Shown piece after piece: positions 1-64,000 of a stretch of 64,000 nt of DNA; position 1 is the first letter of the stretch, and the number at the start of each line of letters is the position of its first letter. The DNA is from Tsukamurella conjunctivitidis (GTDB taxonomy: Bacteria > Actinomycetota > Actinomycetes > Mycobacteriales > Mycobacteriaceae): positions 36,524 through 100,523 of the forward strand of contig NZ_VIGX01000013.1 of NCBI RefSeq assembly GCF_007858475.1. The letters run 5' to 3'. Position numbers and translations under genes: made by a program. The notes under the pieces were generated by a model. That model was not told the DNA's origin and made no database searches. It worked only from the letters and a program-made list of their open reading frames with translations.

Positions 1-605
1 GCGCCCTGCTGGAGAAGCCGATCTTCGACGAGTTCCTCGAGCTCGGTTCCATCCGAACCAAGTCGATCATCCAGGGCGATCCGCTGGACACCGACACGAT
101 GATCGGCGCGCAGGCGTCGAAGGAGCAGCTGGAGAAGATCCTCTCCTACATCGACATCGGCAAGAACGAGGGCGCGACGCTGGTCACCGGCGGCGAGGCG
201 GCCGACCTGGGCGGCGACCTGTCCGGCGGCTACTACATGCAGCCCACGATCTTCTCGGGCGACAACAGCATGCGGATCTTCCAGGAGGAGATCTTCGGCC
301 CGGTCCTCGCAGTGACGTCCTTCGACGGTTACGACAACGCGATGGAGATCGCCAACGACACCCGCTACGGCCTCGGCGCCGGCGTCTGGTCGCGCAACGG
401 CGACGTCGCCTACCGTGCGGGCCGCGACATCCAGGCGGGCCGCGTGTGGACGAACACCTACCACCAGTACCCCGCGCACGCGGCGTTCGGCGGTTACAAG
501 GACTCGGGCATCGGCCGTGAGAACCACAAGATGATGCTCGATCACTACCAGCAGACCAAGAACCTGCTGGTCTCGTACGCGCCGGGCGCGCAGGGCTTCT
601 TCTGA
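1..605 (+). CDS. Aldehyde dehydrogenase, C-terminal part (cut by window edge)
   Basis: NAD(P)-dependent oxidation of an aldehyde to its acid. Only the last 200 residues are present, read in frame from base 3, so the catalytic Cys lies outside the window. What is visible is the ALDH C-terminal region: [11 protein letters not shown], the [22 protein letters not shown] stretch split by a short linker, and an ending in QTKNLLVSY...GFF. That ending is characteristic, from memory, of the ThcA/ExaC group that acts on acetaldehyde and short alkanals. A DUF779 gene, which often accompanies this ALDH group, lies 2.2 kb downstream on the other strand. A GC-rich hairpin follows the stop. Confidence 0.9.
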
Positions 606-639
606 TCCCGTCCCCGGACCGCACCTGGTGAGGGTGTCC

Positions 640-672
640 GCGGCGCCGTTCCCGATCCGGGGGCGGCGCCGC
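640..672 (+). terminator. GC-rich stem-loop after the aldehyde dehydrogenase
   Basis: GCGGCGCCG at 640-648 pairs with CGGCGCCGC at 664-672 across a 15-base loop, 35 bases after the ALDH stop. No U-tract follows, as is common for actinobacterial terminators. Confidence 0.45.
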
Positions 673-685
673 TCGCGTGTCCGGG

Positions 686-846
686 CGTTCCCGCCCGGCG
701 GTCGCGCGTCAACAGCGGCACCTCGGCGTGGGCGGCAGTGACCCCGACGACGGCATCGCAGATCGTCCCGCCGCGAACACCGTTCTCGCCGAGTCGCGCC
801 ACGAACGCTCGCATGCCCACGCTGCCCGACACGGTGTACGAGTGAA
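686..846 (-). pseudogene. PIN-domain (VapC-like toxin) C-terminal remnant
   Basis: The minus strand encodes about 45 residues resembling the C-terminal half of a PIN ribonuclease: a GVRGGTICDAVVG segment followed by AAHAEVPLLTRDRRAG. These match the usual 'gvrGGaiyDAlia...LlTrDrRa' pattern with its two conserved Asp positions. There is no N-terminal half with the first catalytic Asp, and the reading frame runs on into unrelated sequence. The upstream side is taken by the 3' end of the GH25-like gene. I read it as a decayed toxin gene; no antitoxin was seen. Confidence is moderate because the match is short. Confidence 0.4.
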
Positions 847-1578
847 TCAGTCCACCGGAATGGTGGTGGTGCCGAGCAGGTCCCCCAACTGCCACGGATC
901 GAGTCCGTTGGCGGCGTTCATGTCGCACCGCACGCGGCCGTAGCCCTCGGGCAGCCCGTTGCCGTAGCCGCTGCCGTCGGTGTACTGGTGGATCGCGAAG
1001 CGACGCCCCAGCTCCGGCGCGCGCGAGAAGTCGGGCAGTGCGCCGTACGAGGGCACGACGAAGGGCATCTCGGGGAGGGTCGGCCAGATCCCGATGTCGT
1101 TGGGGTTGAGGTAGCCGATGCAGCGGGTGGGGCGAGGGTCGGCGCCGCCGCCGCGCCACTCGGAGGCGCCCCGGGTGAAGCCGTTGAAGGCGTCCGAGTG
1201 GTCGCCGACGATCTGCCCGCCCCAGGATTCCGCGTCCGCCATCGTCACCACGTCGGCGCGATCCTCGCCTTGCATCTCCACGTGCACGGCGAGGCTCTCC
1301 TCCCAGTTCGGCCGCACCACGGCGTAGACGATCGCGCCGACCAGGCGCCCGTCGTCGAGCATGCGCCGCACCGTGTCCCAGTTCTCGGCGAACCGACGGT
1401 CGCGGTAGGTGCCGTCGTTGGAGCGAATGGCGACCCACCGGTACGGGTACTTCTCGGGCAGCGGCGGCTGCCATTCCGAGACGTCCGCGTACAGCGTGTC
1501 GCTCTGCAGCCGCGCGGCGCGCGCCCGCCTCAGTCGCTTCCTCACGGTGCCCACGCTACCCCGTGAGCACCCGGTCAT
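847..1578 (-). CDS. GH25-like muramidase, similar to actinophage endolysins
   Basis: Predicted peptidoglycan hydrolase. After a basic N-terminus the protein reads YADVSEWQPP, AIRSNDGTYRD, MADAESWGGQI, IGYLNPNDIGIWP, AIHQYTDG and CDMNAANGLD. This order of motifs is known from the GH25 domain of LysA endolysins of actinobacterial phages; DAESWGG carries the expected DxE acid pair. The domain fills nearly the whole product, with no clear signal peptide, cell-wall-binding domain or holin neighbour. The start is uncertain: ATG at 1578 gives 243 residues, while GTG at 1554 or 1545 would shorten it by 8 or 11. It could be a domesticated prophage lysin. The start region abuts the divergent PAP2 gene. 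Confidence 0.7.
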   Translation of the reverse strand: MTGCSRGSVGTVRKRLRRARAARLQSDTLYADVSEWQPPLPEKYPYRWVAIRSNDGTYRDRRFAENWDTVRRMLDDGRLVGAIVYAVVRPNWEESLAVHVEMQGEDRADVVTMADAESWGGQIVGDHSDAFNGFTRGASEWRGGGADPRPTRCIGYLNPNDIGIWPTLPEMPFVVPSYGALPDFSRAPELGRRFAIHQYTDGSGYGNGLPEGYGRVRCDMNAANGLDPWQLGDLLGTTTIPVD

Positions 1579-1639
1579 GAGGTGCGCTTTACCCGGTCTT
1601 GGGTTGCCCGAACGACTTTCGCGCGGGCATTCTGGTCGG

Positions 1640-2350
1640 ATGAACTCCCTCACCGGCCGCGGCCGGGCCCTGCTCGCCGCCGCGGCCGCGCTCCTCGTCG
1701 GCGTCGTCGTCCTCGGTCTGCTCGTCGGCTGGAAGCCGGTCACCGACGCCGACGGCGAGGTGCTGGAGGAGATGGTCGAGCATCGCGACGCCGCCGCCAC
1801 GTCCGTGATGACCCTGCTCACGGACGTCTTCTCACCCGGCGGCACGATCGCCCTCGGGCTCGTGGCGGCGGCGCTCCTGGCGTGGCGACGGTCCGCCTCC
1901 GCCGCGCTCTTCGTGCTCAGCTCGACGGCGTTCGCCTCGGCGGCGACCCTGGCACTGAAGTACGTCTTCGCTCGGCAGCGTCCCCCGGTCGTCGATCACC
2001 TGGTCAACGAGACGGATTACGGCTTCCCGTCCGGCCACGTCACCGGCACGACCGCGCTGCTCCTCGCGGCGACGGTGGCGGTCACCGCCGGGTGGTCGGC
2101 GCGACGGCGTCTGCTCGCCCTGTTCGTTCCCGCGGTCGTCATCGGCGCGGTCGCGGCGAGCCGCCTCTACCTCGGCGTGCACTGGTTCTCGGACACCGCG
2201 GCGGGCTTCGCGGTCGGCCTCGCCGGGCTGGCGGTGGGCCTGGCGCTGCTGCCACCCGACTCCTGGGCGCGCGGCGACCGACGGATCGCGGATCTGGTCA
2301 GCCGCGGTCGCGTTCCGCGAACACGTCCCGCGCGACCAGCGTCGCGTTGA
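1640..2350 (+). CDS. PAP2-superfamily phosphatase, membrane bound
   Basis: Predicted to remove phosphate from a lipid phosphate such as undecaprenyl pyrophosphate or phosphatidic acid, at the outer face of the membrane. The 236-residue product has an N-terminal membrane segment (LLAAAAALLVGVVVLGLLVG) and several more. All three PAP2 signatures are present in order: KYVFARQRP (KX6RP), PSGH, and SRLYLGVHWFSD (SRX5HX3D), which supply the catalytic His pair and Asp. The ATG at 1640 precedes the first hydrophobic segment. The 3' end overlaps the convergent CMD-family gene by 53 bases. Confidence 0.88.
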   Translation: MNSLTGRGRALLAAAAALLVGVVVLGLLVGWKPVTDADGEVLEEMVEHRDAAATSVMTLLTDVFSPGGTIALGLVAAALLAWRRSASAALFVLSSTAFASAATLALKYVFARQRPPVVDHLVNETDYGFPSGHVTGTTALLLAATVAVTAGWSARRRLLALFVPAVVIGAVAASRLYLGVHWFSDTAAGFAVGLAGLAVGLALLPPDSWARGDRRIADLVSRGRVPRTRPARPASR

Positions 2351-2705
2351 TCGCCCGGGGAAAGCCCGCGTAGAGCGCGGAGTGCAGGAAGATCTCGGTG
2401 ATCTCCTCGCGCGTGATCCCCACGTTGAGCGAGGTGTTGATGTGCACGCGCAGTTGCGGATCCGTGCCCAGCGCGGTGAGGATGCCCAGCGTCACCAGCT
2501 GTCGGCTGCGCGGGTCCAGACCGGGCCGCGCGTAGATCTCCCCGAAACCCCACGCCGCGATGTGGTGCGCGAGCGCGGGGCTCACCTCCGCCAGGCCGTC
2601 GATCACGGTGCGGGCGTCCTCGCCGTCGATGCCGGCCAGCACCTCGAGACCGGCCTCGCGCCGCTCGATCGCCGCTTCGCTGTCGATGTCGTACTGCTCG
2701 GGCAC
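2298..2705 (-). CDS. Carboxymuconolactone decarboxylase family protein (PcaC-like)
   Basis: A 135-residue single-domain CMD protein. It has a LDPRSRQLVTLGILTALG segment, then RVHINTSLNVG, TREEITEIFLHSALYAGFPRA and ATLVARDVF. This is the PcaC type of the family, which in protocatechuate catabolism converts 4-carboxymuconolactone to an enol-lactone. No other pca gene is nearby, so the substrate is open; antioxidant-type (AhpD) CMD proteins need a CxxC that is absent here. The GTG at 2705 is preferred because GGAGG lies about five bases upstream; GTG at 2744 is the alternative (148 residues). Confidence 0.75.
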   Translation of the reverse strand: MPEQYDIDSEAAIERREAGLEVLAGIDGEDARTVIDGLAEVSPALAHHIAAWGFGEIYARPGLDPRSRQLVTLGILTALGTDPQLRVHINTSLNVGITREEITEIFLHSALYAGFPRAINATLVARDVFAERDRG

Positions 2706-2781
2706 GCGCCCCTCCGTCCGCGGCTCGTCGTTCGCAAGCCTCACGACTGACGGTAACCCGGCCCGGACGACCGCGCGCGGC

Positions 2782-3159
2782 TCAGCTCCTGGGCACAGGG
2801 CAGGCGGCACCGTCGGCGCCGACGATCCGCACCCGCGAGACGAAACGCTTCCCCGTCGAACCCTCCAGGGAGAAGCCCGCGGCACGCCCGGGCTCGAGGT
2901 CCAGGATCAGCACGCTGTTCTCCCACACCCGCGCTTCTCCGTCGGAGACCCACACCGGAACCGCCCGTCCGTCCTCCAGGTCGACGGTGCCCAGCCGCAC
3001 GTTCGCGTCGCCCACGCGGAATTCGTCGACGGCGAAACACATCGGGGCGGAACCGTCGCAGCAGCCGCCGCTCTGGTGGATCAGGAGCGCGCCGTTGCCG
3101 TCCCACAGCTCCCGCAGCATCTCCCGTGCCGCGGGAGTCGATTCGACCCGCTCGTCCAT
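2782..3159 (-). CDS. DUF779 domain-containing protein
   Basis: A 125-residue cytoplasmic protein with HQSGGCCDGSAPMCF near residue 28, a Cys-rich loop conserved in the DUF779 family. Function is unknown. DUF779 genes are commonly found beside aldehyde dehydrogenase genes of the ExaC/ThcA group, and such an ALDH ends at 605 here, although four genes and an opposite orientation separate them. The ATG has an AAGGGAGTG ribosome-binding site. It lies 76 bases downstream of the CMD gene's favoured start in the reverse sense, so the two minus-strand genes could share a transcript. Confidence 0.8.
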   Translation of the reverse strand: MDERVESTPAAREMLRELWDGNGALLIHQSGGCCDGSAPMCFAVDEFRVGDANVRLGTVDLEDGRAVPVWVSDGEARVWENSVLILDLEPGRAAGFSLEGSTGKRFVSRVRIVGADGAACPVPRS

Positions 3160-3259
3160 GCCCACTCCCTTCGCCTCCCTCGACGGTAACGCAGCGACAC
3201 CACGCTGAGGCCGGGTCCGGCGGATCACCCGCGTGCGCAGCCCTTTCCGCCGTGCGCCG

Positions 3260-4840
3260 TCAGCTTCCGTGTGCACCCGCCCGCCGGCCGGAGAAGACGC
3301 AATCGGCGAGCGAGAGACCACTGACGTAGGAATCGGAGCAGATGCCGACCGCCGCGCGGCCGGCGGCGAACAGACCCGGCACCGGCGCACCGTCGGGCCG
3401 GAGCACGGCCCCGGTCTCCTCGTCGACGACGAGCCCCCCGAGAGTGAGCATCGGCATGGGGTATGTGGTCCGGGCGCGGAAGGAGATGTCGAGCAGCGTG
3501 AACGGGCCGGCACCGATCGGCCGGCGGACCGCGTCGGGCTTGCCGAACGGGTCGGGTACGCCGTCTTCGATGGCGCGATTGTGCGCGTCGACGGTGCTCT
3601 GCAGCGCAGCGGGATCGACGCCCGCCCGCGTGGCTACCTCGTCGAGCGTGGCGCCCCGGGTGGCGCCGAGCCGCAGTAGCCGCTCGGTCTGCAGGCGCTG
3701 GAACCAGGTGGACTGCTGGGGGATCTGCCTGCGCGCCTCGGCGAGGAGCGGTGCGTCCACGAGGAGCCAGCCGCGGTGGTCGGGGCGGGTCGCGAGGGCG
3801 TCGCCGAGCGCGGCGCCGTAGCGGGACTCGTCGATCATGCGGCGGCCGTCGCTCCCCACGGCGAGGCCCGCGAAGAAGGCGCTCGGCGGGCCGATGAACC
3901 GCCAGTTGGAGATGTGGTCCATCTTGTCGACGGCGGCGCCGGCCTTGCACCCCATCGTGATTCCGCTGCCGTCGTCGGCGGCGGTACCCAGCGGCAGGCC
4001 CTCGTCCCAGGGGAAGTCGGGCCGGTGCGCGGCGACCATGGCGCGGTTCGCGATGAAGCCGCCGGTCGTGATGATCACCGACGAGGTCGCGCGGATGCGG
4101 ATGGTGCGGCCGTGGCGGCGCTCGAGGCGGTCCAGGAGCGCCTGTAGAACGGATCGGAATCCCTGGTGGTAGACGCCGGGCTTCGCGGAGAGCTTCGTGA
4201 GCGCGGCGAACCGGCGCAGCACGGCGGGCGGCGCACCGTCGAGCGTGACGGCCTCGACGCCGACGACGCGGCCCTCCTCCAGGACGAGATCGGTGACGCG
4301 CGTGCCGGTCCGAACCCGCACACCCGCCCGCGCGGCCGACGCCGCGAGGGGCCGGTAGAAGGCCTTGCCCGAGACCCCCGGGCCGTGGGCGCGGTGCCCG
4401 CGCTGGCGGGGGACGGCGCGGTCGGGGAAGGAGTTCTCGCTCCCCGAGTAGTAGAGGTAGTAGTCGTCGGTGGGGTACGAGGTCTTGTACGGGCACGACG
4501 ACGGATCGAAGGGCACGCCGTGCCCCGTGAGCCAGTCGATCATGGCGGGCGAGCCCGCGCAGAAGCTGCGGAGCGTGGCCTCGGAGACGACCTCGCCCAC
4601 CTCGCCCCGCAGGTAGGCGTACATGGTGTCGACGGTGTCCTCGACCCCGGCCGCACGTTGCACCCAGGTGCCGCCCCCGGCGTAGACGATGCCGCCGGAC
4701 AGGTCCGTCGCGCCGCCGCCCAGATAGCGGTCCAGCGCCAGCACGTCCGCGCCGGCTTCGCGCGCCGCCAGCGCGGCCACGACGCCGGCGCCGCCGTAGC
4801 CGACCACCACCACCTCAGCCGACAGATCCCACTCACTCAT
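3260..4840 (-). CDS. FAD-dependent oxidoreductase (KstD / fumarate-reductase flavoprotein type)
   Basis: A 526-residue soluble flavoprotein. The N-terminus is a Rossmann fold with GYGGAGVVAALAAREAG, then LGGGATDLSGG. The C-terminus closes the FAD site with GLFAAGRAAVGICSDSYVSG. This arrangement (FAD_binding_2) is shared by 3-ketosteroid delta1-dehydrogenases, 3-oxosteroid delta4 enzymes and fumarate reductase flavoproteins. Those enzymes dehydrogenate or reduce a C-C bond next to a carbonyl. Which substrate is used cannot be read from the sequence, and no other clear steroid gene adjoins it. The ATG at 4840 is eight codons before the beta1 strand. The gene stands alone; the divergent STAS gene starts 203 bases away. 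Confidence 0.8.
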   Translation of the reverse strand: MSEWDLSAEVVVVGYGGAGVVAALAAREAGADVLALDRYLGGGATDLSGGIVYAGGGTWVQRAAGVEDTVDTMYAYLRGEVGEVVSEATLRSFCAGSPAMIDWLTGHGVPFDPSSCPYKTSYPTDDYYLYYSGSENSFPDRAVPRQRGHRAHGPGVSGKAFYRPLAASAARAGVRVRTGTRVTDLVLEEGRVVGVEAVTLDGAPPAVLRRFAALTKLSAKPGVYHQGFRSVLQALLDRLERRHGRTIRIRATSSVIITTGGFIANRAMVAAHRPDFPWDEGLPLGTAADDGSGITMGCKAGAAVDKMDHISNWRFIGPPSAFFAGLAVGSDGRRMIDESRYGAALGDALATRPDHRGWLLVDAPLLAEARRQIPQQSTWFQRLQTERLLRLGATRGATLDEVATRAGVDPAALQSTVDAHNRAIEDGVPDPFGKPDAVRRPIGAGPFTLLDISFRARTTYPMPMLTLGGLVVDEETGAVLRPDGAPVPGLFAAGRAAVGICSDSYVSGLSLADCVFSGRRAGAHGS

Positions 4841-5043
4841 GCACCAGCCACCGTCCCGCGTCGATTTCTAGAACACGTTACAGAACCGGGGCCGGAATTC
4901 TCGGCGATGCGGCTCGACCCGTATGCACCGGCCTCGAACCTTGATACGCTCGAATCGGTTGATCGACACAGCCCCGAGTTCGCGTTTCCCCGCCCGTGCG
5001 GCCAGGTAGGCCCACGCCGAAACGCACCACCCACGGGAGCCGT

Positions 5044-5472
5044 ATGAGTTCACCAATTTCCGGGTCGACCGCATCCCCCACCTCCGCCCGTGCTCACCGG
5101 GTCGCCGTGCAGCGCGGTACCTCGACGTCGCCGGCGATACTCTCCGTCACCGGATTCATCGACGCCTCGAACACCCGCGAGGTCGCCCGCAGCGTGCAGT
5201 GCCAGTTCAATCAGCGCAACGACATCGTGATCGACCTGTCGCAGCTCCACTTCATCGGCCTCGGCGCACTGTGGATCGTCATCGGACTGCCGCAGATCGC
5301 GTTCTCCCGGGATCTGTGCTGCGCCGTCGTCGCGGGCCGCCGCGTCGATCACCTCCTCGACCGCGTCAACGACGGTCGCCCGCCGTGGGTCTTCGGCGAC
5401 CTCCCGCGGGCGTGTGACGCGGTACTGACCGGCGGACACCACCACCTGTCGATGTCCCGGGCGAGCGCATGA
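5044..5472 (+). CDS. STAS-domain protein (anti-sigma-factor antagonist-like)
   Basis: A 142-residue protein with a disordered Ser/Thr-rich N-terminus and a STAS fold: ILSVTGFIDASNT, then IVIDLSQLHFIGLGALWIVI. STAS proteins such as SpoIIAA bind anti-sigma kinases when unphosphorylated. The usual phosphorylated Ser of the 'fiDSSGl' motif is replaced here (HFIGLGAL), so control by phosphorylation is doubtful. It is followed with a four-base overlap by a 66-codon gene. The ATG at 5044 is chosen because upstream sequence in frame has no family resemblance. Confidence 0.7.
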   Translation: MSSPISGSTASPTSARAHRVAVQRGTSTSPAILSVTGFIDASNTREVARSVQCQFNQRNDIVIDLSQLHFIGLGALWIVIGLPQIAFSRDLCCAVVAGRRVDHLLDRVNDGRPPWVFGDLPRACDAVLTGGHHHLSMSRASA

Positions 5473-5669
5473 TCGGCCTCGGTACGCACGTCGTCATCGA
5501 TGTCGGCGCGGGCCGACGGGTCGGTTGTCGGGTCGCGGCGATCCGGCACGCGCCGTTCAGCTACGTCGAACTCGAACCCCTCGACGGCGGGGCCCGGCGG
5601 ACGATGCCCCTGCGGGTCGTCGAGGCACTCCTGCTGGCGCAGGGGCCGAGTACGCCGCGCTCCGCGTAG
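5469..5669 (+). CDS. Small hypothetical protein coupled to the STAS gene
   Basis: 66 residues, starting with an ATG inside the ATGA overlap with the STAS stop, which implies translational coupling. The sequence is beta-rich (THVVIDVGAGRRVGCRVAAI, then YVELEPLDGGARRTMPLRVV). It reads like a small beta-barrel, for example PilZ- or Hfq-like in character, but I do not recognise a family. A partner role with the STAS protein is inferred from the coupling only. Confidence 0.55.
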   Translation: MIGLGTHVVIDVGAGRRVGCRVAAIRHAPFSYVELEPLDGGARRTMPLRVVEALLLAQGPSTPRSA

Positions 5670-5710
5670 GACCGCCGTGCAGCGAGGACCGGCGTGTGCC
5701 CGGAAACGAA

Positions 5711-5746
5711 TCAGGTCCGGTTTCCATCGCTGGAAACCGGACCTGA
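5711..5746 (-). terminator. Perfect 16-bp hairpin downstream of tRNA-Arg
   Basis: TCAGGTCCGGTTTCCA (5711-5726) and its exact complement (5731-5746) enclose a TCGC loop. It lies seven bases past the 3' end of tRNA-Arg and is the likely terminator of the two minus-strand tRNAs. It also sits 41 bases after the stop of the convergent 66-codon gene and could end both. Confidence 0.75.
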
Positions 5747-5752
5747 CCTCTG

Positions 5753-5825
5753 TGCGCCCGAAGGGATTCGAACCCCTGACCTTCTGATCCGTAGTCAGAT
5801 GCTCTATCCACTGAGCTACGGGCGC
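5753..5825 (-). tRNA. tRNA-Arg (anticodon ACG)
   Basis: 73 nucleotides on the minus strand. The acceptor stem GCGCCCG/CGGGCGC is perfect with discriminator A, the D arm reads GCTCAGTGGATAGAGC, and the anticodon loop CTACGGA gives ACG. The T arm has GGTTCGAATCC. No CCA is encoded directly after the discriminator. It is 38 bases from the tRNA-Ser gene upstream and probably cotranscribed with it. Confidence 0.95.
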
Positions 5826-5866
5826 ATACCCATATTCAATTCTCGCCGGCCCGAAGACCGACGTGG

Positions 5867-5955
5867 CGGAGGCGAGAGGATTTGAACCTCCGGTCCGGTG
5901 TTGGCCGGACAACTCATTAGCAGTGAGTCCCATTCGGCCGCTCTGGCACGCCTCC
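5867..5955 (-). tRNA. tRNA-Ser (anticodon GCT)
   Basis: 89 nucleotides on the minus strand with the long variable arm of class II tRNAs. The acceptor stem is GGAGGCG/CGCCTCC with discriminator G. The anticodon loop CTGCTAA gives GCT, decoding AGC/AGU. The T arm contains GGTTCAAATCC. A CCA end is encoded at 5866-5864. Confidence 0.95.
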
Positions 5956-6088
5956 AAATCGGACGCGATGCGCGAGCGATCCTTACGGGTCACGCGCAAC
6001 CGCCGAGCAGCTACTTTACACAACCTCCCCGCAACCCACAAAACAGCAGGTCAGTCCCCATCGGGGCCCGCGCGGGCGATCAGGGCGA

Positions 6089-6685
6089 TCAGATCGGCTC
6101 GGGCGTCAGGACGTCCTCCCACGTGAGGTCGACGCGCACGTCCGCGTCGCCGATCATCCTCCGCACGACGTCCTCCGCCAGCGCGCGCAGTCGGTCGCCA
6201 CCGTCGAGCAGCGACCGCGATCGTCCGTCCGCACCGACGGCCACGAGGTGGACGTGCACGGCGGTCAGCCGGGCGCCCGCGAGATCCAGAGCCACGTCCG
6301 CGACCGCCGCCGCCTCGGCGGCGGCGGCATCCGAGAGCGCCGCGGTGACGGCCTTGGAGAGCGCGAGCTCGGTGACCGCGATCCCCGGCCGCACCGTCTC
6401 GATCGCGCGGGAGCGACGGGGCAGTCCCGACACCTGGAGCGCGACGGCGGCACGCAGCCGCTCGACGGCGTCGGCACCCCAGCGGGGGTCGACCTCGGGC
6501 GCCGCCGACCCGGGTCCGGCCAGCCCTGCGAGCCGACGTGTCGCGTCGGCTATCCAATCGGTGGCCTGCGCCGGTTCGGCGTGGCCACTCTCCACTCGCC
6601 TGAAACTCATCGCTCCCCCAGTGTGACCACGTCGCGTTGGATTGCACAACGTTCCCGCTTCCGCGGGCCGCGTCGGATCGCTCAT
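6089..6685 (-). CDS. Hypothetical protein coupled to an ECF sigma factor
   Basis: 198 residues, Ala/Asp-rich. The ATG at 6685 lies in an ATGA overlap with the sigma-factor stop, which decides the start; Met at 6610 is internal. The C-terminal half (VRPGIAVTELALSKAVTAAL, then LTAVHVHLVAVGADGRSR) has the strand pattern and length of Asp23/Gls24-like proteins, the family encoded divergently at 7,357-8,156. It lacks membrane segments and anti-sigma zinc motifs. I infer a role with the sigma factor or with the Asp23 system, not a proven anti-sigma factor. Confidence 0.65.
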   Translation of the reverse strand: MSDPTRPAEAGTLCNPTRRGHTGGAMSFRRVESGHAEPAQATDWIADATRRLAGLAGPGSAAPEVDPRWGADAVERLRAAVALQVSGLPRRSRAIETVRPGIAVTELALSKAVTAALSDAAAAEAAAVADVALDLAGARLTAVHVHLVAVGADGRSRSLLDGGDRLRALAEDVVRRMIGDADVRVDLTWEDVLTPEPI

Positions 6686-7269
6686 GGCCAGTACTCCCCC
6701 AGCGCGTCGGCGAGGCGCTGCCGCGTCCGCTGCAGGTGCCCGCGCACCGATCCCTCGGTGGTCCGCAGGACGCCGGCGATCTCGGCGACCGAGAGTCCGT
6801 CGACCTCCCGGAGCCACCACGCCGCACGGGCCGGGTACGGCAGCCGAGCGAGCTCCCTCCCGAGCGCGTCGAGGAAGTCCCGGTCGGTCGCCTTCTCCAC
6901 GGGCCCGGGCCCGCTCGCCACGGCCTCGTCCACGACCTCCGAATCGACGACCGGCGCGCGACGACGCAGCACGTCAGCGGTCTTCCGGGCCGCGATCGAG
7001 AACAGCCAGGTCCGCAGGCTCGACCGGTAGGCGAAATTCGGGAGCGCCTTCCAGGCCGCGATGAGCGACTCCTGCACGATGTCGTCGCAATCGCTGCGTT
7101 CGGGCATGGTCCGCGCGACGAAGCGGTGCAGCGCGGGCGCGTGGCGCTGCACGAGCACGTCGAAGGCCGCGGCGTCACCCCTCTGGGCGCGCCGGGTCAG
7201 GGTCTCGTCGGACAGCGACGGCAGCAGCTCCGAGTCGAACAACCACCCTCCTGATGTGAGATGGGTCAC
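6682..7269 (-). CDS. ECF-type RNA polymerase sigma factor
   Basis: 195 residues with both sigma-70 ECF regions. Region 2 reads FDVLVQRHAPALHRFVARTM ... CDDIVQESLIAAWKAL and SSLRTWLFSIAARKTAD. Region 4 reads LPYPARAAWWLREVDGLSVAEIAGVLRTTEGSVRGHLQR, a helix-turn-helix. It directs transcription of a regulon, most likely including the divergent envelope-stress operon that begins 88 bases away. The start is open: GTG at 7269 is the long form, but an AGGAGGG lies just before a TTG at 7242, which would remove nine residues. Confidence 0.88.
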   Translation of the reverse strand: MTHLTSGGWLFDSELLPSLSDETLTRRAQRGDAAAFDVLVQRHAPALHRFVARTMPERSDCDDIVQESLIAAWKALPNFAYRSSLRTWLFSIAARKTADVLRRRAPVVDSEVVDEAVASGPGPVEKATDRDFLDALGRELARLPYPARAAWWLREVDGLSVAEIAGVLRTTEGSVRGHLQRTRQRLADALGEYWP

Positions 7270-7356
7270 AATCGCGTGCCGATCTCCGAGAGCCGGCGAC
7301 TCACCTAGTGTGCCGGAACGGATCCCGGTACATCAGTCGACACAAGGAGACGGAAG

Positions 7357-7833
7357 ATGACCTCGACCACCACCAAGCCCTCCGCAGCGGCCACCGACGA
7401 GCCGACGGCCGGCAAGCCGGGCTCCGCGGTCTCCACTCAGGTCGGTCGCGGCAGCACGAGCATCGCCGACATCGTCGTGTCCAAGATCGCCGGCATCGCG
7501 GCGCGCGAGGTCGACGGCGTGTACGACCTCGGCGGCCAGGCCGCCCGCGTGGTCGGCCGCATTCGTGAGACCCTCCCCGGCGCGCCCGATCTGACGCAGG
7601 GCGTCACCGTCGAGGTGGGCGAGAAGCAGGCGGCCGTGGATGTGGCGATCGTCGCCGAGTACGGTGTCGCGATCCACGATCTCGCCGCGGGTATCCGCAG
7701 CAACGTCATCGACGCCGTCGAGACGATGACCGGCCTCGAAGTGACCGAGGTCAACGTCACCGTCCACGACGTCCACTTCGCCGACGACGACGAGGCCGCC
7801 GAGGAGACCTCGACCGAGCCGCGAGTCCAGTGA
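7357..7833 (+). CDS. Asp23/Gls24 family envelope stress response protein
   Basis: 158 residues. Core Asp23 motifs are visible: ISKIAGIAAREVDGVYDLGG in the form VSKIAGIAAREVDGVYDLGG, then VTVEVGEKQAAVDVAIVAEYGVAI and VTGLEVTEVNVTVHDVHF-like strands near the C-terminus. The flanking tails are Ala/Thr- and acid-rich and probably disordered. In Firmicutes, Asp23 is tethered to the membrane by AmaP; an AmaP-like gene lies three genes on. A GAGACGG precedes the ATG. First gene of a run that is coupled by four-base overlaps except at two small gaps. Confidence 0.88.
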   Translation: MTSTTTKPSAAATDEPTAGKPGSAVSTQVGRGSTSIADIVVSKIAGIAAREVDGVYDLGGQAARVVGRIRETLPGAPDLTQGVTVEVGEKQAAVDVAIVAEYGVAIHDLAAGIRSNVIDAVETMTGLEVTEVNVTVHDVHFADDDEAAEETSTEPRVQ

Positions 7834-8156
7834 GCAAGGCGCACGCAGCGCGCGTCGACGGGGTCGTCGCCGCGGTGACGGCCATCGACGGCGTCGTGGA
7901 CGTCCACGCCGGCGGCCCCGGCTCGCCCGCTACCCACCTGCCGGGCCGGACGGTCCGCGGGATCCGCCTCGACGACGAGGGCGGGCAGGTCTGCGTCGTC
8001 CTCGAGTTCCGCCGCGACATCGACCTCGTCGACCTCGCGGACCGGGTCCGACGGGCGGCGACCGACGCTGCGGGGGTCCCCGTCGACGTCGTCGTGTCCG
8101 ACATCGTGGTCTCCGACCTCCCGGAGTCCGCTTCTTCGAAGGAGTACACCGCATGA
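7830..8156 (+). CDS. Asp23-like small protein
   Basis: 108 residues, starting at a GTG in a GTGA overlap with the Asp23 gene. The pattern 'VAAVTAIDGVVDVHAGG ... VRGIRLDDEGGQVCVVLEFRRDID' followed by a 'VVVSDIVVSDL' strand mirrors the Asp23 fold in shortened form. It is probably a paralogue that forms mixed assemblies with its neighbour. No catalytic motif is seen. Confidence 0.7.
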   Translation: MSKAHAARVDGVVAAVTAIDGVVDVHAGGPGSPATHLPGRTVRGIRLDDEGGQVCVVLEFRRDIDLVDLADRVRRAATDAAGVPVDVVVSDIVVSDLPESASSKEYTA

Positions 8157-8338
8157 CACCAGGGAACTTCACCGTCTGGGGAGGCGTGATCGGCCTCCTG
8201 GTGGCGATCGCCGTCGTCGTCGGCGGGCTCGTCGGCTTCCTGCTCGCGATCGTCCTCGGGGTGGCCGGCATGGCCGTGGGTGCCCACTTCGACGGCCTGA
8301 TCGACCTCACCGCTCTGCGGCGGCGCGACCGGAGCTGA
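8153..8338 (+). CDS. Small membrane protein of the Asp23 operon (DUF2273-like)
   Basis: 61 residues, ATG in an ATGA overlap with the previous gene. Two hydrophobic stretches (VIGLLVAIAVVVGGLVGFLL and AIVLGVAGMAVGAHF) form a helical hairpin with a basic tail (RRRDR). DUF2273 proteins in Gram-positive Asp23 operons have the same size and layout. It is likely part of the membrane anchor for the Asp23 proteins. Confidence 0.65.
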   Translation: MTPGNFTVWGGVIGLLVAIAVVVGGLVGFLLAIVLGVAGMAVGAHFDGLIDLTALRRRDRS

Positions 8339-8340
8339 CC

Positions 8341-9144
8341 ATGACCACCGAATCGGTCACTCCCGATACCGCACCCGACGCCACCGATGCACCCGGCCGG
8401 TCGGGCGCGGAGCGGGCGGTCGAGACCGCCGACCGGGGTCGCACCGTGATCGACGACCGCGTGCGGCGCAAGCTGATCGAGCACGCCGTCCTGACGGTGC
8501 CCGGCACCGAACGCCGCCGGGGGCTGGCGACCCGGCAGCTCCCGGCCGTCCGGTTCGCCGATCGCGACCGGAACGACGTCGACGTGCAGATCGCGGCCGA
8601 ATGGCCGCTCGACGCCGCCCGCCTGGTCCCGTCCGTGCGCACCGCCATCGATGACGAACTCGCCCGCAGCCTCGGTTCCACCCCGGAGGACGTCCACGTG
8701 CACATCACCCGCATCAGCGACGAGCGCACGACCTCCGCCGCCGCGTTCGCGCACCGACGCCCCCTCCCCGAGCGGGAGGAGCCGACGGCGGCACGGACCC
8801 TGCGCAAGCAGGCGCCCCGCCGGACCGCCGGAGCGAGCATCGCGACGGTTCCGCTCCTGCTGTGCGTCCTGGCTCTCGGCGTCCTCGCCGTGCGCGACAC
8901 CGTCGTCTCGCTGGGATGGGTGGCGGGCCACCGATGGCTCGACACGGTCCCCCGCATCGCGGACGACGTGCAGTGGGCCTGGTGGGCGTGGCCGGCGACG
9001 ATCGGTGCGATCGTGCTGGGCCTGGTGCTGCTCATCGCGGCCGTGAAACCGCGGCGGCGCAGCCACGCGCCGGTGACCGACGACCTCTGGTTCAGCCGGC
9101 GCATCGCCGCCGACCGCCGCACCGCCGAGGAGGTGGCCCGATGA
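8341..9144 (+). CDS. Asp23-like protein with membrane segments (DUF6286-like)
   Basis: 267 residues. An N-terminal soluble part (about 1-150) has Asp23-like strands (LIEHAVLTVPGTERRRG, then DVDVQIAAEWPLDA). It is followed by two membrane spans (TVPLLLCVLALGVLAV and WPATIGAIVLGLVLLIAAV) with a short extracellular loop. The layout matches actinobacterial proteins annotated as DUF6286 in these operons, as far as I recall. It starts two bases after the previous stop and overlaps the next gene by four. Confidence 0.65.
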   Translation: MTTESVTPDTAPDATDAPGRSGAERAVETADRGRTVIDDRVRRKLIEHAVLTVPGTERRRGLATRQLPAVRFADRDRNDVDVQIAAEWPLDAARLVPSVRTAIDDELARSLGSTPEDVHVHITRISDERTTSAAAFAHRRPLPEREEPTAARTLRKQAPRRTAGASIATVPLLLCVLALGVLAVRDTVVSLGWVAGHRWLDTVPRIADDVQWAWWAWPATIGAIVLGLVLLIAAVKPRRRSHAPVTDDLWFSRRIAADRRTAEEVAR

Positions 9145-9734
9145 AGACCTCGACCCGCGTGATCGACCGGCTGGTCGCCGGCCTGGTCGGGATCGTCCTG
9201 CTCGGCGGGGGCCTCTGGGCCCTCGGCTACCGGCTCGGCCAGCGCACGGCCACGGACGCCACCCGCCGGGTGTCGACCGCGACCATCACGCGGCTGCCCG
9301 ACGAACCGTGGTGGCCCGCCGTGATCGGCGCAGCCGGCGTGGTGCTGATCCTCGGCACGCTGTGGCTGCTGGTGCGGCACCTGCGGAGCGCGTCCACGCG
9401 CACCGTCCCCACCGACGGTGGCGGCACCGTCGACCTGGGCCGGGTCGGCGACGCGGTCGCCGCGGACCTGTCGCGGAGCCCGCTGATCCGCCGGGCCCGG
9501 CCGTCGACCGTCGTGGAGAAGGGCCGGCCGATCGTCCGGATGGCGGTCAGCGTCGTCCCCGACGCGTCGGTCGAGGACCTGACGGCGCTCGCGTCGGCAG
9601 CACGACGCGAGGTCACCGCGGCCACCAACCCCGACGTCGGCTTCCAGATCCTGGTGAACGACCGGCGGGGCGACAAAGGACTTGGGGAACGCCCCCGAGA
9701 AGAGGAACACCGAACGATCTCCGAGAGGACATAG
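9141..9734 (+). CDS. AmaP-like membrane anchor protein
   Basis: 197 residues. Two N-terminal membrane segments (LVAGLVGIVLLGGGLWALGY and VIGAAGVVLILGTLWLLV) precede a cytoplasmic domain with VVEKGRPIVRMAVSVVPDAS. This is the layout of AmaP, which tethers Asp23 to the membrane. ATG at 9141 lies in an ATGA overlap with the previous stop. A CsbD gene starts two bases after its stop, so it is in the same operon. Confidence 0.72.
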   Translation: MKTSTRVIDRLVAGLVGIVLLGGGLWALGYRLGQRTATDATRRVSTATITRLPDEPWWPAVIGAAGVVLILGTLWLLVRHLRSASTRTVPTDGGGTVDLGRVGDAVAADLSRSPLIRRARPSTVVEKGRPIVRMAVSVVPDASVEDLTALASAARREVTAATNPDVGFQILVNDRRGDKGLGERPREEEHRTISERT

Positions 9735-9736
9735 GC

Positions 9737-9946
9737 ATGGGAATCGCAGACGACGCCAAGAACAAGGCCGAGGACCTCAAGGGTCGCGCGAAGGAGGCCG
9801 CGGGCGCGGCCACCGGCGATGACGATCTCAAGGCCGAGGGCCAGGCCGATCAGGGCCTCGCGGCGGCGAAGGAGAAGATCGCGGACGCGGCCGACAAGGT
9901 CAAGGAGGGCGTCGACGCCGTCAAGGACAAGCTGACCGGTAACTGA
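9737..9946 (+). CDS. CsbD family stress protein
   Basis: 69 residues, highly charged and alanine-rich, with the CsbD repeat style (KNKAEDLKGRAKEAAGAATG, then KAEGQADQ). CsbD proteins are small, helical, stress-induced and of unknown mechanism. An AGAGGAC motif lies just upstream. It sits at the end of the Asp23/AmaP operon, consistent with a general envelope-stress regulon. Confidence 0.85.
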   Translation: MGIADDAKNKAEDLKGRAKEAAGAATGDDDLKAEGQADQGLAAAKEKIADAADKVKEGVDAVKDKLTGN

Positions 9947-10068
9947 ATCCGCCCAGGTGGGACGCGATTGCAAACGTTCACCCAGCGGGACGGCCCCTGC
10001 TCTTGCACAATCAAAGCCTCGGGGGCCGTCCTCGGGTCAGTACATCGTGTTCACCGGAAGGCAACGAC

Positions 10069-10254
10069 ATGAGTTTCGCAGACGACGCGAAGAGCAAGGC
10101 CGAGGATCTGAAGGGCCGTGCCCAGGAGGCCGCCAGCAAGGTGCAGGGCGACATCGATTCGGCCGCCGCCACCGCCAAGGAGAAGGCCGCCGAGTTCGGC
10201 GACAAGGTCAAGGGCGAGGCGAACTCCCTCAAGGACAAGCTCTCGGGCGACTGA
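10069..10254 (+). CDS. Second CsbD-like small protein
   Basis: 61 residues; its first 18 residues are nearly those of the gene at 9737 (ADDAK-KAEDLKGRA-EAA). It ends in LKDKLSGD where the other ends in VKDKLTGN, so the two are recent paralogues. A GGAAGG site lies eight bases before the ATG. The 122-base gap that separates it from its paralogue suggests its own promoter. A strong hairpin follows. Confidence 0.8.
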   Translation: MSFADDAKSKAEDLKGRAQEAASKVQGDIDSAAATAKEKAAEFGDKVKGEANSLKDKLSGD

Positions 10255-10270
10255 CGCACCGCAGTACTGA

Positions 10271-10303
10271 CACCGAGGCCGGTCGCCGCGACCGGCCTCG
10301 GTG
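10271..10303 (+). terminator. 16-bp hairpin closing the stress operon
   Basis: CACCGAGGCCGGTCGC (10271-10286) pairs perfectly with 10288-10303 around a single base. It lies 16 bases after the CsbD-like stop and 37 bases before the aminotransferase start. Confidence 0.8.
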
Positions 10304-10339
10304 CTCCGCCGGGGCGAACCGGCGGTCTACCCTGGCGTG

Positions 10340-11431
10340 GTGGCCACTGAGAACCCGTCCCGCCCCGCGCCGCTGAGCATCCGCTCCGATCTCGACGCCC
10401 TCCCCGCGTACGTCCCGGGGAAGTCCGCGCCCGGTGCGATCAAGCTCGCCTCCAACGAGATCGTCGACGGCCCGCTGCCGTCCGTCGCCGCCGCCCTCAC
10501 GGAGGTGCTGCGCAGCGCGAACCGGTATCCCGACAACGGCGCCACGGCACTCAAGGCCGAGCTGGCGAAGCTCACGGGCGCCACCGAGGAACAGGTGCAC
10601 GCGGGCTGCGGATCCGTGGCGCTGTGCCAGGACCTGGTGCAGGTCACCTGCCGTCCGGGCGACGAGGTGATCTTCGCGTGGCGCAGTTTCGAGGCCTACC
10701 CGATCGTCACCCGGGTCGTCGGCGCGACGCCGGTCCAGGTCCCGCTCACCGCCGACCACGAACACGACCTCGATGCGATGGCCGCCGCGATCACCGACCG
10801 CACGCGCCTGATCTTCATCTGCAACCCGAACAACCCGACCGGCACGACGGTCTCCGCGGAGGCGCTCGAGGCGTTCCTGGAGAAGGTGCCGCCCCACGTC
10901 GTCGTGGCCCTCGACGAGGCCTACTACGAGTACCACCGCGCCAACGAGCAGACGGGCGAGCGCATCGACGGTGCCGCCCTGATCTCCCGGCACCGCAACG
11001 TGATCGCGTTGCGCACCTTCTCCAAGGCCTACGGGCTCGCGGGCCTGCGCGTGGGCTACGCCATCGCCGATCCGGAGCTGATCGCCGCGCTCACCAAGGT
11101 CCACCTCCCCTTCTCCGTCAGCGTCCCCGCGCAGGCCGCCGCGATCGCCTCGCTGCACGCGGGCGACGAGTTGCTCGCCCGCACCGAGGCCGTCGTCGCC
11201 GAACGCGCCCGCGTCCGGGAGGCGCTGCTGGGCGCCGGATTCGAGGTCCCGCACACGCAGGCGAACTTCGTCTGGCTGCCCCTGGGCGCCGATGCCCTGC
11301 GGTTCACCGCCGACGCCGCCGAGGCGGGCCTTCTGGTCCGGGGCTTCGACGGGGCCGGGGTCCGCGTCACCGTGACCGATCCCGAGGAGAACGACGCCTT
11401 CCTCGCCTTCGCCACGGGGTGGCGGCGGTGA
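10340..11431 (+). CDS. pat: Histidinol-phosphate / aromatic aminotransferase (HisC family)
   Basis: PLP-dependent class I/II aminotransferase, 363 residues. It has ASNEI with GPLPS, CNPNNPTGT, LDEAYYEY, and the PLP lysine in TFSKAYGLAGLRVGY, in the usual order. Proteins of this subgroup in Mycobacteriales are annotated as phenylalanine aminotransferase (Pat) or HisC2, transaminating aromatic 2-oxo acids or imidazole acetol phosphate. It is outside a his operon, which favours the Pat role. Two adjacent GTG codons (10337, 10340) are candidate starts; neither has a clear ribosome-binding site. The stop overlaps the next gene's GTG. Confidence 0.82.
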   Translation: MATENPSRPAPLSIRSDLDALPAYVPGKSAPGAIKLASNEIVDGPLPSVAAALTEVLRSANRYPDNGATALKAELAKLTGATEEQVHAGCGSVALCQDLVQVTCRPGDEVIFAWRSFEAYPIVTRVVGATPVQVPLTADHEHDLDAMAAAITDRTRLIFICNPNNPTGTTVSAEALEAFLEKVPPHVVVALDEAYYEYHRANEQTGERIDGAALISRHRNVIALRTFSKAYGLAGLRVGYAIADPELIAALTKVHLPFSVSVPAQAAAIASLHAGDELLARTEAVVAERARVREALLGAGFEVPHTQANFVWLPLGADALRFTADAAEAGLLVRGFDGAGVRVTVTDPEENDAFLAFATGWRR

Positions 11432-11862
11432 GCCTCGGCAGGTACGAGTTCGCCTTCACCGCACACGTTCCCGTGCGCTGGTCGGATATGGACGCGCTGG
11501 GCCACGTCAACCACGCGCGGATGGTGACGCTGCTGGAGGAGGCGCGCATTCAATGGCTGCTCTCCGCCGGCGAGAAGTACGCGCCGCTGATCAAGAGCGC
11601 CTTCATCGCCGACGTCGCGATCAAGTACAAGGCGCAGCTGTACCACGAGGATTCGCCGGTCCAGGTGGGCATGTACATCGCGTCGAACCGCAGCGTCGAC
11701 TTCACCATCGGCTACGAGGTGCGGGCCCGCGAAGCGGCTCCGGAGTCGAAGCCCGCGATCCTCGCGACCACGCAGATGGCCGTGGTCGACATCGACAAGC
11801 GCAGCCTGCGGCGCCTCACCGACGAGGAGAAGTCCTACCTGGCGTCCTGGTCGCGCGGCTGA
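11428..11862 (+). CDS. Acyl-CoA thioesterase (4HBT hot-dog family)
   Basis: 144 residues with the hot-dog signature RWSDMDALGHVNHARMVTLLEEAR, where the Asp after WSDMD is the usual catalytic position, and later VGMYIASNRSVDFTIGYEV. It hydrolyses an acyl-CoA to the free acid. It starts at a GTG inside the GTGA overlap with the aminotransferase stop, so the two are coupled. The metabolic link is not obvious. The 3' end overlaps the convergent hypothetical gene by 28 bases. Confidence 0.82.
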   Translation: MSLGRYEFAFTAHVPVRWSDMDALGHVNHARMVTLLEEARIQWLLSAGEKYAPLIKSAFIADVAIKYKAQLYHEDSPVQVGMYIASNRSVDFTIGYEVRAREAAPESKPAILATTQMAVVDIDKRSLRRLTDEEKSYLASWSRG

Positions 11863-13070
11863 GCCGGGGCCGGCTTCCACGCCTTCGGCGCCTCGCCCGG
11901 CAGCGCCGCTCCGGGGCGGGCGCCGTCTCGACCGCCGGCCCCGGCCGAGGGCCCGGCAGGGCCGTGTCCCCCGCCCGGCAGAGCACGCCGCGCACCGTCG
12001 GGCAGCGCGGGCGGGAGGTCGCCGCGCGCGCCCATGATCTGACCGGCGACGCGGCGCGCGCTCTGCGTGGAGATCTCGCGCTCGCCCGCGCGCTGCACCA
12101 GCTCGTGGATCTGTTGGTCGATCGACTCGATGGACATGCGCCGCGGACGCTTGGAATCCGCGACGTCCACGAGGTCGCCCACGTGGGTGAGCGCGGTGAC
12201 CCGGTCGACGAGCTCGTCCCACACCTTGTCGAGCTCGCCCGCGCGGGTGCCGTCGGCGAGGCCGGGCGCGTAGCGCAGCTGACCCCACACCGACTTGAGC
12301 TGCACGACGTCGGCGGAGATCTGCACCAGGTCGGTCGGCAGGTCGAGCTGGCCGAGTTGCTCGTCGAACTCGCCGGCGCTCACCGAGCGGGAGTAACTGA
12401 CCTTGTCGTAGACGAGGCCCGCGACGAAGAGCAGCACGTCGTAGCGGTCCTCGAAGACGAGTAGGCCCTCGTCGGGGGCGCCGTGTCCGTCGACCCAGCC
12501 CGCGAGCTGCGGCGCGAGCCGCAGGGCCGGCCCGGCCACTCGCGCGACGGTGCGTGCGGCTACCGCCGCGGCCGACGGGGTCACCGGCAGCGGGGTCAGG
12601 CACAGCGCGTCGAACAGGGCGTCGCGCTCGTCCAGGTCGAGGTGCACCGCGTCCTTGCGCGCGCGGCGCACCGCGCGCACGCCCGCGGCGAAGGACAGCC
12701 GGTTGAGGGTGAAGGCGTGCCGGAAGCCCGCCAGCTTGCGCCGGGCATCGGCGGCGCGGACGGCGTCGGCCGCCGCCCTGGCCTGCTGCAGCGGGTTCGG
12801 CGGAGTACCGTCGGCGGCCGGTGCGGGCACCTCGTGCTCGGCGATCCGGCTGAGCCGGCGCAGCTTGGAGTAGCCGCCGATGTCCGGGAAGGCCCGCTCG
12901 GTGTCGAAGCGGTTGAGCACCACTTCACGAGCAGCGGGCGACAGGTGTCCGGCGCCGATGAGCAGCGCCGCCTCGTCGGAGAGCTCCCGGCGCGGCATGG
13001 GAATGGCGCGCGCATCGCACCACCGGCGCACCGGTGCCTCGATGTGCACCTCAGGCTCCTGCGCGGACAT
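11835..13070 (-). CDS. Conserved-looking hypothetical protein, 411 residues
   Basis: I do not recognise a family. The protein is soluble and mostly helical. The N-terminal part has LSDEAALLIGAGHLSPAARE, the middle has EDRYDVLLFVAGLVYDKVSYSRS, and the last 60 residues are Pro/Gly/Ala-rich and disordered. No catalytic or metal motif stands out. Its ATG lies inside the 3' end of the upstream acyltransferase gene (20-base overlap), which implies a shared transcript. Codon use is normal for the region. Confidence 0.6.
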   Translation of the reverse strand: MSAQEPEVHIEAPVRRWCDARAIPMPRRELSDEAALLIGAGHLSPAAREVVLNRFDTERAFPDIGGYSKLRRLSRIAEHEVPAPAADGTPPNPLQQARAAADAVRAADARRKLAGFRHAFTLNRLSFAAGVRAVRRARKDAVHLDLDERDALFDALCLTPLPVTPSAAAVAARTVARVAGPALRLAPQLAGWVDGHGAPDEGLLVFEDRYDVLLFVAGLVYDKVSYSRSVSAGEFDEQLGQLDLPTDLVQISADVVQLKSVWGQLRYAPGLADGTRAGELDKVWDELVDRVTALTHVGDLVDVADSKRPRRMSIESIDQQIHELVQRAGEREISTQSARRVAGQIMGARGDLPPALPDGARRALPGGGHGPAGPSAGAGGRDGARPGAALPGEAPKAWKPAPAQPRDQDAR

Positions 13071-14193
13071 CCGTCACCCCCTTCTCCGTCGTCGTGCGCC
13101 TTTCATCATCCCCGAAGGGCAGGGCGGCGCGCAGCGCCCACGCGAGCGGGATGCTGACCGCGGAGGTCGCGAGGAAGGCCACGGCGATGTTCCCGGTGAA
13201 GGGCCGCCAGCCGAGGACGTCGAGGAGCAGCACGTCCATGACGATGAGGTGCACCAGGAAATACTCGTAGGAGATCCCGCCGAGCCACACAATCGGACGG
13301 CTGCCCAGCAGTCGGTGGTAGAGCGATCCGGAGTGCGGTGCGAGCCCGAGCGGTGCGATCAGCGCGGCCGCGATCACCAGGTACAACGCGGATTTCACGA
13401 TGGCCTCGACGGGACTCCTCGGCACCATCGTGGGCGGCCCGCCGATCACGGGCAGCGCGGAGACGACGAAGGCGAGCAGCGCCACCGCGAGGCAGGCGGC
13501 CGTGGCGCCGCGCGGCCACCGTCGGGCCTGCGCGGCCGCCACGGTCAGGGCCATCCCCGCCAGGAACCACCAGAGGTAGGCGGGCGGCCACATGCGGGCC
13601 GTGAGCTCGATGGACGGGGCGATCACGATCCACACCGGGGTGATCGCGGCGAGCGCAGCGAGGCCGGCGAGCAGCCTCCCGGGATGCCACCGATACCGGC
13701 ACAGCAGCGCGGTCAGTATCCACCCGATCAGCGGGAGCGCGAGGTAGAAGGCCATCTCGACGGCCAGGCTCCACGCCTGCGTGAGGCCGACCCGCAGGTG
13801 CCCGAAGCCGTAGATCTGGGTGAAGGTGAGGTTCCGGACGAGACCGTCGATCCCGCCGCCGGACGGATTGGGTTCGTGCCGGACGAGGCCCAGCGCGTAC
13901 ACGACGATCACGACCACCCAGTACGCCGGGACGACGCGCCGGAACCGGTGCCAGGCGTACCGTCGCAGGTCCGGCTGCTGAGCGGAACCGTCCTGCAGCA
14001 GGCGCACCCACGGCCGGAACAGCAGGAACCCCGAGAGCGCGAAGAAGATCGGCACACCGATCTCGAACCGCGCCCAGAGGTGGCCGACGAAGTCGTCGGT
14101 GTAGTGCCCCGTCGAGAAGGCGGCGTGCGTCAGGCACACCGTGGCCGCCGCGACGGCGCGCAGCCCGGTGAGCGGCGCTACCCGACTCTGCAT
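13051..14193 (-). CDS. Acyltransferase 3 family membrane protein
   Basis: 380 residues, about ten membrane segments. The N-terminal signature PLTGLRAVAAATVCLTHAAF contains the R and H typical of acyltransferase-3 (OafA/NodX type), followed by EIGVPIFFALSGFLLFRPWV. These enzymes move acyl groups across the membrane onto a sugar or lipid head group. The ATG at 14193 opens the family domain directly. It is the first gene of a two-gene unit with the hypothetical protein at 11835. Confidence 0.82.
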   Translation of the reverse strand: MQSRVAPLTGLRAVAAATVCLTHAAFSTGHYTDDFVGHLWARFEIGVPIFFALSGFLLFRPWVRLLQDGSAQQPDLRRYAWHRFRRVVPAYWVVVIVVYALGLVRHEPNPSGGGIDGLVRNLTFTQIYGFGHLRVGLTQAWSLAVEMAFYLALPLIGWILTALLCRYRWHPGRLLAGLAALAAITPVWIVIAPSIELTARMWPPAYLWWFLAGMALTVAAAQARRWPRGATAACLAVALLAFVVSALPVIGGPPTMVPRSPVEAIVKSALYLVIAAALIAPLGLAPHSGSLYHRLLGSRPIVWLGGISYEYFLVHLIVMDVLLLDVLGWRPFTGNIAVAFLATSAVSIPLAWALRAALPFGDDERRTTTEKGVTDVRAGA

Positions 14194-14270
14194 CCGTTCA
14201 TCTTGCCCGCCCGACCCCGGGGCTCGTCCAGCGCCCGGGCGGCGCTCGACCGGGCCCGACGGTGCGCGGC

Positions 14271-15236
14271 TCACGCGCCGGGCGCCGCCCGGAAGGCCCG
14301 GCGGTAGCCGAGCGGCGTCATGCCGGTGTCGCGCCGCAGGTGGGCCCGTAGACCGGCGCCCGTACCGAGCCCGGCGTCGCGGGCGACGGCGTCGACGGAC
14401 AGCTCGGTGGTCTCCAGCAGCTCGCGGGCGCGGTCGAGCCGGCGGCGCAGGATCCACGCCCCCGGGGTCTGTCCGGTCTCCTCGCGGAACCGCCGGTTGA
14501 AGGTCCGCACCGACATCCCCGCCCGACGCGCGAGGACCTCCACCGACAGGTTCTCGTGCAGGTTGCGGGCGGCCCAGTCCCGCGGTTCGACGGTGCTGCC
14601 CGCCCCGCTCACCGGCACGGGCACGTCGATGAACTGGGCCTGCGTACCCTCGCGCGCGGGCGGGACGACGCAGTGTCGCGCGACCTTGTTCGCGACGGCG
14701 GCGCCGTGGTCGCTGCGGATCAGGTGCAGGCACAGGTCGAGCCCGGCGGCGAGGCCGGCGGAGGTGAAGACGTCGCCGTCGTCGGTGAACAGGACGTGGT
14801 CGACGAGCCCGACGGACGGGTAGAGCGCGCGCAGCTGCGCGCCGTACTTCCAGTGCGTGGTCACGCTCCGCCCGTCGAGCAGGCCCGCGGCGGCGAGCAC
14901 GAAGGCGCCGGTGCAGATGGAGACGATGCGGGTGCCCGGCCGGATGGTGGCGAGCGCGGCGCGGACGTCGTCGGGCAGGGTGCCGTCGAACCGCGGACCG
15001 GCGATCTTCGTACCCGGCACGATCACCGTGTCGGCGAGGGCGAGTGCCTCGGGGCCCGCCTCGGGGGTGATCGCGTAGCCGCCGGTCGCGCGGACGGGAT
15101 TCCGGTCGACGCCGCAGGTGATCACCCGGTAGAGAGGCCGGTCGGCCTCGTCGGTGGCCTCGGAGAAGCACATCGGCGGGATCGCGGCGTCGAAGCCGAC
15201 GATCGGTTCCAGCAGCAGGACGGCGACGACATGCAT
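14271..15236 (-). CDS. GlxA-type transcriptional regulator (DJ-1/PfpI domain + AraC HTH)
   Basis: 321 residues. The N-terminal two thirds is a DJ-1/PfpI-like domain (VIVPGTKI, RIVSICTGAFVLAAAGLLDGR, THWKYGAQL) with the nucleophile-elbow Cys in ICTGAF. The C-terminal third is a double AraC helix-turn-helix (NLHENLSVEVLARRAGMSVR, then DAVARDAGLGTGAGLRAHLRR). Such regulators sense small metabolites. It is divergent from an MFS transporter gene with a 70-base spacer and likely controls it. Confidence 0.87.
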   Translation of the reverse strand: MHVVAVLLLEPIVGFDAAIPPMCFSEATDEADRPLYRVITCGVDRNPVRATGGYAITPEAGPEALALADTVIVPGTKIAGPRFDGTLPDDVRAALATIRPGTRIVSICTGAFVLAAAGLLDGRSVTTHWKYGAQLRALYPSVGLVDHVLFTDDGDVFTSAGLAAGLDLCLHLIRSDHGAAVANKVARHCVVPPAREGTQAQFIDVPVPVSGAGSTVEPRDWAARNLHENLSVEVLARRAGMSVRTFNRRFREETGQTPGAWILRRRLDRARELLETTELSVDAVARDAGLGTGAGLRAHLRRDTGMTPLGYRRAFRAAPGA

Positions 15237-15270
15237 GGCACGATTCTTTCATATCCTGTCATTAATGCCA
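15236..15270. promoter_or_regulatory. Divergent promoter region with short dyad
   Basis: Between the GlxA-type regulator and the MFS gene, TGGCA (15236-15240) and TGCCA (15266-15270) form a spaced dyad around an AT-richer core (ATTCTTTCATATCCTGTCAT). This is a plausible operator and promoter core, but the arms are short. Confidence 0.3.
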
Positions 15271-15306
15271 CTGGTTCGAGTCCGCGGAATCCGGGAATCT
15301 GGTCCG

Positions 15307-16590
15307 GTGACTACACCGCTGAGGCGCCTGCGCGCGCCGCACTACGCCTGGATCGTGGCCGGCGTCGCCTTCGTGACGATGCTGGGCGCGGCCGGTTTCC
15401 GGTCCGTCCCCGGTGTGATGATGGACCCGCTGCACATGGAGTTCGGCTGGTCGCACGCGACGATCGGCGCCGCCATGTCGGTGAACATGGCGCTCTTCGG
15501 GCTGACCGCCCCCTTCTCCGCGGCGCTCATGGACAAGCTGGGCGTGCGGCCGGTGGTGATCGGCGCGCTCACGCTCGTCGCCGCCGGCACCGGGCTCGCG
15601 GTCTTCATGACCGACGCCTGGCAGCTGGTGCTGCTGTGGGGCGTGCTGGTGGGGCTGGGTACCGGCTCGCTCTCGACGGCCTTCGTCGCGACGATCGCCA
15701 TGCGGTGGTTCGTCGCCCGTCGGGGCCTGGTCACCGGCGTGCTCACCGCGGCCAGCGCCACCGGTCAACTGATCTTCCTCCCGGTGGTCGCCGCGCTGTC
15801 GGAGGCGCACGGCTGGCGCACCGCGACCCTCGTGGTCACCGCCGTCGCCGTCGCGGTGATCCCCGTGGCCGGCCTGTTCCTGCGGTCGTGGCCGGCGCAG
15901 CTGGGCCTGCCGCCCTTCGGCGGCTCCGAGGTGGTGGCCCCGGCCGCCCCCGCCGGCGGCGCGGTGAAGGCGGCCTTCGCGGGCCTCGCGGCGGGCGCCC
16001 GGCGCCCCGCCTTCTGGCTGCTCGCCGCGAGCTTCGCCATCTGCGGCGCCACGACCAACGGCCTGCTGCAGACGCACTTCATCCCCGCCGCCGGCGACCA
16101 CGGGATGCCCGCCACCGCGGCCGCCTCGTTGCTCGCGCTCATCGGCGTCTTCGACGTGATCGGCACCATCGCCTCGGGCTGGCTCACCGACCGCGTCGAC
16201 TCCCGGATCCTGCTCGTCGTCTACTACCTCGGGCGCGGACTGGCTCTCGCCCTGCTCCCCGCCCTGCTGTCGCCGGGGATCGCGCCGGGCCTGCTCGTCT
16301 TCATCCTGTTCTACGGCCTCGACTGGGTGGCGACGGTGCCGCCCACGATGGCGCTGGCCCGCGAGCACTTCGGCGAGTCGACCCCCGTCGTCTTCGGTTG
16401 GATCTTCGCCTCGCACCAGCTGGGTGCCGCCGTCGCGGCCTTCGGCGCCGGGTACATCCGCGACGCGTCGGGCGGCTACGACCCGGCGTTCTACACCGCG
16501 GGCGCCCTCTGCGTGGCCGCCGCGGCGATGTGCTGGACGATCCCGCGGGCGCGCGCCCGGGCGGCCGAGCCGGAGCCGGTCGCCGTCTGA
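15307..16590 (+). CDS. MFS transporter
   Basis: 427 residues, twelve predicted membrane segments. The first is HYAWIVAGVAFVTMLGAA right after a basic start. It resembles the monocarboxylate/oxalate-formate group of the major facilitator superfamily (RSVPGVMMDPLHMEFGWSHATIG after TM1, LTDRVDSRILL in the central loop). The substrate is unknown. GTG at 15307 places the start just before TM1; ATG at 15265 would add 14 residues. It is probably regulated by the divergent GlxA-type protein. Confidence 0.82.
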   Translation: MTTPLRRLRAPHYAWIVAGVAFVTMLGAAGFRSVPGVMMDPLHMEFGWSHATIGAAMSVNMALFGLTAPFSAALMDKLGVRPVVIGALTLVAAGTGLAVFMTDAWQLVLLWGVLVGLGTGSLSTAFVATIAMRWFVARRGLVTGVLTAASATGQLIFLPVVAALSEAHGWRTATLVVTAVAVAVIPVAGLFLRSWPAQLGLPPFGGSEVVAPAAPAGGAVKAAFAGLAAGARRPAFWLLAASFAICGATTNGLLQTHFIPAAGDHGMPATAAASLLALIGVFDVIGTIASGWLTDRVDSRILLVVYYLGRGLALALLPALLSPGIAPGLLVFILFYGLDWVATVPPTMALAREHFGESTPVVFGWIFASHQLGAAVAAFGAGYIRDASGGYDPAFYTAGALCVAAAAMCWTIPRARARAAEPEPVAV

Positions 16591-16594
16591 GCCG

Positions 16595-17152
16595 TCAGAC
16601 CGAGGCCTCGGTGAACAGGCGCAGCCCCTCCGCCCGCACGTGCGCCCGGTCGTCGGCCTCGACGACGCCCGCGAGCCGAACCCCGGCCACGACGCCGGCG
16701 GCGGCCGGACCGCCCACCTCCAGCCGGTCCTCCGGCCACGTCGTGGCCTCGCGCACCTCGCGGTACTCGACGGTGGCCGGATCGATGTCGAGCTCGCCGG
16801 TGCGTTCCCGCACGTAGGTGCCGGTCTCCTCGAGCAGAACCTCGACGGTGCCGAGGACCGCCGGCGCCGGACCGGCGTCGTGCCAGCCCAGGCTCATGAT
16901 GAGATCGGTGCGGTAGGGATCGGTCACGGAGAAGCCCAGCTGCGCGTACAGATCGCCGACCCGCACCAGCCCCGACGCGGGATCCCAGTCGAGCACCTCG
17001 GGCGCCGGGTAGCCGGGCCGCCGGCTGGGGTGCAGGGTGAGCGAACCGCGCACCGTCCCGCCGACGCGGGGCACCGTGCCGCAGCACTGGTACTCCCAGT
17101 TCGAGATGTGCACGTACACGAGCGACACGTCCAGCGACCAAGCAGAATTCAC
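16595..17152 (-). CDS. Hypothetical 'WEYQCCG' protein (DUF6578-like), short paralogue
   Basis: 185 residues. It opens with SLVYVHISNWEYQCCGTVPRVGGTVRG, a pattern shared with the 277-residue gene at 17320 and, from memory, with actinobacterial proteins annotated as DUF6578. The twin Cys could bind metal or form a disulfide. Further shared blocks are DWDPASGLVRVGDLYAQLG and ATTWPEDRLEVGG. The function is unknown. It ends four bases after the convergent MFS stop. Confidence 0.65.
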   Translation of the reverse strand: MNSAWSLDVSLVYVHISNWEYQCCGTVPRVGGTVRGSLTLHPSRRPGYPAPEVLDWDPASGLVRVGDLYAQLGFSVTDPYRTDLIMSLGWHDAGPAPAVLGTVEVLLEETGTYVRERTGELDIDPATVEYREVREATTWPEDRLEVGGPAAAGVVAGVRLAGVVEADDRAHVRAEGLRLFTEASV

Positions 17153-17319
17153 GACTCTGCACCGGGGTGTTCGATTATCCGCACGTAGGTTCCACGGGCT
17201 CCCGGCGTACCTCCGCGGCTATCGTAGCCATGCCCCGTCGAAGCGGTGCGATTACACGCACCGAGCGCCGGGATGTCGCCGCCGGCGACGAGAGCGCCCG
17301 TGTCGCTCGGGCTCGACGG

Positions 17320-18153
17320 TCAGGCCGTCTCGACGTCGTCCGGCTCGACGAGCAGCCGCACCATCAACTCGGTCGGCGGATCGTTCGGATCGGGCTCCGT
17401 GTACAACACCCCGAAGATCTCCGCGTCACGCCCGAACGCGCTCATCGCGCTGGCCTGAAGGACCTCACCGCGCACCACGCGGGTCAGGTGGGCGAGGACG
17501 CCGCCCTTGTCGAGCCGTCGATCGCTGAGGTCGACGACGATGCAGTCGCCCTCGCGCGGCACCGCGCTGCCGAAGCATTCAGTCGGGCCGGTGAGGTGCA
17601 GTGTCCTCTCGGCGCGCTCCTCGTCGGCGAGCCGCTCCTCGATCTCGGCATCCGTCGGAATCCGCAGTTCCGTCACGCGCAGCCCGACGACGACACCGAT
17701 CGTGGCCGCGCCGCCGCTCTCGAGCTGTTCCTCGGGCCAGCGCGTGGCCTCGTCGACGTCGTGGAACTCCCGCGAATCCGGGTCGACCAGGAGCGTCCGG
17801 TCCTCGCCGATCGGGAGGAACCGCCCCGTCTCCTCGACCACGCGCTCGATGATCCCGGTCACCGCCGGCCTCGCGTCACTCTCGTGCCAGCCCAGCGCGA
17901 GAAGCAGTTCCCCGTCGGGCTCCGAGAGACCGTGGCCGAGCTGCGCGACGGTCGATCCGAGGTGCACCAACCCGGTGCGCGGGTCGAAGCCGGTGACCTC
18001 GGGCGCTCGATGGCCGGGGAGCTCGCTCCGGTAGACGGTGAGCGTGCCGCTCAGCTCGGCGCCGACGCGGGGAGCCGTGCCGCAGCACTGGTACTCCCAG
18101 GTGTCGATGTGGACGTACAGCAGGGAATCGTCGTACGACGACGGAGTGTTCAC
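17320..18153 (-). CDS. Hypothetical 'WEYQCCG' protein (DUF6578-like), long paralogue
   Basis: 277 residues. The first 180 align with the gene at 16595: LLYVHIDTWEYQCCG, FDPRTGLVHLGSTVAQLGHG, and ATRWPEEQLESGG. The last 100 residues add an extra domain (GDCIVVDLSDRRLDKGGVLAHLTRVVRGEVLQ). The pair looks like a tandem duplication followed by loss or gain of the C-terminal part. The spacer of 167 bases between them holds no gene that I see. Confidence 0.65.
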   Translation of the reverse strand: MNTPSSYDDSLLYVHIDTWEYQCCGTAPRVGAELSGTLTVYRSELPGHRAPEVTGFDPRTGLVHLGSTVAQLGHGLSEPDGELLLALGWHESDARPAVTGIIERVVEETGRFLPIGEDRTLLVDPDSREFHDVDEATRWPEEQLESGGAATIGVVVGLRVTELRIPTDAEIEERLADEERAERTLHLTGPTECFGSAVPREGDCIVVDLSDRRLDKGGVLAHLTRVVRGEVLQASAMSAFGRDAEIFGVLYTEPDPNDPPTELMVRLLVEPDDVETA

Positions 18154-18251
18154 GTCATTTCACCGGGCGATGGACGAACCGCGGCGCGAAGGCCCCGGGG
18201 CCCGGTGTACCTGTGTTCAGTCTAGCGAAGACCGCACGCGGGATACAAGAT

Positions 18252-18962
18252 TCAGCAGAAGCCGCACTCGCCGTTGGCGGCGAGCTGGGTGAAGCAGTTG
18301 GGGCAGAGCTTCGCCGGACGGGGCTCGGGCTTGGCCGGCGCCGCCGTCTTCGTCGCCCGGGCCGACGGTGCCTTCGCCGCCCGCGGGGCCGCGGGGGTGC
18401 GGGCCTTCACGACCCGGCCGTTCGAGGCGGCCTTCGCGGGCTTGATCTTCGCGGCGCGCGCGGCGGCGGCCCGCCGGGCCTCCTCGAGCTTCGGCGTGAG
18501 CTGCGGGGCCGCGCCGGCGGGCACCGTCGCACCGAAGTGGAGGTAGCAGGCGAACCGGGCCGCGGCCGCGTGCTGATCCAGGTTCTCCGGGACCGGCAGG
18601 TCCGCGGCGGCGACGGCGTAGGCGTAGCCCTCGCCGACGGTCTGGTCGTGCGCGACCATGAGAGCGACCAGCGGCGGCTCACCGGCGGCCTGACAGCGGT
18701 CCGTGACGCGGCGCTGCAGCGCGGCCACCCAGAGGCGGACGGGCGCGCGGGTGGCAACGCCGGCGTCGGCTTGTGCGCGAGCGGCGAGTTCGGCGTAACT
18801 GATGAAGGATCCGTACCGTCCGGCGAGTTCGACGAGGGCGGCGTGGGCCGTCTCCGCCCACAGATCGAGCGCCTCGGAGAAGGGCACGGACAGCTCGTTG
18901 GCGGTGCGCCAGGCTTCGAGGTCGATCGGGTCTTCGGGGGCAGCAGCACCGGCTTCGCTCAC
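18252..18962 (-). CDS. Hypothetical protein with basic tail and C-terminal zinc ribbon
   Basis: 236 residues. The N-terminal 130 form a compact domain (AGRYGSFISYAELAARAQAD, LVALMVAHDQTVGEGYAYAV) that I do not recognise. Residues about 160-215 are a long Lys/Ala/Pro-rich, probably DNA- or RNA-binding tail. The end is a four-Cys zinc ribbon (CPNCFTQLAANGECGFC). The GTG at 18962 is uncertain because GGGAGG touches it directly. It is divergent from the MaoC-like gene. Confidence 0.6.
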   Translation of the reverse strand: MSEAGAAAPEDPIDLEAWRTANELSVPFSEALDLWAETAHAALVELAGRYGSFISYAELAARAQADAGVATRAPVRLWVAALQRRVTDRCQAAGEPPLVALMVAHDQTVGEGYAYAVAAADLPVPENLDQHAAAARFACYLHFGATVPAGAAPQLTPKLEEARRAAAARAAKIKPAKAASNGRVVKARTPAAPRAAKAPSARATKTAAPAKPEPRPAKLCPNCFTQLAANGECGFC

Positions 18963-19116
18963 CCTCCCAGTTTCGGCTATCCATGGGCTACAACGCAAAC
19001 CGTCGACCTCGACGTGAACTCGACCACACCTCGGCGCGGACGGGACCAAGGCGGCACGGGCATTCTTGGAGGATCGGACAAGTCCCCGGATCGATCGCGC
19101 CGATAGTTTGGTCGGC

Positions 19117-19677
19117 ATGCCGAACGAATCCGCTCCTGCCGCCCCGCTGACCCCCGAAGAGATCAGCGAGCGCACCGCGAGCGCCGTCGGCCACCATTAC
19201 GTGCATCGCGACACCTACCTCGTGGGCCGGGAGAAGGTCCGCGAGTACGCCCTCGCGTCCCAGTTCACCGCTCCGGTCCACTTCGACGTCGAGGCGGCAC
19301 GCGCCGCAGGGTACGCCGACCTCATCGCGCCGCCGATGCTCGTGAGTGTGGCGGGCATCGTCTCCAACCGCCCGCTGTTCGACGATTCGATCATCGGGTA
19401 CGGCGCGAGCCAGCTGATGCAGGCCGACGAGAGCATGGTCTACCACCGGCCGGTGCTCGCGGGCGACGAGTTGACCATCCACGTGCACGTGGACAAGCAC
19501 CGCCGCGTCGGCGGCTACGACATGGTCACCATCCGCAACGAGATGTACTCGCAGGACGACGAGCACCTGGTCACGCTCTCCACCACGCTCATCGGCGGCT
19601 CGCCCGACGGCGCCGACGCACCCGACATCAGCGAGGCCGCCGAGAAGATCGTCATGCACGGCGTCATCAACGCCTGA
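19117..19677 (+). CDS. MaoC-like dehydratase domain protein (HadA/UPF0336 type)
   Basis: 186 residues of the FAS1-like MaoC N-terminal hot-dog type. Visible blocks are YLVGREKVREYALASQF, HFDVEAARAAGYADLIAPPM and YHRPVLAGDELTIHVHVDKH. The family includes HadA and HadC, the substrate-binding partners of the (3R)-hydroxyacyl-ACP dehydratase in mycolic acid elongation, and stand-alone homologues such as Rv0504c. Without an adjacent hadB the partner is unknown, and it may act on another acyl-CoA. The ATG at 19117 lies at the family start. Confidence 0.8.
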   Translation: MPNESAPAAPLTPEEISERTASAVGHHYVHRDTYLVGREKVREYALASQFTAPVHFDVEAARAAGYADLIAPPMLVSVAGIVSNRPLFDDSIIGYGASQLMQADESMVYHRPVLAGDELTIHVHVDKHRRVGGYDMVTIRNEMYSQDDEHLVTLSTTLIGGSPDGADAPDISEAAEKIVMHGVINA

Positions 19678-19687
19678 GGCCCCGCGC

Positions 19688-20473
19688 TCACCGCGCGAAC
19701 TGCAGCACCACGTCGTAGCCGATCTTGCAGATGAACGCGGAGACCACGACGAGGAAGATCACCTTGACGAAGCCGCTGCCCTTGGCGACCGCGGTTCGCG
19801 CGCCGAGGTATCCGCCCGCGACGTTCGCGCACGCCATCGCGGCGCCGAGTTTCCAGTAGCCCGCGCCCTGCGGCAGGAAGACCACGAGCGAGGCGAGGTT
19901 GGTCGCGAAGTTCGCGACCTTCGCCTTCGCCGAGGCCTCGAGGAAGGCGTACCCCATGAGGCCGACCATCGCGAAGACGAGGAAGGACCCGGTCCCCGGC
20001 CCGAGCGCACCGTCGTACACCCCGATCGCGAACCCGGCCAGTCCGGCCGTCACGAGGTGCCGGTGCCCGCGGTAGCGCAGGGCGGTCTCGTCGCCGAGAT
20101 CCGGCTGCCGCAGCGTGTAGGCGAAGACGGCGATCAGCGCCGCGAGGATGATCGGGTTGAACGCCGAGCGCGGGATGTGCGAGGCGATCAGGGATCCCGC
20201 GATCGCGCCCGCGAACGCCGGGACCGCGAGCGCGACGGCGGTGCGCCAGTCCGGGCGTACGCGTCGCCAGTAGGTGATGCTGCTGGTCGTCGTGCCCGCG
20301 ATCGAGGCCATCTTGTTGGTCGCGAGCAGGTGGATCGGCGCAGCCGAGGGGAAGGCGATCAGCAACGCGGGCAGCTGGATCAGGCCGCCGCCGCCCACCA
20401 CGGAGTCCACCCACCCCGCGGCGAGGGCCGCGAGCAGCAGCAGGAGCAGGGTGGTCGTGGTGATGTCGGGCAC
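19688..20473 (-). CDS. TauE/SafE (TSUP) family membrane permease
   Basis: 261 residues, about eight membrane segments. It has the TSUP hallmark AGWVDSVVGGGGLIQLPALL near the start and the repeat AIGVYDGALGPGTGSFLVFA in the second half. TSUP proteins move sulfite, sulfonates, organosulfur compounds or other anions. GTG at 20473 begins just before the first membrane helix. It is divergent from a CGNR-type regulator with only a 25-base spacer. Confidence 0.85.
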   Translation of the reverse strand: MPDITTTTLLLLLLAALAAGWVDSVVGGGGLIQLPALLIAFPSAAPIHLLATNKMASIAGTTTSSITYWRRVRPDWRTAVALAVPAFAGAIAGSLIASHIPRSAFNPIILAALIAVFAYTLRQPDLGDETALRYRGHRHLVTAGLAGFAIGVYDGALGPGTGSFLVFAMVGLMGYAFLEASAKAKVANFATNLASLVVFLPQGAGYWKLGAAMACANVAGGYLGARTAVAKGSGFVKVIFLVVVSAFICKIGYDVVLQFAR

Positions 20474-20498
20474 CGAACGATCGTGCTGTAATGGCCTT

Positions 20499-21008
20499 GT
20501 GCATATCAACCCTTACGGCGAGGGGCCGGTACTCCTGGCCGTCGAGCTGGCGAACGATCCGGCCGTCGACCTCGACGACCTGCTTCGACGGTGCGATACG
20601 CACGACATGGTGGCCGAAGCGGTACGGCCGGAGGACTTCGACGGGTGTCGCGCGCTGATCGGGCAGTGGCTCACCGTCGTCGACGCGAAGGACGTGGGTA
20701 CGCGGGTCGAGCGCCTCAACACGCTGCTCGCGGAGCACGCCTCCCACCCCCGCCTGACGGACCACGCCGGCTCCGGCTGGCACATCCACTACCGCGAGTC
20801 GGGCGCCACGCTGACCGGCCAGCTCGCGGTCCTCATCCTCACCGGCACGGCGCTGCACCTGACCACGCGCGGCATGAACCGCTTGGGGCGATGCGCGTCC
20901 TCGGACTGCGACGCCGTCTTCGCCGACGTCTCCCGCAACGGCCGCCAGCGGTACTGCTCACCCCGGTGCGGCAGCCGCGAGGCCGTGCGCCGCCATCGCG
21001 CGATCTGA
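20499..21008 (+). CDS. CGNR zinc-finger protein
   Basis: 169 residues. The N-terminal domain binds an unknown ligand (LLAVELANDPAVDLDDLLRR). The C-terminal zinc finger is RLGRCASSDCDAVFADVSRNGRQRYCSPRCGSR in two pieces, with four Cys. The canonical CGNR tetrapeptide appears here as CGSR. Such proteins are putative transcriptional regulators. A GTG at 20499 starts the family domain. The tight divergent arrangement suggests it regulates the TSUP permease. Confidence 0.8.
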   Translation: MHINPYGEGPVLLAVELANDPAVDLDDLLRRCDTHDMVAEAVRPEDFDGCRALIGQWLTVVDAKDVGTRVERLNTLLAEHASHPRLTDHAGSGWHIHYRESGATLTGQLAVLILTGTALHLTTRGMNRLGRCASSDCDAVFADVSRNGRQRYCSPRCGSREAVRRHRAI

Positions 21009-21073
21009 CAACGGATACTGCATTAGTCATCACAGAAGCAACGGTCCGCGGCCACCAGGGCTTCCTCATCCTG

Positions 21074-21610
21074 ATGCGCTTCCTCAAGCAGCCGGGACCG
21101 TACTGCCGCGATTGCGGCATCGCGACGGTTCGCGAGATGTCCGCGAAGAGCCTGTGGCAGGGGTGGACGAGCTTCTTCTCCGTCCTGATCAATCCACTCA
21201 CGCTCCTGTGGAACCTGGTGATCCGGATCCGCTTGCAGCGCCTGCCCGCCGTCCAGCAGCCCGGCCCCGTCGCCTCGATGGACGAGGGCAGGCCGCTGTA
21301 CCGGAGACTCGGGATGCTCGGCCTGTTGATTCCGCTCGCCGTCCTCGGCTGGCTCCTCTACAACAAGTTCATCGTGCACGAGTACGACGCGACCGGCGCG
21401 AGCGCGGGAGAGTGCGTGGCCACCTCCGGCGACAGGCTCACGGTGGTCGTGGGCTGCAACGAGCCGCGCGCCGACTACCGCGTCGCGGGGAGGCTGCCCG
21501 GCACCGTCGACCCGGCGGGGTGCGAGGCCTACCCGAGCACCACTAAGAGCTTCGCGGAAACGCGCAGGAGCGAGAAGTACGTGCTGTGCCTGGAGCCGAT
21601 CACGAGGTAG
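21074..21610 (+). CDS. LppU/SCO3897-like membrane protein, possibly N-terminally short
   Basis: At least 178 residues: a CRDCG half-knuckle, a membrane segment (LGLLIPLAVLGWLLYNKF) and an extracellular domain with paired Cys (GECVATSGDRLTVVVGCNEPRADY, PAGCEAYPSTT, YVLCLEP). This is the usual layout of actinobacterial LppU-like proteins. The in-frame codons just upstream read ATVRGHQGFLIL, which is part of the family's conserved N-terminus. But no ATG, GTG or TTG serves them and the expected first CxxC is missing. Either a rare start codon is used or the 5' end has been lost. Confidence 0.6.
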   Translation: MRFLKQPGPYCRDCGIATVREMSAKSLWQGWTSFFSVLINPLTLLWNLVIRIRLQRLPAVQQPGPVASMDEGRPLYRRLGMLGLLIPLAVLGWLLYNKFIVHEYDATGASAGECVATSGDRLTVVVGCNEPRADYRVAGRLPGTVDPAGCEAYPSTTKSFAETRRSEKYVLCLEPITR

Positions 21611-22595
21611 TCGCGCGGGAGTCCTCTCGGATGGGCCGGCGGGCGAGCCACGCCGCCACGATCGCACCGGAGACGTTGTGCCACAGCGAGAAGACCGCCG
21701 AGGGCAGCGCTGCGAGCGGTGAGAAATGGGCCGTCGCCAGCGTGGCCGCAAGACCGGAGTTCTGCATCCCGACCTCGAAGGCGAGCGCGCGGCGGGCGCG
21801 ATCGTCGAGGCGGCCGACCTTGCCGGCCAGGTAGCCGAGACCCAGGCCGAATCCGTTGTGCAGCACCACCGCGAGGAAGACGATGCCGCCCGCCGCGGCG
21901 AGCTTGCTCGCGCTGCCCGCCACCACGATCGCGACGATGAACGCGATGACGATGGCGGATGCCCAGGGCAGCACCGGGAGCGCCCGCGCCACGAGATCCT
22001 TCGCGAACCGTCGCGCCAGCACGCCGAGGATCACCGGCAGGAGAACGGTCTTGACGATGTCGAGCACCATCCCGCCGGCGTCGATCGGCAGGTAGGAGCC
22101 CGCGAGCAGGAGGACGAGCAGCGGCGTGACGACCGGCGCGATGAGCGTCGAGACGCTCGCGACCGCCACCGACAGCGCCACGTCGCCCTTGGCCAGGAAG
22201 GCCATCACGTTCGACGCGGTACCCGACGGTGCGCAGCCCACGAGGATCACGCCGACCGCCAGCTCCGGCTCGAGCTGCAGCCCGTGGGCGATCACCCAGC
22301 CCGCGCCCGGCATGATCACGTAGTGCGCGACGATGCCCAGCACGACCGCCCAGGGACGCTTCGCCACCGACGCCAGGTCCGGCGGCGTCAGTGTGAGCCC
22401 CATGCAGAACATGATCACGCCCAGCAGGTACGGCACCGACGGCGCCAGCGGCGTGAACGTGCTCGGCGTCAGGTAGCCGACCACGCCCGCCACGAGGACC
22501 AGGAGCGGGAAGACGGTGACCGCCGTCCGCGCGACCCGAGCCTCCGCCGCGAGGGCGGGGTTCGCAGGTGTTCCGGGCGACGGTTCCGACGACAT
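21600..22595 (-). CDS. Bile acid:sodium symporter family (BASS) transporter
   Basis: 331 residues, about ten membrane helices. Family blocks are FCMGLTLTPPDL, GVILVGCAPSGTASNVMAFLAKGDVALSV and FEVGMQNSGLAATLA. BASS proteins cotransport sodium with organic anions such as pantoate, pyruvate or sulfated compounds. The substrate here is unknown. Its end overlaps the convergent LppU-like gene by 11 bases. Confidence 0.87.
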   Translation of the reverse strand: MSSEPSPGTPANPALAAEARVARTAVTVFPLLVLVAGVVGYLTPSTFTPLAPSVPYLLGVIMFCMGLTLTPPDLASVAKRPWAVVLGIVAHYVIMPGAGWVIAHGLQLEPELAVGVILVGCAPSGTASNVMAFLAKGDVALSVAVASVSTLIAPVVTPLLVLLLAGSYLPIDAGGMVLDIVKTVLLPVILGVLARRFAKDLVARALPVLPWASAIVIAFIVAIVVAGSASKLAAAGGIVFLAVVLHNGFGLGLGYLAGKVGRLDDRARRALAFEVGMQNSGLAATLATAHFSPLAALPSAVFSLWHNVSGAIVAAWLARRPIREDSRATTS

Positions 22596-22641
22596 GCTTC
22601 GATCGTCTCACTTCCCGTCCCGCGGGGGCGACGCACCACCG

Positions 22642-23538
22642 TCACGGCTCCGCCGAACCCCCGGCGGCCGCGCGGCGGATCGCGGCGACGGCGTCACGAA
22701 CCCGGGGATCGGCGATGATCCGCGCCGTGCCCCATACCGCGTGGGTGGAGAGCGCGCCGGCACCGTCGACCTCGAGGAAGACGACGTCCTCGTCCCGGAG
22801 GAGCCGCGCGGCGGTCCCCGTGTCGCGGGTCGACAAGGTGAAGGCCTGCCCCGCCGCGACCAGCTGTGCGACGCCGGCGAAGTTGGAGTCCGCGACAGTC
22901 GCGCGACGGTGCACCCCGGCCGCGCGGAGCGCTTCATCGAGGCGTCCGTAGAGCGCCGGGGCCGCTGTCGCGTCGATCGACGCGAAGGCGAGGTCGGCGA
23001 GCTCCGACAGGTGCACGGACGTCCGATCACCGAGGGCTGTGCCGCGACCGACCACCGCATAGCTGCGCCGCCGCTCGAGCAGAACAGAGTCCACGCCCGG
23101 CTCCTCGATCGGGCCGTGCGCGACCGCCAACCCCAGATCCCCGGCACGCAGACTCGCGAGCAACGGGCCGGTGTGGGCAGGGGCGAGCACGACCTCGACG
23201 CCGGGGCACGCCTCGGCGATCGCGGCGAGCACGAGGTCCCGCGACGCCGCTGAGACATCGGGCGCGATGCCGACGGTCATCCTGGCCGGCGCCGCCGACT
23301 CGGCGATCGCGTCGAATCGCGCCACCACGTCGGCGGCGCGGGGCAGCAGGTCGGCACCGTCCGGTGTGAGCTCCAGCCGGTGGTGCGCCCGGACGAACAG
23401 CGCGACCCCCAATTCGCGCTCCAGGTCGCGGATCCGGCGGCTCAGGGGCGACGCCGCCATGTGCAGGCGGTCGGCCGCGCGAGCGACGGTGCCCTCCTCG
23501 GCGGCGGCCACGAAGTACCGCAGGTGCCAGATCTCCAC
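22642..23538 (-). CDS. LysR family transcriptional regulator
   Basis: 298 residues. The N-terminal winged HTH is canonical (HLRYFVAAAEEGTVARAADRLHM, then PLSRRIRDLERELGVALFVR). The periplasmic-binding-like effector domain follows (MTVGIAPDVSAASRDLVLAAI). It is divergent from the AtuA/CoA-transferase operon with a 119-base spacer holding a palindrome. It most likely controls that operon in response to a pathway intermediate. Confidence 0.9.
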   Translation of the reverse strand: MEIWHLRYFVAAAEEGTVARAADRLHMAASPLSRRIRDLERELGVALFVRAHHRLELTPDGADLLPRAADVVARFDAIAESAAPARMTVGIAPDVSAASRDLVLAAIAEACPGVEVVLAPAHTGPLLASLRAGDLGLAVAHGPIEEPGVDSVLLERRRSYAVVGRGTALGDRTSVHLSELADLAFASIDATAAPALYGRLDEALRAAGVHRRATVADSNFAGVAQLVAAGQAFTLSTRDTGTAARLLRDEDVVFLEVDGAGALSTHAVWGTARIIADPRVRDAVAAIRRAAAGGSAEP

Positions 23539-23556
23539 GACCGCAGCCTAGCCCGC

Positions 23557-23577
23557 ACCGGACCGCAGCGGTCCGGT
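23557..23577. promoter_or_regulatory. Palindrome in the LysR/AtuA divergent promoter
   Basis: ACCGGACCGC (23557-23566) and its exact complement (23568-23577) flank one central A. It lies 19 bases from the LysR start and 81 from the AtuA start. It is a likely operator for the LysR protein, though a transcribed hairpin is possible. Confidence 0.45.
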
Positions 23578-23657
23578 TCACCGGCCGGAACGGTCCTGGT
23601 CCGACGATGCCCGGCGGCCTACCGTCGGACGGAGACGACGTGAGCCAGGAGGCGGAT

Positions 23658-25445
23658 ATGGACCAGCGACCGGTGCGGATCGCGAACTTCTCGGGCTATC
23701 TGGGCGATCGCGCGACGGCGATCGCCGAGGTGATCGCCGGCGACCCTGTCGATGTGCTGGTGGGGGACTATCTGGCCGAGATCACCCTGGCGGGTCTCGT
23801 CGCCGCGCACCGCGCGGACCCGAGCGCGGGGTACGTGCCCGCTTTCGTCGACCAGGTCCGCCCGCACCTCGGTGTCCTCGCCGAACGAGGGCTGAAGGTG
23901 GTGACGAACGCGGGCGGCTTCAATCCCGCCGCGCTGGCCGCGACCCTCCGCGGGGAGGCACGGCTCGCCGGGGCCGCGCTGACGATCGCGCACGTCGAGG
24001 GCGATGCGGTGTTCGACCGCCTCGAGGAGCTGGCCGCTGCCGGTCATCGGCTGGACAACCTCGACGACGGCGCACCGATCTCCTCGTGGCGGGCCCGGCC
24101 CGTCGCGGCGAACGCCTACCTCGGCGGCTGGGGCATCACCGCCGCCCTGGCCTCGGGTGCCGACATCGTGGTGTGCGGGCGCGTCACGGACGCCTCGCTG
24201 ATCACGGGCCCCGCAGCCTGGTGGCACGGTTGGGGGCGCGAGGACTTCGACGCGCTCGCCGGTGCCGTCGTCGCGGGGCACATCATCGAGTGCGGGCCGC
24301 AGGCGGTCGGGGGGAACTTCTCCGGTTTCACCGCCCTCGGCGACCTGCGCCGCCCCGGCTTCCCGATCGCGGAGATCGCCGCCGACGGCACCGCCGTCAT
24401 CACCAAGCACGCCCGCGACGGCGGAGCCGTCACCGTGGACACCGTCACCGCACAGCTCGTCTACGAGATCCAGGGCCCGCAGTACCTGAATCCCGACGTC
24501 ACCGTCGACCTGCAGCACGTCCGGCTGGAGCAGGATGCGCCGGACCGGGTGCGGGTCGCGGGCGCCGCCGGCGCGCCTCCCCCGGCGACGACCAAGGTCG
24601 CCGCCTTCGGCGTCGTCGGCCACCGCGTGGTGGGCACCGTCTTCGCCACGGGCACCGACGTTCCCGCGAAGGTGGAGTTGCTGCGCTCGCAGCTCGAGCT
24701 GGATCGGCCCGAGGGCGTCACGGTGACCGTCACCCAGGTCGGCGTGCCGGCCGAGGATCCCGAGACCCAGTGGGAGGCCACCGTCGCACTGCGCGTCCTG
24801 GCCACCGCTCCGGCCGCCGAAACGCTTGCCGAGTACAACCTGATCCGGCGGCTCGGCAGCCTCTACCTGCAGAGCTTCCCCGGCATCTTCCACGACGGCG
24901 CGTCGGTGCTGCAGGGCAAGCCCGTGCCGACCGTCGACTACTGGCCGGGCCTCCTGCCGACCGCGGTGCTCGTGCACCGTGCCGTCCTCGCCGACGGCAC
25001 CGGCGTCGAGATCGCACCCCCGCAGCGGACGCTGGTTCCCGCGCAGCCCGTCCATCCGGAGCCCGCCGAGGCTCCGGAATCGGTTCCGACGGTCTCGATG
25101 CCGCTCGGCGAGGTCGCCCACGCCCGCAGTGGCGACAAGGGCGGCAACAGCAATGTCGGCATCTGGGCGCCGGATGCGGCGGCGTGGCCCTGGCTGCGGC
25201 GCTTCCTCAGCACCGACGAGATGCGTCGCCTGTTCCCGGACGCCAAGGACCTCGACATCGTGCGGCACGAATTCCCGGAGATCCGGGCCGTGCACTTCGT
25301 CTTCCGGGGACTGCTCGGTACCGGCGGCTCCTCGAACGATCGGATCGACCAGGTGGGCAAGGCCGTCGGCGAGTACCTCCGCTCCCGCATCGTGCCCGTG
25401 CCCGAGTCCGTTCTCACCACCACCGATACGGAGACCCGACGATGA
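23658..25445 (+). CDS. AtuA family acyclic terpene utilisation protein (AtuA + C-terminal domain)
   Basis: 595 residues. The N-terminal AtuA domain (DUF1446) has RIANFSGYLGDRATA, VLVGDYLAEITLA, VTNAGGFNPAALA, CGRVTDASLITGPAAWWHGW and GGNFSGF. The last 110 residues form the AtuA C-terminal domain (LGEVAHARSGDKGGNSNVG). In Pseudomonas, AtuA is needed for growth on citronellol and geraniol, but its reaction is not well defined. An AGGAGG ribosome site lies six bases before the ATG. The stop overlaps the CoA-transferase start in ATGA. Confidence 0.85.
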   Translation: MDQRPVRIANFSGYLGDRATAIAEVIAGDPVDVLVGDYLAEITLAGLVAAHRADPSAGYVPAFVDQVRPHLGVLAERGLKVVTNAGGFNPAALAATLRGEARLAGAALTIAHVEGDAVFDRLEELAAAGHRLDNLDDGAPISSWRARPVAANAYLGGWGITAALASGADIVVCGRVTDASLITGPAAWWHGWGREDFDALAGAVVAGHIIECGPQAVGGNFSGFTALGDLRRPGFPIAEIAADGTAVITKHARDGGAVTVDTVTAQLVYEIQGPQYLNPDVTVDLQHVRLEQDAPDRVRVAGAAGAPPPATTKVAAFGVVGHRVVGTVFATGTDVPAKVELLRSQLELDRPEGVTVTVTQVGVPAEDPETQWEATVALRVLATAPAAETLAEYNLIRRLGSLYLQSFPGIFHDGASVLQGKPVPTVDYWPGLLPTAVLVHRAVLADGTGVEIAPPQRTLVPAQPVHPEPAEAPESVPTVSMPLGEVAHARSGDKGGNSNVGIWAPDAAAWPWLRRFLSTDEMRRLFPDAKDLDIVRHEFPEIRAVHFVFRGLLGTGGSSNDRIDQVGKAVGEYLRSRIVPVPESVLTTTDTETRR

Positions 25446-26929
25446 CCGATCCCCTCGCCGACCGCATCCGCGCCGCCGTCGCGGCGCCGGCCACCGACGC
25501 CGCCTTCGACCTGAATGCCGCTCTCGACGAGGTGCTCTCCGGCCTCGGCATGTCGGCGGCCGACACCGGGGGCGCGATCCGGTTCCGCGGCGCGGATCCC
25601 GTGGTGCCCAGTACGTTGCGCATCGGCGGCGCCACGTCGATCGCGCTCGCCGCCAAGTCCGCGGCGGTCGCGAAGCTGTGGCGGCTGCGCGGGGGGCAGG
25701 GCCAGGACATCGACATCGACCTGCGCCCGACGCCGCACCGACTGTGCCCCTTCTACGATCGCCGTTGGGAACTGGTGAACGGCTACCCCGCGGCGTCGTC
25801 GGCCAATGCCACCAACGCCTTCGGTTTCCGCTTCTACTCCACGCGCGACGGGCGGTGGGTGATGCCGCTCAACCCGTACCCGAAGATCAAGGTCGCGGCG
25901 CAGAAGCTGCTGGGGGTCCCCGACGACGAGGATGCGGTCGCGGCCGCGATCGCACGGCGGGACGGCCTCGAGCTCGAGGAGTCGGCTGCGGCCGCGGGGG
26001 TCGTGCTGCCGATGCTGCGCACCGTCGAGGAGTTCCTCGCGCATCCGCAGTACCTCGAGGGGGTGGCGGGCACGCCCCTGGTGGAGATCACGAGGATCGG
26101 CGACTCGGAACCGGAGCCGCTTCCGGCGGGCGAGCAACCCCTCTCCGGCATCCGCGCCCTCGGGATGGGCCATGTCATCGCCGGCGCCGGCGCCGGGCGT
26201 TCGCTCGCGCTGCACGGCGCCGACGTGCTCAACGTCTGGCGGCCGGGCGAGCACGAGCACGACACCACCTACGTCACCGCCAACGTCGGGGTGCGCTCGT
26301 GCGTCCTGAGTCCGTACCGCGAGGACGGAGCCGCCCGCCTGCGCGAATTGGCCGGCGACGCCGACGTCTTCTACGCGAACCGGCGGCCCGGCTACCTGGC
26401 GTCCGTCGGAATGTCCGCCGAGCAGTTGGCGGAACGCCGCCCCGGCATCATCCACGCCACCGCGTCGCTGTTCGGCACCGGCGGCCCGTGGACCGACCGC
26501 GTCGGTTTCGACCAGACCGCGGGCAGCCTCGTAGGCATGATGAATCTCGAGGGCGGAGAGGGAGCTCCGGCACTGCCACCGATCCTGGTGGTGAACGACT
26601 ACATCGTCTCCTGGCTCATGGCGGCGGGCATCACGGAGGCGCTGGCGCGCCGCGCCGTGGACGGCGGCAGCTACCGCGTGCACGTCTCGCTGGTGCGCGC
26701 CGCGCTGTGGGTCCTCTCGCTGGGTGTCTTCGACCGCGAGTACGCGCACGCGATTGCGGGAACGCCCGGCGAGCACGAGTACCTGCCACCCGAGACCTTC
26801 ACCGCCGCTACGCCCCTCGGGCAGTACCAGGGCGTGACCGACCAGGTGCGGATGTCCGCGACGCCCGGCGCGTACCGCACCGTTCTCGTGCCTCGCGGCT
26901 CGAGCGCCCCGGAATGGCTGCCGGTCTGA
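25442..26929 (+). CDS. CaiB/BaiF family CoA-transferase
   Basis: 495 residues, family III CoA-transferase. Two CaiB-like parts are visible. The first (about 1-210) lacks the usual catalytic Asp context. The second has ALGMGHVIAGAGAGRSLALHGADVLNVWRPGEHEHDTTY, then NRRPGYLASVGMSAEQLAERRPGIIHATASLFG and GPWTDRVGFDQTAGSLVGMM, which are typical. It moves CoA from an acyl-CoA donor to a free acid, which would activate the growth substrate. It is translationally coupled to AtuA, so both serve one pathway. Confidence 0.85.
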   Translation: MTDPLADRIRAAVAAPATDAAFDLNAALDEVLSGLGMSAADTGGAIRFRGADPVVPSTLRIGGATSIALAAKSAAVAKLWRLRGGQGQDIDIDLRPTPHRLCPFYDRRWELVNGYPAASSANATNAFGFRFYSTRDGRWVMPLNPYPKIKVAAQKLLGVPDDEDAVAAAIARRDGLELEESAAAAGVVLPMLRTVEEFLAHPQYLEGVAGTPLVEITRIGDSEPEPLPAGEQPLSGIRALGMGHVIAGAGAGRSLALHGADVLNVWRPGEHEHDTTYVTANVGVRSCVLSPYREDGAARLRELAGDADVFYANRRPGYLASVGMSAEQLAERRPGIIHATASLFGTGGPWTDRVGFDQTAGSLVGMMNLEGGEGAPALPPILVVNDYIVSWLMAAGITEALARRAVDGGSYRVHVSLVRAALWVLSLGVFDREYAHAIAGTPGEHEYLPPETFTAATPLGQYQGVTDQVRMSATPGAYRTVLVPRGSSAPEWLPV

Positions 26930-26939
26930 AACGATCGGG

Positions 26940-27884
26940 CTAGCGGCGGTTCCGGCGCCGCTCGGCCGGGGTCCGTCCCTCCTCCGCAAGGGGTGCATCG
27001 AGAACCTTCTGCGCCCCGAGGATCGAGCCGCGCACTCGCAGCCGCAGGCGGAGGTCGAGGAGCAGAACCCGGGCGTAGATCCGGATCGCGTCCGGGTTCA
27101 CCACATCGGCGACGCGGAGCAGCCGGAGGAGCCTGTCGAACCAGAGTTGCTCGGCCGCCGACCACTCCCAGCCCAGCAGGTCGCGGAACTGCGGCGGGAG
27201 ATTGCCCCGCGTGAGGAAGTGGTTGATCGGGCCGAAGACCTTCGCCAGCACCCAGCCCGGGGGACCGAGCGCCTCGCCGAGGAACATGAAGTCGGAGAGC
27301 GACTTCAGATCGTCCCGCACCTCCGGGGCGATCGAGAGCGACGGCAGCATCGCGTTCCAGTAGTCCTCGAACTCCTGCCAGTCCTTGGGCCATGCGGACT
27401 CCGGCACGTTCACGCCCGTCGCGAGTGGGGCGGCGGCGGGCGTCAGGACGTCGAGGGTGGCCCGCTCGAGCGGGCCGTAGAGGAACTCGTACTGGTCGAT
27501 GTAGAAGCGGTACAGGCACGCCGCCACCCAGAGCTGCAGGTCGCGGGCGTTGCCGCTGTATCCGACCGGGCTGCTCTCCGTCGAGTGCACGTGAGCGTGC
27601 ACCGCGCGCATCTCCTCCCGGAAAGCCGCCCGGTCGGCCTCGTTCCCCACCACCGAGACCACGAGGTGCTGCGTGGTGGTCCGCAGCCGCTTGAACGGCC
27701 GCCGGCGCGGGCTCCCGGAGGCGACCCTGCTCTCGTGTACGCCGTGGCCGACTGCGGGCAGCGAGAGCTGCATGACGATGTTCGCGACGCCGCTCGTCAG
27801 GCCGACCATCGTCATCAGGTCCGTGAGCGTTTCGGGCTGTCGCGCGCGGCGGGAGCGGGTCAATACCTGATCGATGACGGGCAT
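26940..27884 (-). CDS. DUF2236 (MpaB / latex-clearing-like) oxygenase-family protein
   Basis: 314 residues, no signal peptide. Family blocks are VVGNEADRAAFREEMRAVHAHVHS, DLQLWVAACLYRFYIDQYEFLYG and WPKDWQEFEDYWNAMLPSL. DUF2236 is the heme-binding domain of latex-clearing protein and of MpaB-type oxygenases, and the His residues in AVHAHVH fit heme ligation. It lies ten bases from the convergent CoA-transferase end. ATG at 27884 has AGGGAC just upstream; ATG at 27905 is an alternative. Confidence 0.75.
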   Translation of the reverse strand: MPVIDQVLTRSRRARQPETLTDLMTMVGLTSGVANIVMQLSLPAVGHGVHESRVASGSPRRRPFKRLRTTTQHLVVSVVGNEADRAAFREEMRAVHAHVHSTESSPVGYSGNARDLQLWVAACLYRFYIDQYEFLYGPLERATLDVLTPAAAPLATGVNVPESAWPKDWQEFEDYWNAMLPSLSIAPEVRDDLKSLSDFMFLGEALGPPGWVLAKVFGPINHFLTRGNLPPQFRDLLGWEWSAAEQLWFDRLLRLLRVADVVNPDAIRIYARVLLLDLRLRLRVRGSILGAQKVLDAPLAEEGRTPAERRRNRR

Positions 27885-27956
27885 GTCCCTATCATGCAAC
27901 CGCACACCCCGGCGCGCACCCGAATCGAGAACATTCGGTAACTTAGCGGTGCCCGC

Positions 27957-28940
27957 TCATCGCTTGCCGTCGCCGAAGGGCCCGTCCCGCTCCGCGACCG
28001 CCGTCCGGAATCCGGCCGCGGCGGCCCGCTGCTGGAACGCGTACCCCTCCCGCGTGTGCCGGGAGACACCGTCGAAGACCGTGCTGATCATGGCGGAGTT
28101 GCCCACGCCCTGCGCGAGGAGCGCACTGTTGAGCGCGAGCTTGGTCATGATGAGCTGGTTGATGGGCAGCCGCGCGATGCGCGCGACCAGTTCCTCGGTC
28201 CGCTCGTCGAGCCGGTCCGGGGCCGGGGCCTCGACGGCGAGGCCCCACTCGGCGGCCTGCGCGCCGGTGATGGTGTCGCCGGTCAGGAGCAGGCGCTTCG
28301 CCCGTTGATCGCCGACGCGGTGCGCCCACATGCCGGCGGCCGGGACGCCCCACACCCGGGTGGGCGGGTAGCCGATCCGGGTGTCGGCGGCGCAGATGAT
28401 CTGGTCGGCGTACAGGGCGATGTCGGTGCCGCCGGCGACCGCGAAGCCGTGCAGCTTCGCCACGGTGGGCTTGTTCGCATGGAGCAGGCTGGCGAAGCCG
28501 CGGTTGAAGCGGCTCATCATCTGATAGTCGATCATCGGATCCCAGGTGCCCGACGGGTCGTGGTTGCGCGCCTGCACCACGGGATCGAGGACGGATCCCG
28601 CCACCGCCGCGCGCTCCTCCGGGTTCTCACCGTTCTCGGCGAAGATGGACAGGTCGTAGCCGCCGCAGAAGCCCTTACCGCGCCCGGCGACCAGGATCAC
28701 GTGCACCCTCGGGTCCAGGTCCGCCCGTTCCACCGCGTCCGCGAGTTCGATCGGCGTGTCCGCGGTGATCGCGTTGCCGCGCTCGGGCCGGTCGAAGGTG
28801 ATCCGGGCGACCCGCCCGGTCACCTCGTAGATCAGCGTCCGGTAGCGCACCTCCCGATCGTCGGGAGTGCGTCCTGCGTACTGCGGGGAGTCGGTCTGCG
28901 GGTCCCGCCATGCGGCGGGCCGGTCTGCAGCGTCGGTCAT
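27957..28940 (-). CDS. Enoyl-CoA hydratase/isomerase (crotonase) family protein, 327 residues
   Basis: Crotonase fold with RVARITFDRPERGNAITADTP, the first oxyanion-hole block AGRGKGFCGGYDLS, and FAVAGGTDIALYADQIICA for the second. It is longer than usual crotonases (about 260) through an N-terminal extension and a helical insert (NHDPSGTWDPMIDYQMMSRFN). It probably hydrates or cleaves an acyl-CoA in the same pathway as its neighbours. It is 27 bases downstream of a DUF2236 gene on the same strand, forming an alternating DUF2236-crotonase set. Confidence 0.82.
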   Translation of the reverse strand: MTDAADRPAAWRDPQTDSPQYAGRTPDDREVRYRTLIYEVTGRVARITFDRPERGNAITADTPIELADAVERADLDPRVHVILVAGRGKGFCGGYDLSIFAENGENPEERAAVAGSVLDPVVQARNHDPSGTWDPMIDYQMMSRFNRGFASLLHANKPTVAKLHGFAVAGGTDIALYADQIICAADTRIGYPPTRVWGVPAAGMWAHRVGDQRAKRLLLTGDTITGAQAAEWGLAVEAPAPDRLDERTEELVARIARLPINQLIMTKLALNSALLAQGVGNSAMISTVFDGVSRHTREGYAFQQRAAAAGFRTAVAERDGPFGDGKR

Positions 28941-28967
28941 CGGCGATCTCCTGATTGTGGTGACGGA

Positions 28968-29987
28968 TCAGTGCACGGGGCCCGTTGCTGCCCGGCGGAT
29001 CTCGTCCGCCGCGTCCCTCTGCGCCGCGAGTTCGGCCCGCGAGTAGAAGGTGCGCCAGCCGGGATTCCCGAAGCGCCGGCGCAGACCGAAGTAGACGGGC
29101 CCGAAGAGACCCGCGACCGGCCGTGGCAGAGTGCGCCAGAACAGCCCGTGGATCTCGCGCTCCATGCGGTCGATCACCGTGGGGCGCAGACCCAACTCGT
29201 CGTGGAAGCGCTCCGGAACGCCCGCGAGGATCCCCACGCGGATGGTCCGCACCAGCGGAAGCGAGAGCAGTTGCCACACGGGCAGGGGCACGGCGTCCCA
29301 GCCGCGCGGCCTGGGCAGGGTGAGTGCGTGATCGACGATGAACCGCACTTCGGGACCGACCGCGAGGACGTCGTCGACGATCGGCTGCCAGTACTCGACG
29401 AAGTCCGCATAGGTATCGGGAAGACCTCGGACGCCGTACCGCCGCCCGATCTCGTTGAGGGCGCGATACGCCTCCGCACGCTCCTCGCCCGTGCGGAACA
29501 GCCCGAACTCATCCGCGATATCGATGCCTCCCTTGAGGATCGAACCCCACGTCCAGTTCCAGACGTCCTTGTTCCACGCGTGATAGGGCGAGCCGTCCGG
29601 CATCGATCCTGCGATCGGTCGGTGCAGTTCGTACAGTCCGTGCGCGACGTCGTCCGCCTCGGGGCCCGCGAAGACGATCCCCATGACCATCTCGTACGTG
29701 CTGATCAAGCGGCGCGACGTGGCCTGCAGATCGGGCAGCCCCTCGCTCCCGTTGAGCGCGCGGTCCTTCTCACTGAGGACGTGTGCGATCTTGGGGTGCA
29801 GCGTCGGCATGATGAGGGCGGGGACGTTCGCGTAGAGCAGCACCAGCGGATGGCCCGCGATCCACCGTCCGAATCCGCCGGGAGCCAGGGGGTCGACACC
29901 GTCGGGATCACCGGGATGCTCGTCCTGCCGGGCGCGCGGGACGGCATGTTCGTCGAATCCCGGGGCGGGTGCGCCGATATCGGTCAT
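28968..29987 (-). CDS. DUF2236 (MpaB / latex-clearing-like) oxygenase-family protein, second copy
   Basis: 339 residues. It has HPLVLLYANVPALIMPTLHP, ATSRRLISTYEMVMGIVFAG, ELHRPIAGSMPDGSPYHAW and DTYADFVEYWQPIVDDVL, matching the DUF2236 order of conserved Arg/Thr and His positions. It is distinct in sequence from the copy at 26940, so not a recent duplicate. ATG at 29987 has AAGGAG eight bases upstream; a GTG at 30053 overlapping the upstream stop is an alternative. It probably acts in the same operon as both crotonases. Confidence 0.78.
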   Translation of the reverse strand: MTDIGAPAPGFDEHAVPRARQDEHPGDPDGVDPLAPGGFGRWIAGHPLVLLYANVPALIMPTLHPKIAHVLSEKDRALNGSEGLPDLQATSRRLISTYEMVMGIVFAGPEADDVAHGLYELHRPIAGSMPDGSPYHAWNKDVWNWTWGSILKGGIDIADEFGLFRTGEERAEAYRALNEIGRRYGVRGLPDTYADFVEYWQPIVDDVLAVGPEVRFIVDHALTLPRPRGWDAVPLPVWQLLSLPLVRTIRVGILAGVPERFHDELGLRPTVIDRMEREIHGLFWRTLPRPVAGLFGPVYFGLRRRFGNPGWRTFYSRAELAAQRDAADEIRRAATGPVH

Positions 29988-30049
29988 GGCGTGTTCTCCT
30001 TGGGGCGATGGGTTGGTCACGCGGCCTCGGTGCGGCGGCGCGGGTTCGT

Positions 30050-30718
30050 TCACGCGCCGGAGGCGGCGGGGAGGATCGCGGGCTCCGCGAGTCGATCGAG
30101 TGCGTCCCGGTACAGCGTCCGCTTGATCGCCGCGAGGTTCGACCCGCGCAGCGGCGCGAGTTCCGCAGCGCGATCGACCGCTGTTGCGAGAACCTCACCC
30201 GGCTCGGCGATCTCGTCGACCAGACGGGCGTTCACCGCGGCGTCGGCGTCGTACCGTTCGGCGGTCACCATCGCCGCATGTGCGACGGCCGGCGCCACCC
30301 GAGCGGCGACCAGTGCACTCATCCCCGGAAGGAACGGGAAGCCCAGCCGCGCCTCCGGCAGGCACAGGTATCCGCGGTCCGCGCGCATCACCCGCCGGTC
30401 GTGGGCCAGCGCGAGGAGCAGACCACCCGCGTAGGTGTGCCCCTGGAGCGCGGCGACCGTGGGAACGCCGGATCCGAGCAGCCTGCCGAGCAGGCTCTGG
30501 ACGGCGTCCAGATAGCCGTCCAGTGCGAAGGACTCCGGCTCGAGGCCGTTCGAGTAGAACCGCCCGCTCCCCGTGGTGACGAGCGCGGCGGGCCCCGACG
30601 CCGATTCCACGTCGTCCAGAACGGCGTGCAGTGCCCCGACCAGCACCCCGTCGAGACGATTCTCTCCGTCCCCGAGGTCGCAGATCAGCACCGCGCCGTC
30701 GCGTGTCAGATTCACCAT
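30050..30718 (-). CDS. Enoyl-CoA hydratase/isomerase family protein, 222 residues
   Basis: Compact crotonase. It has the block TTGSGRFYSNGLEPESF, where AxGxxFs...D is expected, and then VAALQGHTYAGGLLLALAHDRRVM for the second half of the oxyanion hole. It is short, ending soon after the core fold, like plant-type delta3,delta2-enoyl-CoA isomerases (ECI), which share the 'FYSNGLD' motif. That would shift double bonds in an unsaturated acyl-CoA. It is first in the minus-strand operon and divergent from a PaaX-like regulator, 69 bases away. Confidence 0.8.
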   Translation of the reverse strand: MVNLTRDGAVLICDLGDGENRLDGVLVGALHAVLDDVESASGPAALVTTGSGRFYSNGLEPESFALDGYLDAVQSLLGRLLGSGVPTVAALQGHTYAGGLLLALAHDRRVMRADRGYLCLPEARLGFPFLPGMSALVAARVAPAVAHAAMVTAERYDADAAVNARLVDEIAEPGEVLATAVDRAAELAPLRGSNLAAIKRTLYRDALDRLAEPAILPAASGA

Positions 30719-30787
30719 GCCCGCAACATTACATATTTCAATCACTCAACGCAATGTTGTAATGCTTGCCCAGGTGTAGTCTGCCCG

Positions 30788-31516
30788 ATGATGGACAGCG
30801 CTCTCGTGCCCCCGGTGACGGCGCGGTCCGCTGTCCTGAGCCTGCTCCTCGGCGCGAGCCCGCCCACGCTCAGCAGTCGCGAGATCATCAGCGCGATGGA
30901 TCTTTTCGGCATCGCGGAGTCGACGACACGGGTCGCCCTCACCCGGATGGTGGCGAACGGCGACCTCACGCGCGATCGCGGCGTGTACACGCTCTCCGAG
31001 CGCCTGGCACAACGCCAGCGTTACGCGCAACCGCCGGAGCAACGGGAGTGGAGCGGGACCTGGGAGATGGCGGTCGTCACCGCCACCGGTCGTAGCGCCG
31101 CGGACCGGGTCGCGCTCCGGGAAGAAATGCGCCGGCAGCGGGTCGCCGAGCTCCGGGAGGGCGTCTGGACCCGCCCCGCGAACCTCCGCCGCCCCTGGCC
31201 TCGGGCCCTGCTCGACGTCTCGGTCTGCTTCGAGTCGCGGCCCACCTCCGACCCGGCGGCACTCGCCGCACAGCTGTGGGACCTCCCGGCCTGGTCCGCG
31301 CGCGGCAACGAGTACCTCGCGCTGATCGCGGCCGTCGACGACGAGCCCACCCGCTTCCGGACGATGGTCGCGGCGGTGCACCACCTGCAGACCGATCCGC
31401 TCCTCCCCGCGGAGTTCCTGCCCGCGGACTGGCCCGCCGCGCAGCTGACGTCGTTGTACGACGACTACCGTGCGTGGCTCGCGGAGCTGCGCGAGAGCCT
31501 CGCGCCCGTCAGATAG
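30788..31516 (+). CDS. PaaX-like transcriptional regulator
   Basis: 242 residues. An N-terminal winged helix (TARSAVLSLLLGASPPTLSS, IAESTTRVALTRMVANGDLTRDRGVYTLSERL) is followed by the PaaX middle domain (RYAQPPEQREWSGTWEMAVVTA, ALREEMRRQRVAELREGVWTRPANL). PaaX represses phenylacetate genes and responds to an aryl-CoA; this homologue probably senses an acyl-CoA of the adjacent divergent operon. The upstream spacer has AT-rich sequence (ACATATTTCAATCACTCAAC) suited to promoters on both sides. Confidence 0.83.
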   Translation: MMDSALVPPVTARSAVLSLLLGASPPTLSSREIISAMDLFGIAESTTRVALTRMVANGDLTRDRGVYTLSERLAQRQRYAQPPEQREWSGTWEMAVVTATGRSAADRVALREEMRRQRVAELREGVWTRPANLRRPWPRALLDVSVCFESRPTSDPAALAAQLWDLPAWSARGNEYLALIAAVDDEPTRFRTMVAAVHHLQTDPLLPAEFLPADWPAAQLTSLYDDYRAWLAELRESLAPVR

Positions 31517-31711
31517 TGTCCGGCGTGGGGCCGAGCATCGTCCAACGCTTCCCGCGCAAACCGCTACGGTTACCGGTGTGCCTGCCACCCGCGCATGCCC
31601 GACCGAGGGCCGATGACGTGACGTCCCCTGCGACGGTGCGACAGAGTTCCGTCGCGCTCCTCCACCGGTCGATCCGCGAAGACGACTCCGTCATCAAGAC
31701 GCGCTGAGACC

Positions 31712-32605
31712 ATGCCCGAGATCGGAGACGACGTCGCCGGGTACGCCCTCCTTCGGCGGCTCGGCCACGGTGGTACCGCGGACGTCTTCCTCGCTCGAAG
31801 GCCCGGCGAGCAGGCCGTCGCGCTGAAACTGGCTCGTCGGTCGGGCACGGAAGAGGCTGTGCGTGAGCGCTTCCGGCGGGAGTTCGACGCCGCTGGAACA
31901 GTCCACAGCCCGAGCGTCGTCACGCCCATCGAGCTCGGCGAGGCTCCCGCGATGCGCGAAGGACGCGTGATCGGCGCGGCCCGCCCGTGGATCGCTGTGC
32001 AGTTCGTGGACGGACGCCCGGCATCCGCCGTCGTTCCGCGCCGCACCGTCGAGCCGGACCTGGCGATCGTTCTTCCCGTACTGGTCGATATCGGCCGCGC
32101 CCTCGACGACTGTCACCGGGCCGGGATCCTGCACCGGGATGTCAAGCCCGGCAACGTCCTCATCCGCGACGGTGACCGGCACGGCGTCCGCGGATACCTG
32201 ACGGACTTCGGAACGGCACAACCCCTCGTGCCGCCGGCCACCGTCCTCTACGACGGCGACCTCCTCCTCTCGGTCCCGTATGCCGCGCCCGAACTGTTGC
32301 GAGCGCAGGACCTGTCCCCGCAGACCGACGGGTACGCCTTCGCGGCCACCGCGTTCGAGTTGCTCACCGGGCAGCCGCCCTTCCGGCGCAGCACCGACTT
32401 CGCCATCAGGTACGCGCAACTCCACGACCCCGTGCCGCCGCCGGACTCCGTACGACGGTGGCTCCCCTCCGGCCTCACGGCCGTGTTCCGCAAGGCGCTG
32501 GCCAAGCGGCCCGAGGACCGATACGCAACCTGCTCGCGACTCGCAGAGATCCTCTACCGCGCACTCCGCGATGTGCAGCCGCTACCGTCGCGCGGCGGCA
32601 AGTAG
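31712..32605 (+). CDS. Serine/threonine protein kinase, kinase domain only
   Basis: 297 residues of Pkn type. It has a G-loop (LRRLGHGGTADVFLAR), a VALKLARR lysine, HRDVKPGNVLI catalytic loop, LTDFGTA metal loop and YAAPELL. All catalytic residues are intact. No membrane segment or sensor domain follows, unlike most actinobacterial PknA/B-type kinases, so it is cytosolic. It stands alone between a regulator and a permease; no substrate gene (FHA, phosphatase) is adjacent. The 195 bases upstream hold no gene that I can support. Confidence 0.87.
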   Translation: MPEIGDDVAGYALLRRLGHGGTADVFLARRPGEQAVALKLARRSGTEEAVRERFRREFDAAGTVHSPSVVTPIELGEAPAMREGRVIGAARPWIAVQFVDGRPASAVVPRRTVEPDLAIVLPVLVDIGRALDDCHRAGILHRDVKPGNVLIRDGDRHGVRGYLTDFGTAQPLVPPATVLYDGDLLLSVPYAAPELLRAQDLSPQTDGYAFAATAFELLTGQPPFRRSTDFAIRYAQLHDPVPPPDSVRRWLPSGLTAVFRKALAKRPEDRYATCSRLAEILYRALRDVQPLPSRGGK

Positions 32606-32664
32606 CGCGGCCGTAACAGAAACGGCACCGTTCTCGTCACGAGCCGCACCTACCGTTCCCGGGC

Positions 32665-34146
32665 ATGACGTCACCAACGGATTACGACAACTCGGTCCTC
32701 GCACACGAGGAGGAGGGGTATCACAAGACCCTGAAACCGCGACAGATCCAGATGATCGCGATCGGCGGCGCGATCGGAACCGGCCTGTTCATGGGCGCCG
32801 GCAGCCGACTGCACGATGCCGGTCCCGGCCTGTTCCTCGTCTACGCGGTGTGCGGCCTCGTCGTCTTCTTCATCCTTCGCGCTCTCGGCGAGTTGGTGCT
32901 GCATCGCCCGTCCTCGGGGTCCTTCGTCTCGTACGCGCGCGAATTCTTCGGGGAGAAGACGGCCTTCGTCACGGGGTGGCTGTACTTCTTCAACTGGGCG
33001 GCGACCGCGATCGTGGACGTGACCGCGATCGCCCTGTACGTCCACTACTGGGGCGCCTTCGAGGCGATACCCCAGTGGACGATCGCCCTGATCGCGTTGG
33101 CGATCGTCATGGCCATGAACATCATCTCCGTCAAGCTCTTCGGCGAGATGGAGTTCTGGGCGGCGATCATCAAGGTCGTCGCACTGGTCGGATTCCTCGT
33201 CGTCGGCATCGTCATCCTCGCCTCGCGCATGAAGGTCGACGGCCACACGACCGGTCCCTCGCTCATCGCCGACAACGGAGGCCTGCTCCCGGTCGGCGCC
33301 CTGCCGCTGGTCATCGTGGTCTCGGGCGTCGTCTTCGCCTACGCCGCCGTCGAGCTCGTCGGCATCGCGGCGGGCGAGACCGCCGAGCCCGCCAAGGTCA
33401 TGCCGCGCGCCATCAACTCCGTGATCGTGCGCATCGCCGTCTTCTACGTGGGCTCCCTCATCCTGCTCGCGCTGCTCGTGCCCTATACCGAATTCGCCAA
33501 GGGCACCAGCCCGTTCGTCACCTTCTTCTCCAAGATCGGCGTACCGTACGCCGGCGACGTCATGAACCTCGTCGTTCTCACCGCGGCCCTGTCCAGCCTC
33601 AACGCAGGCCTGTACTCCACGGGCCGGATCCTGCGGTCGATGGCACTCAACGGCAGCGGCCCGGCGTTCACCGGCACGATGAACCGCAACGGCGTCCCCT
33701 TCGGCGGTATCGCCCTCACCGGTGCGCTCACCCTGCTCGGCGTGGTGCTCAACATGTTCGTCCCGGAGGAGGCCTTCAACATCGCGCTCGACCTCTCCGC
33801 GCTGGGCATCATCTCGACGTGGGCGATGATCCTGCTGTGCCAGATCCAGCTGCACCGATGGGCCGACAAGGGCATCGTCACCCGGCCGACGTTCCGACAG
33901 CTCCTGTCCCCCTGGAGCAGCTACGCATCCCTCGTCTTCCTCGCCGCCGTCATCGTCCTGATGTGTTACGAGAACATCTGGAACCTGTACGCGATCATCG
34001 CCCTGGTGCCGATGCTCGTCGGCGGCTGGTACGCGGTGCGCGGCAAGGTGATGGCCGCAGCGGCCGAGCGCGTCGGCTACACCGGCCGGTACCCCGTACT
34101 CCCCGAGCCGCCCATCCCGACCGACCACGGTCGCGACGCGGAATGA
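32665..34146 (+). CDS. ansP: Amino acid permease (L-asparagine permease type)
   Basis: 493 residues, twelve membrane helices, APC/AAT family. Signatures are [24 protein letters not shown] at the first helix in two halves, [25 protein letters not shown] and [21 protein letters not shown]. The last block and the [15 protein letters not shown] segment match what I recall of AnsP asparagine permeases. A proton symport mode is expected. The next gene-like feature is the tRNA-Ser remnant, so this is the last gene of the core-like part. The exact amino acid is not certain. Confidence 0.8.
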
Positions 34147-34211
34147 GCCGAGCCGCAGTGAACGACACGCCCAGGCCGTTCCCCCGGAAGAACGTGTCAA
34201 TCCGGGCCATC

Positions 34212-34253
34212 GGGCGGTTCCCTGGGCCACTGTCGTGTTCCTGGAAACCGCCC
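34212..34253 (-). terminator. Imperfect hairpin after the tRNA-Ser remnant
   Basis: GGGCGGTTCCCTGGG-like left arm (34212-34226) and CCTGGAAACCGCCC (34240-34253) form a long imperfect stem. It occupies the same place, and has the same GGAAACCG core, as the hairpin after tRNA-Arg at 5711. It is the preserved terminator of the original tRNA-Ser gene. Confidence 0.6.
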
Positions 34254-34261
34254 CTGACCTG

Positions 34262-34314
34262 CGGAAGCGGAGGGATTTGAACCCCCGGTGGTTTCACCCA
34301 CGCTCGCTTTCAAG
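34262..34314 (-). pseudogene. 3' fragment of tRNA-Ser(TGA): probable attachment site
   Basis: Read on the minus strand, the segment begins in the anticodon loop (CTTGAAA, anticodon TGA). It continues through GCGAG, the long variable arm, the T arm with GGTTCAAATCC and the 3' acceptor strand CGCTTCC plus discriminator G. The 5' half (acceptor strand, D arm, 5' anticodon stem) is replaced by unrelated sequence right of 34314. No CCA is encoded. This is the standard product of integration into the 3' half of a tRNA gene; the intact gene should lie at the far end of the inserted element. Confidence 0.75.
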
Positions 34315-34566
34315 TCACCGCTAACTGGGTAAACGTGATCGTAGCGGACGCACCTGAAGTGTCCCGACGTGCACCTCGGAGTGCCTGATCGCGCTGCCGC
34401 AGGACGGGATAGTGGCAGAACTGTGGCAGGTGCGCGAGAGTCCGCCCACACGGCAGATCGCGCGAGTACACAAGCAGGCACTCGGCCGTAGGTAGGTGCA
34501 CCGCGGCCGCGTGCTCGTCGACAGTCTGCGCCCGACCGCGAGGTGACAGACCGCCCTCCCAGCCTC
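34315..34566. other. Island left border, no gene seen
   Basis: 252 bases between the tRNA scar and the first island gene. No coding sequence with a supportable start was found. It contains a close direct repeat GTGGCAG (34412-34418 and 34423-34429), which could be an arm-type integrase or excisionase site. No integrase fragment is recognisable. Confidence 0.4.
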
Positions 34567-35541
34567 TCAAACAGCCCCGATCAGAAGACATACGACCGTC
34601 GGCCCGTGGCCGATCATCCGGTCGAGTTGGACCGAAACCTCACGCCACCCGGCGCGCAGGTTCAGTCTCACGGTGGATTCGACAGGATTTCCTTTGGCGA
34701 CGATGGTGACGACGCGCTCGACGTCGGCGGGATGGATGAACGGCTCCAGACCGCTGGAGACCGGGCGGGCTACCTGCGGCGCCCCCTGTCCGATCCATGT
34801 CATCACGCCACCGTGCCGGAGGTCGATCATCGCTGCGTATCGGTTTGACCGGTCGAGGCTCAATCTGAGTGCGTCGTGGTCGATGGTCGCGAACGTGGCT
34901 TCCCACGGGTCCAGGCGCACGGTTATGTCCTGGTCCACACCCCGGATGACCATGCGCCCTCCCAAGGCGATCACCCGGCGGACCGACCTGATCAAATGAT
35001 CCGACCCGTCATCGTGTCGCGCGAGGAACTCGTTGACGAAGGAGTCGCCAGGCACCGGGTCGTAGACTCCCCGCATCGCCTTGGTCACCTCTGCCAGCCC
35101 GAGCACCCGCCGAAAGACGTCCGCGAGTCCGAACGGACTGGCGACGCTGCGACGCTCCTCCACGCCGTACATCCGCTGGAAATCGTCTGTCCAGAAGGAC
35201 CGCAACGGCTTCCCCGGCACGCCCACGATCCACTCGTACCCCGCCACGAAGGGCCTCGCCCTAGGGTCCGCCTCACCTATACCAAGCTGGACGGCGTGCA
35301 CCCGCTTTGACGGACCGAACACCGGAACGGCCTGAACGGTACCGCCATCACCGATCGGCATCTCGACGGGCCGTCCCGCCCGCTGAACCTCGCTGACCGC
35401 CTTCAGCGCGGCCACGCGAACCCCACTGCGGAGGTACGTTCCCAGCGGCCGGAAGTTCCGTGCGCGATCGTCCTCGGACACAACTGTTGGCACTTCCGAG
35501 AGGGTCTCAACCAGGAGCCACATTCCTTGGACAATAGCCAC
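34567..35541 (-). CDS. Putative GAF/PAS-like sensory protein of Mycobacteriales
   Basis: 324 residues, no membrane segment. The start reads MWLLVETLSEVPTVVSEDDR, and the N-terminal 110 residues have a GAF-like layout. The C-terminal region has RYAAMIDLRHGGVMTWIGQG and PFIHPADVERVVTIVAKGNP, which is PAS-like ('HPdDr'). Comparable mycobacterial proteins carry the labels DUF5593 and DUF5628, as far as I recall. No output domain (HTH, kinase, GGDEF) is present. It is the first island gene and lies 48 bases downstream of the hydrolase gene on the same strand. Confidence 0.55.
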   Translation of the reverse strand: MAIVQGMWLLVETLSEVPTVVSEDDRARNFRPLGTYLRSGVRVAALKAVSEVQRAGRPVEMPIGDGGTVQAVPVFGPSKRVHAVQLGIGEADPRARPFVAGYEWIVGVPGKPLRSFWTDDFQRMYGVEERRSVASPFGLADVFRRVLGLAEVTKAMRGVYDPVPGDSFVNEFLARHDDGSDHLIRSVRRVIALGGRMVIRGVDQDITVRLDPWEATFATIDHDALRLSLDRSNRYAAMIDLRHGGVMTWIGQGAPQVARPVSSGLEPFIHPADVERVVTIVAKGNPVESTVRLNLRAGWREVSVQLDRMIGHGPTVVCLLIGAV

Positions 35542-35589
35542 TTCGACTCCGTCCTTCTCGGTGGAAACATGGACGCCGCCCGCGGACGC

Positions 35590-36357
35590 CTACTCCAGGA
35601 AGTCGCTCACCAGCGAGAGGACCTTCTCCGGCTGCTCGACCAGCAGCATGTGGCCGCTGTCGACCTCCGCGTAGGTGCTCCCGACGATGAGCTGCGCGAG
35701 CTCCTGCACCTTTTCGACCGGCACGATCGCATCCGCGGTTCCCGCCACGAGCAGTGTGGGCGCGGTGATTCGGGGCGCCAGTTCGCGGATGTCGATCGTG
35801 ATGTTCAGGTCGATCTGTCGCGAGGTCCCGACGTGCGGGACGGTGCCGCGCACGGCCTCGTCGACCCCGTCACCGAGTGCCGCGACGAACTGGGGGCTGA
35901 ACAGCAACAGGACGAGGAATTCGCCGTAGGCCCGGTCGTCGAGATCGGCCAACCGGCGCCACAGGCCCATGAAGAGCTCGTGGCGCGGGTCGGGGCCGGC
36001 CCACCCCGCCAGCAGGACCAACCGGCGCACGCGATCCGGGTACCGTCCGGCGTACGCCGCCGCGAGCACCGCCCCGAGCGAGAAGCCGAGGAGGTCGACG
36101 GGGCCGTCGTGGGTCCGGTCGTGGAGCGCCGCGATCCGATCGACGATGACATCGAGGTCGACGCCCTCGAGGTCCGGCTCGTCCCCCGTTCCGGGGAGGT
36201 TCGGGCGCACGACGCGGTGGCGTGCGGACAGCGCCGGAAGCAGATGCCCGAAGTTGAGCTCGCCGTCGGCGCCGGTGCCGTGGATCAGGAGCAACGGAGT
36301 TCCGTCCCCGTCGTCGAAGTAGTCGAGCTCGGAGGCCGGAGTGGCGTGGAAGGTCAT
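35590..36357 (-). CDS. Alpha/beta hydrolase, end of the acyltransferase operon
   Basis: 255 residues. It has LLLIHGTGADGE (oxyanion hole), LLGFSLGAVLAAAYA (nucleophile Ser in GFSLG), an acid in LLVAGTADAIVP and the catalytic His in VDSGHMLLVEQPE. It hydrolyses an ester or thioester. Its ATG overlaps the stop of the upstream acyltransferase (ATGA), so it is the last gene of a five-gene coupled operon. A role in trimming, proofreading or releasing the acylated product is inferred. Confidence 0.82.
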   Translation of the reverse strand: MTFHATPASELDYFDDGDGTPLLLIHGTGADGELNFGHLLPALSARHRVVRPNLPGTGDEPDLEGVDLDVIVDRIAALHDRTHDGPVDLLGFSLGAVLAAAYAGRYPDRVRRLVLLAGWAGPDPRHELFMGLWRRLADLDDRAYGEFLVLLLFSPQFVAALGDGVDEAVRGTVPHVGTSRQIDLNITIDIRELAPRITAPTLLVAGTADAIVPVEKVQELAQLIVGSTYAEVDSGHMLLVEQPEKVLSLVSDFLE

Positions 36358-37532
36358 AGTGCGCCTTTCTGGGGTTGGGAGGTGCGGCGGAACAGACGAG
36401 GAGCCTCGCGAGCGCCGAAGTGGCGCATGGCCGGGCGTTCGACGAGGGTGTGCAGGGCCCATCCCGCGAGCACGGTCGCGAGGAAGAACCCGAGGAGGAT
36501 GAGAACAGCGACGGGCGTGGAGTACAGGCGCGCGTCCATGACCTTGGTCCGCACCGAGTACATGAGGACGTACTGCGCCATGTAGAAGCCGAAGGAGATG
36601 TCGCCGAGCCACTGGAACGCGGGAGTCGCCATCAACCCCGTCCGACCCGACAGGTCGGCCGCGGCGAACGACCCGACCACGAGCAGCAACGGCACGATCA
36701 GGACCGCCGTCAGGCTGAACAGGAACGGCGCCCGCAGGTCGATCAGGTACGCCGCGACGAGCAGCCCGACGGCCGCCGCCGGCCGCACCGCGGGCCATCG
36801 TCCGGCGACGACGATCCGCGCGACCACCATGCCGAGAACGAACTCGAAGAGCCGCATCGGCGGGAAGTTGTAGCCGAGCCAGAACTGCAATGACGAGATC
36901 GGGAAGCCCTCCGGGGTGCGCGGCAGGCTCGGGACCGCCACCTGCACGACCAGTTCGGCGATCACCATTCCGAGGACCAGCGCGCCGACCATCGGCCACA
37001 GGTGCGCCTCCCGCAGGCGCTGGATCCACGGGATGAGGAACGGGAACAGGAGGTAGAAGAGCAGCTCACTGCAGAGGGACCAACTCGGCGGGTTGACGCT
37101 GATGTACGTGGCGTGGTCCGGACTCCACGAGTGGAGCAGGAACAGATTGAGCAGCGCGGCCGGCCACGGGGTGGTCCACGCCGCGTAGAGCAGCATGGCG
37201 AGCAGCCACATCACGATGTGCGTCGGGAAGATCTTCGCGGCCCGTCGCCGCCAGAAGGCGGTTCGGGGCTGCGGCCGCCAGGTCCACGTGAGGATGAATC
37301 CGCTGAGCACGAAGAAGAACGACACGCCCATCCAGCCGGCCTTGCTGAACGCCGTCTGATAGGCGTCGCCGATCCCCCGGTCCGCGAACGGGTTCTGGGG
37401 CGGATCCCAGAACGACGCGTGGAAGAAGAAGACCAGCGTCGCCGCGACGAAGCGCAGCCCGGTGAGGGACGGGAGGGCGGGCCGGCGGGCGGGCGCGGCC
37501 TCGAGCACCCGCTCGTCCGGTGCGGCGGTCAC
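36354..37532 (-). CDS. Acyltransferase 3 family membrane protein (copy 1)
   Basis: 392 residues, about ten membrane helices. The family start is PSLTGLRFVAATLVFFFHAS with the R...H pair, then GVSFFFVLSGFILTW and FWRRRAAKIFPTHIVMW. It shares the block YISVNPPSWSLCSELLFYL with the gene at 38743 (FLSVNPPSWSLSTELFFYL), so the two are paralogues in one operon. It is expected to transfer an acyl group to a hydroxylated acceptor. GTG at 37532 overlaps the MFS stop; the stop overlaps the hydrolase ATG. Confidence 0.85.
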   Translation of the reverse strand: MTAAPDERVLEAAPARRPALPSLTGLRFVAATLVFFFHASFWDPPQNPFADRGIGDAYQTAFSKAGWMGVSFFFVLSGFILTWTWRPQPRTAFWRRRAAKIFPTHIVMWLLAMLLYAAWTTPWPAALLNLFLLHSWSPDHATYISVNPPSWSLCSELLFYLLFPFLIPWIQRLREAHLWPMVGALVLGMVIAELVVQVAVPSLPRTPEGFPISSLQFWLGYNFPPMRLFEFVLGMVVARIVVAGRWPAVRPAAAVGLLVAAYLIDLRAPFLFSLTAVLIVPLLLVVGSFAAADLSGRTGLMATPAFQWLGDISFGFYMAQYVLMYSVRTKVMDARLYSTPVAVLILLGFFLATVLAGWALHTLVERPAMRHFGAREAPRLFRRTSQPQKGAL

Positions 37533-38746
37533 GACGCCTCCGCCCGGTCGACGGTGTCCACGGCGCCCGGTCCGGCAGCATCCGTCTCCGGGGAGCCGTC
37601 CGGCCGCAGCCGGGCGTTGAGGATCGTCACGAAGACCCAGCTCGCCAACGCCAGCCCGGCGGCAGCGAAAGCGATCGACGCGGCACTGCCCGTGGCCTCG
37701 AGGACCCGACCCCCGAGCAACGATCCACCGGCCGCGCCGACGCCGAACGCCGACATGTTGGCCGTCAATGCCACGTTCGGGGCGGCCGCCGCCGCAGTGA
37801 GCACTCGGGTCTGCAGCAGCGGGATGAGGGCGAAGGTCGCGACACCGAAGAACACCAGCGCCGCGACGGTGAGCGGTACACCGTGAGCGAGGCCGACCAA
37901 CGCGCAGCTCGCCGCGAAGGCGATACCCGCGGCGAGAAGGCGCGGCGGGAGCTTGCCGTTCGCGAGGCGGCCGCCGAGGACGTTCCCGCCCAGCGAGGCG
38001 ATGCCGTAACCGAACAGCGCGAGGGAGAATCCGAGTCCGGTGATCCCGGCGGCCTCGTCCAAGGTGGGCTGCAGGTAGGTGATGATGGCGAACATCGCGG
38101 CCGAATAGAGCGCGGTCGCCACCACCATGCCGCTCACCTGCGGTGCACGGAGCACGGCGAGTTCGTCGGCGAGCGTGGCTCCGCCGCCGTCGGCGTGCGG
38201 CTCGGGCGGCCAGACGGTCATGGCGATCAGGACACTCGCGACGGCTCCGAGCAGGCCGATCACCGCGAACGTCCAGCGCCATCCGGCGATGCCGCTGAAC
38301 CAGGTCCCGAGCGGGACGCCCACGACCGTGGCGAGGTTGATCCCGAACTGCATGGCCGCGACCGCGGAACCGGACTTGCCGGCCGGAGCCGAGCGCTCGG
38401 CCAGGATCACGACGACCGCCATCAGCGTGCCGTGGATTGACGCCGTGAGCACCCGACCGAGGAGGAGCACCGGGAAGGTGGGGGCGAGCGCGACGACGGC
38501 GGTACCCGCGGCGAACACCAGCAGCAGTGCGACGGCGACCGTACTCCGTCGGTATCGCAGTGTCACCGCGGTCACCGCCGGGCCGAGGAAGGCCATGGTC
38601 AGCGCGTACACGGTCACCGTCAGTCCGACGGTCGCGAGCGAGACGCCGAACCGGGTGGCGAGTCCCTGCAGGATCCCGCTCGGGATCAGCTCCGACGTAC
38701 CGACCGCGAAGATGGCGAGAATGAGGGGAAGTGCTCTGCGGCTCAT
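37529..38746 (-). CDS. MFS transporter between the two acyltransferases
   Basis: 405 residues, twelve membrane segments, of the AraJ/Cmx efflux type. It has LPLILAIFAVGTSELIPSGIL in TM1, the motif 'GRVLTASIHGTLMAVVVILA' and GKSGSAVAAMQFGINLATVVGVPLG. Such pumps export sugars or drugs. It overlaps both neighbours by four bases. Its position between two acyltransferases suggests export of, or self-protection from, the locus product. Confidence 0.83.
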   Translation of the reverse strand: MSRRALPLILAIFAVGTSELIPSGILQGLATRFGVSLATVGLTVTVYALTMAFLGPAVTAVTLRYRRSTVAVALLLVFAAGTAVVALAPTFPVLLLGRVLTASIHGTLMAVVVILAERSAPAGKSGSAVAAMQFGINLATVVGVPLGTWFSGIAGWRWTFAVIGLLGAVASVLIAMTVWPPEPHADGGGATLADELAVLRAPQVSGMVVATALYSAAMFAIITYLQPTLDEAAGITGLGFSLALFGYGIASLGGNVLGGRLANGKLPPRLLAAGIAFAASCALVGLAHGVPLTVAALVFFGVATFALIPLLQTRVLTAAAAAPNVALTANMSAFGVGAAGGSLLGGRVLEATGSAASIAFAAAGLALASWVFVTILNARLRPDGSPETDAAGPGAVDTVDRAEAS

Positions 38747-39939
38747 GCCACCGTCTCCGATCTCGCGACGGGCGCGGGTACGTGCGATCCGGGCGGGGCG
38801 GATGGGGACGGCGACACCGCTGCCTCGGGGCGCGCCCGTCTCCGTGACCACCGGGCGTAGGCGGGCTTCTCGACGAACGTGTAGAGGGCCGCACCGGCGG
38901 CGACGCTCACGGCGAGGTACAGCAGCTCGACGCCGATCGCGGCGGGGGCCTCGAAGGTCCTCGGCCCGAGGAGTTTCCGTCCCTCGACCAGGACGAGGGC
39001 GTGCACGAGATAGAAGCCGAACGAGATCTCCCCCAACCACTGCATTCGCCGGCCGCGCAGGAGGCTCGAGCGCCCCTTGAGATCACCATGTGCGACGGTG
39101 CCGATCAGCAGCACGACCGGCACGAGCATGGTGAGCCGGACGCCGACCAGGTACGGGGTCGCGTACGAGAGCGCGTAGAACGCCGGGAAGGCCGCGAGCA
39201 CCACTGCGATCGGCACCTGCCGCCACCGGCCGCGGACGAGGATCGTCCCCAGCACCAGGCCGGCGACGAAATCGAACAGGCGCGACGGAGGGAAGACGTA
39301 GCCGAACCAGTACTGCAGTTCGGACAACGGCAGATCGTCGGGCGTGTGCGGCGACGAGGGGAACAGGACGTACGCGAGCGCCACACTCACCCCGACGGCC
39401 CCGACCGCTGCCGCGAGGGCGGGCCACAGCGCACGGTCGGGAAGCCGGCGGATCAGCACGTAGACGAACGGGCAGCAGAGGTAGAAGAAGAGCTCCGTTG
39501 ACAACGACCAACTGGGCGGGTTGACGCTCAGGAAGGTCGCGTAATCGGGGACCCAGGTCTGCAGGAGCGTCACGTTCACGCTCGCCTGGGCGACTGTCGT
39601 GGTCGCGGCGGCGAACAGGACGAGTGCGATCGCCCAGGTCACGATGTGATTCGGGAAGATCTTGACGAGCCGGCGCCGCCAGAAGGCGCCCTTAGGCTCG
39701 CCCGGGCGGTCGATGTACGCCATGACGACGCCGGAGAGCACGAAGAAGAAGGTGACACCGAGACCGCCCGCGTAGCGCGCCGCCGTCGTGAACGCATCGG
39801 CGATGCCTCCCGTGTCGAAGACGGAGTTGGCGGGCTTCTGCAATGAGGCGTGGAACAGGAACACCGACAGCGCGGCGAAGAAGCGCAGACCGGTCAGCGA
39901 ATCGAGCCGAGGCCGAGGGCTGCTCGGCGCCGCGGTCAC
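38743..39939 (-). CDS. Acyltransferase 3 family membrane protein (copy 2)
   Basis: 398 residues, about ten membrane helices. It has DSLTGLRFFAALSVFLFHAS, GVTFFFVLSGVVMAY, FWRRRLVKIFPNHIVTW, and near the end MQWLGEISFGFYLVHALV. Paralogue of the gene at 36354 along most of its length. Two related acyltransferases in one operon suggest two acyl additions, or different donors or positions. GTG at 39939 lies in a GTGA overlap with the upstream MDR stop, and its own stop overlaps the MFS ATG. Confidence 0.85.
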   Translation of the reverse strand: MTAAPSSPRPRLDSLTGLRFFAALSVFLFHASLQKPANSVFDTGGIADAFTTAARYAGGLGVTFFFVLSGVVMAYIDRPGEPKGAFWRRRLVKIFPNHIVTWAIALVLFAAATTTVAQASVNVTLLQTWVPDYATFLSVNPPSWSLSTELFFYLCCPFVYVLIRRLPDRALWPALAAAVGAVGVSVALAYVLFPSSPHTPDDLPLSELQYWFGYVFPPSRLFDFVAGLVLGTILVRGRWRQVPIAVVLAAFPAFYALSYATPYLVGVRLTMLVPVVLLIGTVAHGDLKGRSSLLRGRRMQWLGEISFGFYLVHALVLVEGRKLLGPRTFEAPAAIGVELLYLAVSVAAGAALYTFVEKPAYARWSRRRARPEAAVSPSPSAPPGSHVPAPVARSETVA

Positions 39940-40844
39940 GACACCGCTCCGGGATCGGGTACGAGGAGGACCTTGCCCCGGCTCCCCTGTTCGACCCGGC
40001 GATGTGCTGCCGCCGCCTCGTCGAACGGGTAGACTGCCGCGACCGGGTGAACGTAGACCTCGCCCGCATCCACCGCGCGGACGACCTCGCGCAAATCCGC
40101 GGCGTCGACCTCGACACCGAGGTGGTGCAGCGCGAAATCACCCGGTTCGGGCAGCGCGAAGGTCGTGATGGACACGTACCTCCCTCCGGCGACGACCTGT
40201 CGCGCCGTCTCGGGCCGACCGGCGCAGTCGATGATCACGTCGAACGGCTGATCCTCCAGGTCGGCGTCGGTGAGCACCTCCGCCCCGTAACCGAAGTCGT
40301 CCACCGCGCGGCTCCACGTCGCGACGTCTTCGGCGCGGACCACGAGCGACAGGTGCGCGCCCGACCGGGCGGCGAACCCGGCGGCGAACTGCCCGACTCC
40401 GCCCTGCGCCCCGACGACGAGCACCCGCAGACCGGGCCCGAGGGCGGCGGCCCGGACCGCTTGCAGGCCCGTCAGCCCGGCGAGGGGAAGCGCGGCCGCG
40501 TCGCACAGGGGCACCGACGCCGGTGCCGGAGCGAGGAATCCGCCGTCGATCGCCACGACCTCCGCCGTGCTCCCGACACCGGTGCCGAGCTGGGCGGTGG
40601 TTCCGATCACGCGATCGCCGGGTACCCATCCGGTGGCCGGATCCGCCGACCGCACGACGCCCGCGAGGTCCCAACCCGTCACCGCCGGAGTTGGAGTCGG
40701 GATCAGGCCGGAACGGGTAGCTATGTCGACGGGGTTGACCGCCGCGGCGACGACGTCGACGACGACCGCTCCGTCGGGAACGGGCACGTCGACGACGTGC
40801 AGCACCTCGGGCGGGCCGGGCCGGTCGAAGACGACGGCCCTCAT
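39936..40844 (-). CDS. Zinc-independent MDR oxidoreductase (quinone oxidoreductase type)
   Basis: 302 residues. It has VNPVDIATRSG at the substrate site, GWDLAGVV in place of the GHE zinc block, and a NADP site VLVVGAQGGVGQFAAGFAARSG. There are no zinc ligands, so it is of the NADPH:quinone/enone reductase class that reduces activated C=C bonds or carbonyls. It is the first enzyme of the leftward operon. Its ATG overlaps the stop of a 27-codon upstream ORF (ATGA). Confidence 0.83.
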   Translation of the reverse strand: MRAVVFDRPGPPEVLHVVDVPVPDGAVVVDVVAAAVNPVDIATRSGLIPTPTPAVTGWDLAGVVRSADPATGWVPGDRVIGTTAQLGTGVGSTAEVVAIDGGFLAPAPASVPLCDAAALPLAGLTGLQAVRAAALGPGLRVLVVGAQGGVGQFAAGFAARSGAHLSLVVRAEDVATWSRAVDDFGYGAEVLTDADLEDQPFDVIIDCAGRPETARQVVAGGRYVSITTFALPEPGDFALHHLGVEVDAADLREVVRAVDAGEVYVHPVAAVYPFDEAAAAHRRVEQGSRGKVLLVPDPGAVS

Positions 40845-40924
40845 GCGTCCACTCCGTCAGTGCGACGGTCTGCGACGGGGCATCGCGCCGCGATCGTTCG
40901 GACGCGGTTAATGATCAGCGACAT
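40841..40924 (-). CDS. 27-codon upstream ORF coupled to the MDR gene
   Basis: Short ORF (MSLIINRVRTIAARC..., 27 residues) whose stop overlaps the MDR start in ATGA. An AGGAGT ribosome-binding site lies six bases before its ATG, better than most genes nearby. The peptide is basic and has one Cys. It may be a leader peptide that couples or controls translation of the operon, or a small functional peptide. Support is the strong ribosome site plus the exact overlap; no homologue is known to me. Confidence 0.5.
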   Translation of the reverse strand: MSLIINRVRTIAARCPVADRRTDGVDA

Positions 40925-41359
40925 GGGGAGACTCCTGAACGGATCGGACGGCGATCGCCGTCGTGCGTTGCGGTGCAACCGCACTCGTCTCCCGCGGCCC
41001 ACGCAACCACAACGCCGCCGAGCACGCAATCCCGGCAATCGTGACGCCGCTCACATTGACAGTCGCAACGGTCGTGGAGGACTCTCTTAGCAGCGGCAAT
41101 AGCCGCATCGCCCACGAGTCCCGCCCGACTCTGGAGCCCATCAGGACCGCGCCATCGGACATTCAGCCGTCCGGCCGTTCCTTCTCCCGCGCGACGTCTC
41201 CCACCAGCACGGCGCGTGAACACCACACTGCTCGAACCAGCTTGCTCCGCTGGCGCTCTGCGCCGGCCGGCGATCCCGTGCGTCCCCGCTCACCGTCGAG
41301 CGGGGCACTCCGGCATCCGTCGAACCGAACTCCGTCACCGACACCGATGGGACTTCGCG
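40925..41359. promoter_or_regulatory. Bidirectional intergenic region of the cyclitol locus
   Basis: 435 bases between the leftward operon and the EEVS gene. A TTGACA at 41056-41061 could be a -35 box for the rightward operon, but a good -10 at 17-18 bases is not clear. In-frame sequence upstream of the EEVS ATG is open back to 41216 but has no resemblance to the enzyme family. I see no regulator gene. A long leader for the EEVS mRNA is possible. Confidence 0.35.
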
Positions 41360-42592
41360 ATGCGAAACGGCACCAGATTCCAGCAAGGGCTCCACCACAC
41401 CGTCGTCGATCAGACCACGTGGACAGTCGAGGCGGTCAAACAGGTCCGATACCAGGTTGTCGAAGCGAACGGCCTGTTCCGGCCCGAGAACGACCGACTC
41501 CTCACAGCCTGCCCCGACGCGCAGATCCGGCGCGGCGACCGCCGCCTCGTCGTGATCGATCACTCCGTCGACCGGCTCCACGGCGATACGATCCGCGCCT
41601 ACTTCGACCACCACGGCATCGCGGCGACCGTCGTCCCGCTCCAGGCGCACGAAGCGGCCAAGCAGTGGGACAGCGTCACCCGCGTCGTCGATGTGATGAA
41701 CGCCTTCGGCATCGACCGCCGGCGCGAACCCGTCCTGGCGATCGGCGGCGGCGTCCTCACCGACGTCGTCGGCTTCGCGGCCAGCCTGTACCGCCGCGGC
41801 ACGCCGTACGTCCGCATCCCGACCACGCTGATCGGCCTCGTCGACGCGGGCGTCGGCGTGAAGACCGGCGTCAACTACGGAACCGGGAAGAACCGCCTGG
41901 GAACCTACGCCCCGGCGATGGCGACCTTCCTCGACCGGACGTTCCTGCGCACGGTCGACGCACGCCACCTCAGCAACGGGCTCGCGGAGATCCTCAAGGT
42001 CGCCCTAGTGAAATCGGCCGAGCTCTTCGACATCCTCGAAACCGCGGGTCGAGCCGTGCGCGACGACCGGTTCCAGGGCTCGACGACCGAGCTCGAATCG
42101 GCCGCGACGGTGATTATCGCCGAGGCGATCCACCTCATGCTCGAGGAACTCCAGCCGAACCTGTGGGAGTCCACGCTGGAGCGCTGCGTCGACTACGGGC
42201 ACACCTTCAGCCCGACGGTCGAGATGCACGCTCTCCCCGCACTGCTCCACGGGGAGGCCGTGAACGTCGACATGGCGCTGACCACCGCGATCGGGCGATT
42301 GCGCGGCGACGTGACCGAGGCCGAGGCCGAGCGGATCTACCGCGTGATGGAGGACCTCGACCTGCCGCTGTGGGACCCCTCCCTCGACACCCCCGACCTC
42401 CTCGTCGACGCGCTCACCGACACCGTGCGGCACCGCGACGGCCAGCAGCGGCTGCCCCTCCCCGTGGGAATCGGGCAGCACCGGTTCGTCAACGACGTGA
42501 CCCCGGAGGAGATCCGGCGCGCGCTGTTCGCGCTACGGCAACGAGCAGGCGCCGCCGGCGCCGTCGCCCGCACCACGAAGGAGAACGCATGA
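41360..42592 (+). CDS. Sedoheptulose 7-phosphate cyclase, 2-epi-5-epi-valiolone synthase type
   Basis: 410 residues of the dehydroquinate synthase fold. It cyclises sedoheptulose 7-phosphate to 2-epi-5-epi-valiolone with NAD and a divalent metal. Diagnostic blocks match what I recall of AcbC/ValA: VIDHSVDRLHGDTIRAYFDHHG, VLAIGGGVLTDVVGFAASLYRRGTP, TKTGVNYGTGKNRLGTYAPA-like KNRLGTYAPA, RHLSNGLAEILKVALVK, PNLWESTLERCVDYGHTFSP, ALPALLHGEAVNVDMALTT and RLPLPVGIGQHRFVNDVT. Metal ligands are in LAEILK (Glu), GHTFSP (His) and LLHGEAV (His). No aro genes adjoin it, against an AroB role. First gene of the rightward operon. Confidence 0.87.
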   Translation: MRNGTRFQQGLHHTVVDQTTWTVEAVKQVRYQVVEANGLFRPENDRLLTACPDAQIRRGDRRLVVIDHSVDRLHGDTIRAYFDHHGIAATVVPLQAHEAAKQWDSVTRVVDVMNAFGIDRRREPVLAIGGGVLTDVVGFAASLYRRGTPYVRIPTTLIGLVDAGVGVKTGVNYGTGKNRLGTYAPAMATFLDRTFLRTVDARHLSNGLAEILKVALVKSAELFDILETAGRAVRDDRFQGSTTELESAATVIIAEAIHLMLEELQPNLWESTLERCVDYGHTFSPTVEMHALPALLHGEAVNVDMALTTAIGRLRGDVTEAEAERIYRVMEDLDLPLWDPSLDTPDLLVDALTDTVRHRDGQQRLPLPVGIGQHRFVNDVTPEEIRRALFALRQRAGAAGAVARTTKENA

Positions 42593-43341
42593 GCAACACG
42601 CCCACCGCCGTCGTCGTCGGCGGCTCGACCGGTATCGGCCGCGGGATCGCCGATGCCTGGGCGGCATCGGGATTCGAGACCCACGTCTTCAGCAGGTCGC
42701 GGCCCACGGGGCCCGGCGGCGAGGCACTCCAGTGGCACCGCCTCGACTTCCGGGACCCCACCGAGGCGCGGACGGTCCTCGATGCCGAGGTGCCCGCGCG
42801 CGTCGACATCGCGTGCTACTCGTCCATCTACTTCACGCTTCGGCGCGAGAACTTCGTCGACGTGGCGCAGTCCGACTGGCTCGACCAGTTCGACATCAAC
42901 GTCCACGGCCTGTTCCACACTCTCCGCGCGACGCTCCCCGCGCTCCGGCGCGCGGCGCCGGGGCTGTTCCTGCACGTCTCGTCCGAGGTCGTCTACAACG
43001 CGGGCCCGGGCCGAGCGGGCTACACCGCCACCAAGGCCGCGGCCAGCGCCCTCATCGATTCCGTCTCCCAGGAGATCGATCCGACCGACGTCACCTTCGT
43101 CCAGACGCTTCCGGTCGGCATGGTCGACTCCCCGGGCATCCGCGCGCGACGTCCCGCCGACTTCGACTACAGCGGGTACATGACCCCCGCCGACTTCGGC
43201 CCGCTCGCGGCGCATCTCGCCGCGACCCGCGGGCGGGGCCACGCCTCGGAAGCGCTCGTCGTGCACGAGGACCGCACCTGGACATCCGTCTCCGACGGGA
43301 TTCCGCTGTCGCAGTCCCGACCGCTGACCACGCAGGGCTGA
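42589..43341 (+). CDS. SDR family oxidoreductase of the cyclitol operon
   Basis: 250 residues. It has the cofactor motif VVVGGSTGIGRGIADAW and an Arg-containing second strand (FSRSRP) that suggests NADP(H). The catalytic set is complete: HVSSEVVYNAG (Ser) and GYTATKAAASA (Tyr, Lys). The place of the NAG motif is taken by YSSIYFT. It is translationally coupled to the EEVS gene by ATGA. In acarbose biosynthesis an SDR (AcbN) acts on a valiolone-derived ring, and a similar reduction or oxidation of the cyclitol ketone is inferred here. Confidence 0.82.
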   Translation: MSNTPTAVVVGGSTGIGRGIADAWAASGFETHVFSRSRPTGPGGEALQWHRLDFRDPTEARTVLDAEVPARVDIACYSSIYFTLRRENFVDVAQSDWLDQFDINVHGLFHTLRATLPALRRAAPGLFLHVSSEVVYNAGPGRAGYTATKAAASALIDSVSQEIDPTDVTFVQTLPVGMVDSPGIRARRPADFDYSGYMTPADFGPLAAHLAATRGRGHASEALVVHEDRTWTSVSDGIPLSQSRPLTTQG

Positions 43342-43350
43342 GGGGACCCA

Positions 43351-43989
43351 ATGACGAACTCCACTCCTCCGGCGCTCCTTTTCGACATGGACGGGACTCT
43401 CGTCGACTCGACCGCCCTCGTCGAAGACACCTGGGGCGGCTTCGCCGCAGTGCACGGCCTCGACCTCACCACCGTCCTCGCCTTCGCACACGGGCGCCCG
43501 ACGGCGGCGACGGTCCACCACTTCCTCCGCGACCCCGATGTCGCCGACCGGGAGACCGCCCGGCTCGTCGCGCACGAGGAGGCGACGACCGAGGGCGTCC
43601 GCGAGGTCCCCGGGGCCCGTGCTGTTCTCGGCGGGCTTCCCCCGGAATCCTGGGCCGTCGTGACCTCGGCGAGCAGGACTCTCGCACGGAACCGGATGCG
43701 TGCCGCGGGCCTGCCGCTCCCCGGAGTGCTCGTGAGCGCGGACGACGTGGTGCGCGGCAAGCCGGACCCCGAAGGCTACCTCCTCGCGGCGAACGCGCTC
43801 GGCGTCGACATCACCTCGGCGGTCGTCTTCGAGGACTCCCCCGCCGGAGTACGCGCGGGACGGGCGAGCGGCGCGCGCACCGTCGTCATCGGCGCCCTCG
43901 CCGACTTCGACGCCGACCTCGAGCGCTACGCAGACTTCACCGCGCCCGCGCTGGTGACCGCCCTCCTCGGCACGCCGGCCCGCGCGTGA
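43351..43989 (+). CDS. HAD-superfamily sugar-phosphatase-like protein
   Basis: 212 residues with all HAD motifs: LLFDMDGTLVDS (nucleophile Asp), VVTSASR, RGKPDPEGY (Lys) and VFEDSPAGV. The cap is the small helical C1 type typical of sugar-phosphate and beta-phosphoglucomutase-like phosphatases. It probably removes the phosphate placed on the cyclitol by the next gene's kinase, as AcbJ/ValO-like phosphatases do. It is nine bases after the SDR and overlaps the kinase start by four. Confidence 0.83.
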   Translation: MTNSTPPALLFDMDGTLVDSTALVEDTWGGFAAVHGLDLTTVLAFAHGRPTAATVHHFLRDPDVADRETARLVAHEEATTEGVREVPGARAVLGGLPPESWAVVTSASRTLARNRMRAAGLPLPGVLVSADDVVRGKPDPEGYLLAANALGVDITSAVVFEDSPAGVRAGRASGARTVVIGALADFDADLERYADFTAPALVTALLGTPARA

Positions 43990-44996
43990 CAGTCGCGCCC
44001 ACGGCCCCGCCGCCCACCTCCGAGCCGGCCGGGGGGACTCGCTTCGCCGCCGACCTCGGAGGCACGTGGCTGCGGATCCGCCGGCGAGCGGACAGCACCG
44101 TCGAGCGGCGGCCCGCGCCGAGCCTGCTGAACTTCCCCGCCACCCCCGTCGACGAACTCCGCGCCCGCCTGGTGGATTCCCTCGCCCGTGCGGCTCCCCC
44201 GGCGGCCACTGCGGCGATCTCGTGCGGCGCCGCCCTCGACCACACCACCGGGGTCCTCTACGGGTCGGGGCCGCTGTGGGGCCCGACGGACGAGCCCTAC
44301 GACCTCGCCGGAGCGCTGCGGCGGGCCCGACCCGATGTCACGTGGACGCTCGTGAACGACCTGACCGCGGGCCTGGCGGATTTCGTCCACCGGCGCGCCG
44401 GATCCGACGCCCGTCGCGCCGCGTACCTCACCGTCAGCAGCGGCATCGCGCTCCGCACTGCCGACCTGCGCGAACGGACCATCCCCGTCGACGAGAACGG
44501 GCTGCAGGGCGAGGTCGGCCACCTGCCGGCCGCCTCCCCGATCGACGACGGTGACCCACTCGTCTGCGAGTGCGGCGTCGCGGGCCACGTCGCGGCCTAC
44601 TCGTCCGGTCCGGGGATCGAGCGGCTCGCGGGCCGCATCTGTGCCGAACCGGGTGCGGCGCGCTGGCTGACCGCAGCCCTCGGAGCGGACGACCCACGCG
44701 CACAACGGATCCTCCGCGCCGCGGTCGCCCCGATCGCGGGCCTGCTGCGCGCCGCGTGGTGCCTCGATCCGCACCTCGATGTCATCGGGATCGGCGGAGG
44801 CGTGGTCGACGGGATCGGGGCGCCGTACCGCACGGCACTGCTCGCGCAGCTCGGCAACGCCACCGGTTACGCCGACCGGGGATTCAGCCGGCGGTGGCTC
44901 GACCGCCGGCTCGTCTTCTGCACGGCCGGCGACGTCGACTGCCTGCGCGGCGCCGAGTTGATGCGCGACGACTTCCTGACGGTGGCTCCGGCATGA
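43986..44996 (+). CDS. ROK-family kinase (C7-cyclitol kinase-like)
   Basis: 336 residues. The ATP/phosphate-1 motif is FAADLGGTWLR; VNDLTAGLADF carries the catalytic Asp; GEVGHLPA follows. The zinc motif of ROK kinases appears as CECGVAGHV, with His where the third Cys (CxCGxxGC) is usual. In acarbose and validamycin pathways, AcbM and ValC, of the same glucokinase-like family, phosphorylate the 7-hydroxyl of the cyclitol. Context makes that role likely here, but a hexose kinase is not excluded. GTG start in a GTGA overlap. Confidence 0.8.
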   Translation: MTVAPTAPPPTSEPAGGTRFAADLGGTWLRIRRRADSTVERRPAPSLLNFPATPVDELRARLVDSLARAAPPAATAAISCGAALDHTTGVLYGSGPLWGPTDEPYDLAGALRRARPDVTWTLVNDLTAGLADFVHRRAGSDARRAAYLTVSSGIALRTADLRERTIPVDENGLQGEVGHLPAASPIDDGDPLVCECGVAGHVAAYSSGPGIERLAGRICAEPGAARWLTAALGADDPRAQRILRAAVAPIAGLLRAAWCLDPHLDVIGIGGGVVDGIGAPYRTALLAQLGNATGYADRGFSRRWLDRRLVFCTAGDVDCLRGAELMRDDFLTVAPA

Positions 44997-46072
44997 CCGC
45001 CCGCCACCGCGCCCTCGTCCGCCGCGCCCCCGACAGCGCGGGCCGAACCCTCGTCGACGTCGCCTCGGTACCGACCCCCGACCTGACCCGCGGCGACCTG
45101 CTCGTCGCACCCGTCGTCGCCGGGATCTGCGGGACCGACTGGCAGATCCTGCGCGGCGACCGGCCCGACCCCGCCGCGATCCTCGGTCACGAGGGCCTGG
45201 CGCGCATCGTTGCCGGGGAGGGCGCGTTCGCGGTCGGCGATCTCGTGACCGTCAACCCGACGCACCCGTCCGACCCTGGATTCCTTCTCGGGCACAACGT
45301 CCCGGGGCTGTGGTCGGAGCGCACCGTCGTCCCCGCGTCGGCCGTGGCCGCCGGGCTGGTCCTGCCCGTCACGGAGACACTTCCCGATCCGACTCTCGTC
45401 GGCGCCCTGGCGGAACCGCTAGCCTCGGCGATGTACGGGCTCGAGGTCGCCTCGTCGGTCACCGTGCCCAAGTCGCTGGTGGTGTGGGGGGACGGCATCG
45501 TCGGGCGGCTGGCGAGTGTGCTCTGGGCGCGCGCACTACCAGGCCTGCGCGTGCTCCGGGTCTCACGATCGGGCGCCGCGGATCCCGGTCTCGCCGGGCA
45601 GTTGCACGATCTACCCGGCCCGATCGCGGCCGTGCTCGTCACGCCCAGGTCGGGTACCGCCGGCGCCCTCGTCCACCTGGACCGCCACATCGACACCGAG
45701 TTGCTCGTCGACGTGCACGGCGGTATCGACGCCGGTCCGCTTCCGCTGCGCTGCGGCTCCGTCGACGTCGCGGAGGTGCGCGCCGGGAACTGCGGTGGCG
45801 AACCGCACACCCCCGTCCACGTCACCCTGCCGCGCCCCGGCGGAGCGCCGATCCACATCGTCGGGCATCGCGGCGTCGCCGGCCGGCACCTGCGCGCAGC
45901 GATCGACCTCCTCGCCACCGCTCCAGCGGATTTCGCCCCGGTCCTCACCCACGTGGTCGACCTCGACGGGGCCGCCGGCCTCATCAACGACGTTCTCTCG
46001 CGGGGCACCCGCGACCACGGGGGCCGCCGCGTCCTGAAGGCGGCTGTGCGCTTCGACGGGGCAGCATCGTGA
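44993..46072 (+). CDS. MDR-family alcohol dehydrogenase-like protein (one-zinc type)
   Basis: 359 residues. The catalytic-zinc blocks are AGICGTDWQ and ILGHEGLARIV, and ALAEPLASAMYGLE is in place. The structural-zinc lobe with four Cys is missing, replaced by THPSDPGFLLGHNVPGLW. The cofactor site VVWGDGIVGRLASVLW is a divergent GxGxxG. It most resembles glucose- and cyclitol-dehydrogenase-type MDRs (AcbL-like by context). Oxidation or reduction of one ring hydroxyl is expected. It is coupled by ATGA to the kinase and by GTGA to the next gene. Confidence 0.75.
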   Translation: MTARHRALVRRAPDSAGRTLVDVASVPTPDLTRGDLLVAPVVAGICGTDWQILRGDRPDPAAILGHEGLARIVAGEGAFAVGDLVTVNPTHPSDPGFLLGHNVPGLWSERTVVPASAVAAGLVLPVTETLPDPTLVGALAEPLASAMYGLEVASSVTVPKSLVVWGDGIVGRLASVLWARALPGLRVLRVSRSGAADPGLAGQLHDLPGPIAAVLVTPRSGTAGALVHLDRHIDTELLVDVHGGIDAGPLPLRCGSVDVAEVRAGNCGGEPHTPVHVTLPRPGGAPIHIVGHRGVAGRHLRAAIDLLATAPADFAPVLTHVVDLDGAAGLINDVLSRGTRDHGGRRVLKAAVRFDGAAS

Positions 46073-46866
46073 CGGCCGCCGGGTCGGCGCCGATCACCGT
46101 CGACGCACCGCAGTGGCGGCTCAGCGACGACCTCGCCGCCGCCGCTGCCGCCGCCCTGTCCGCGGGCGCGGACGGTCTGCAGCTCGACTTCGGTGGCGCA
46201 CACCGCGGGCCCCGCCTCGACCTGCCGGACCGACTCGCCGAGGCGCGCCGGCTGTCCCCCTCGATCCCCGTGACCGCGATCGCGGTCAACCACGCGAACG
46301 ACGTCGGCCTCGTCGCCGAGGACGGCACTCCGAACCCGGTCGCCGAGGAGTTGCTGCGGGCGGGGCTCCGGAGCGCCGTCGCGATCGGCGTTCCGGTGCT
46401 CCACGTCCCGGGCTTCCGCCGGAGCACGCCGTCGTCCCCCGCACGGATCACCGGCACGGCGTCTGTGCTGCGCGGGCTGGTCGACGACGCGGCACCTCAC
46501 GGTGTCGCCGTCGCCTACGAGTCCGCGCTCGACGGCCCCGCGAGCCGTGCGCTCGCCGAGGCCGTCTGGCGGAGCTCGCTCGGCCTGGTCCTCGACGTCG
46601 GGAACCTCCTCGACGCCGGGCATTCCCCGTGGTCGTTCCCCGCCGCTGTCGGACCGCGGCTTCACCGGTGCGTGCACGTCAAGGACGCCGTCACCCGGCC
46701 GGAGGCGCGGCCTGTCGCAGCCCTGCCGCTCGCGCCAGCAGTGCGCTCGGTGCTTGTCGAGAACGACTACCGCACAGCGCCCGAACGACTCGCGGCCGAC
46801 ATCTCTGCCGTCCGCATCCGGCTCTCGCACCCAATCGAAGGAGCATCATGCGCGCGATCACTCTGA
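46069..46866 (+). CDS. Sugar-phosphate isomerase/epimerase-like TIM-barrel protein (IolE/AP-endonuclease-2 fold)
   Basis: 265 residues. A metal site of the xylose-isomerase-like barrel can be traced: VAVAYESALDG (Glu), LVLDVGNLLDAG (Asp), CVHVKDAV (His) and LVENDYRT (Glu). The family includes inosose dehydratase IolE, inosose isomerase IolI and 3-epimerases, all working next to a ketone on a polyol. Here it could epimerise or dehydrate the cyclitol ketone, the step done by the unrelated VOC protein AcbO/ValD in known pathways. GTG in GTGA overlap. Confidence 0.75.
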   Translation: MTAAGSAPITVDAPQWRLSDDLAAAAAAALSAGADGLQLDFGGAHRGPRLDLPDRLAEARRLSPSIPVTAIAVNHANDVGLVAEDGTPNPVAEELLRAGLRSAVAIGVPVLHVPGFRRSTPSSPARITGTASVLRGLVDDAAPHGVAVAYESALDGPASRALAEAVWRSSLGLVLDVGNLLDAGHSPWSFPAAVGPRLHRCVHVKDAVTRPEARPVAALPLAPAVRSVLVENDYRTAPERLAADISAVRIRLSHPIEGASCARSL

Positions 46867-47888
46867 CCGCCCCGAACACCGTGGCCCTCGCCGAGATCCC
46901 TCCACCCACGGCCGGCCCGGGCGAGGCGCTCGTGCGCGTGACACTCCTCGGGCTGTGCGGCACGGATCTCGGGTTCTTCGACGGCAGCAGCAACTACCTC
47001 CGCGACGGACTCAAGTCCTACCCCTTCGTACCCGGTCACGAATGGGTGGGACGGGTCGTCGACGTCGGCGAGGGCGCGCCGCGGGACCTTGTAGGGATTC
47101 GGGTCGCGGGCCACAACTTCCGGCCGTGCGGGCGCTGTACCGAGTGCGCGCGGGGCCGGATCAAATACTGCCCCGATCGCAGCGAGATCGGCGTCCTCGG
47201 ACCGCTGCAGGGCGCCGGCGCGGAGTGGATCACCGTCCCCGTCGACAGCCTCCGCCGGATTCCGGACGCCATGTCGGACGCTGCCGCAACGCTTCTGGAG
47301 CCCACGGCCGCGGGGATGCACGCGGTGGAGCGGCTCGGCATCGGTTCCGAGGACCGGGTGGCCGTCCTCGGCGCCGGAACCCTCGGTCTAGCGGCGGCGC
47401 AGATCGTCCTGTCCCGCGGTGCTGACCTGTTGCTCTTCGATCCGAGCTCCGTTGCGCGAGCTCTCGCCGCAGACCTCGGGATTGTCGCTGTCGACGGTTC
47501 TCGCGAGGCAGACACCGGCGCCTTCGACGCGGTCATCGAGGCCTCGGGAAGCGAAGCGGCGGCGCGAACGGCGGTCGACCTCGTCGCCTCCGGCGGGCGG
47601 GTGGCGCAGCTGGGGACACCGCATCACGACGTGAACGGATACCCGGCGGCGACCCTCGTGATCCAGGACGCGACGCTGCACGGCGTGCTGTCGGGTGTCG
47701 GTTACTGGGACCCGCTCATCGAGCTCGTCGAATCGGGCGCGGTCGACCTGGACTCCCTGGTGGACACCGTGTATCCGCTTGCCGAGGTCGATCAGGCCTT
47801 CGCGCACCTGGCCTCCGGGGCGCGGGCGCGCCCAAAAGTCCTCCTATCGCTCGGACCGGAGACCACCGGCCCTGCGCCCCGGGCGTGA
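46848..47888 (+). CDS. Zinc-dependent polyol dehydrogenase (sorbitol/threonine dehydrogenase type)
   Basis: 346 residues. Catalytic zinc: GLCGTDLGFFDG and FVPGHEWVGRVV. Structural zinc: CGRCTECARGRIKYC. A metal/substrate Glu is in LLEPTAAGMHAV, and the Rossmann motif is VAVLGAGTLGLAAAQI. Such MDRs oxidise a secondary alcohol of a polyol or inositol with NAD(P). AAGGAG lies upstream of the ATG, which sits 19 bases inside the previous gene. It is the second MDR of the operon; the two differ in the structural zinc and so likely act on different positions. Confidence 0.83.
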   Translation: MRAITLTAPNTVALAEIPPPTAGPGEALVRVTLLGLCGTDLGFFDGSSNYLRDGLKSYPFVPGHEWVGRVVDVGEGAPRDLVGIRVAGHNFRPCGRCTECARGRIKYCPDRSEIGVLGPLQGAGAEWITVPVDSLRRIPDAMSDAAATLLEPTAAGMHAVERLGIGSEDRVAVLGAGTLGLAAAQIVLSRGADLLLFDPSSVARALAADLGIVAVDGSREADTGAFDAVIEASGSEAAARTAVDLVASGGRVAQLGTPHHDVNGYPAATLVIQDATLHGVLSGVGYWDPLIELVESGAVDLDSLVDTVYPLAEVDQAFAHLASGARARPKVLLSLGPETTGPAPRA

Positions 47889-47891
47889 ACC

Positions 47892-49103
47892 GTGTCGTCC
47901 ACCGAGACCCAGGAAACCTTGGACGCAGCAACACTGATCCGCCTCTCGCTCCTCGCGTGTGCAACCTTCATCTACGTCACCTTCGAGGTCTTCCCGGTCG
48001 GGCTGATCTCCGAGATCGCCCACGATCTCGGGCAGCCGGAGAGTCGGGTCGGGCTCCTCGTCAGCGGCTACGCCGTGGTGGCTGCGATCGTGACGATTCC
48101 ATCGGTGGCATTCGCCGCCCGGCTCTCGCGGGGCACGGCCCTGGTGTTGTCACTGGTGGTCCTTGTGATCGCCGAGTTGCTGACGTCCGTCGCGGTGAAC
48201 TATCCGATGATGGTCGCCAGCCGCGTGGTCGCGGCCATGACGCACGGCGTCCTATGGTCGCTGGTCGCGCCTGCGGCCGCGGCACTCGTGCCACCGAAGA
48301 AGGTCGGAGTAGCGACAGCGATCGTATTCGGCGGCCCGGCCCTGGCCGCGATCCTGGGAAGCCCCGGCACAGCTCTGCTCGGCGGCCTGGTCGGCTGGCG
48401 GAACACGGCGCTGATACTGGCAATCGCGACCGTCGCGATCACCATCGGCGTCGCATGGGCGGTTCACTCCCGTCCGGCGGCGTCGGCGGCGTCGGTCCAT
48501 GTCTCCGCCCCGGGCGCTCCGACACCGCTGATCGCCCAGTGGAACGTGATCGCGCTCCTTTGCATCCTGACTCTCGTCCTCGTCAGTGCACACTTCGTGA
48601 GCTTCACCTACTTCGCGCTGATCGTGGACGACGTGACGCGTTCCAGTGGCGGCACCGTGCCCTTCCTGGCGCTGTTCGGCGTCGCGGGCGCGATCGGCAC
48701 CGTCCTGGTCGGTCGATACACGGACCGGTCACCGCGCAGCACCGCGATCACAGCCTTCGCCATCTTCCTCACCGGTGCCGTGCTCCTCGCCGTCGGCCAG
48801 GCCGGCGGCCCGGCCACCATGCGATACGTAGTCCTCGCCTGCGCGGTCGTCGCGTGGGGTGCCGCGTACGCGGCAATCGGGCCGGTCCTGCAGTCCGGGG
48901 TTATCCGCGCGTCGGCGGCAGACGCGGACCGCGCCTCGTCGGTATACGTGACCTGCTATCAGGTGGGTATCGCCAGCGGCGCGGCAATTGGGGCGGCAAT
49001 CCTCAACCACTCGATCAGCGCGCTGCCACTGGTCAGCTCGCTGCTTGCCGCTGTAGCCCTGACCTTCACTGCATCTCCTCGATCCAGCGCCGCCTTTCGC
49101 TGA
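47892..49103 (+). CDS. MFS transporter, last gene of the cyclitol operon
   Basis: 403 residues, twelve membrane segments, DHA1 efflux type. It has LLACATFIYVTFEVFPVGLIS in TM1, SRVVAAMTHGVLWSLVAP, and AIGTVLVGRYTDRSPRS in the central loop. It begins with a GTG three bases after the dehydrogenase stop. Export of the cyclitol product or a precursor is likely. Codons near its end become less GC-rich, and no terminator hairpin is seen before the HTH gene. Confidence 0.83.
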   Translation: MSSTETQETLDAATLIRLSLLACATFIYVTFEVFPVGLISEIAHDLGQPESRVGLLVSGYAVVAAIVTIPSVAFAARLSRGTALVLSLVVLVIAELLTSVAVNYPMMVASRVVAAMTHGVLWSLVAPAAAALVPPKKVGVATAIVFGGPALAAILGSPGTALLGGLVGWRNTALILAIATVAITIGVAWAVHSRPAASAASVHVSAPGAPTPLIAQWNVIALLCILTLVLVSAHFVSFTYFALIVDDVTRSSGGTVPFLALFGVAGAIGTVLVGRYTDRSPRSTAITAFAIFLTGAVLLAVGQAGGPATMRYVVLACAVVAWGAAYAAIGPVLQSGVIRASAADADRASSVYVTCYQVGIASGAAIGAAILNHSISALPLVSSLLAAVALTFTASPRSSAAFR

Positions 49104-49251
49104 GGATCAGCGGACAATCTTCGACCACCGAATTCCGCGCCACTCTGCACACGCAGCAGTGACCCGGGAGCACCGCGACACTCTGCGTTTCGGCGTGCCG
49201 CGACGTCTCAGTTGGTGATGTCAGCGGTCCAAGCGATTATCTGCGGCATGA

Positions 49252-49446
49252 ATGAGAACCTCGCGGGCTGACACGCCGCAGAAGCTGTACACGATGGAAG
49301 AGACCGCGGACATCCTTCGCGTGAGCCGAGAATACCTGTACCGGATGCGCCAGCGCGGCGAGTTGGTGGTCGTGAAGTTCGGGCGCAGAACCTTGGTAGA
49401 GGCTGACGAGATCGATCGGGTCATCGCGGCAGCGCGCGCCGCATGA
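49252..49446 (+). CDS. Excisionase-like helix-turn-helix protein
   Basis: 64 residues. The core MEETADILRVSREYLYRMRQ and VVKFGRRTLVEADEIDRVI is the MerR-like winged HTH (HTH_17) of excisionases and plasmid or phage DNA-binding proteins. It probably controls excision or transcription of the island or of a nested element. ATG at 49252 is used; an overlapping ATG at 49248 is out of frame. A perfect hairpin follows the stop. Confidence 0.75.
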   Translation: MRTSRADTPQKLYTMEETADILRVSREYLYRMRQRGELVVVKFGRRTLVEADEIDRVIAAARAA

Positions 49447-49466
49447 TCGGCCGTACACACACGCAC

Positions 49467-49501
49467 GCAGGGGAGGCAGTCGAATCGACTGCCTCCCCTG
49501 C
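49467..49501. terminator. 17-bp bidirectional hairpin
   Basis: GCAGGGGAGGCAGTCGA (49467-49483) is the exact complement of 49485-49501, separated by one base. It lies between the HTH gene (plus) and the small gene at 49515 (minus), and can end both convergent transcripts. Confidence 0.8.
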
Positions 49502-49514
49502 TGTGTATACAGAC

Positions 49515-49835
49515 TCACCCGCCCCGACTCACCAGTACCGTGTGCGCCGGCGTCCACCCACGGCAGACGCCACCCGGGCAGAACCCGAGCACGGCGTGTT
49601 CGTACAGGGCATCGGGTGCCAAGTCGATGACGCCGGCCTCCGTCTCCCAACCGACCGTGCCGCCATCGCAGATCGCCGCCTCCGGGATCATCTCCTCGGC
49701 CAGGTGCGCGAACATGCCCGGCCTGCCGAGCAGGTACTCGAAGTCGTGGTCCGCCACCGCGCCGTCGGCGTGGAGCAGGCGCACCACGGTGCCGCCGCGG
49801 GACTCAACCGCCGTGATCGGCCACGGGACACTCAC
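49515..49835 (-). CDS. DUF2442-like small protein
   Basis: 106 residues. It has ITAVESRGGTVVRLLHADG at the start and CDGGTVGWETEAGVIDLAPDALYE later. This is the pattern of DUF2442 proteins, in which a beta domain ends in 'G.i.W..g.Dl.PD.L'. Some DUF2442 proteins are paired with toxin-like partners, but none is evident here. The start overlaps the stop of the upstream gene, so it is part of a minus-strand set with 49832-51469. Confidence 0.6.
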   Translation of the reverse strand: MSVPWPITAVESRGGTVVRLLHADGAVADHDFEYLLGRPGMFAHLAEEMIPEAAICDGGTVGWETEAGVIDLAPDALYEHAVLGFCPGGVCRGWTPAHTVLVSRGG

Positions 49836-50221
49836 GACTCGTCCTCCTCGTTCACCCGCTCGAGTTCGCCCTCGTGCTCGCCCCGCTGGATCGCCGCGGC
49901 CGGTCCCAGCTCGACCGGGCCGACGGGGGTGTACTCGCCGCGCTCGACCGACCTGCTCATGCCCTTCCAGTAGTTGTCATCCCGCTCCACCGCGGCGTGC
50001 TCCTCGCAGCGCGTCTTCACCCAGCCGCTCGGCAGCGTGACCTCGCGGCCGGGCTGGCCGCATTCCTCGCAGATCCCGCCGCTGCGCCGCTCCGCCGCGT
50101 CGAGCAGTTCCTGCGCGGCAGGGCTCCACGGCTCGATCGCGCCATCCAGCACTCCGTACTTCTCGCTCACCTGGATCAGCTCCGCGCCGACTGCGGCGAG
50201 GTCCCGCCGCAGCTCCTCCAC
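49832..50221 (-). CDS. Hypothetical protein with a zinc-knuckle-like motif
   Basis: 129 residues. The middle has CEECGQPGREVTLPSGWVKTRC, with CxxC...C plus a following His (EEHAA). A similar finger occurs in the 309-residue protein at 50540. The C-terminus is acidic. No family is recognised; this type is common in actinobacterial mobile elements. It overlaps the next gene by four bases. Confidence 0.55.
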   Translation of the reverse strand: MEELRRDLAAVGAELIQVSEKYGVLDGAIEPWSPAAQELLDAAERRSGGICEECGQPGREVTLPSGWVKTRCEEHAAVERDDNYWKGMSRSVERGEYTPVGPVELGPAAAIQRGEHEGELERVNEEDES

Positions 50222-50246
50222 CAGCGGCCGCCCCCTCTGCCGACGC

Positions 50247-50540
50247 TCATCGTCCCTCCCGACTCAGAACAACGGCTGTGATCGGCTCGCCGACTAGCTG
50301 AGGCCGCATTCCCCCGACCGTGTTCGTCCACTCGGAACCACGACCGTCGACCTCCTCGGCGGCGTCGGCCGGCGTCACGTACCGGCCGAGGTACGCCTGA
50401 GCTGCGCCGCGATCCAGCTCCTGGACCTCGGCAACGCCAGCGTGCGCCACCGCGGCGAACCCTGACTCGTAGCTGCTCACCAGCACCGGCATGTCACCGG
50501 GCAGACCGGCGAGCAGCGCGCGCAATTCACCAACGGTCAT
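50247..50540 (-). CDS. Hypothetical protein of phage/mobile-element type
   Basis: 97 residues. The start MTVGELRALLAGLPGDMPVLV is a pattern I have seen in many small proteins of actinobacterial prophages and integrative elements ('mTVgeLi..L..lpdd.pV'). Its role is not known. Its ATG shares one base with the upstream gene's stop (TGATG), so it is coupled to it. Confidence 0.6.
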   Translation of the reverse strand: MTVGELRALLAGLPGDMPVLVSSYESGFAAVAHAGVAEVQELDRGAAQAYLGRYVTPADAAEEVDGRGSEWTNTVGGMRPQLVGEPITAVVLSREGR

Positions 50541-51469
50541 CACGGCCGCACCTCCATCCGGACCGTCGACTCCGTCGCGTTGACATCGACGACATAGCGG
50601 CCGTCGCTCGATACGTCGAAACCCGCCTCCCGCAGCCGGTCTGCGGCGCCGGCATCCACGGCGAGCTCCATGTCCACGGTGGTGATCAGATGCGCAGCGA
50701 GCGCCTCGATGAACAGCAGCGCCGGTCCGGCGGGCGGCGTGATCCGAAGCCCGCCACCGTCGCGTTCCACCGCCGCGTCGGGGTAGATCGCGCGCCAGAA
50801 CCGCTCGCTGATTGCGAGGCTGTTGGTGATGAGGCGCAGCTTGCTGATGCCTTCCGGCTCCATCGCCCGCGCGTGCTCGACCACCTGCGCCGCGTAGTCG
50901 TGCTCCCCGCGTTCGTACAGGTCTGACGTCGAGCACCAGAGAGCGCGCGACGCGAGCTGAGAGACCGCATCGAGGTCACCCCCGGTGATCCGCCTGTTCG
51001 CATCCGGCGGCAGCGACCTCAGCGTGCGATGCAGCGCGGCGGCCTGCATCGCGACACGGTGCAGACTCGCGCGGGTCTCCAGGTCGCTGCTCACCGCCTC
51101 GTACCCCTCCTGCGCTGCGGCGGCGCACTGACCGCAGAGCCGGCACACGTTGCCATCGCGCGACACATGCAGCACGCCCGCGGCGCCGCACGCCTCGCAG
51201 ATGTGGGACGCGCGCCGCTCGGCGTCCCGGATCAGCGCCCGCATCTCCTGGTAGCGGTCGCTGTGGGCAGTGTCGACGCGAACGTCGAGCTCGCCGCACT
51301 CCTGCTTGATCTGGTGCACCACGTAGGCCGGGTCGACCTCGGCGAGCGCCTTGTCGAGGTCGATCAGGATCGAGTGCCAGCCGGGGCCAACGCCGATGTA
51401 CTTCCCCCGGGCCTCGGCGATCCGGTTCAGGATCGGCGTCAACTCCGGGTATTGGTCCTCGTCGTTCAT
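50540..51469 (-). CDS. Hypothetical protein, 309 residues, with zinc-binding region
   Basis: The protein is helical at the N-terminus, then carries CEACGAAGVLHVSRDGNVCRLCGQC in two Cys clusters near residues 90-115. A ligand- or DNA-binding region of unknown type follows (ALWCSTSDLYERGEHDYAAQVV). No catalytic motif is recognised. It is the first gene of the minus-strand set and diverges from the plus-strand set at 51602 with a 132-base spacer, where their promoters should lie. Confidence 0.55.
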   Translation of the reverse strand: MNDEDQYPELTPILNRIAEARGKYIGVGPGWHSILIDLDKALAEVDPAYVVHQIKQECGELDVRVDTAHSDRYQEMRALIRDAERRASHICEACGAAGVLHVSRDGNVCRLCGQCAAAAQEGYEAVSSDLETRASLHRVAMQAAALHRTLRSLPPDANRRITGGDLDAVSQLASRALWCSTSDLYERGEHDYAAQVVEHARAMEPEGISKLRLITNSLAISERFWRAIYPDAAVERDGGGLRITPPAGPALLFIEALAAHLITTVDMELAVDAGAADRLREAGFDVSSDGRYVVDVNATESTVRMEVRP

Positions 51470-51601
51470 GCCCCGATCATCGTCGCAGGGGCTGACAGTG
51501 TCGACGGCGTTTCCGATGCAGGCTACGGATGCACCTGCGTCGAAACCTGCAGCCGCTCATGGCCGGTGGAACTCGTCAGCCGCTCAAGAGAGGATCAGCG
51601 C

Positions 51602-52180
51602 ATGACGGACGACAGCCGCATCACCGCGCAGACCACTGACCGCGAGCTCGCCCGCCTCGCCTCCACCGACGAGGCACGCCAGGAGCTCGAGCAGCGGCGC
51701 CGGCAGCTCCGGGCAGCGGGCACTGTGCGCGCGGCGGAAGCGCTCATCGACATGCTCGCGACACCGAGGTCGCCCGCCGAGCTGGACCTGATGACCGCGG
51801 TGGCGGAAGCGATGCTGCACCACCCGATGCCTGGGCTGAGGACGAAGCTCGACGACATCGCCCGACAGCAGGCCAAGCAGCATTCGCCGGGCGACCTCGT
51901 CACCCAGCTCGGCCAGATGCTCACCGACGCCGAGGCGCGTGATGACCGCGCCGGGGCAGCGTGGGCCAGGTACTCCCTCGCCCACGCGATCAGAACGAAC
52001 GCCCAGATGCAGGCGGTCGCGGACTTGCTCCTCGCGCTGATTCCGGAGAGGGAGCGGGGCGCACTCACCGCGCTGGTGGTCGCCGAGGCCATCCCCCGGA
52101 TCACGGCTGCGGTGGACGCCGCGGTCGCGGAGGCGAAGCGCGTCGCGGACGAGCTGACGTCGGAGGCGGATCATGGCTGA
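51602..52180 (+). CDS. Hypothetical helical protein
   Basis: 192 residues, Ala/Glu/Arg-rich with long helices (LARLASTDEARQELEQRRRQ, DAAVAEAKRVADELTSEAD). A coiled-coil character is likely. An AGAGGATCAG lies upstream of the ATG. It overlaps the next gene by eight bases. First gene of a four-gene plus-strand cassette whose last three members are partly duplicated at 59439-60360. Confidence 0.55.
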   Translation: MTDDSRITAQTTDRELARLASTDEARQELEQRRRQLRAAGTVRAAEALIDMLATPRSPAELDLMTAVAEAMLHHPMPGLRTKLDDIARQQAKQHSPGDLVTQLGQMLTDAEARDDRAGAAWARYSLAHAIRTNAQMQAVADLLLALIPERERGALTALVVAEAIPRITAAVDAAVAEAKRVADELTSEADHG

Positions 52181-52667
52181 GACCGAGTTCTACCACCGCC
52201 TCGTCGCGCTGCTCGACGCCGTCGACGCCGAGATGGCTATGGTTCACGAACAGGTGCTGAACCTGATGCGAAAGGGAGCGCCGGAGCATCGATTTGACGT
52301 TTCGATGCGAGTCTCCGGTCGCCTGGAAGAGCTCATGGAGGCCGTCGACGAGCTGCACGGCTATTACGAGCTGCACCCGGCCGCGCTCGCCGCGCGTGCC
52401 GACCGCGTCGTCCTCGTCGAGCGCAGCGGGCCCGAGCTGGTCGAGAGCACCTACTCGATCGAGGAGTGGCGCACCCGCGGTCCGGCGATCCTCACCGCAG
52501 CGCTTCGCCTCTGGGACGTCGCAGGAGGACAGGTTCGCCTCTCGGGCAGCTACCTGCGCGGGCGCGGCACCGTCTACACGCAGAGCGGCAGCTACACCGC
52601 ACGTGCGTGGTACGCGGCCGATGCCGAGGGCGCCATCTGGCCCGAGAACGAGGAGTCCACGCAGTGA
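52173..52667 (+). CDS. Hypothetical protein, cassette A gene 1 (intact copy)
   Basis: 164 residues. The N-terminal half is helical (FYHRLVALLDAVDAEMAMVH); the C-terminal half is beta-rich (AALRLWDVAGGQVRLSGSYL, VYTQSGSYTARAWYAAD). The C-terminal 75 residues recur in truncated form at 59439-59660. No family is recognised. It is coupled to the small membrane protein by a GTGA overlap. Confidence 0.55.
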   Translation: MAETEFYHRLVALLDAVDAEMAMVHEQVLNLMRKGAPEHRFDVSMRVSGRLEELMEAVDELHGYYELHPAALAARADRVVLVERSGPELVESTYSIEEWRTRGPAILTAALRLWDVAGGQVRLSGSYLRGRGTVYTQSGSYTARAWYAADAEGAIWPENEESTQ

Positions 52668-52870
52668 CCGCCGCAGCGGAGCGCACCGCACTCCTCGCCG
52701 CTGCGGTCGCCGTGGTGCTGCTCCTGGTCGCCGGCCTCGGCGCGGCGTTCATCGCCCCCGAGTGGCTGTCCCTCTACACGCCCGCATTCGTGCTGCCCGT
52801 GCTCGCGCAGGGTCTCGCGACCGGACTGCGCTGGCGCGCCTGTGATCCCGTGAGCAAGGAAGCACTGTGA
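52664..52870 (+). CDS. Small membrane protein, cassette A gene 2
   Basis: 68 residues with two hydrophobic segments (LLAAAVAVVLLLVAGLGAAFI and LYTPAFVLPVLAQGLATGL) and a basic end. GTG start in a GTGA overlap. A close copy is at 59657. Possibly a membrane component that works with the two soluble cassette proteins. Confidence 0.55.
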   Translation: MTAAAERTALLAAAVAVVLLLVAGLGAAFIAPEWLSLYTPAFVLPVLAQGLATGLRWRACDPVSKEAL

Positions 52871-53367
52871 CCGACACCAAGACCCTGACCGATCTCGTCC
52901 GCGGCGGCGGCACTGTCTCGCTGACCGTCACCGCGACCTCGACCAACCTCGACGTCGAGGAGATGGTGCTCGCGGCGCAGCAGGAGCAGGCGACCGTTGT
53001 GCACAACCGCCTGGCCGAGCAGGTCGCATCGTGGCGGCGGGAGCTGTACGCGATGCGCGCCGAGCTCGGTGGAGAACCCGCACCGCAGCCTCGCCCGAGC
53101 AGCCCGCCGCTCTGCCCGATGCCGGGACGGATGCGAGTACGGGAGACCCTCGATGCGGTGTGGCTCGGCTGGATTGCGCCCGGGAAGCCGATGGATCTCG
53201 ACAATGTGGAGGCAGTGCGCGTGCCGGTGAGCGCGACCGATACGGACGAGCAGCTCGCAGCTACGGCCGAGCAGTGGCTCACCGGCTACGGCTGCCCGCC
53301 CTCCGGCACCGTCGAGTGGATCACACCTCAGTTGCGCCAGCATCGGGACCAGCTCGCCACGGACTAG
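52867..53367 (+). CDS. Hypothetical protein, cassette A gene 3
   Basis: 166 residues, GTG start overlapping the previous stop. It begins TLTDLVRGGGTVSLTVTATS and later has RLAEQVASWRRELYAMRAEL and WLTGYGCPPSGTVEWITPQL. It is closely matched along its length by the gene at 59860. The family and function are unknown. A perfect 17-bp hairpin lies 48 bases after the stop. Confidence 0.55.
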   Translation: MTDTKTLTDLVRGGGTVSLTVTATSTNLDVEEMVLAAQQEQATVVHNRLAEQVASWRRELYAMRAELGGEPAPQPRPSSPPLCPMPGRMRVRETLDAVWLGWIAPGKPMDLDNVEAVRVPVSATDTDEQLAATAEQWLTGYGCPPSGTVEWITPQLRQHRDQLATD

Positions 53368-53415
53368 CCGCGGGGGAGCAATGCGCTGTCAGCGATACGG
53401 CGGGGGCTTTCGGTG

Positions 53416-53454
53416 CCACGTGCACTCCGAGCGTTCTGCTCGGAGTGCACGTGG
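53416..53454 (+). terminator. Perfect 17-bp hairpin after cassette A
   Basis: CCACGTGCACTCCGAGC (53416-53432), loop GTTCT, exact complement 53438-53454, then TTTGCT. It is the likely terminator of cassette A. The rest of the 333-base gap to the SDR gene holds no supportable gene and looks less GC-rich. Confidence 0.75.
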
Positions 53455-53700
53455 TTTGCTGTGTCGCACCACTCGCCTCGGAGTAAGTACAACACTCTGG
53501 CATAGCTATCGGGCGCGAGGCCCTCTCCCTACCTCCACTTGATGAGGCTTGTTGGCACAGGTGGTGAGTTGCTCTCCACAGATCCGAACGCCGAGAACCA
53601 CGCCTGCCGCGCTATAGCCACAACGAAATTCTGCGCGTTGCCTCCATCGTTGAACGAAACTCCGTCTGCGCTGTCGTGGCCTGAGGGGAGCCTCGTGGAC

Positions 53701-54453
53701 CTACAGCCGCACCAGCCCACCGTCGGCCATGATGGTCTGTCCGGTCACGAATGCGCAGTCGTCGCTGCTGAGGAAGCACACAGTGCCGACGATGTCGTCG
53801 GCGACGCCGCCGCGCTTGATTGCTTGCATCGATGCGACGCCGTCGAGTACGTCGCCGGCGATGTTCGCTTCTCCGCCGGGAGTCCGCGAAGCGGTCGGGG
53901 CCACGGCGTTGACGGTGATGCCGTAGGGCGCGAGGTCCGTTGCAAGTCCGCGAGTGAAGCCGACGACTCCGCCCTTGCTGGCCATGTAGTGCGAGAGCGC
54001 GGGAACTGCCAAGCCGAGAGAGTTGGATGCGAGGTTGACGATTCGGCCCCATCCGCGCTCTCGCATCGACGGTGCGAACGAACGCGCGGTGAGGAACTGC
54101 GAGTCGAGGTTGATCGCCTGAATCTTGCGCCAGTAGTCGAAGTCGACGTCGAAGAAGTCTCGGAATGGGTAGGTCCCGGCGTTGTTGACGAGGATGTCGA
54201 CGAAGCGGAACGATTCGAGGATCTTCTCACCGGCCGCGCCGATGGCTTCGGGCTGGGACACATCCGCCTGTACGGCCATCGCGCGACGCCCTAGCGCCTG
54301 CACCTCAGCGACGGTCTCGTGCGCATCGTTGAGGTCGATCACGGCAATGTCCGCGCCTCTCCGAGCGAGTTCCAGCGCGATGGCGCGGCCGAAACCTTGA
54401 CCGGCCCCCGTGACCACCGCGACCCGACCCGCGTGCGTCTGCACAACACTCAT
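53701..54453 (-). CDS. SDR family oxidoreductase (3-oxoacyl-ACP-reductase-like)
   Basis: 250 residues, classical SDR. It has VAVVTGAGQGFGRAIALELA, NNAGTYPF, the catalytic Ser in NLASNSLGLA, YMASKGGVVGF (Tyr and Lys) and the ending FVTGQTIMADGGLVRL. The Asp at the end of strand 2 (AVIDLND) points to NAD. It is divergent from an aldehyde dehydrogenase, so the pair may oxidise an alcohol to an aldehyde and then to an acid. ATG at 54453. Confidence 0.88.
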   Translation of the reverse strand: MSVVQTHAGRVAVVTGAGQGFGRAIALELARRGADIAVIDLNDAHETVAEVQALGRRAMAVQADVSQPEAIGAAGEKILESFRFVDILVNNAGTYPFRDFFDVDFDYWRKIQAINLDSQFLTARSFAPSMRERGWGRIVNLASNSLGLAVPALSHYMASKGGVVGFTRGLATDLAPYGITVNAVAPTASRTPGGEANIAGDVLDGVASMQAIKRGGVADDIVGTVCFLSSDDCAFVTGQTIMADGGLVRL

Positions 54454-54532
54454 TCTCGCTCCACTCCTTCACTGTTCGCCTCACCCATCCGGCGAGCGAT
54501 GCCGAAACGGTAGGCCCTACCCTGCGCACCTG

Positions 54533-54568
54533 TCAACGTGTTTGTTGAGTTATTGACATTCACGTTGA
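54533..54568. promoter_or_regulatory. Dyad in the SDR/aldehyde dehydrogenase divergent promoter
   Basis: TCAACGTG (54533-54540) and CACGTTGA (54561-54568) form an 8-bp inverted repeat with a 20-base spacer. A TTGACA (54553-54558) lies between the arms and could be a -35 box. This is a plausible operator for a divergently acting regulator, possibly the AraC protein at 58371. Confidence 0.5.
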
Positions 54569-54707
54569 ACTAGGCCATCGTGACATGGCGGGTGTGCCAC
54601 GTCACACAGCAGTGGCTACCTGCCGAGAGCGACATCGATGGCGCTCGAACCACGAAGTCGAGCGGTGCACCCAGCACCGGCCTGGACACCTGAAAGGTGA
54701 AACCTCA

Positions 54708-56180
54708 ATGACAACCGACTCGATATCCGCGACGACTCAGTCGGTCGGCCGCAATCTCATCGCAGGTCGCTGGAGTGATGCCGGCGAGCGCCTCGAGACA
54801 ATCAACCCTTCGACGGGACAGAGCATCGGCACGTACGCCAGCGCAGGAACCGCTGAGGCGCACGCTGCGATCAACTCTGCGCGCAAGACTTTCGACGAGA
54901 CTGATTGGTCGCGCGACCCACGTCGCCGGTCTCGCGCCATCAACGAGCTCGCCGACAATCTCGAACGACGCGTCGACCAGATCGCACTGAGTCTCTCCAG
55001 AGAAAACGGCAAGCGCATCGGAGAGACCCAATGGGAGGTGTCCACCACGGTCGACTGGCTCCGCTACGCCGCAGCCTCCTCGATCATCCTCGATGGCGGG
55101 CGATCCTCCGAAGTCGCGCCCGGCGTGTACTTCCAGACCGGCCGTGAGGCGATGGGAGTCATCGGCATCATCACACCATGGAACTCGCCCGTCATCCTCT
55201 CCATGCGATCGATCGGCCCCGCCCTGGCCGCAGGCTGCACGATGGTCGTGAAGATGCCGGGCCAGACCGCCCTCACCAACACCCTCGTAGCCGAGGTGAT
55301 CGCCGAGACCACGTCGATCCCCGAGGGAGTGGTAAGCATTCTCACCGAAGGCGGCAACGCCGTCGCGCCGGCGCTCGTCGACTCGCCCGACGTCGACATG
55401 ATCAGCTACACCGGCAGTACCCACGTCGGTCGCGCGATCGCCAAGGCCGGCGCCGACACCCTGAAACGACTCAGCCTCGAACTCGGCGGCAAGACGCCGC
55501 TGATCGTCTTCGATGATGCCGACCTCGATGTGGTCATGCAGAACATCGTGGCGGCATGCACGCTAATGAACGGGCAGTTCTGCCTCACCGGATCCCGGCT
55601 CCTCGTGCAACGCAGTCTCGCCGACAAGCTGCGGCCAATGGTCATCGAGGCGCTCAGCAGCCTTCGAGTCGGCCCCAGCGAAGATCCGACCAGCGATCTC
55701 GGTCCGCTGATCGACGCCGCGAGCGCCCGTCGCGTAGACGGCATCGTCGCCGACGCGGCGAGCTACGGAACGATCCTCGTCCGCGGCGGAGTCGTAGACG
55801 ACGACGAACGCCCCGGCGGCGCGTACTACCAGCCAAGCCTCGTCGAAGTCGACCGGCTGGACGTGCCGCTCGTCCAGGACGAGCTGTTCGGCCCGGTACA
55901 AACATTCGAGATCTTCGACGACGAGGCCGATGCAGTCCGAATGGCGAACGGAACAGCCTTCGGCCTCGGAGCCGCAGTCTTCACAACCAACGAATGGCGC
56001 GCCCGCCGGGTCACCCGCAACATGCGAGCAGGCTTCGTGTGGACCAACTGCTGGGGCGTGATTCACGAGGCGTTCGAGGAAGGCGGCTTGAAGCAGAGCG
56101 GCTACGGCCTCCTGTGCGGCCCTACTGCCATCACAGAGTTCCAGGACACCAAGCTGTACGCGCAAGTCGCGCCTCAATAG
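54708..56180 (+). CDS. Aldehyde dehydrogenase family protein
   Basis: 490 residues, complete. It has NLIAGRWSDAGERLETINPSTG at the start, TPWNSPVILSMRSIGPALAAG, LSLELGGKTPLIVFDDADLD (catalytic Glu) and NGQFCLTGSRLLVQ (nucleophile Cys). QDELFGPVQTFEIFDDEADA follows, and the end is SGYGLLCGPTAITEFQD. NAD(P)-dependent oxidation of an aldehyde. AAAGGTGA lies eight bases before the ATG at 54708. It is distinct from the ALDH at the left edge of the window. Its base composition is less GC-biased at third positions than the cyclitol operon, by eye. Confidence 0.9.
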   Translation: MTTDSISATTQSVGRNLIAGRWSDAGERLETINPSTGQSIGTYASAGTAEAHAAINSARKTFDETDWSRDPRRRSRAINELADNLERRVDQIALSLSRENGKRIGETQWEVSTTVDWLRYAAASSIILDGGRSSEVAPGVYFQTGREAMGVIGIITPWNSPVILSMRSIGPALAAGCTMVVKMPGQTALTNTLVAEVIAETTSIPEGVVSILTEGGNAVAPALVDSPDVDMISYTGSTHVGRAIAKAGADTLKRLSLELGGKTPLIVFDDADLDVVMQNIVAACTLMNGQFCLTGSRLLVQRSLADKLRPMVIEALSSLRVGPSEDPTSDLGPLIDAASARRVDGIVADAASYGTILVRGGVVDDDERPGGAYYQPSLVEVDRLDVPLVQDELFGPVQTFEIFDDEADAVRMANGTAFGLGAAVFTTNEWRARRVTRNMRAGFVWTNCWGVIHEAFEEGGLKQSGYGLLCGPTAITEFQDTKLYAQVAPQ

Positions 56181-56187
56181 CAGTCCA

Positions 56188-56231
56188 AGCGAGAAGTGCC
56201 TTCGTCCGACCGGATGAAGGCACTTCTCGCT
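56188..56231 (+). terminator. Perfect 16-bp hairpin after the aldehyde dehydrogenase
   Basis: AGCGAGAAGTGCCTTC (56188-56203) and its complement (56216-56231) enclose a 12-base loop that can itself pair (TCCG/CGGA). It starts eight bases past the stop. The following 238 bases up to the lipoprotein gene contain nothing I can assign. Confidence 0.75.
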
Positions 56232-56469
56232 GTTTCAGGACCGTCGAATCGGCCTGACGCAGATGGAGAGCCGCATGCAGTCAGGCCCTTCTCCGGCTCT
56301 GACCTCCCACTCGCCCGGCTGCTTGGCTCTTGCTTGTCGGCTCGTTCACCGCTTTCGCGGCGGCGCGACTCCATTGCAGGCGAACCGGATCCAGTCGATT
56401 CAGGCACCTGTGAACGTCGGTGACGTCGTCGCGGACGGAGTGCACGTACGCCGCTGATGCGACCGCGGG

Positions 56470-56976
56470 TCAACCGATCTGGCAGACCCAGCTGTTGGTG
56501 TCGTCAGAGTAGATGTAGGTCCCGGACTCGCCCATGCCGGTGGTGCAGGGCTTCCCGCCCGGGTCGTCGTCGCGGACCTTGGGCGCGGTGGTGGTCGGCG
56601 CTGTGCCGTTCTCACCCGGGTTGTCACCGGCGCCGTGGTTCGGGTTGGTGCAGATGGTGCCCTGGTCGGGGCCGGTGCACGGAACGTTGTAGGTGCCACC
56701 GTTGTCCGGTGCCTGGGTCGGGACCGGCTTGGTGACGGTGCGCGTGGTCCCGGGGTGTTGGGTGACGGTTTTCGTCGGTCCTGCATTGCCGCCGTTCCCC
56801 GTCGTGGGCTTGGCGGGTTGTCCCGCGGCGGGCCCCTGGTGGTGGGTCGCGGTCGCGGAGCTCGACGGTGCCGAGGAGCTGTTCGAGGCGGGCTCGGAAT
56901 CGTCCGAGCATCCTGCGGTGAGGAGGACGAGCGCGGCGATGCTCGCGATTGTTGCGGTGGAGCGCTTGCGCACCAT
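56470..56976 (-). CDS. Secreted lipoprotein, hypothetical
   Basis: 168 residues. A lipoprotein signal peptide (MVRKRSTATIASIAALVLL) ends in the lipobox LTAGC near residue 24. A Ser/Thr/Pro/Gly-rich linker follows (about 25-95), then a Cys-containing C-terminal part (YNVPCTGPDQGTICTNPN, KPCTTGMGESG, WVCQIG). The four or more Cys suggest disulfides in a small exported domain. GGAAGGG lies before the ATG at 56976. Unknown role. It is 74 bases downstream of the esterase gene on the same strand. Confidence 0.72.
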   Translation of the reverse strand: MVRKRSTATIASIAALVLLTAGCSDDSEPASNSSSAPSSSATATHHQGPAAGQPAKPTTGNGGNAGPTKTVTQHPGTTRTVTKPVPTQAPDNGGTYNVPCTGPDQGTICTNPNHGAGDNPGENGTAPTTTAPKVRDDDPGGKPCTTGMGESGTYIYSDDTNSWVCQIG

Positions 56977-57050
56977 GGTGTTTCCCTTCCTTGACTTGGA
57001 GATGTGGTGTCGATCGGCAACTGGTTCGAGGATCCCCGCTCTCGGTGGAC

Positions 57051-58031
57051 TCAGGCGCCGGTGCCGGCGGGTACGGCCCGCGGCCCGTGCTCGGCCACGG
57101 TGGCGATAGCGCTCGCGATCATGGGCCACCACGCATTGCGGACGTCGATGACCTCACCGTGGCCAGTCTGGGGGATCTCGATCAGCGCGGTGCTGCCGCC
57201 CTTACGTCGGAGAGCCTCGACGTACTCGGCGGCCTCGCGGGGCGGCACGACGGTGTCGTCGGTGCCGGTGATCGCCACGACCGGTACTCGCGGGTCCATG
57301 CGCTCGAGTGGATCCACGAGCCGGTAGCGATCCGGGTACTGCTCGGGCGTGCCGCCCATGACCCGCAGGACGTGGTCGTTCTTGGTCAGCGAGAGACGCA
57401 TGTCGAGAACGCCCGCGAGGGAGACGACCGCGTGCGGCCGGACCGCTGGATTCGCCCCAGGGGCACCATCGGGGAGGGTGCCGCGGCCGGCCGTCCACGC
57501 CGCGAGCTGTCCACCCGCGGAATGCCCCACGACGGTGACGCGGCCGAGGTCGATTTCCGGTATCGACTCCTGCAGACGGGAAAGGTGATCGACGCCCGCG
57601 GCAAGATCGGTGAAGGTGGTCGGCCAGCCGCCGCCGTCGCCAGCGCGGCGGTAGTTCAGGCTCCACACGAAGAAGCCGCGGGCGGCGAGCGCCTGCGCGG
57701 CGGGGCGTACGTACTCAGCGGTCGCGCCCTTGATCCAGCCTCCCCCGTGGATCAGGACGATCGTCGGTCGCGCTCCGGTCGCGCTGTGCGCTGACGGCCG
57801 GAACAGGAAACCGCTCAGCGTCTCCGGATCAACGCCGGGCACGTCCAGGTACTGGTGTGTCGACACGGCGGCGGGGTCGGCTGCGCCGGGCGAGTCCGTT
57901 TCTGTTGTTCGCCCCCACACCACCACGGCCGCGGCGGCAATGACAAACAAGGTCACGACGATCACCCCGGCCCATCGCCGCGGGCTGAGTGATCCCGCCT
58001 CCGTGCGGCGGCTCCTGTTCGCGCCGCCCAT
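57051..58031 (-). CDS. Membrane-anchored alpha/beta hydrolase (esterase/lipase)
   Basis: 326 residues. A basic N-terminus and one membrane helix (WAGVIVVTLFVIAAAAVVVW) suggest export with an anchor. The hydrolase domain has VLIHGGGWIKG (oxyanion hole), VVGHSAGGQLAAW (Ser), AITGTDDTVVP (Asp) and PQTGHGEVID (His), as in the HSL/BD-FAE carboxylesterase group. It cleaves small esters outside the membrane. The nearby AraC gene is divergent and could regulate it. Confidence 0.85.
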   Translation of the reverse strand: MGGANRSRRTEAGSLSPRRWAGVIVVTLFVIAAAAVVVWGRTTETDSPGAADPAAVSTHQYLDVPGVDPETLSGFLFRPSAHSATGARPTIVLIHGGGWIKGATAEYVRPAAQALAARGFFVWSLNYRRAGDGGGWPTTFTDLAAGVDHLSRLQESIPEIDLGRVTVVGHSAGGQLAAWTAGRGTLPDGAPGANPAVRPHAVVSLAGVLDMRLSLTKNDHVLRVMGGTPEQYPDRYRLVDPLERMDPRVPVVAITGTDDTVVPPREAAEYVEALRRKGGSTALIEIPQTGHGEVIDVRNAWWPMIASAIATVAEHGPRAVPAGTGA

Positions 58032-58370
58032 TACGAACGTCCGCTTCTTCGCGGGGCCACGGACCCGAAGCGGCTGTGACGGTGAGCGGCGCTTCGTTGA
58101 CGACCGAGAACGTCCGCGTACTCCCGATCCGAAACGGCCCCAGACATATGCGTGTACCCCCTCTTTCCGGACATGACGCTAACTCGGCGCTTCGCATATC
58201 ACCCGGCCGACACGAAGCGGTGATGACGCAAACGCGAATCAATTGACGGAGCTAATCAATTCTCCCTACGCCCAGTGAGACGCCCTGTGCGAGCCGGAGG
58301 CCGGTTCCCTGTCTGACGCTCAGCACCAGGCTGCGCGAGGGCTCGTATTCCGTGTACTCGTTAGCATTGC
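58032..58370. promoter_or_regulatory. Divergent intergenic region, esterase / AraC regulator
   Basis: 339 bases without a supportable gene. It holds a direct repeat AATCAAT (58237-58243 and 58254-58260) around TTGACG (58243-58248), an AT-rich patch in a GC-rich setting. Direct repeats at this spacing suit AraC-family binding next to a promoter. No clear -10 box is seen. Confidence 0.4.
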
Positions 58371-59162
58371 GTGGTGGATACCGCTGCGGGAGTGTCGTTC
58401 GTCCGTCACGAACACGCCGACTCGATGGAATGGGAGTTCGCCGGGCCCGATCACGAGATTCTCGTATGGCGGCGCGGAAGTGCCCACGCCAAGGAGTTCG
58501 AGTTCGAAAGCGGACCGCGGGGCGCGATCACCCCTGCCCCAGGCAACGTCTGGGTGATCCCCGCAGGATTCCGAACCGCAGCGATCGCGCAGCACTGCGC
58601 CTGTGACATCGCCCGCATCACCTTGCCGCCACCAACGACTCGATCAACAGAACTCCGCCCCACCGCGGGCACACAGGATCGGCTCCTGCACTACCTCGTG
58701 GAGCGGATCGCAAGCACGGCCACACGGGTCGACGCCGTCGGAAAGCTCCTCCATGAGTCCCTGTTGAATGCGGCTCACATGCACATCGTTGACATCTACA
58801 GCCTGAAGCCGCGGGCGACGCGAACCACGCCGCGCACACTGAGCCCCGAATCTCAAAGGCTCGTCCTCGAACGCCTCCACCAAGCCTGGGATCCCGACGT
58901 GACGCTCCAGGAGCTGGCCGCGACGACCGGACTGACGGTGGATCAATTCGGCCGGGCGTTCGCCGCTACCTTCCACGTCACTCCACATCGGTACCTGCGC
59001 GACCGGAAGCTGAGCCGCGCACGCCACCTCCTGTCGACCACCACGATGACGATCACCGACATCAGCGCCGCAGCCGGGTTCTCCAGCCCCAGCCACTTCG
59101 CCACCACCTTCAAGCGCCATATCGGTGTGTCCCCCTCCCACTACCGGACGGACACCACGTAG
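58371..59162 (+). CDS. AraC family transcriptional regulator
   Basis: 263 residues. The N-terminal part is cupin-like (FAGPDHEILVWRRGSAHAKE, APGNVWVIPAGFRT). The C-terminal AraC domain has both HTH units: VTLQELAATTGLTVDQFGRAF and TITDISAAAGFSSPSHFATTFKRHIGVSP. It is likely an activator of neighbouring catabolic genes (esterase, or the SDR/ALDH pair). Start is one of two adjacent GTG codons (58371, 58374). Confidence 0.87.
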   Translation: MVDTAAGVSFVRHEHADSMEWEFAGPDHEILVWRRGSAHAKEFEFESGPRGAITPAPGNVWVIPAGFRTAAIAQHCACDIARITLPPPTTRSTELRPTAGTQDRLLHYLVERIASTATRVDAVGKLLHESLLNAAHMHIVDIYSLKPRATRTTPRTLSPESQRLVLERLHQAWDPDVTLQELAATTGLTVDQFGRAFAATFHVTPHRYLRDRKLSRARHLLSTTTMTITDISAAAGFSSPSHFATTFKRHIGVSPSHYRTDTT

Positions 59163-59214
59163 ACGCCACCCCCACGGAAGTGCCGGCGCCATCACGACGC
59201 CGGCACCCCAGGCG

Positions 59215-59434
59215 TTAGCTCGACCCGCGACGGGCAACGCAGACGGTCAGCTCGCCGATTTCGATCACGATGTCTTCCGCCTGCCCCTCCCGCGGCCAGG
59301 TGCGCGCCGAGAACCCGGCCGCCAGAACATGTTCCAGCGCGGTGTCGAGGTCAGCGGTGACGAACTGCAGCAGCGAGGGAACGCGCTCCCGGTCATCAGC
59401 CATCACCTCCAGGCTGATCCCTCCGGACAGGAAG
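59215..59434 (-). pseudogene. C-terminal remnant of a gene like that at 63446
   Basis: About 70 residues on the minus strand (VMADDRERVPSLLQFVTADL, then TALEHVLAAGFSARTWPREG) match the C-terminal half of the 128-residue protein at 63446 (VMVPDLPCALECVLGVGFST, ATWPAAG). The N-terminal half is missing; instead the frame runs into the antisense of the duplicated cassette at about 59435. It is therefore a truncated copy created by a rearrangement. Confidence 0.55.
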
Positions 59435-59438
59435 TCGT

Positions 59439-59660
59439 ACCATCTACCCGCTCGACGACTGGCGCACCCAGGGTCCGGCCATCCTGACCGCGGCGCTGCG
59501 GCTGTGGGGCGTGGCAGGAGGACAGGTCCGCCTCTCGGGCAGCGCATTACGAGGTCGTGGCTCCGTCTACACGAAGAGCGGCAGCTACACCACGGCGGCG
59601 TGGTATGCCGAGGATGAGCACCGCGCCATCTGGCCCGAGGACGCGGAAGGTAAGCGGTGA
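59439..59660 (+). pseudogene. 5'-truncated copy of cassette gene 1 (cassette B)
   Basis: The plus strand encodes 73 residues that match the C-terminal 75 of the 52173 protein: DWRTQGPAILTAALRLWGVA, then GGQVRLSGSALRGRG and SGSYTTAAWYAEDEH. The first 90 residues and the start codon are gone, replaced by the truncated minus-strand gene. It ends in a GTGA overlap with the next gene, as in cassette A. Confidence 0.65.
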
Positions 59661-59881
59661 CCGCCGCAGCGGAGCGCACCGCCCTGCTCGCCTCCGCGGT
59701 CTCCGCGGCGCTACTCCCGGTCGCCGGCCTCGGTGCGGCGCTCCTCAGTCCCGAGTGGCAGTCCCTCTACACCCCGGCCCTGGCGCTGCCCGCCCTCGCG
59801 CATGGGCTCGTGAATGGACTCCGCTGGCGCGACGCCGATCCCATGAGCAAGGAGCCTTGGTGTCCGAGACCCGAACCCTGA
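59657..59881 (+). CDS. Small membrane protein, cassette B gene 2
   Basis: 74 residues, GTG start overlapping the truncated gene's stop. It matches the protein at 52664 (TAAAERTALLA-AV, APEWLSLYTPA versus SPEWQSLYTPA) but runs 22 bases into the next gene because the stop has moved. Two membrane segments. It may still be expressed only if a promoter was captured with the fragment. Confidence 0.5.
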   Translation: MTAAAERTALLASAVSAALLPVAGLGAALLSPEWQSLYTPALALPALAHGLVNGLRWRDADPMSKEPWCPRPEP

Positions 59882-60360
59882 CCGATCTCGTCCGCGGCGG
59901 CGGCACTGTCGAGTTGACCGTCTCCGCGGCGAGCACCGACCTCGACATCGAGAGCACGATCCTCGCGGCGCAGCGCGAGCAGGCCGCCCTCGTCCACAAA
60001 CGTCTCGCGGAGCAGGTTCAGTCGTGGCGCCGGGAGCTGTATGCGATGCGGGCCGACCTCGGCGGCAAGCCTGCGCCCGAGACGCACGCGCGCAGCCAGC
60101 CGACCTGCCCGATGCCGGGACGGATGCGCACCTGGGAGACCGCTGACGCGGTCTGGCTGCAATGGGTTCCGGTCGGGGAGCCGCTCGACCTTGACCACGC
60201 CGTCGCGCAGCGGGTTCCGGTCTCCGCGACCGACACCGACGATCAGCTCGCAGAGGCGGCCGAGCGGTGGCTGACCGGCTACGGTTGCCCGCCTGAAGGC
60301 ACAGTCGCCTGGGTGCTGCCGCAGTTGATCGCGTGGAGAGACCGATTGGCCGAGAGCTAG
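59860..60360 (+). CDS. Hypothetical protein, cassette B gene 3
   Basis: 166 residues, same length as its copy at 52867. Shared blocks are TLTDLVRGGGTV-LTV, RLAEQV-SWRRELYAMRA, CPMPGRMR and WLTGYGCPP-GTV-W. AAGGAG lies six bases before the GTG at 59860. The frame is intact, so it is a real paralogue and not decay. Function unknown. Its end overlaps a convergent gene by four bases. Confidence 0.55.
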   Translation: MSETRTLTDLVRGGGTVELTVSAASTDLDIESTILAAQREQAALVHKRLAEQVQSWRRELYAMRADLGGKPAPETHARSQPTCPMPGRMRTWETADAVWLQWVPVGEPLDLDHAVAQRVPVSATDTDDQLAEAAERWLTGYGCPPEGTVAWVLPQLIAWRDRLAES

Positions 60361-60644
60361 TAGCGGTCGGGATTGCGGTTGTTTTCCCAGTCGCACGTGA
60401 GCTGATCTCCCGCCTGGACGCAGTCGACGATGAAGGTCACTATCGGCTTACCGTGCCTGGTGACCGACGGATCGGTCGAGGTCACGGTGATGTGCCGCGC
60501 CTCGGGGGCATCGGACCAGGGATGCCAGGCCATCAGGCCCGCGAGCAGCAACGAAACCGAGACAAGTGCTGCCGCCAGGACCAGCGGGGACCGAAGGGGC
60601 GACCGCGACATGTCGTGCGCGGGAGACTGCAGAGAAGTCGACAT
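60357..60644 (-). CDS. Small exported or membrane-anchored protein
   Basis: 95 residues with one hydrophobic segment (LVLAAALVSVSLLLAGLMAW) near residue 20 and an outer part with two Cys (VDCVQAGDQLTCDWENN) that may form a disulfide. No lipobox. Unknown function. ATG at 60644 lacks a good ribosome site; ATG at 60611 is a possible alternative. The 236 bases between this gene and the protease start hold no gene that I can support. Confidence 0.5.
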   Translation of the reverse strand: MSTSLQSPAHDMSRSPLRSPLVLAAALVSVSLLLAGLMAWHPWSDAPEARHITVTSTDPSVTRHGKPIVTFIVDCVQAGDQLTCDWENNRNPDRY

Positions 60645-60880
60645 GTCGGTAGCGTATCAACGATACGTGATCGCGAATAATGGCTTGGTTCAGGGGTCGG
60701 GTTGTTCGTCACCGCCTTCCCATGGGGCTTGCTGGGCGAGGTCACCCAAGTTGCGGTCGCGGGCGACGGCCACCGACCACCACCACCTGCTGGATTTAGT
60801 TTCTTGAAGTGCTAGATTGCTGGGATTAGCCCGGTCGTTGTGTCCTTGGCGCTTCGGCCCCCATCGTGACTGGAGAAGAG

Positions 60881-61735
60881 ATGATGCGTTCCCTGACTCG
60901 CGCCGCCGTCCTGGCGGTGGCTGTTCCGTCTGCACTTGCCGGGCTTGCCGTTCCGGGTGCGGCGTCGGCCGCTCCCGCACCGTCTCCTGGTGGTGCTCGC
61001 GTGGCGATGCCCGTGGTGGGGCCGGGGTCGGAGATTGGGGTGGTGCGGGAGCGGCGTGCGGACGGGCGTGTTCGCGCGAGTGATTGCACGGTGGGTTTTG
61101 TGGCGGAGCGGCCTGATGGTCGCCGGGTTGCTGTGACTGCGGGGCATTGTGGCCGCCGGGGGCAGCTGGTGGGTGCTCCGATGCCGGGACGCGCGGGTGC
61201 GCTGCGCCAGGTGGGGGTGGTGTCGCAGTCATCGAACCCGGCAGAGAACGACTTCACCTCGCCGGACTGGGCGGTGGTGGACTTGCTGCCGTCGGTTCCG
61301 ACAGTGTCAACGCGCGGGCCTGTGCGGCAGAGCGTGGTTGGCGACGCCCGGGTCGGGGATCGGGTGTGCCAGCAGGGGATCAGCTCGGGATGGCGTTGCG
61401 GTGTGGTGCGCGCTGTGACACCGAACCGGATTCTGACCGACATCAAGTCCCGCCCCGGTGACAGCGGCGGCCCGCTGATGCGCCTGTCCGATGGCGCAGC
61501 AGTGGGAATCGCCACCGAGGCGACCGATGATCGCGTACCGGCGACCCGGCAGGCAACCATGTATGTGAGCTTGCGGGATGTACTGGCACGCGCCGGCGGC
61601 GGACTGCGACTGGCCACGACCAACAAGGGCGGAGCGCGGGTCGATCCGCGGCGTGCGGTCGCCGCCGAGGAGATCGCAGTGTTCACGTCTGAGCCCGCAG
61701 TGATGCCCACCGCTCCGACCACGGTCGTCAACTAA
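60881..61735 (+). CDS. Secreted trypsin-like serine protease (S1 family)
   Basis: 284 residues. A signal peptide (MMRSLTRAAVLAVAVPSALA) ends near AASA|AP. The triad is complete: VTAGHC (His), SPDWAVVDLL (Asp) and RPGDSGGPLMR (Ser). Cys pairs (ASDCTVGF, GHCG, RVCQQG, WRCGV) fit two disulfides as in chymotrypsin-like bacterial proteases. It is shorter than trypsin in its loops, similar to alpha-lytic or Rv1815-like proteins. GGAGAAGAG lies before the ATG. Codon use is G-rich and less C-ending than upstream genes. A weak CGACCGG/CCGGTCG hairpin follows at 61744-61758. Confidence 0.83.
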   Translation: MMRSLTRAAVLAVAVPSALAGLAVPGAASAAPAPSPGGARVAMPVVGPGSEIGVVRERRADGRVRASDCTVGFVAERPDGRRVAVTAGHCGRRGQLVGAPMPGRAGALRQVGVVSQSSNPAENDFTSPDWAVVDLLPSVPTVSTRGPVRQSVVGDARVGDRVCQQGISSGWRCGVVRAVTPNRILTDIKSRPGDSGGPLMRLSDGAAVGIATEATDDRVPATRQATMYVSLRDVLARAGGGLRLATTNKGGARVDPRRAVAAEEIAVFTSEPAVMPTAPTTVVN

Positions 61736-61802
61736 AGCAACACCGACCGGCCCGGTCGCGCTCTGGGACATGTTGCTTCGCCGCGCGTTGGGGGCGAGTC
61801 CG

Positions 61803-62219
61803 ATGGGAGGCCGCCTTCCTGTGTTTATGACCAATCATGCGCGAAACCGTAGCCAGTGGATGGCGCCTGCTCTTGTTGCGGGCTCACTTGCGGTGCTCGC
61901 GCTGGTTCTGGGGCAGCTTCTGGTTGCGGGGATAGCGTTGGTTGTCAGCGCCGGTTTCTGGGACCAGTCGGGCCGTCCTTCGAGGACCCCTGCCTGGCGT
62001 GCGTTGTTCATTGGTACGCCGGTTGCGGTCTTTGGATTCGCGGCCTGGGAGCTGGCGTATGGGCGGTGGGCGACGGGCTTCGTGTTGGCGGCGTTCGGGT
62101 TGGGGGCGGTGTCGCTGGCGGTGTTCGGCGACTGGCGCACACGGCAGGGGCAGCCGGCGCCCGTGCCGTGTGCGGAGGTTGAGCGCGACGCGGAGCCCCG
62201 GGATGCCGTACGTACTTGA
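61803..62219 (+). CDS. Small membrane protein, hypothetical
   Basis: 138 residues with four hydrophobic segments (APALVAGSLAVLALVLGQLL, AGIALVVSAGFW, ALFIGTPVAVFGFAAWELAY, GFVLAAFGLGAVSLAVFGDW). No family is recognised. Start is uncertain among ATG at 61770, 61803 and 61827; 61803 has a GGGGG-type site. It overlaps the next gene by 17 bases. Confidence 0.5.
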   Translation: MGGRLPVFMTNHARNRSQWMAPALVAGSLAVLALVLGQLLVAGIALVVSAGFWDQSGRPSRTPAWRALFIGTPVAVFGFAAWELAYGRWATGFVLAAFGLGAVSLAVFGDWRTRQGQPAPVPCAEVERDAEPRDAVRT

Positions 62220-62640
62220 GCCCGAAGTTGCCGGTGGCCTCGGTGAGGGATCGGTGCTGGACACGTCAGTGCACCCGCCGCTTCTGTCCCGACTGGAATA
62301 CGAGGTCATGGACTGGCAGGGCGACGACCTGATCAGCTCCTTCCCCGTGTACTTGGTGTCACCGCGGTTGCTCGCCGCGATAGAGGCCACCAGGTTGACG
62401 GGATTCACGGTGAACCCGAACTGTCGCGTCACCGTCGACGAGCAATGCCGTGACGAGGTGCAGGGTTCGGGTGTGCTCGCCTTCACGTGGATCGACATCC
62501 ACGGCGCCGTCGGCGATGACTTGCACATCACCTCTGACCTGCTGCTCGGCGTGTCGGATCGGGCATGGGCTGTGATCTCGTCGTTCACGCTGAACCGCTG
62601 CGACGTCCGCGGAGCAGGCCTCGACAACGAAGGAGCTTGA
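62203..62640 (+). CDS. Immunity-protein-like hypothetical (DUF1629-like pattern)
   Basis: 145 residues, soluble. The pattern 'GDDLISSFPVYLVSPRLLAAIEATRLTGFTV', then 'DIHGAVGDDLHITSDLLLGVSDRAWAVISSF', is like small proteins linked to polymorphic toxin immunity (Imm11/DUF1629 style). In those, a degenerate N-part precedes a 'lvvSeral..l..f.l..c' motif. I cannot confirm the family, and no toxin gene is adjacent. It overlaps both neighbours. Confidence 0.5.
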   Translation: MPYVLEPEVAGGLGEGSVLDTSVHPPLLSRLEYEVMDWQGDDLISSFPVYLVSPRLLAAIEATRLTGFTVNPNCRVTVDEQCRDEVQGSGVLAFTWIDIHGAVGDDLHITSDLLLGVSDRAWAVISSFTLNRCDVRGAGLDNEGA

Positions 62641-63416
62641 TGGAATCGCACCCGCACCCGCACCCGCAGTCGCCGGCCCGTCAGGAGGCGGTCCGCCTTG
62701 CCCGCAAGTCGGACGGCGGTGCGATGGCGTGGCTGTTCCTCGTTGTGGGAATCGTGTGGTTGGTCGGATCTGCGGCGTTCAGCATTCAGGAGACGGCCTT
62801 CTGGGCGTCCGCGCGGACGGTCGAGGGGCGCGTCGTCGATGTCGAGTCGCGTGTCGAGCGCAGCCGAACAGACTCATCCACGACGGGACGTGAGATTACG
62901 ACGCATCAGCGCGTGATCGAGTATCAGGTCGACGGTCACGTGCACCGGTTCACCGAGCGGGGCTCCTCCACGCAGGACCGCTCGGTAGGAGATCGGGTGA
63001 CAGTCAAATACTCACCCGATGATCCGTCGCGAGCCGCACTCGACAACTGGGGTGAACGGTGGCTGCCGACTCTTATGGTCGGCGGAGCACTGCTGTGGCT
63101 AGCGTTGTGGAGTGGCGTTCTCCTCTGGTTACGCCGCGAACGGCAGCGGCGGGTACAGCTCGCGTTGACGGGGCTCGAACTGACCGCGACGGCGGGCGAG
63201 CTGACGAAATCGAGATCCCGCAACGTCGACGGAGACCAGCAAACCTCCTGGGAAGTCGAATTCCGAGCGACACACCCAAACACGCACGAGCAGCTGCGCT
63301 TCACCAAGACCTACGGCTGGTGGTTCAAGCCGAGAAAGGTACCGGCGGTCGGCTCCACCATCACGGTCATCGTCGACGACAATGAGCATCACAAGTACAT
63401 CCTCGTCGAGCGATGA
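62640..63416 (+). CDS. DUF3592 domain membrane protein
   Basis: 258 residues. A His/Pro-rich start leads into a membrane helix (WLFLVVGIVWLVGSAAFSI), an outer domain with TVEGRVVDVESRVERS, HQRVIEYQVDGHVHRFTERGSS and VGDRVTVKYSPDDPSRAALD, and a second helix (MVGGALLWLALWSGVLLWL). A cytoplasmic beta domain completes it. This is the DUF3592 layout. Function is unknown. ATG in a TGATG overlap with the previous stop. Confidence 0.72.
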   Translation: MESHPHPHPQSPARQEAVRLARKSDGGAMAWLFLVVGIVWLVGSAAFSIQETAFWASARTVEGRVVDVESRVERSRTDSSTTGREITTHQRVIEYQVDGHVHRFTERGSSTQDRSVGDRVTVKYSPDDPSRAALDNWGERWLPTLMVGGALLWLALWSGVLLWLRRERQRRVQLALTGLELTATAGELTKSRSRNVDGDQQTSWEVEFRATHPNTHEQLRFTKTYGWWFKPRKVPAVGSTITVIVDDNEHHKYILVER

Positions 63417-63445
63417 GAGCATCCAGACAGCTACCTCGTCGCGGC

Positions 63446-63832
63446 CTACACACCGCGCCGTTCGATCAGCGCGGCTTCGCTCACCGCACTGATCTGCATG
63501 CCGCCGGCGACGACAGTCACTTCCTCCAGCGCGCCCGCGGCGGGCCACGTCGCTGTCGAGAACCCCACCCCGAGAACGCATTCCAGCGCACACGGCAGGT
63601 CCGGCACCATCACCTCAAGCACCGCCGGCAGGGCCCGGCAACCGATAGCAACGTCGACGGTGGACTCACCAACACGCAGCGTCGTCGCCTTCGTCTCGGA
63701 GCCGTCGCCGTGGATGTACGGCAGCCACATCACGTGGTCGGCACCTGCGAAGGCGGCGAGTGCCACGACGATCTCGGCGGCGTCGGCGGGCTCGGCAAAC
63801 AGCAGGACACGGGACAGGACAGTTGCGGGCAC
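63446..63832 (-). CDS. Hypothetical protein, intact relative of the 59215 remnant
   Basis: 128 residues. It starts MPATVLSRVLLFAEPADAAE and has VMWLPYIHGDGSETKATTL, then the block shared with the remnant at 59215 (VMVPDLPCALECVLGVGFS, TATWPAAG). The pattern of the C-terminal half suggests a glyoxalase/bleomycin-resistance-like fold ('vpDl..Al..vl..GF'), but metal ligands are not convincing. Convergent with the DUF3592 gene. Confidence 0.5.
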   Translation of the reverse strand: MPATVLSRVLLFAEPADAAEIVVALAAFAGADHVMWLPYIHGDGSETKATTLRVGESTVDVAIGCRALPAVLEVMVPDLPCALECVLGVGFSTATWPAAGALEEVTVVAGGMQISAVSEAALIERRGV

Positions 63833-63912
63833 GGAGGCCTCCTTCGCGACAACGCCGCCGCACCCGGATCGGGTGGCTATGACAGCTTGAAGAGGCCCCG
63901 GCTCGACGGCTA

Positions 63913-63967
63913 GACCTGGCCCCGTTTGCGACTCGCCGGTGGTGTTGCGACGGTTTGATCTGGCCCC
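63913..63967. repeat. Direct repeats near the window end
   Basis: GACCTGGCCCC (63913-63923) and GATCTGGCCCC (63957-63967) are near-identical direct repeats 44 bases apart, in a non-coding stretch of about 170 bases. Multiple short terminal repeats of this kind occur at the ends of IS21-type elements. The element itself, if any, would lie right of the window. Confidence 0.3.
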
Positions 63968-64000
63968 ACCTGATGGTTGCTCGTGAACATCGTTTCCGAG

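Follow-up and report, generated by a model that had tools for sequence, protein, structure and literature searches.

A divergent 13-gene cluster in Tsukamurella conjunctivitidis probably directs the synthesis and export of an O-acylated valienol/valienone-type carbasugar

Acarbose is a diabetes drug, and the gabosines, COTC, and the rancinamycins are C7 carbasugars, some of them esters. In the accessible parts of the published accounts, the steps of AcbC, AcbM, AcbO, AcbL, and AcbN are established for the acarbose enzymes (PMC9200736, PMC7081202), and the acb numbering places these genes consecutively in the order M-L-N-O-C (PMC6599336). Streptomyces lincolnensis, a source species of carbasugars, has genes for an AcbL-like protein and a phosphatase in a predicted C7-cyclitol cluster, as far as the available text describes it (PMC10717218). 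The ebo operon (EboA to EboF) is presented, in the available portion of its description, as combining a sugar phosphate cyclase with a xylose-isomerase-like TIM barrel, with a cyclitol derivative as the proposed product (PMC5133447).

To compare these systems with a locus in T. conjunctivitidis, we analyzed a stretch of 64,000 nucleotides (contig NZ_VIGX01000013.1, positions 36,524 to 100,523; here called the window). Eight plus-strand open reading frames between positions 41360 and 49103 are open, intact, and contiguous, and Pfam returned the families that a first-pass annotation had named (DHQ_synthase, adh_short, HAD, ROK, ADH_N, AP_endonuc_2, ADH_N plus ADH_zinc_N, and MFS_1). The operon is compact, as described there, but its junctions are not all below 10 bases: genes overlap by 4 bases or are separated by gaps of 9 and 3 bases, with the exception of a 19-base overlap between the TIM barrel and MDR2 genes. 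The span given to the cluster was also too short. It comprises 13 genes in two divergent arms (35590 to 49103), the minus-strand arm (35590 to 40844) encoding two acyltransferase-3 (AT3) proteins, a second MFS transporter, an alpha/beta hydrolase, and an enone-reductase-like MDR. The 515-base intergenic region between the arms (40845 to 41359; 91.4% identity to T. ocularis over 443 columns) likely holds the promoters of both. All eight operon genes are intact in T. ocularis (dN/dS of 0.08 to 0.29), and comparison with this species indicated purifying selection on all 13 genes (dN/dS of 0.06 to 0.29). The eight genes occur in the same order in 13 of the 80 named relatives kept, far above chance. 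Locus L018 also has the eight-gene set, but there MDR2 is fused to an AT3 acyltransferase and an extra hydrolase gene lies in between. As the first-pass annotation had reported for the operon, a scan of 28 proteins encoded between positions 26940 and 56180 of the window (a few small open reading frames fall outside the scan) turned up no glycosyltransferase (GT), nucleotidyltransferase, or aminotransferase. When the cyclase was searched against plasmids, all matches were below 60% identity.

The cyclase (CYC; 41360 to 42592, plus strand; PF01761, DHQ_synthase, plus PF24621) was annotated as an EEVS-type sedoheptulose 7-phosphate cyclase, and this assignment held. It scored 413 bits against ValA (4p53), with 54.7% identity, and contains the GHTFSP motif. 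Its identity is 59% to the cyclase of L058, an acb-like locus through which we made the acb comparison as a stand-in for the cluster of Actinoplanes sp. SE50/110. In an 85-row tree, which includes neither an EVS reference nor DOIS and whose group labels still count locus L028 as acyl-type, the cyclase lies on the EEVS side, with ValA within and with AroB excluded at 100/100 and DDGS at 99/87. The tree and the identity to ValA rule out an AroB or DDGS identity; a DOIS identity is disfavored by score comparison only (80 bits against 2d2x versus 413 bits against ValA). The acyl-type loci did not form the single clade that might have been supposed: the window pair, 12 Streptomyces-type rows, and the L018/L019 group with the KASIII loci make up an open fork.

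The first-pass interpretation was partly supported. It was incomplete in that five of the eight operon genes match the known acarbose set acbC-M-O-L-N, so that the core chemistry is largely precedented. Besides the cyclase, these plus-strand genes encode an AcbM-like ROK kinase (43986 to 44996; PF00480), an AcbL-like MDR1 (44993 to 46072; PF08240, ADH_N, only), an AcbN-like SDR (42589 to 43341; PF00106, adh_short), and an AcbO-like TIM barrel (46069 to 46866; PF01261, AP_endonuc_2), which match the proteins at the corresponding places of L058 at 43%, 44%, 61%, and 38%, respectively. They are predicted to act as a cyclitol 7-kinase, in dehydration to valienone 7-phosphate, as a valienone 7-phosphate reductase, and as a 2-epimerase. 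Across 19 sequences, D125, C194, and C196 of the kinase, C46, H66, and E141 of MDR1, and Y145 and K149 of the SDR are invariant.

The TIM barrel had been called epimerase/dehydratase-like. Its predicted model (pLDDT of 92.5) found sugar epimerases as top fold matches, with IolE proteins also among the matches. As in AcbO-type enzymes, the xylose-isomerase-like fold comes with a conserved E-D-H-E set (E151, D176, H203, and E231; invariant in 23 of 23 sequences), which we take to be metal-binding. Its resemblance to the protein at the acbO place in L058 disfavors the inosose-dehydratase-like candidate suggested by IolE and leaves the epimerase part of the earlier label standing. Of the two functions, that of an AcbO-type epimerase is the likelier one for this protein, and the AcbL-like MDR1 seems the better candidate for the dehydration.

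The remaining operon genes, also on the plus strand, fall outside this acarbose set. The HAD-IA phosphatase (43351 to 43989; PF00702/PF13419) is a predicted cyclitol 7-phosphatase whose nearest NCBIfam model is the sugar phosphatase PRK11587, under the cutoff. Comparison with the Cof-type HAD of L058, taken as acbJ from its gene place, gave only 9-residue chance matches, and we dropped the AcbJ orthologue assignment. MDR2 (46848 to 47888; PF08240 plus PF00107, ADH_zinc_N) is a zinc alcohol dehydrogenase predicted to oxidize a ring alcohol, with C37 and H64 and the four cysteines C94, C97, C100, and C108 invariant in 14 sequences. The MFS transporter (47892 to 49103; PF07690, MFS_1) comes nearest to the NCBIfam sugar-efflux and Cmx models, under their cutoffs, and is likely an exporter.

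On the minus strand, both AT3a (38743 to 39939; 108.8 bits) and AT3b (36354 to 37532; 87.0 bits) exceed the curated PF01757 cutoff of 31 bits, and R19 and H30 of AT3a form an invariant pair of presumed significance in the AT3 family. AT3a forms an AT3 subfamily of its own. AT3b is 45% identical to AT3a and 46 to 60% identical to its best cluster relatives in Streptomyces. The cluster AT3s score at least 157 bits against full-length cluster AT3s and at most 65.5 bits against the eight other AT3s of their own genome. AT3 proteins can also acylate other targets, such as cell-surface sugars. The second transporter, MFS2 (37529 to 38851; PF07690), has an uncertain start codon and overlaps AT3a. The QOR-like MDR (39936 to 40844; PF13602 plus PF08240) is enone-reductase-like, its nearest solved chain being the strawberry ripening-induced protein 4ida, and the esterase-like alpha/beta hydrolase (35590 to 36357; PF00561) is nearest to the carboxylesterase 8qzu, with S93, D209, and H236 invariant in nine sequences.

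Members of the families in this arm also neighbor the operon in genera including Streptomyces, Kitasatospora, and Kribbella, where gene order and strand differ. We counted 15 acyl-type loci, leaving out L028, which has a TreT-type GT and neither AT3 nor KASIII. AT3 was present in all 15, the hydrolase and the QOR-like MDR in 14 each, and a strong MFS2 match in 13; genes may be missing from L006 and L019 because contig ends cut both loci. The EEVS-related pathways that we found in the literature lead to pseudosugars, sunscreens, or products that are not known, yet 55 of 80 EEVS loci have acyl-transfer genes no more than 10 kb away from the cyclase. Two GT/nucleotidyltransferase seeds occurred in none of these 55 and in 14 of the other 25, without any co-occurrence. 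The TIM barrel (27 loci) and VOC (39 loci) epimerase families likewise never co-occurred among the 80 loci. Neither exclusion was significant after tree correction (median P = 0.25 for GT/nucleotidyltransferase and 0.125 for TIM/VOC; 0.0625 for MDR2 and 0.25 for QOR, with few independent contrasts). If confirmed, the TIM barrel/VOC alternation would clearly exemplify how a single step can be served by folds that are unrelated.

We conclude that the 13-gene cluster probably serves to produce and export a C7 carbasugar of the valienol/valienone type that is O-acylated (probability of about 0.68). The basis in sequence consists of the families of the enzymes, the conservation of catalytic-type residues, the joint occurrence of the genes in several genera, and the order, seen in L058, that is common to the acarbose module. 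The cyclase would convert sedoheptulose 7-phosphate to 2-epi-5-epi-valiolone, which would be phosphorylated at position 7 by the ROK kinase, epimerized at C2 by the TIM barrel, dehydrated by MDR1 to valienone 7-phosphate, and reduced by the SDR to valienol 7-phosphate. The HAD phosphatase would then release the free cyclitol, the predicted core being valienol or valienone. On this, MDR2 may oxidize a ring alcohol and the two AT3 proteins may esterify the cyclitol; the QOR-like MDR and the hydrolase may trim or detoxify the product, and the two MFS pumps would export it. We infer the AcbC, M, O, L, and N steps of the window homologues by analogy, and we likewise infer all steps past valienol 7-phosphate, including which acyl groups would be used and where they would be attached.

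A free or simply decorated cyclitol had earlier been proposed as the end product. The eight-gene operon alone could then make valienol, valienone, or valiolone and export it by its own MFS transporter, with the minus-strand arm unrelated. The operon does carry a phosphatase and an exporter, and the acarbose producer releases valienol and 1-epi-valienol as shunt products, according to the available part of that account (PMC7081202). Nevertheless, a bare cyclitol is unlikely as the end product, because the genes for the two acyltransferases, the esterase-like hydrolase, MFS2, and the enone-reductase-like MDR are transcribed away from the operon, out of the intergenic region that both share, and are conserved together with it. 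That they accompany it in other genera, even where order and strand differ, and that AT3 and MDR2 are fused in L018, also argue against an unrelated arm.

Should the cluster instead supply the precursor of a pseudo-oligosaccharide or pseudoglycoside, the GT and nucleotidyltransferase would be encoded elsewhere in the genome, whose assembly is in 343 contigs; known acb-type pathways do use such enzymes. We consider this quite improbable, given that the two seeds are absent from all 15 acyl-type loci, that the genes stay together as one cluster in different genera, and that a second kinase of the AcbU kind is absent among the 13 genes. The tree, having no EVS reference, leaves room for a cyclase that is a 2-epi-valiolone synthase (EVS) or another sedoheptulose 7-phosphate cyclase subtype, with a different core cyclitol. 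Its identities to the L058 cyclase and ValA and partner enzymes that are those of the EEV route make such a subtype quite improbable as well.

The gene set suggests a family of acylated carbasugars, little explored so far, that Tsukamurella shares with soil actinobacteria. If the acylated-carbasugar reading is true, genes for such compounds become findable across actinobacteria, and the cluster would give compact access to building blocks of the valienol type and to esters of these. A bolder idea, conceivable though doubtful, is that EEVS metabolism consists of two mutually exclusive branches, one making nucleotide-activated pseudosugars and the other an overlooked AT3/KASIII acyl branch that esterifies a valienone/valienol core. 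Acylation there might arm the cyclitol: with an ester at C7 as the leaving group, a reactive exocyclic enone could form, a warhead resembling COTC, and the QOR-like enzyme would reduce this enone for self-protection or to methyl carbasugars such as gabosines. Streptomyces cellulosae, presumably a gabosine species, carries the cluster (L015), a lead only toward the gabosine, COTC, and rancinamycin carbasugars; in the literature, with subscription journals thinly covered, we found no gene cluster tied to these compounds and no product of an acyltransferase-bearing EEVS cluster.

Compared with the acarbose module, the window has counterparts of AcbC, M, O, L, and N together (by family match, with L058 as the stand-in). 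The ROK, MDR1, SDR, TIM barrel, and cyclase counterparts are consecutive in L058 in the order M-L-N-O-C, whereas the window order is C-N-HAD-M-L-O, with a HAD unlike that of the acbJ place. The window also differs in adding MDR2, the QOR-like MDR, two AT3 proteins, the hydrolase, and two MFS transporters, and in showing no GT, nucleotidyltransferase, or aminotransferase among its scanned proteins. The S. lincolnensis cluster, judging from L031 of S. cyaneochromogenes, would be acb-like and include a TreT-type GT. The ebo operon resembles the locus as a small operon pairing a sugar phosphate cyclase with a xylose-isomerase-like TIM barrel, but, as described, EboD forms a cyclase clade apart and EboC belongs to the UbiA prenyltransferases (PMC5133447), neither of which is among the 13 genes. 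Uncharacterized type-2 EEVS loci of Rhodococcus, Nocardia, and some Streptomyces (e.g., L011 and L021) have cyclases in the same supported 35-row clade as the window. These loci share the HAD, ROK kinase, MDR1, MDR2-like and QOR-like MDRs, MFS transporter, and an acyl-transfer-type enzyme, but have a KASIII-like protein in place of AT3, VOC in place of the TIM barrel, and an additional luciferase-like protein. The acyl-type cluster is best read as a new form of EEVS metabolism built on a valienol core chemistry that is largely known already.

The eight plus-strand genes named by the first-pass annotation (41360 to 49103) were all present as open, almost abutting frames, and their families match its assignments: cyclase, SDR, HAD, ROK, a first MDR (MDR1), a xylose-isomerase-like TIM barrel, a second MDR (MDR2), and MFS. 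Among solved structures, the cyclase was closest to 4p53 (entry named Cyclase; 413 bits), which we take to be ValA. Next came 5tpr (entry named 3-dehydroquinate synthase; 275 bits), presumably DDGS, and the 2-deoxy-scyllo-inosose synthase 2d2x scored 80 bits. Identity was 54.7% to ValA, 42.0% to DDGS, and 26.6 to 31.3% to two AroB proteins, and the cyclase carries the motif GHTFSP where AroB 3okf has GHTFGH. We built a tree of 85 rows comprising the window, 80 named loci, and four references (AroB rows, DDGS, and ValA; DOIS and EVS were not among the rows). The AroB rows separated at 100/100, DDGS fell outside at 99/87, and ValA grouped inside with the window. The proposed EEVS-like identity therefore stands with respect to AroB. 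The genome's second DHQ-synthase-family gene, on another contig (C278), is presumably the housekeeping aroB. A more distant cyclase relative (approximately 40 to 45% identity) occurs in many genomes of the same family (loci L091 to L112 and others).

The genome holding the window comprises 5.07 Mb in 343 contigs. Its closest named relative among the matches searched was Tsukamurella ocularis, where the cyclase is 93% identical and all eight operon genes are intact (dN/dS, 0.08 to 0.29). The cyclase was carried by 2 of 16 Tsukamurella genomes, as was the TIM gene. In another Tsukamurella genome (G070), approximately 4.1 kb separates the counterparts of the left flank (31724 to 34148) and right flank (49519 to 52670) of the cluster, and blastn gave no cluster match longer than 300 bases in that interval, which holds other DNA (L144:9090-13188). 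The left-flank gene is found on the opposite side of the cluster in T. ocularis. The cluster and the window have similar G+C contents (71.1% and 70.1%, respectively). We regard the cluster as a likely accessory block. Elsewhere in the window (26940 to 31516), a PaaX-like regulator adjoins an alternating series of two MPAB/Lcp-type oxygenase-like genes and two genes for enoyl-CoA hydratases.

The earlier suggestion that the cyclitol is free or simply decorated was only partly supported, because decorating genes sit immediately upstream on the opposite strand. This five-gene minus-strand arm encodes a QOR-like MDR (39936 to 40844), an acyltransferase-3 (AT3a; 38743 to 39939), a second MFS protein (MFS2; 37529 to 38851), another acyltransferase-3 (AT3b; 36354 to 37532), and an alpha/beta hydrolase (35590 to 36357). 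The arm is also present in T. ocularis (dN/dS, 0.06 to 0.22), where 443 columns of the 515-base intergenic region align at 91.4% identity. AT3a and AT3b share 45% identity; the better of the two is 40 to 60% identical to full-length cluster AT3s outside Tsukamurella, bar one at 35%. The top score of cluster AT3s against the genome's eight other AT3s was 65.5 bits. The genome has 10 matches to PF01757 (9 above the cutoff), two in the arm and a third elsewhere in the window (13051 to 14193). Conserved residues include R19 and H30 of AT3 (16 sequences) and S93, D209, and H236 of the hydrolase (9 sequences).

We compared 15 acyl-type loci: 13 that keep the eight operon genes in the window's order plus L018 and L019, the latter broken by a contig end. 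Extended sequence was available for 11 of the 15. AT3 was found in 15/15, the hydrolase in 14/15, QOR in 14/15 (weak in L015 and L016), and a strong MFS2 in 13/15. Across 16 host genomes searched for PF01757, most had at least two AT3 matches beside the operon, judging from positions. In the Streptomyces-type relatives, the arm families adjoin the operon: AT3, hydrolase, and MFS2 usually follow it on the same strand, and QOR is located either downstream or upstream. L018 has an AT3 domain fused in-frame to MDR2 (15683 to 17926; 747 residues), followed by a small serine-hydrolase gene. Upstream of Streptomyces-type loci (L004:8115-9776, L006:7857-9850, and L018:6744-9846) lie genes that may have regulatory roles; they encode an MAB_1171c-family membrane protein, a small uncharacterized protein, and a protein with weak HTH similarity. 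These three families were absent among the neighbors of both Tsukamurella loci.

We then surveyed the best 80 of 103 EEVS loci with up to 10 kb on either side (acyl-gene threshold, 110 bits). AT3 of the cluster subfamily occurred in 33 and a KASIII-like protein in 27, giving 55 with either. Seeds of two families, the TreT-type glycosyltransferase of L031 and the NTP-transferase of L074, matched 0/55 acyl-gene loci versus 14/25 others (Fisher P = 3e-9); a GT5-like protein of L058 and aminotransferases fall outside this count. MDR2 (37/55 versus 1/25) and QOR (36/55 versus 1/25) tracked the acyl genes. The tree contrasts were few (6 pairs) and ran in the same direction (median P = 0.25 for glycosyltransferase/NTP-transferase, 0.0625 for MDR2, and 0.25 for QOR). 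The division into two branches is a strong pattern, not proof. In L011, L013, L014, L017, L020 to L025, L029, and L081 (Pfam annotation from L011), KASIII-like and VOC proteins replace AT3 and TIM; hosts of such loci are Nocardia, Rhodococcus, Nesterenkonia, and some Streptomyces.

Within the same best 80 of 103, the TIM family occurred in 27 loci, VOC in 39 (40 at E < 1e-3), neither in 13, and both together in none (Fisher P = 2.5e-11). Tree pairing left a mean of 4.2 informative contrasts, every one opposite (median P = 0.125). The 265-residue TIM protein has E151, D176, H203, and E231, presumably metal binding, invariant in 23/23 sequences of one alignment and 24/24 of a second. Its predicted structure (pLDDT, 92.5) best matched L-xylulose-5-phosphate 3-epimerase, followed by the 3-epimerases of allulose and tagatose, among others; IolE proteins were also listed. 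We take the VOC proteins to be ValD/CetB-type epimerases. In PMC7081202, 2-epi-5-epi-valiolone was obtained from a valD mutant.

The product is most likely a valienol- or valienone-type carbasugar that is esterified and exported. Related compounds include COTC, gabosines, and rancinamycins. The closest solved relative of the QOR-like enzyme was 4ida, a strawberry ripening-induced protein and, we presume, an enone reductase. This match suggests a bolder, hypothetical reading, in which acylation of the cyclitol would create a leaving group and the QOR-like enzyme would handle the enone arising from it.

The core resembles the acarbose module. In the published numbering, acbK-M-L-N-O-C are consecutive (ACSP50_3602 to 3607; PMC6599336). 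L058 from Actinoplanes sandaracinus, our stand-in for the SE50/110 acb cluster, has counterparts of the window's ROK, MDR1, SDR, TIM, and cyclase consecutively in the order M-L-N-O-C. A PfkB-family protein occupies the acbK place ahead of them, and genes for a GT5-like protein, a Cof-type HAD, and an NTP-transferase are close by. As described in PMC7081202 and PMC9200736, AcbM is a 7-kinase, AcbO a 2-epimerase, AcbL converts 5-epi-valiolone 7-phosphate to valienone 7-phosphate, AcbN reduces this to valienol 7-phosphate, and AcbJ removes the 7-phosphate. The window HAD differs in subfamily from the one that L058 has at the acbJ place and is thus an analogue at best. An acb-like set may also occur outside actinobacteria: a Salinicola MAG (gammaproteobacterium by title; L080:10001-15108) has cyclase, ROK, MDR1, SDR, and TIM in a single stretch. 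Our literature search found no described cluster with an acyl branch on such a core. The core of the cluster is precedented, and the predicted acyl branch appears to be its new part.
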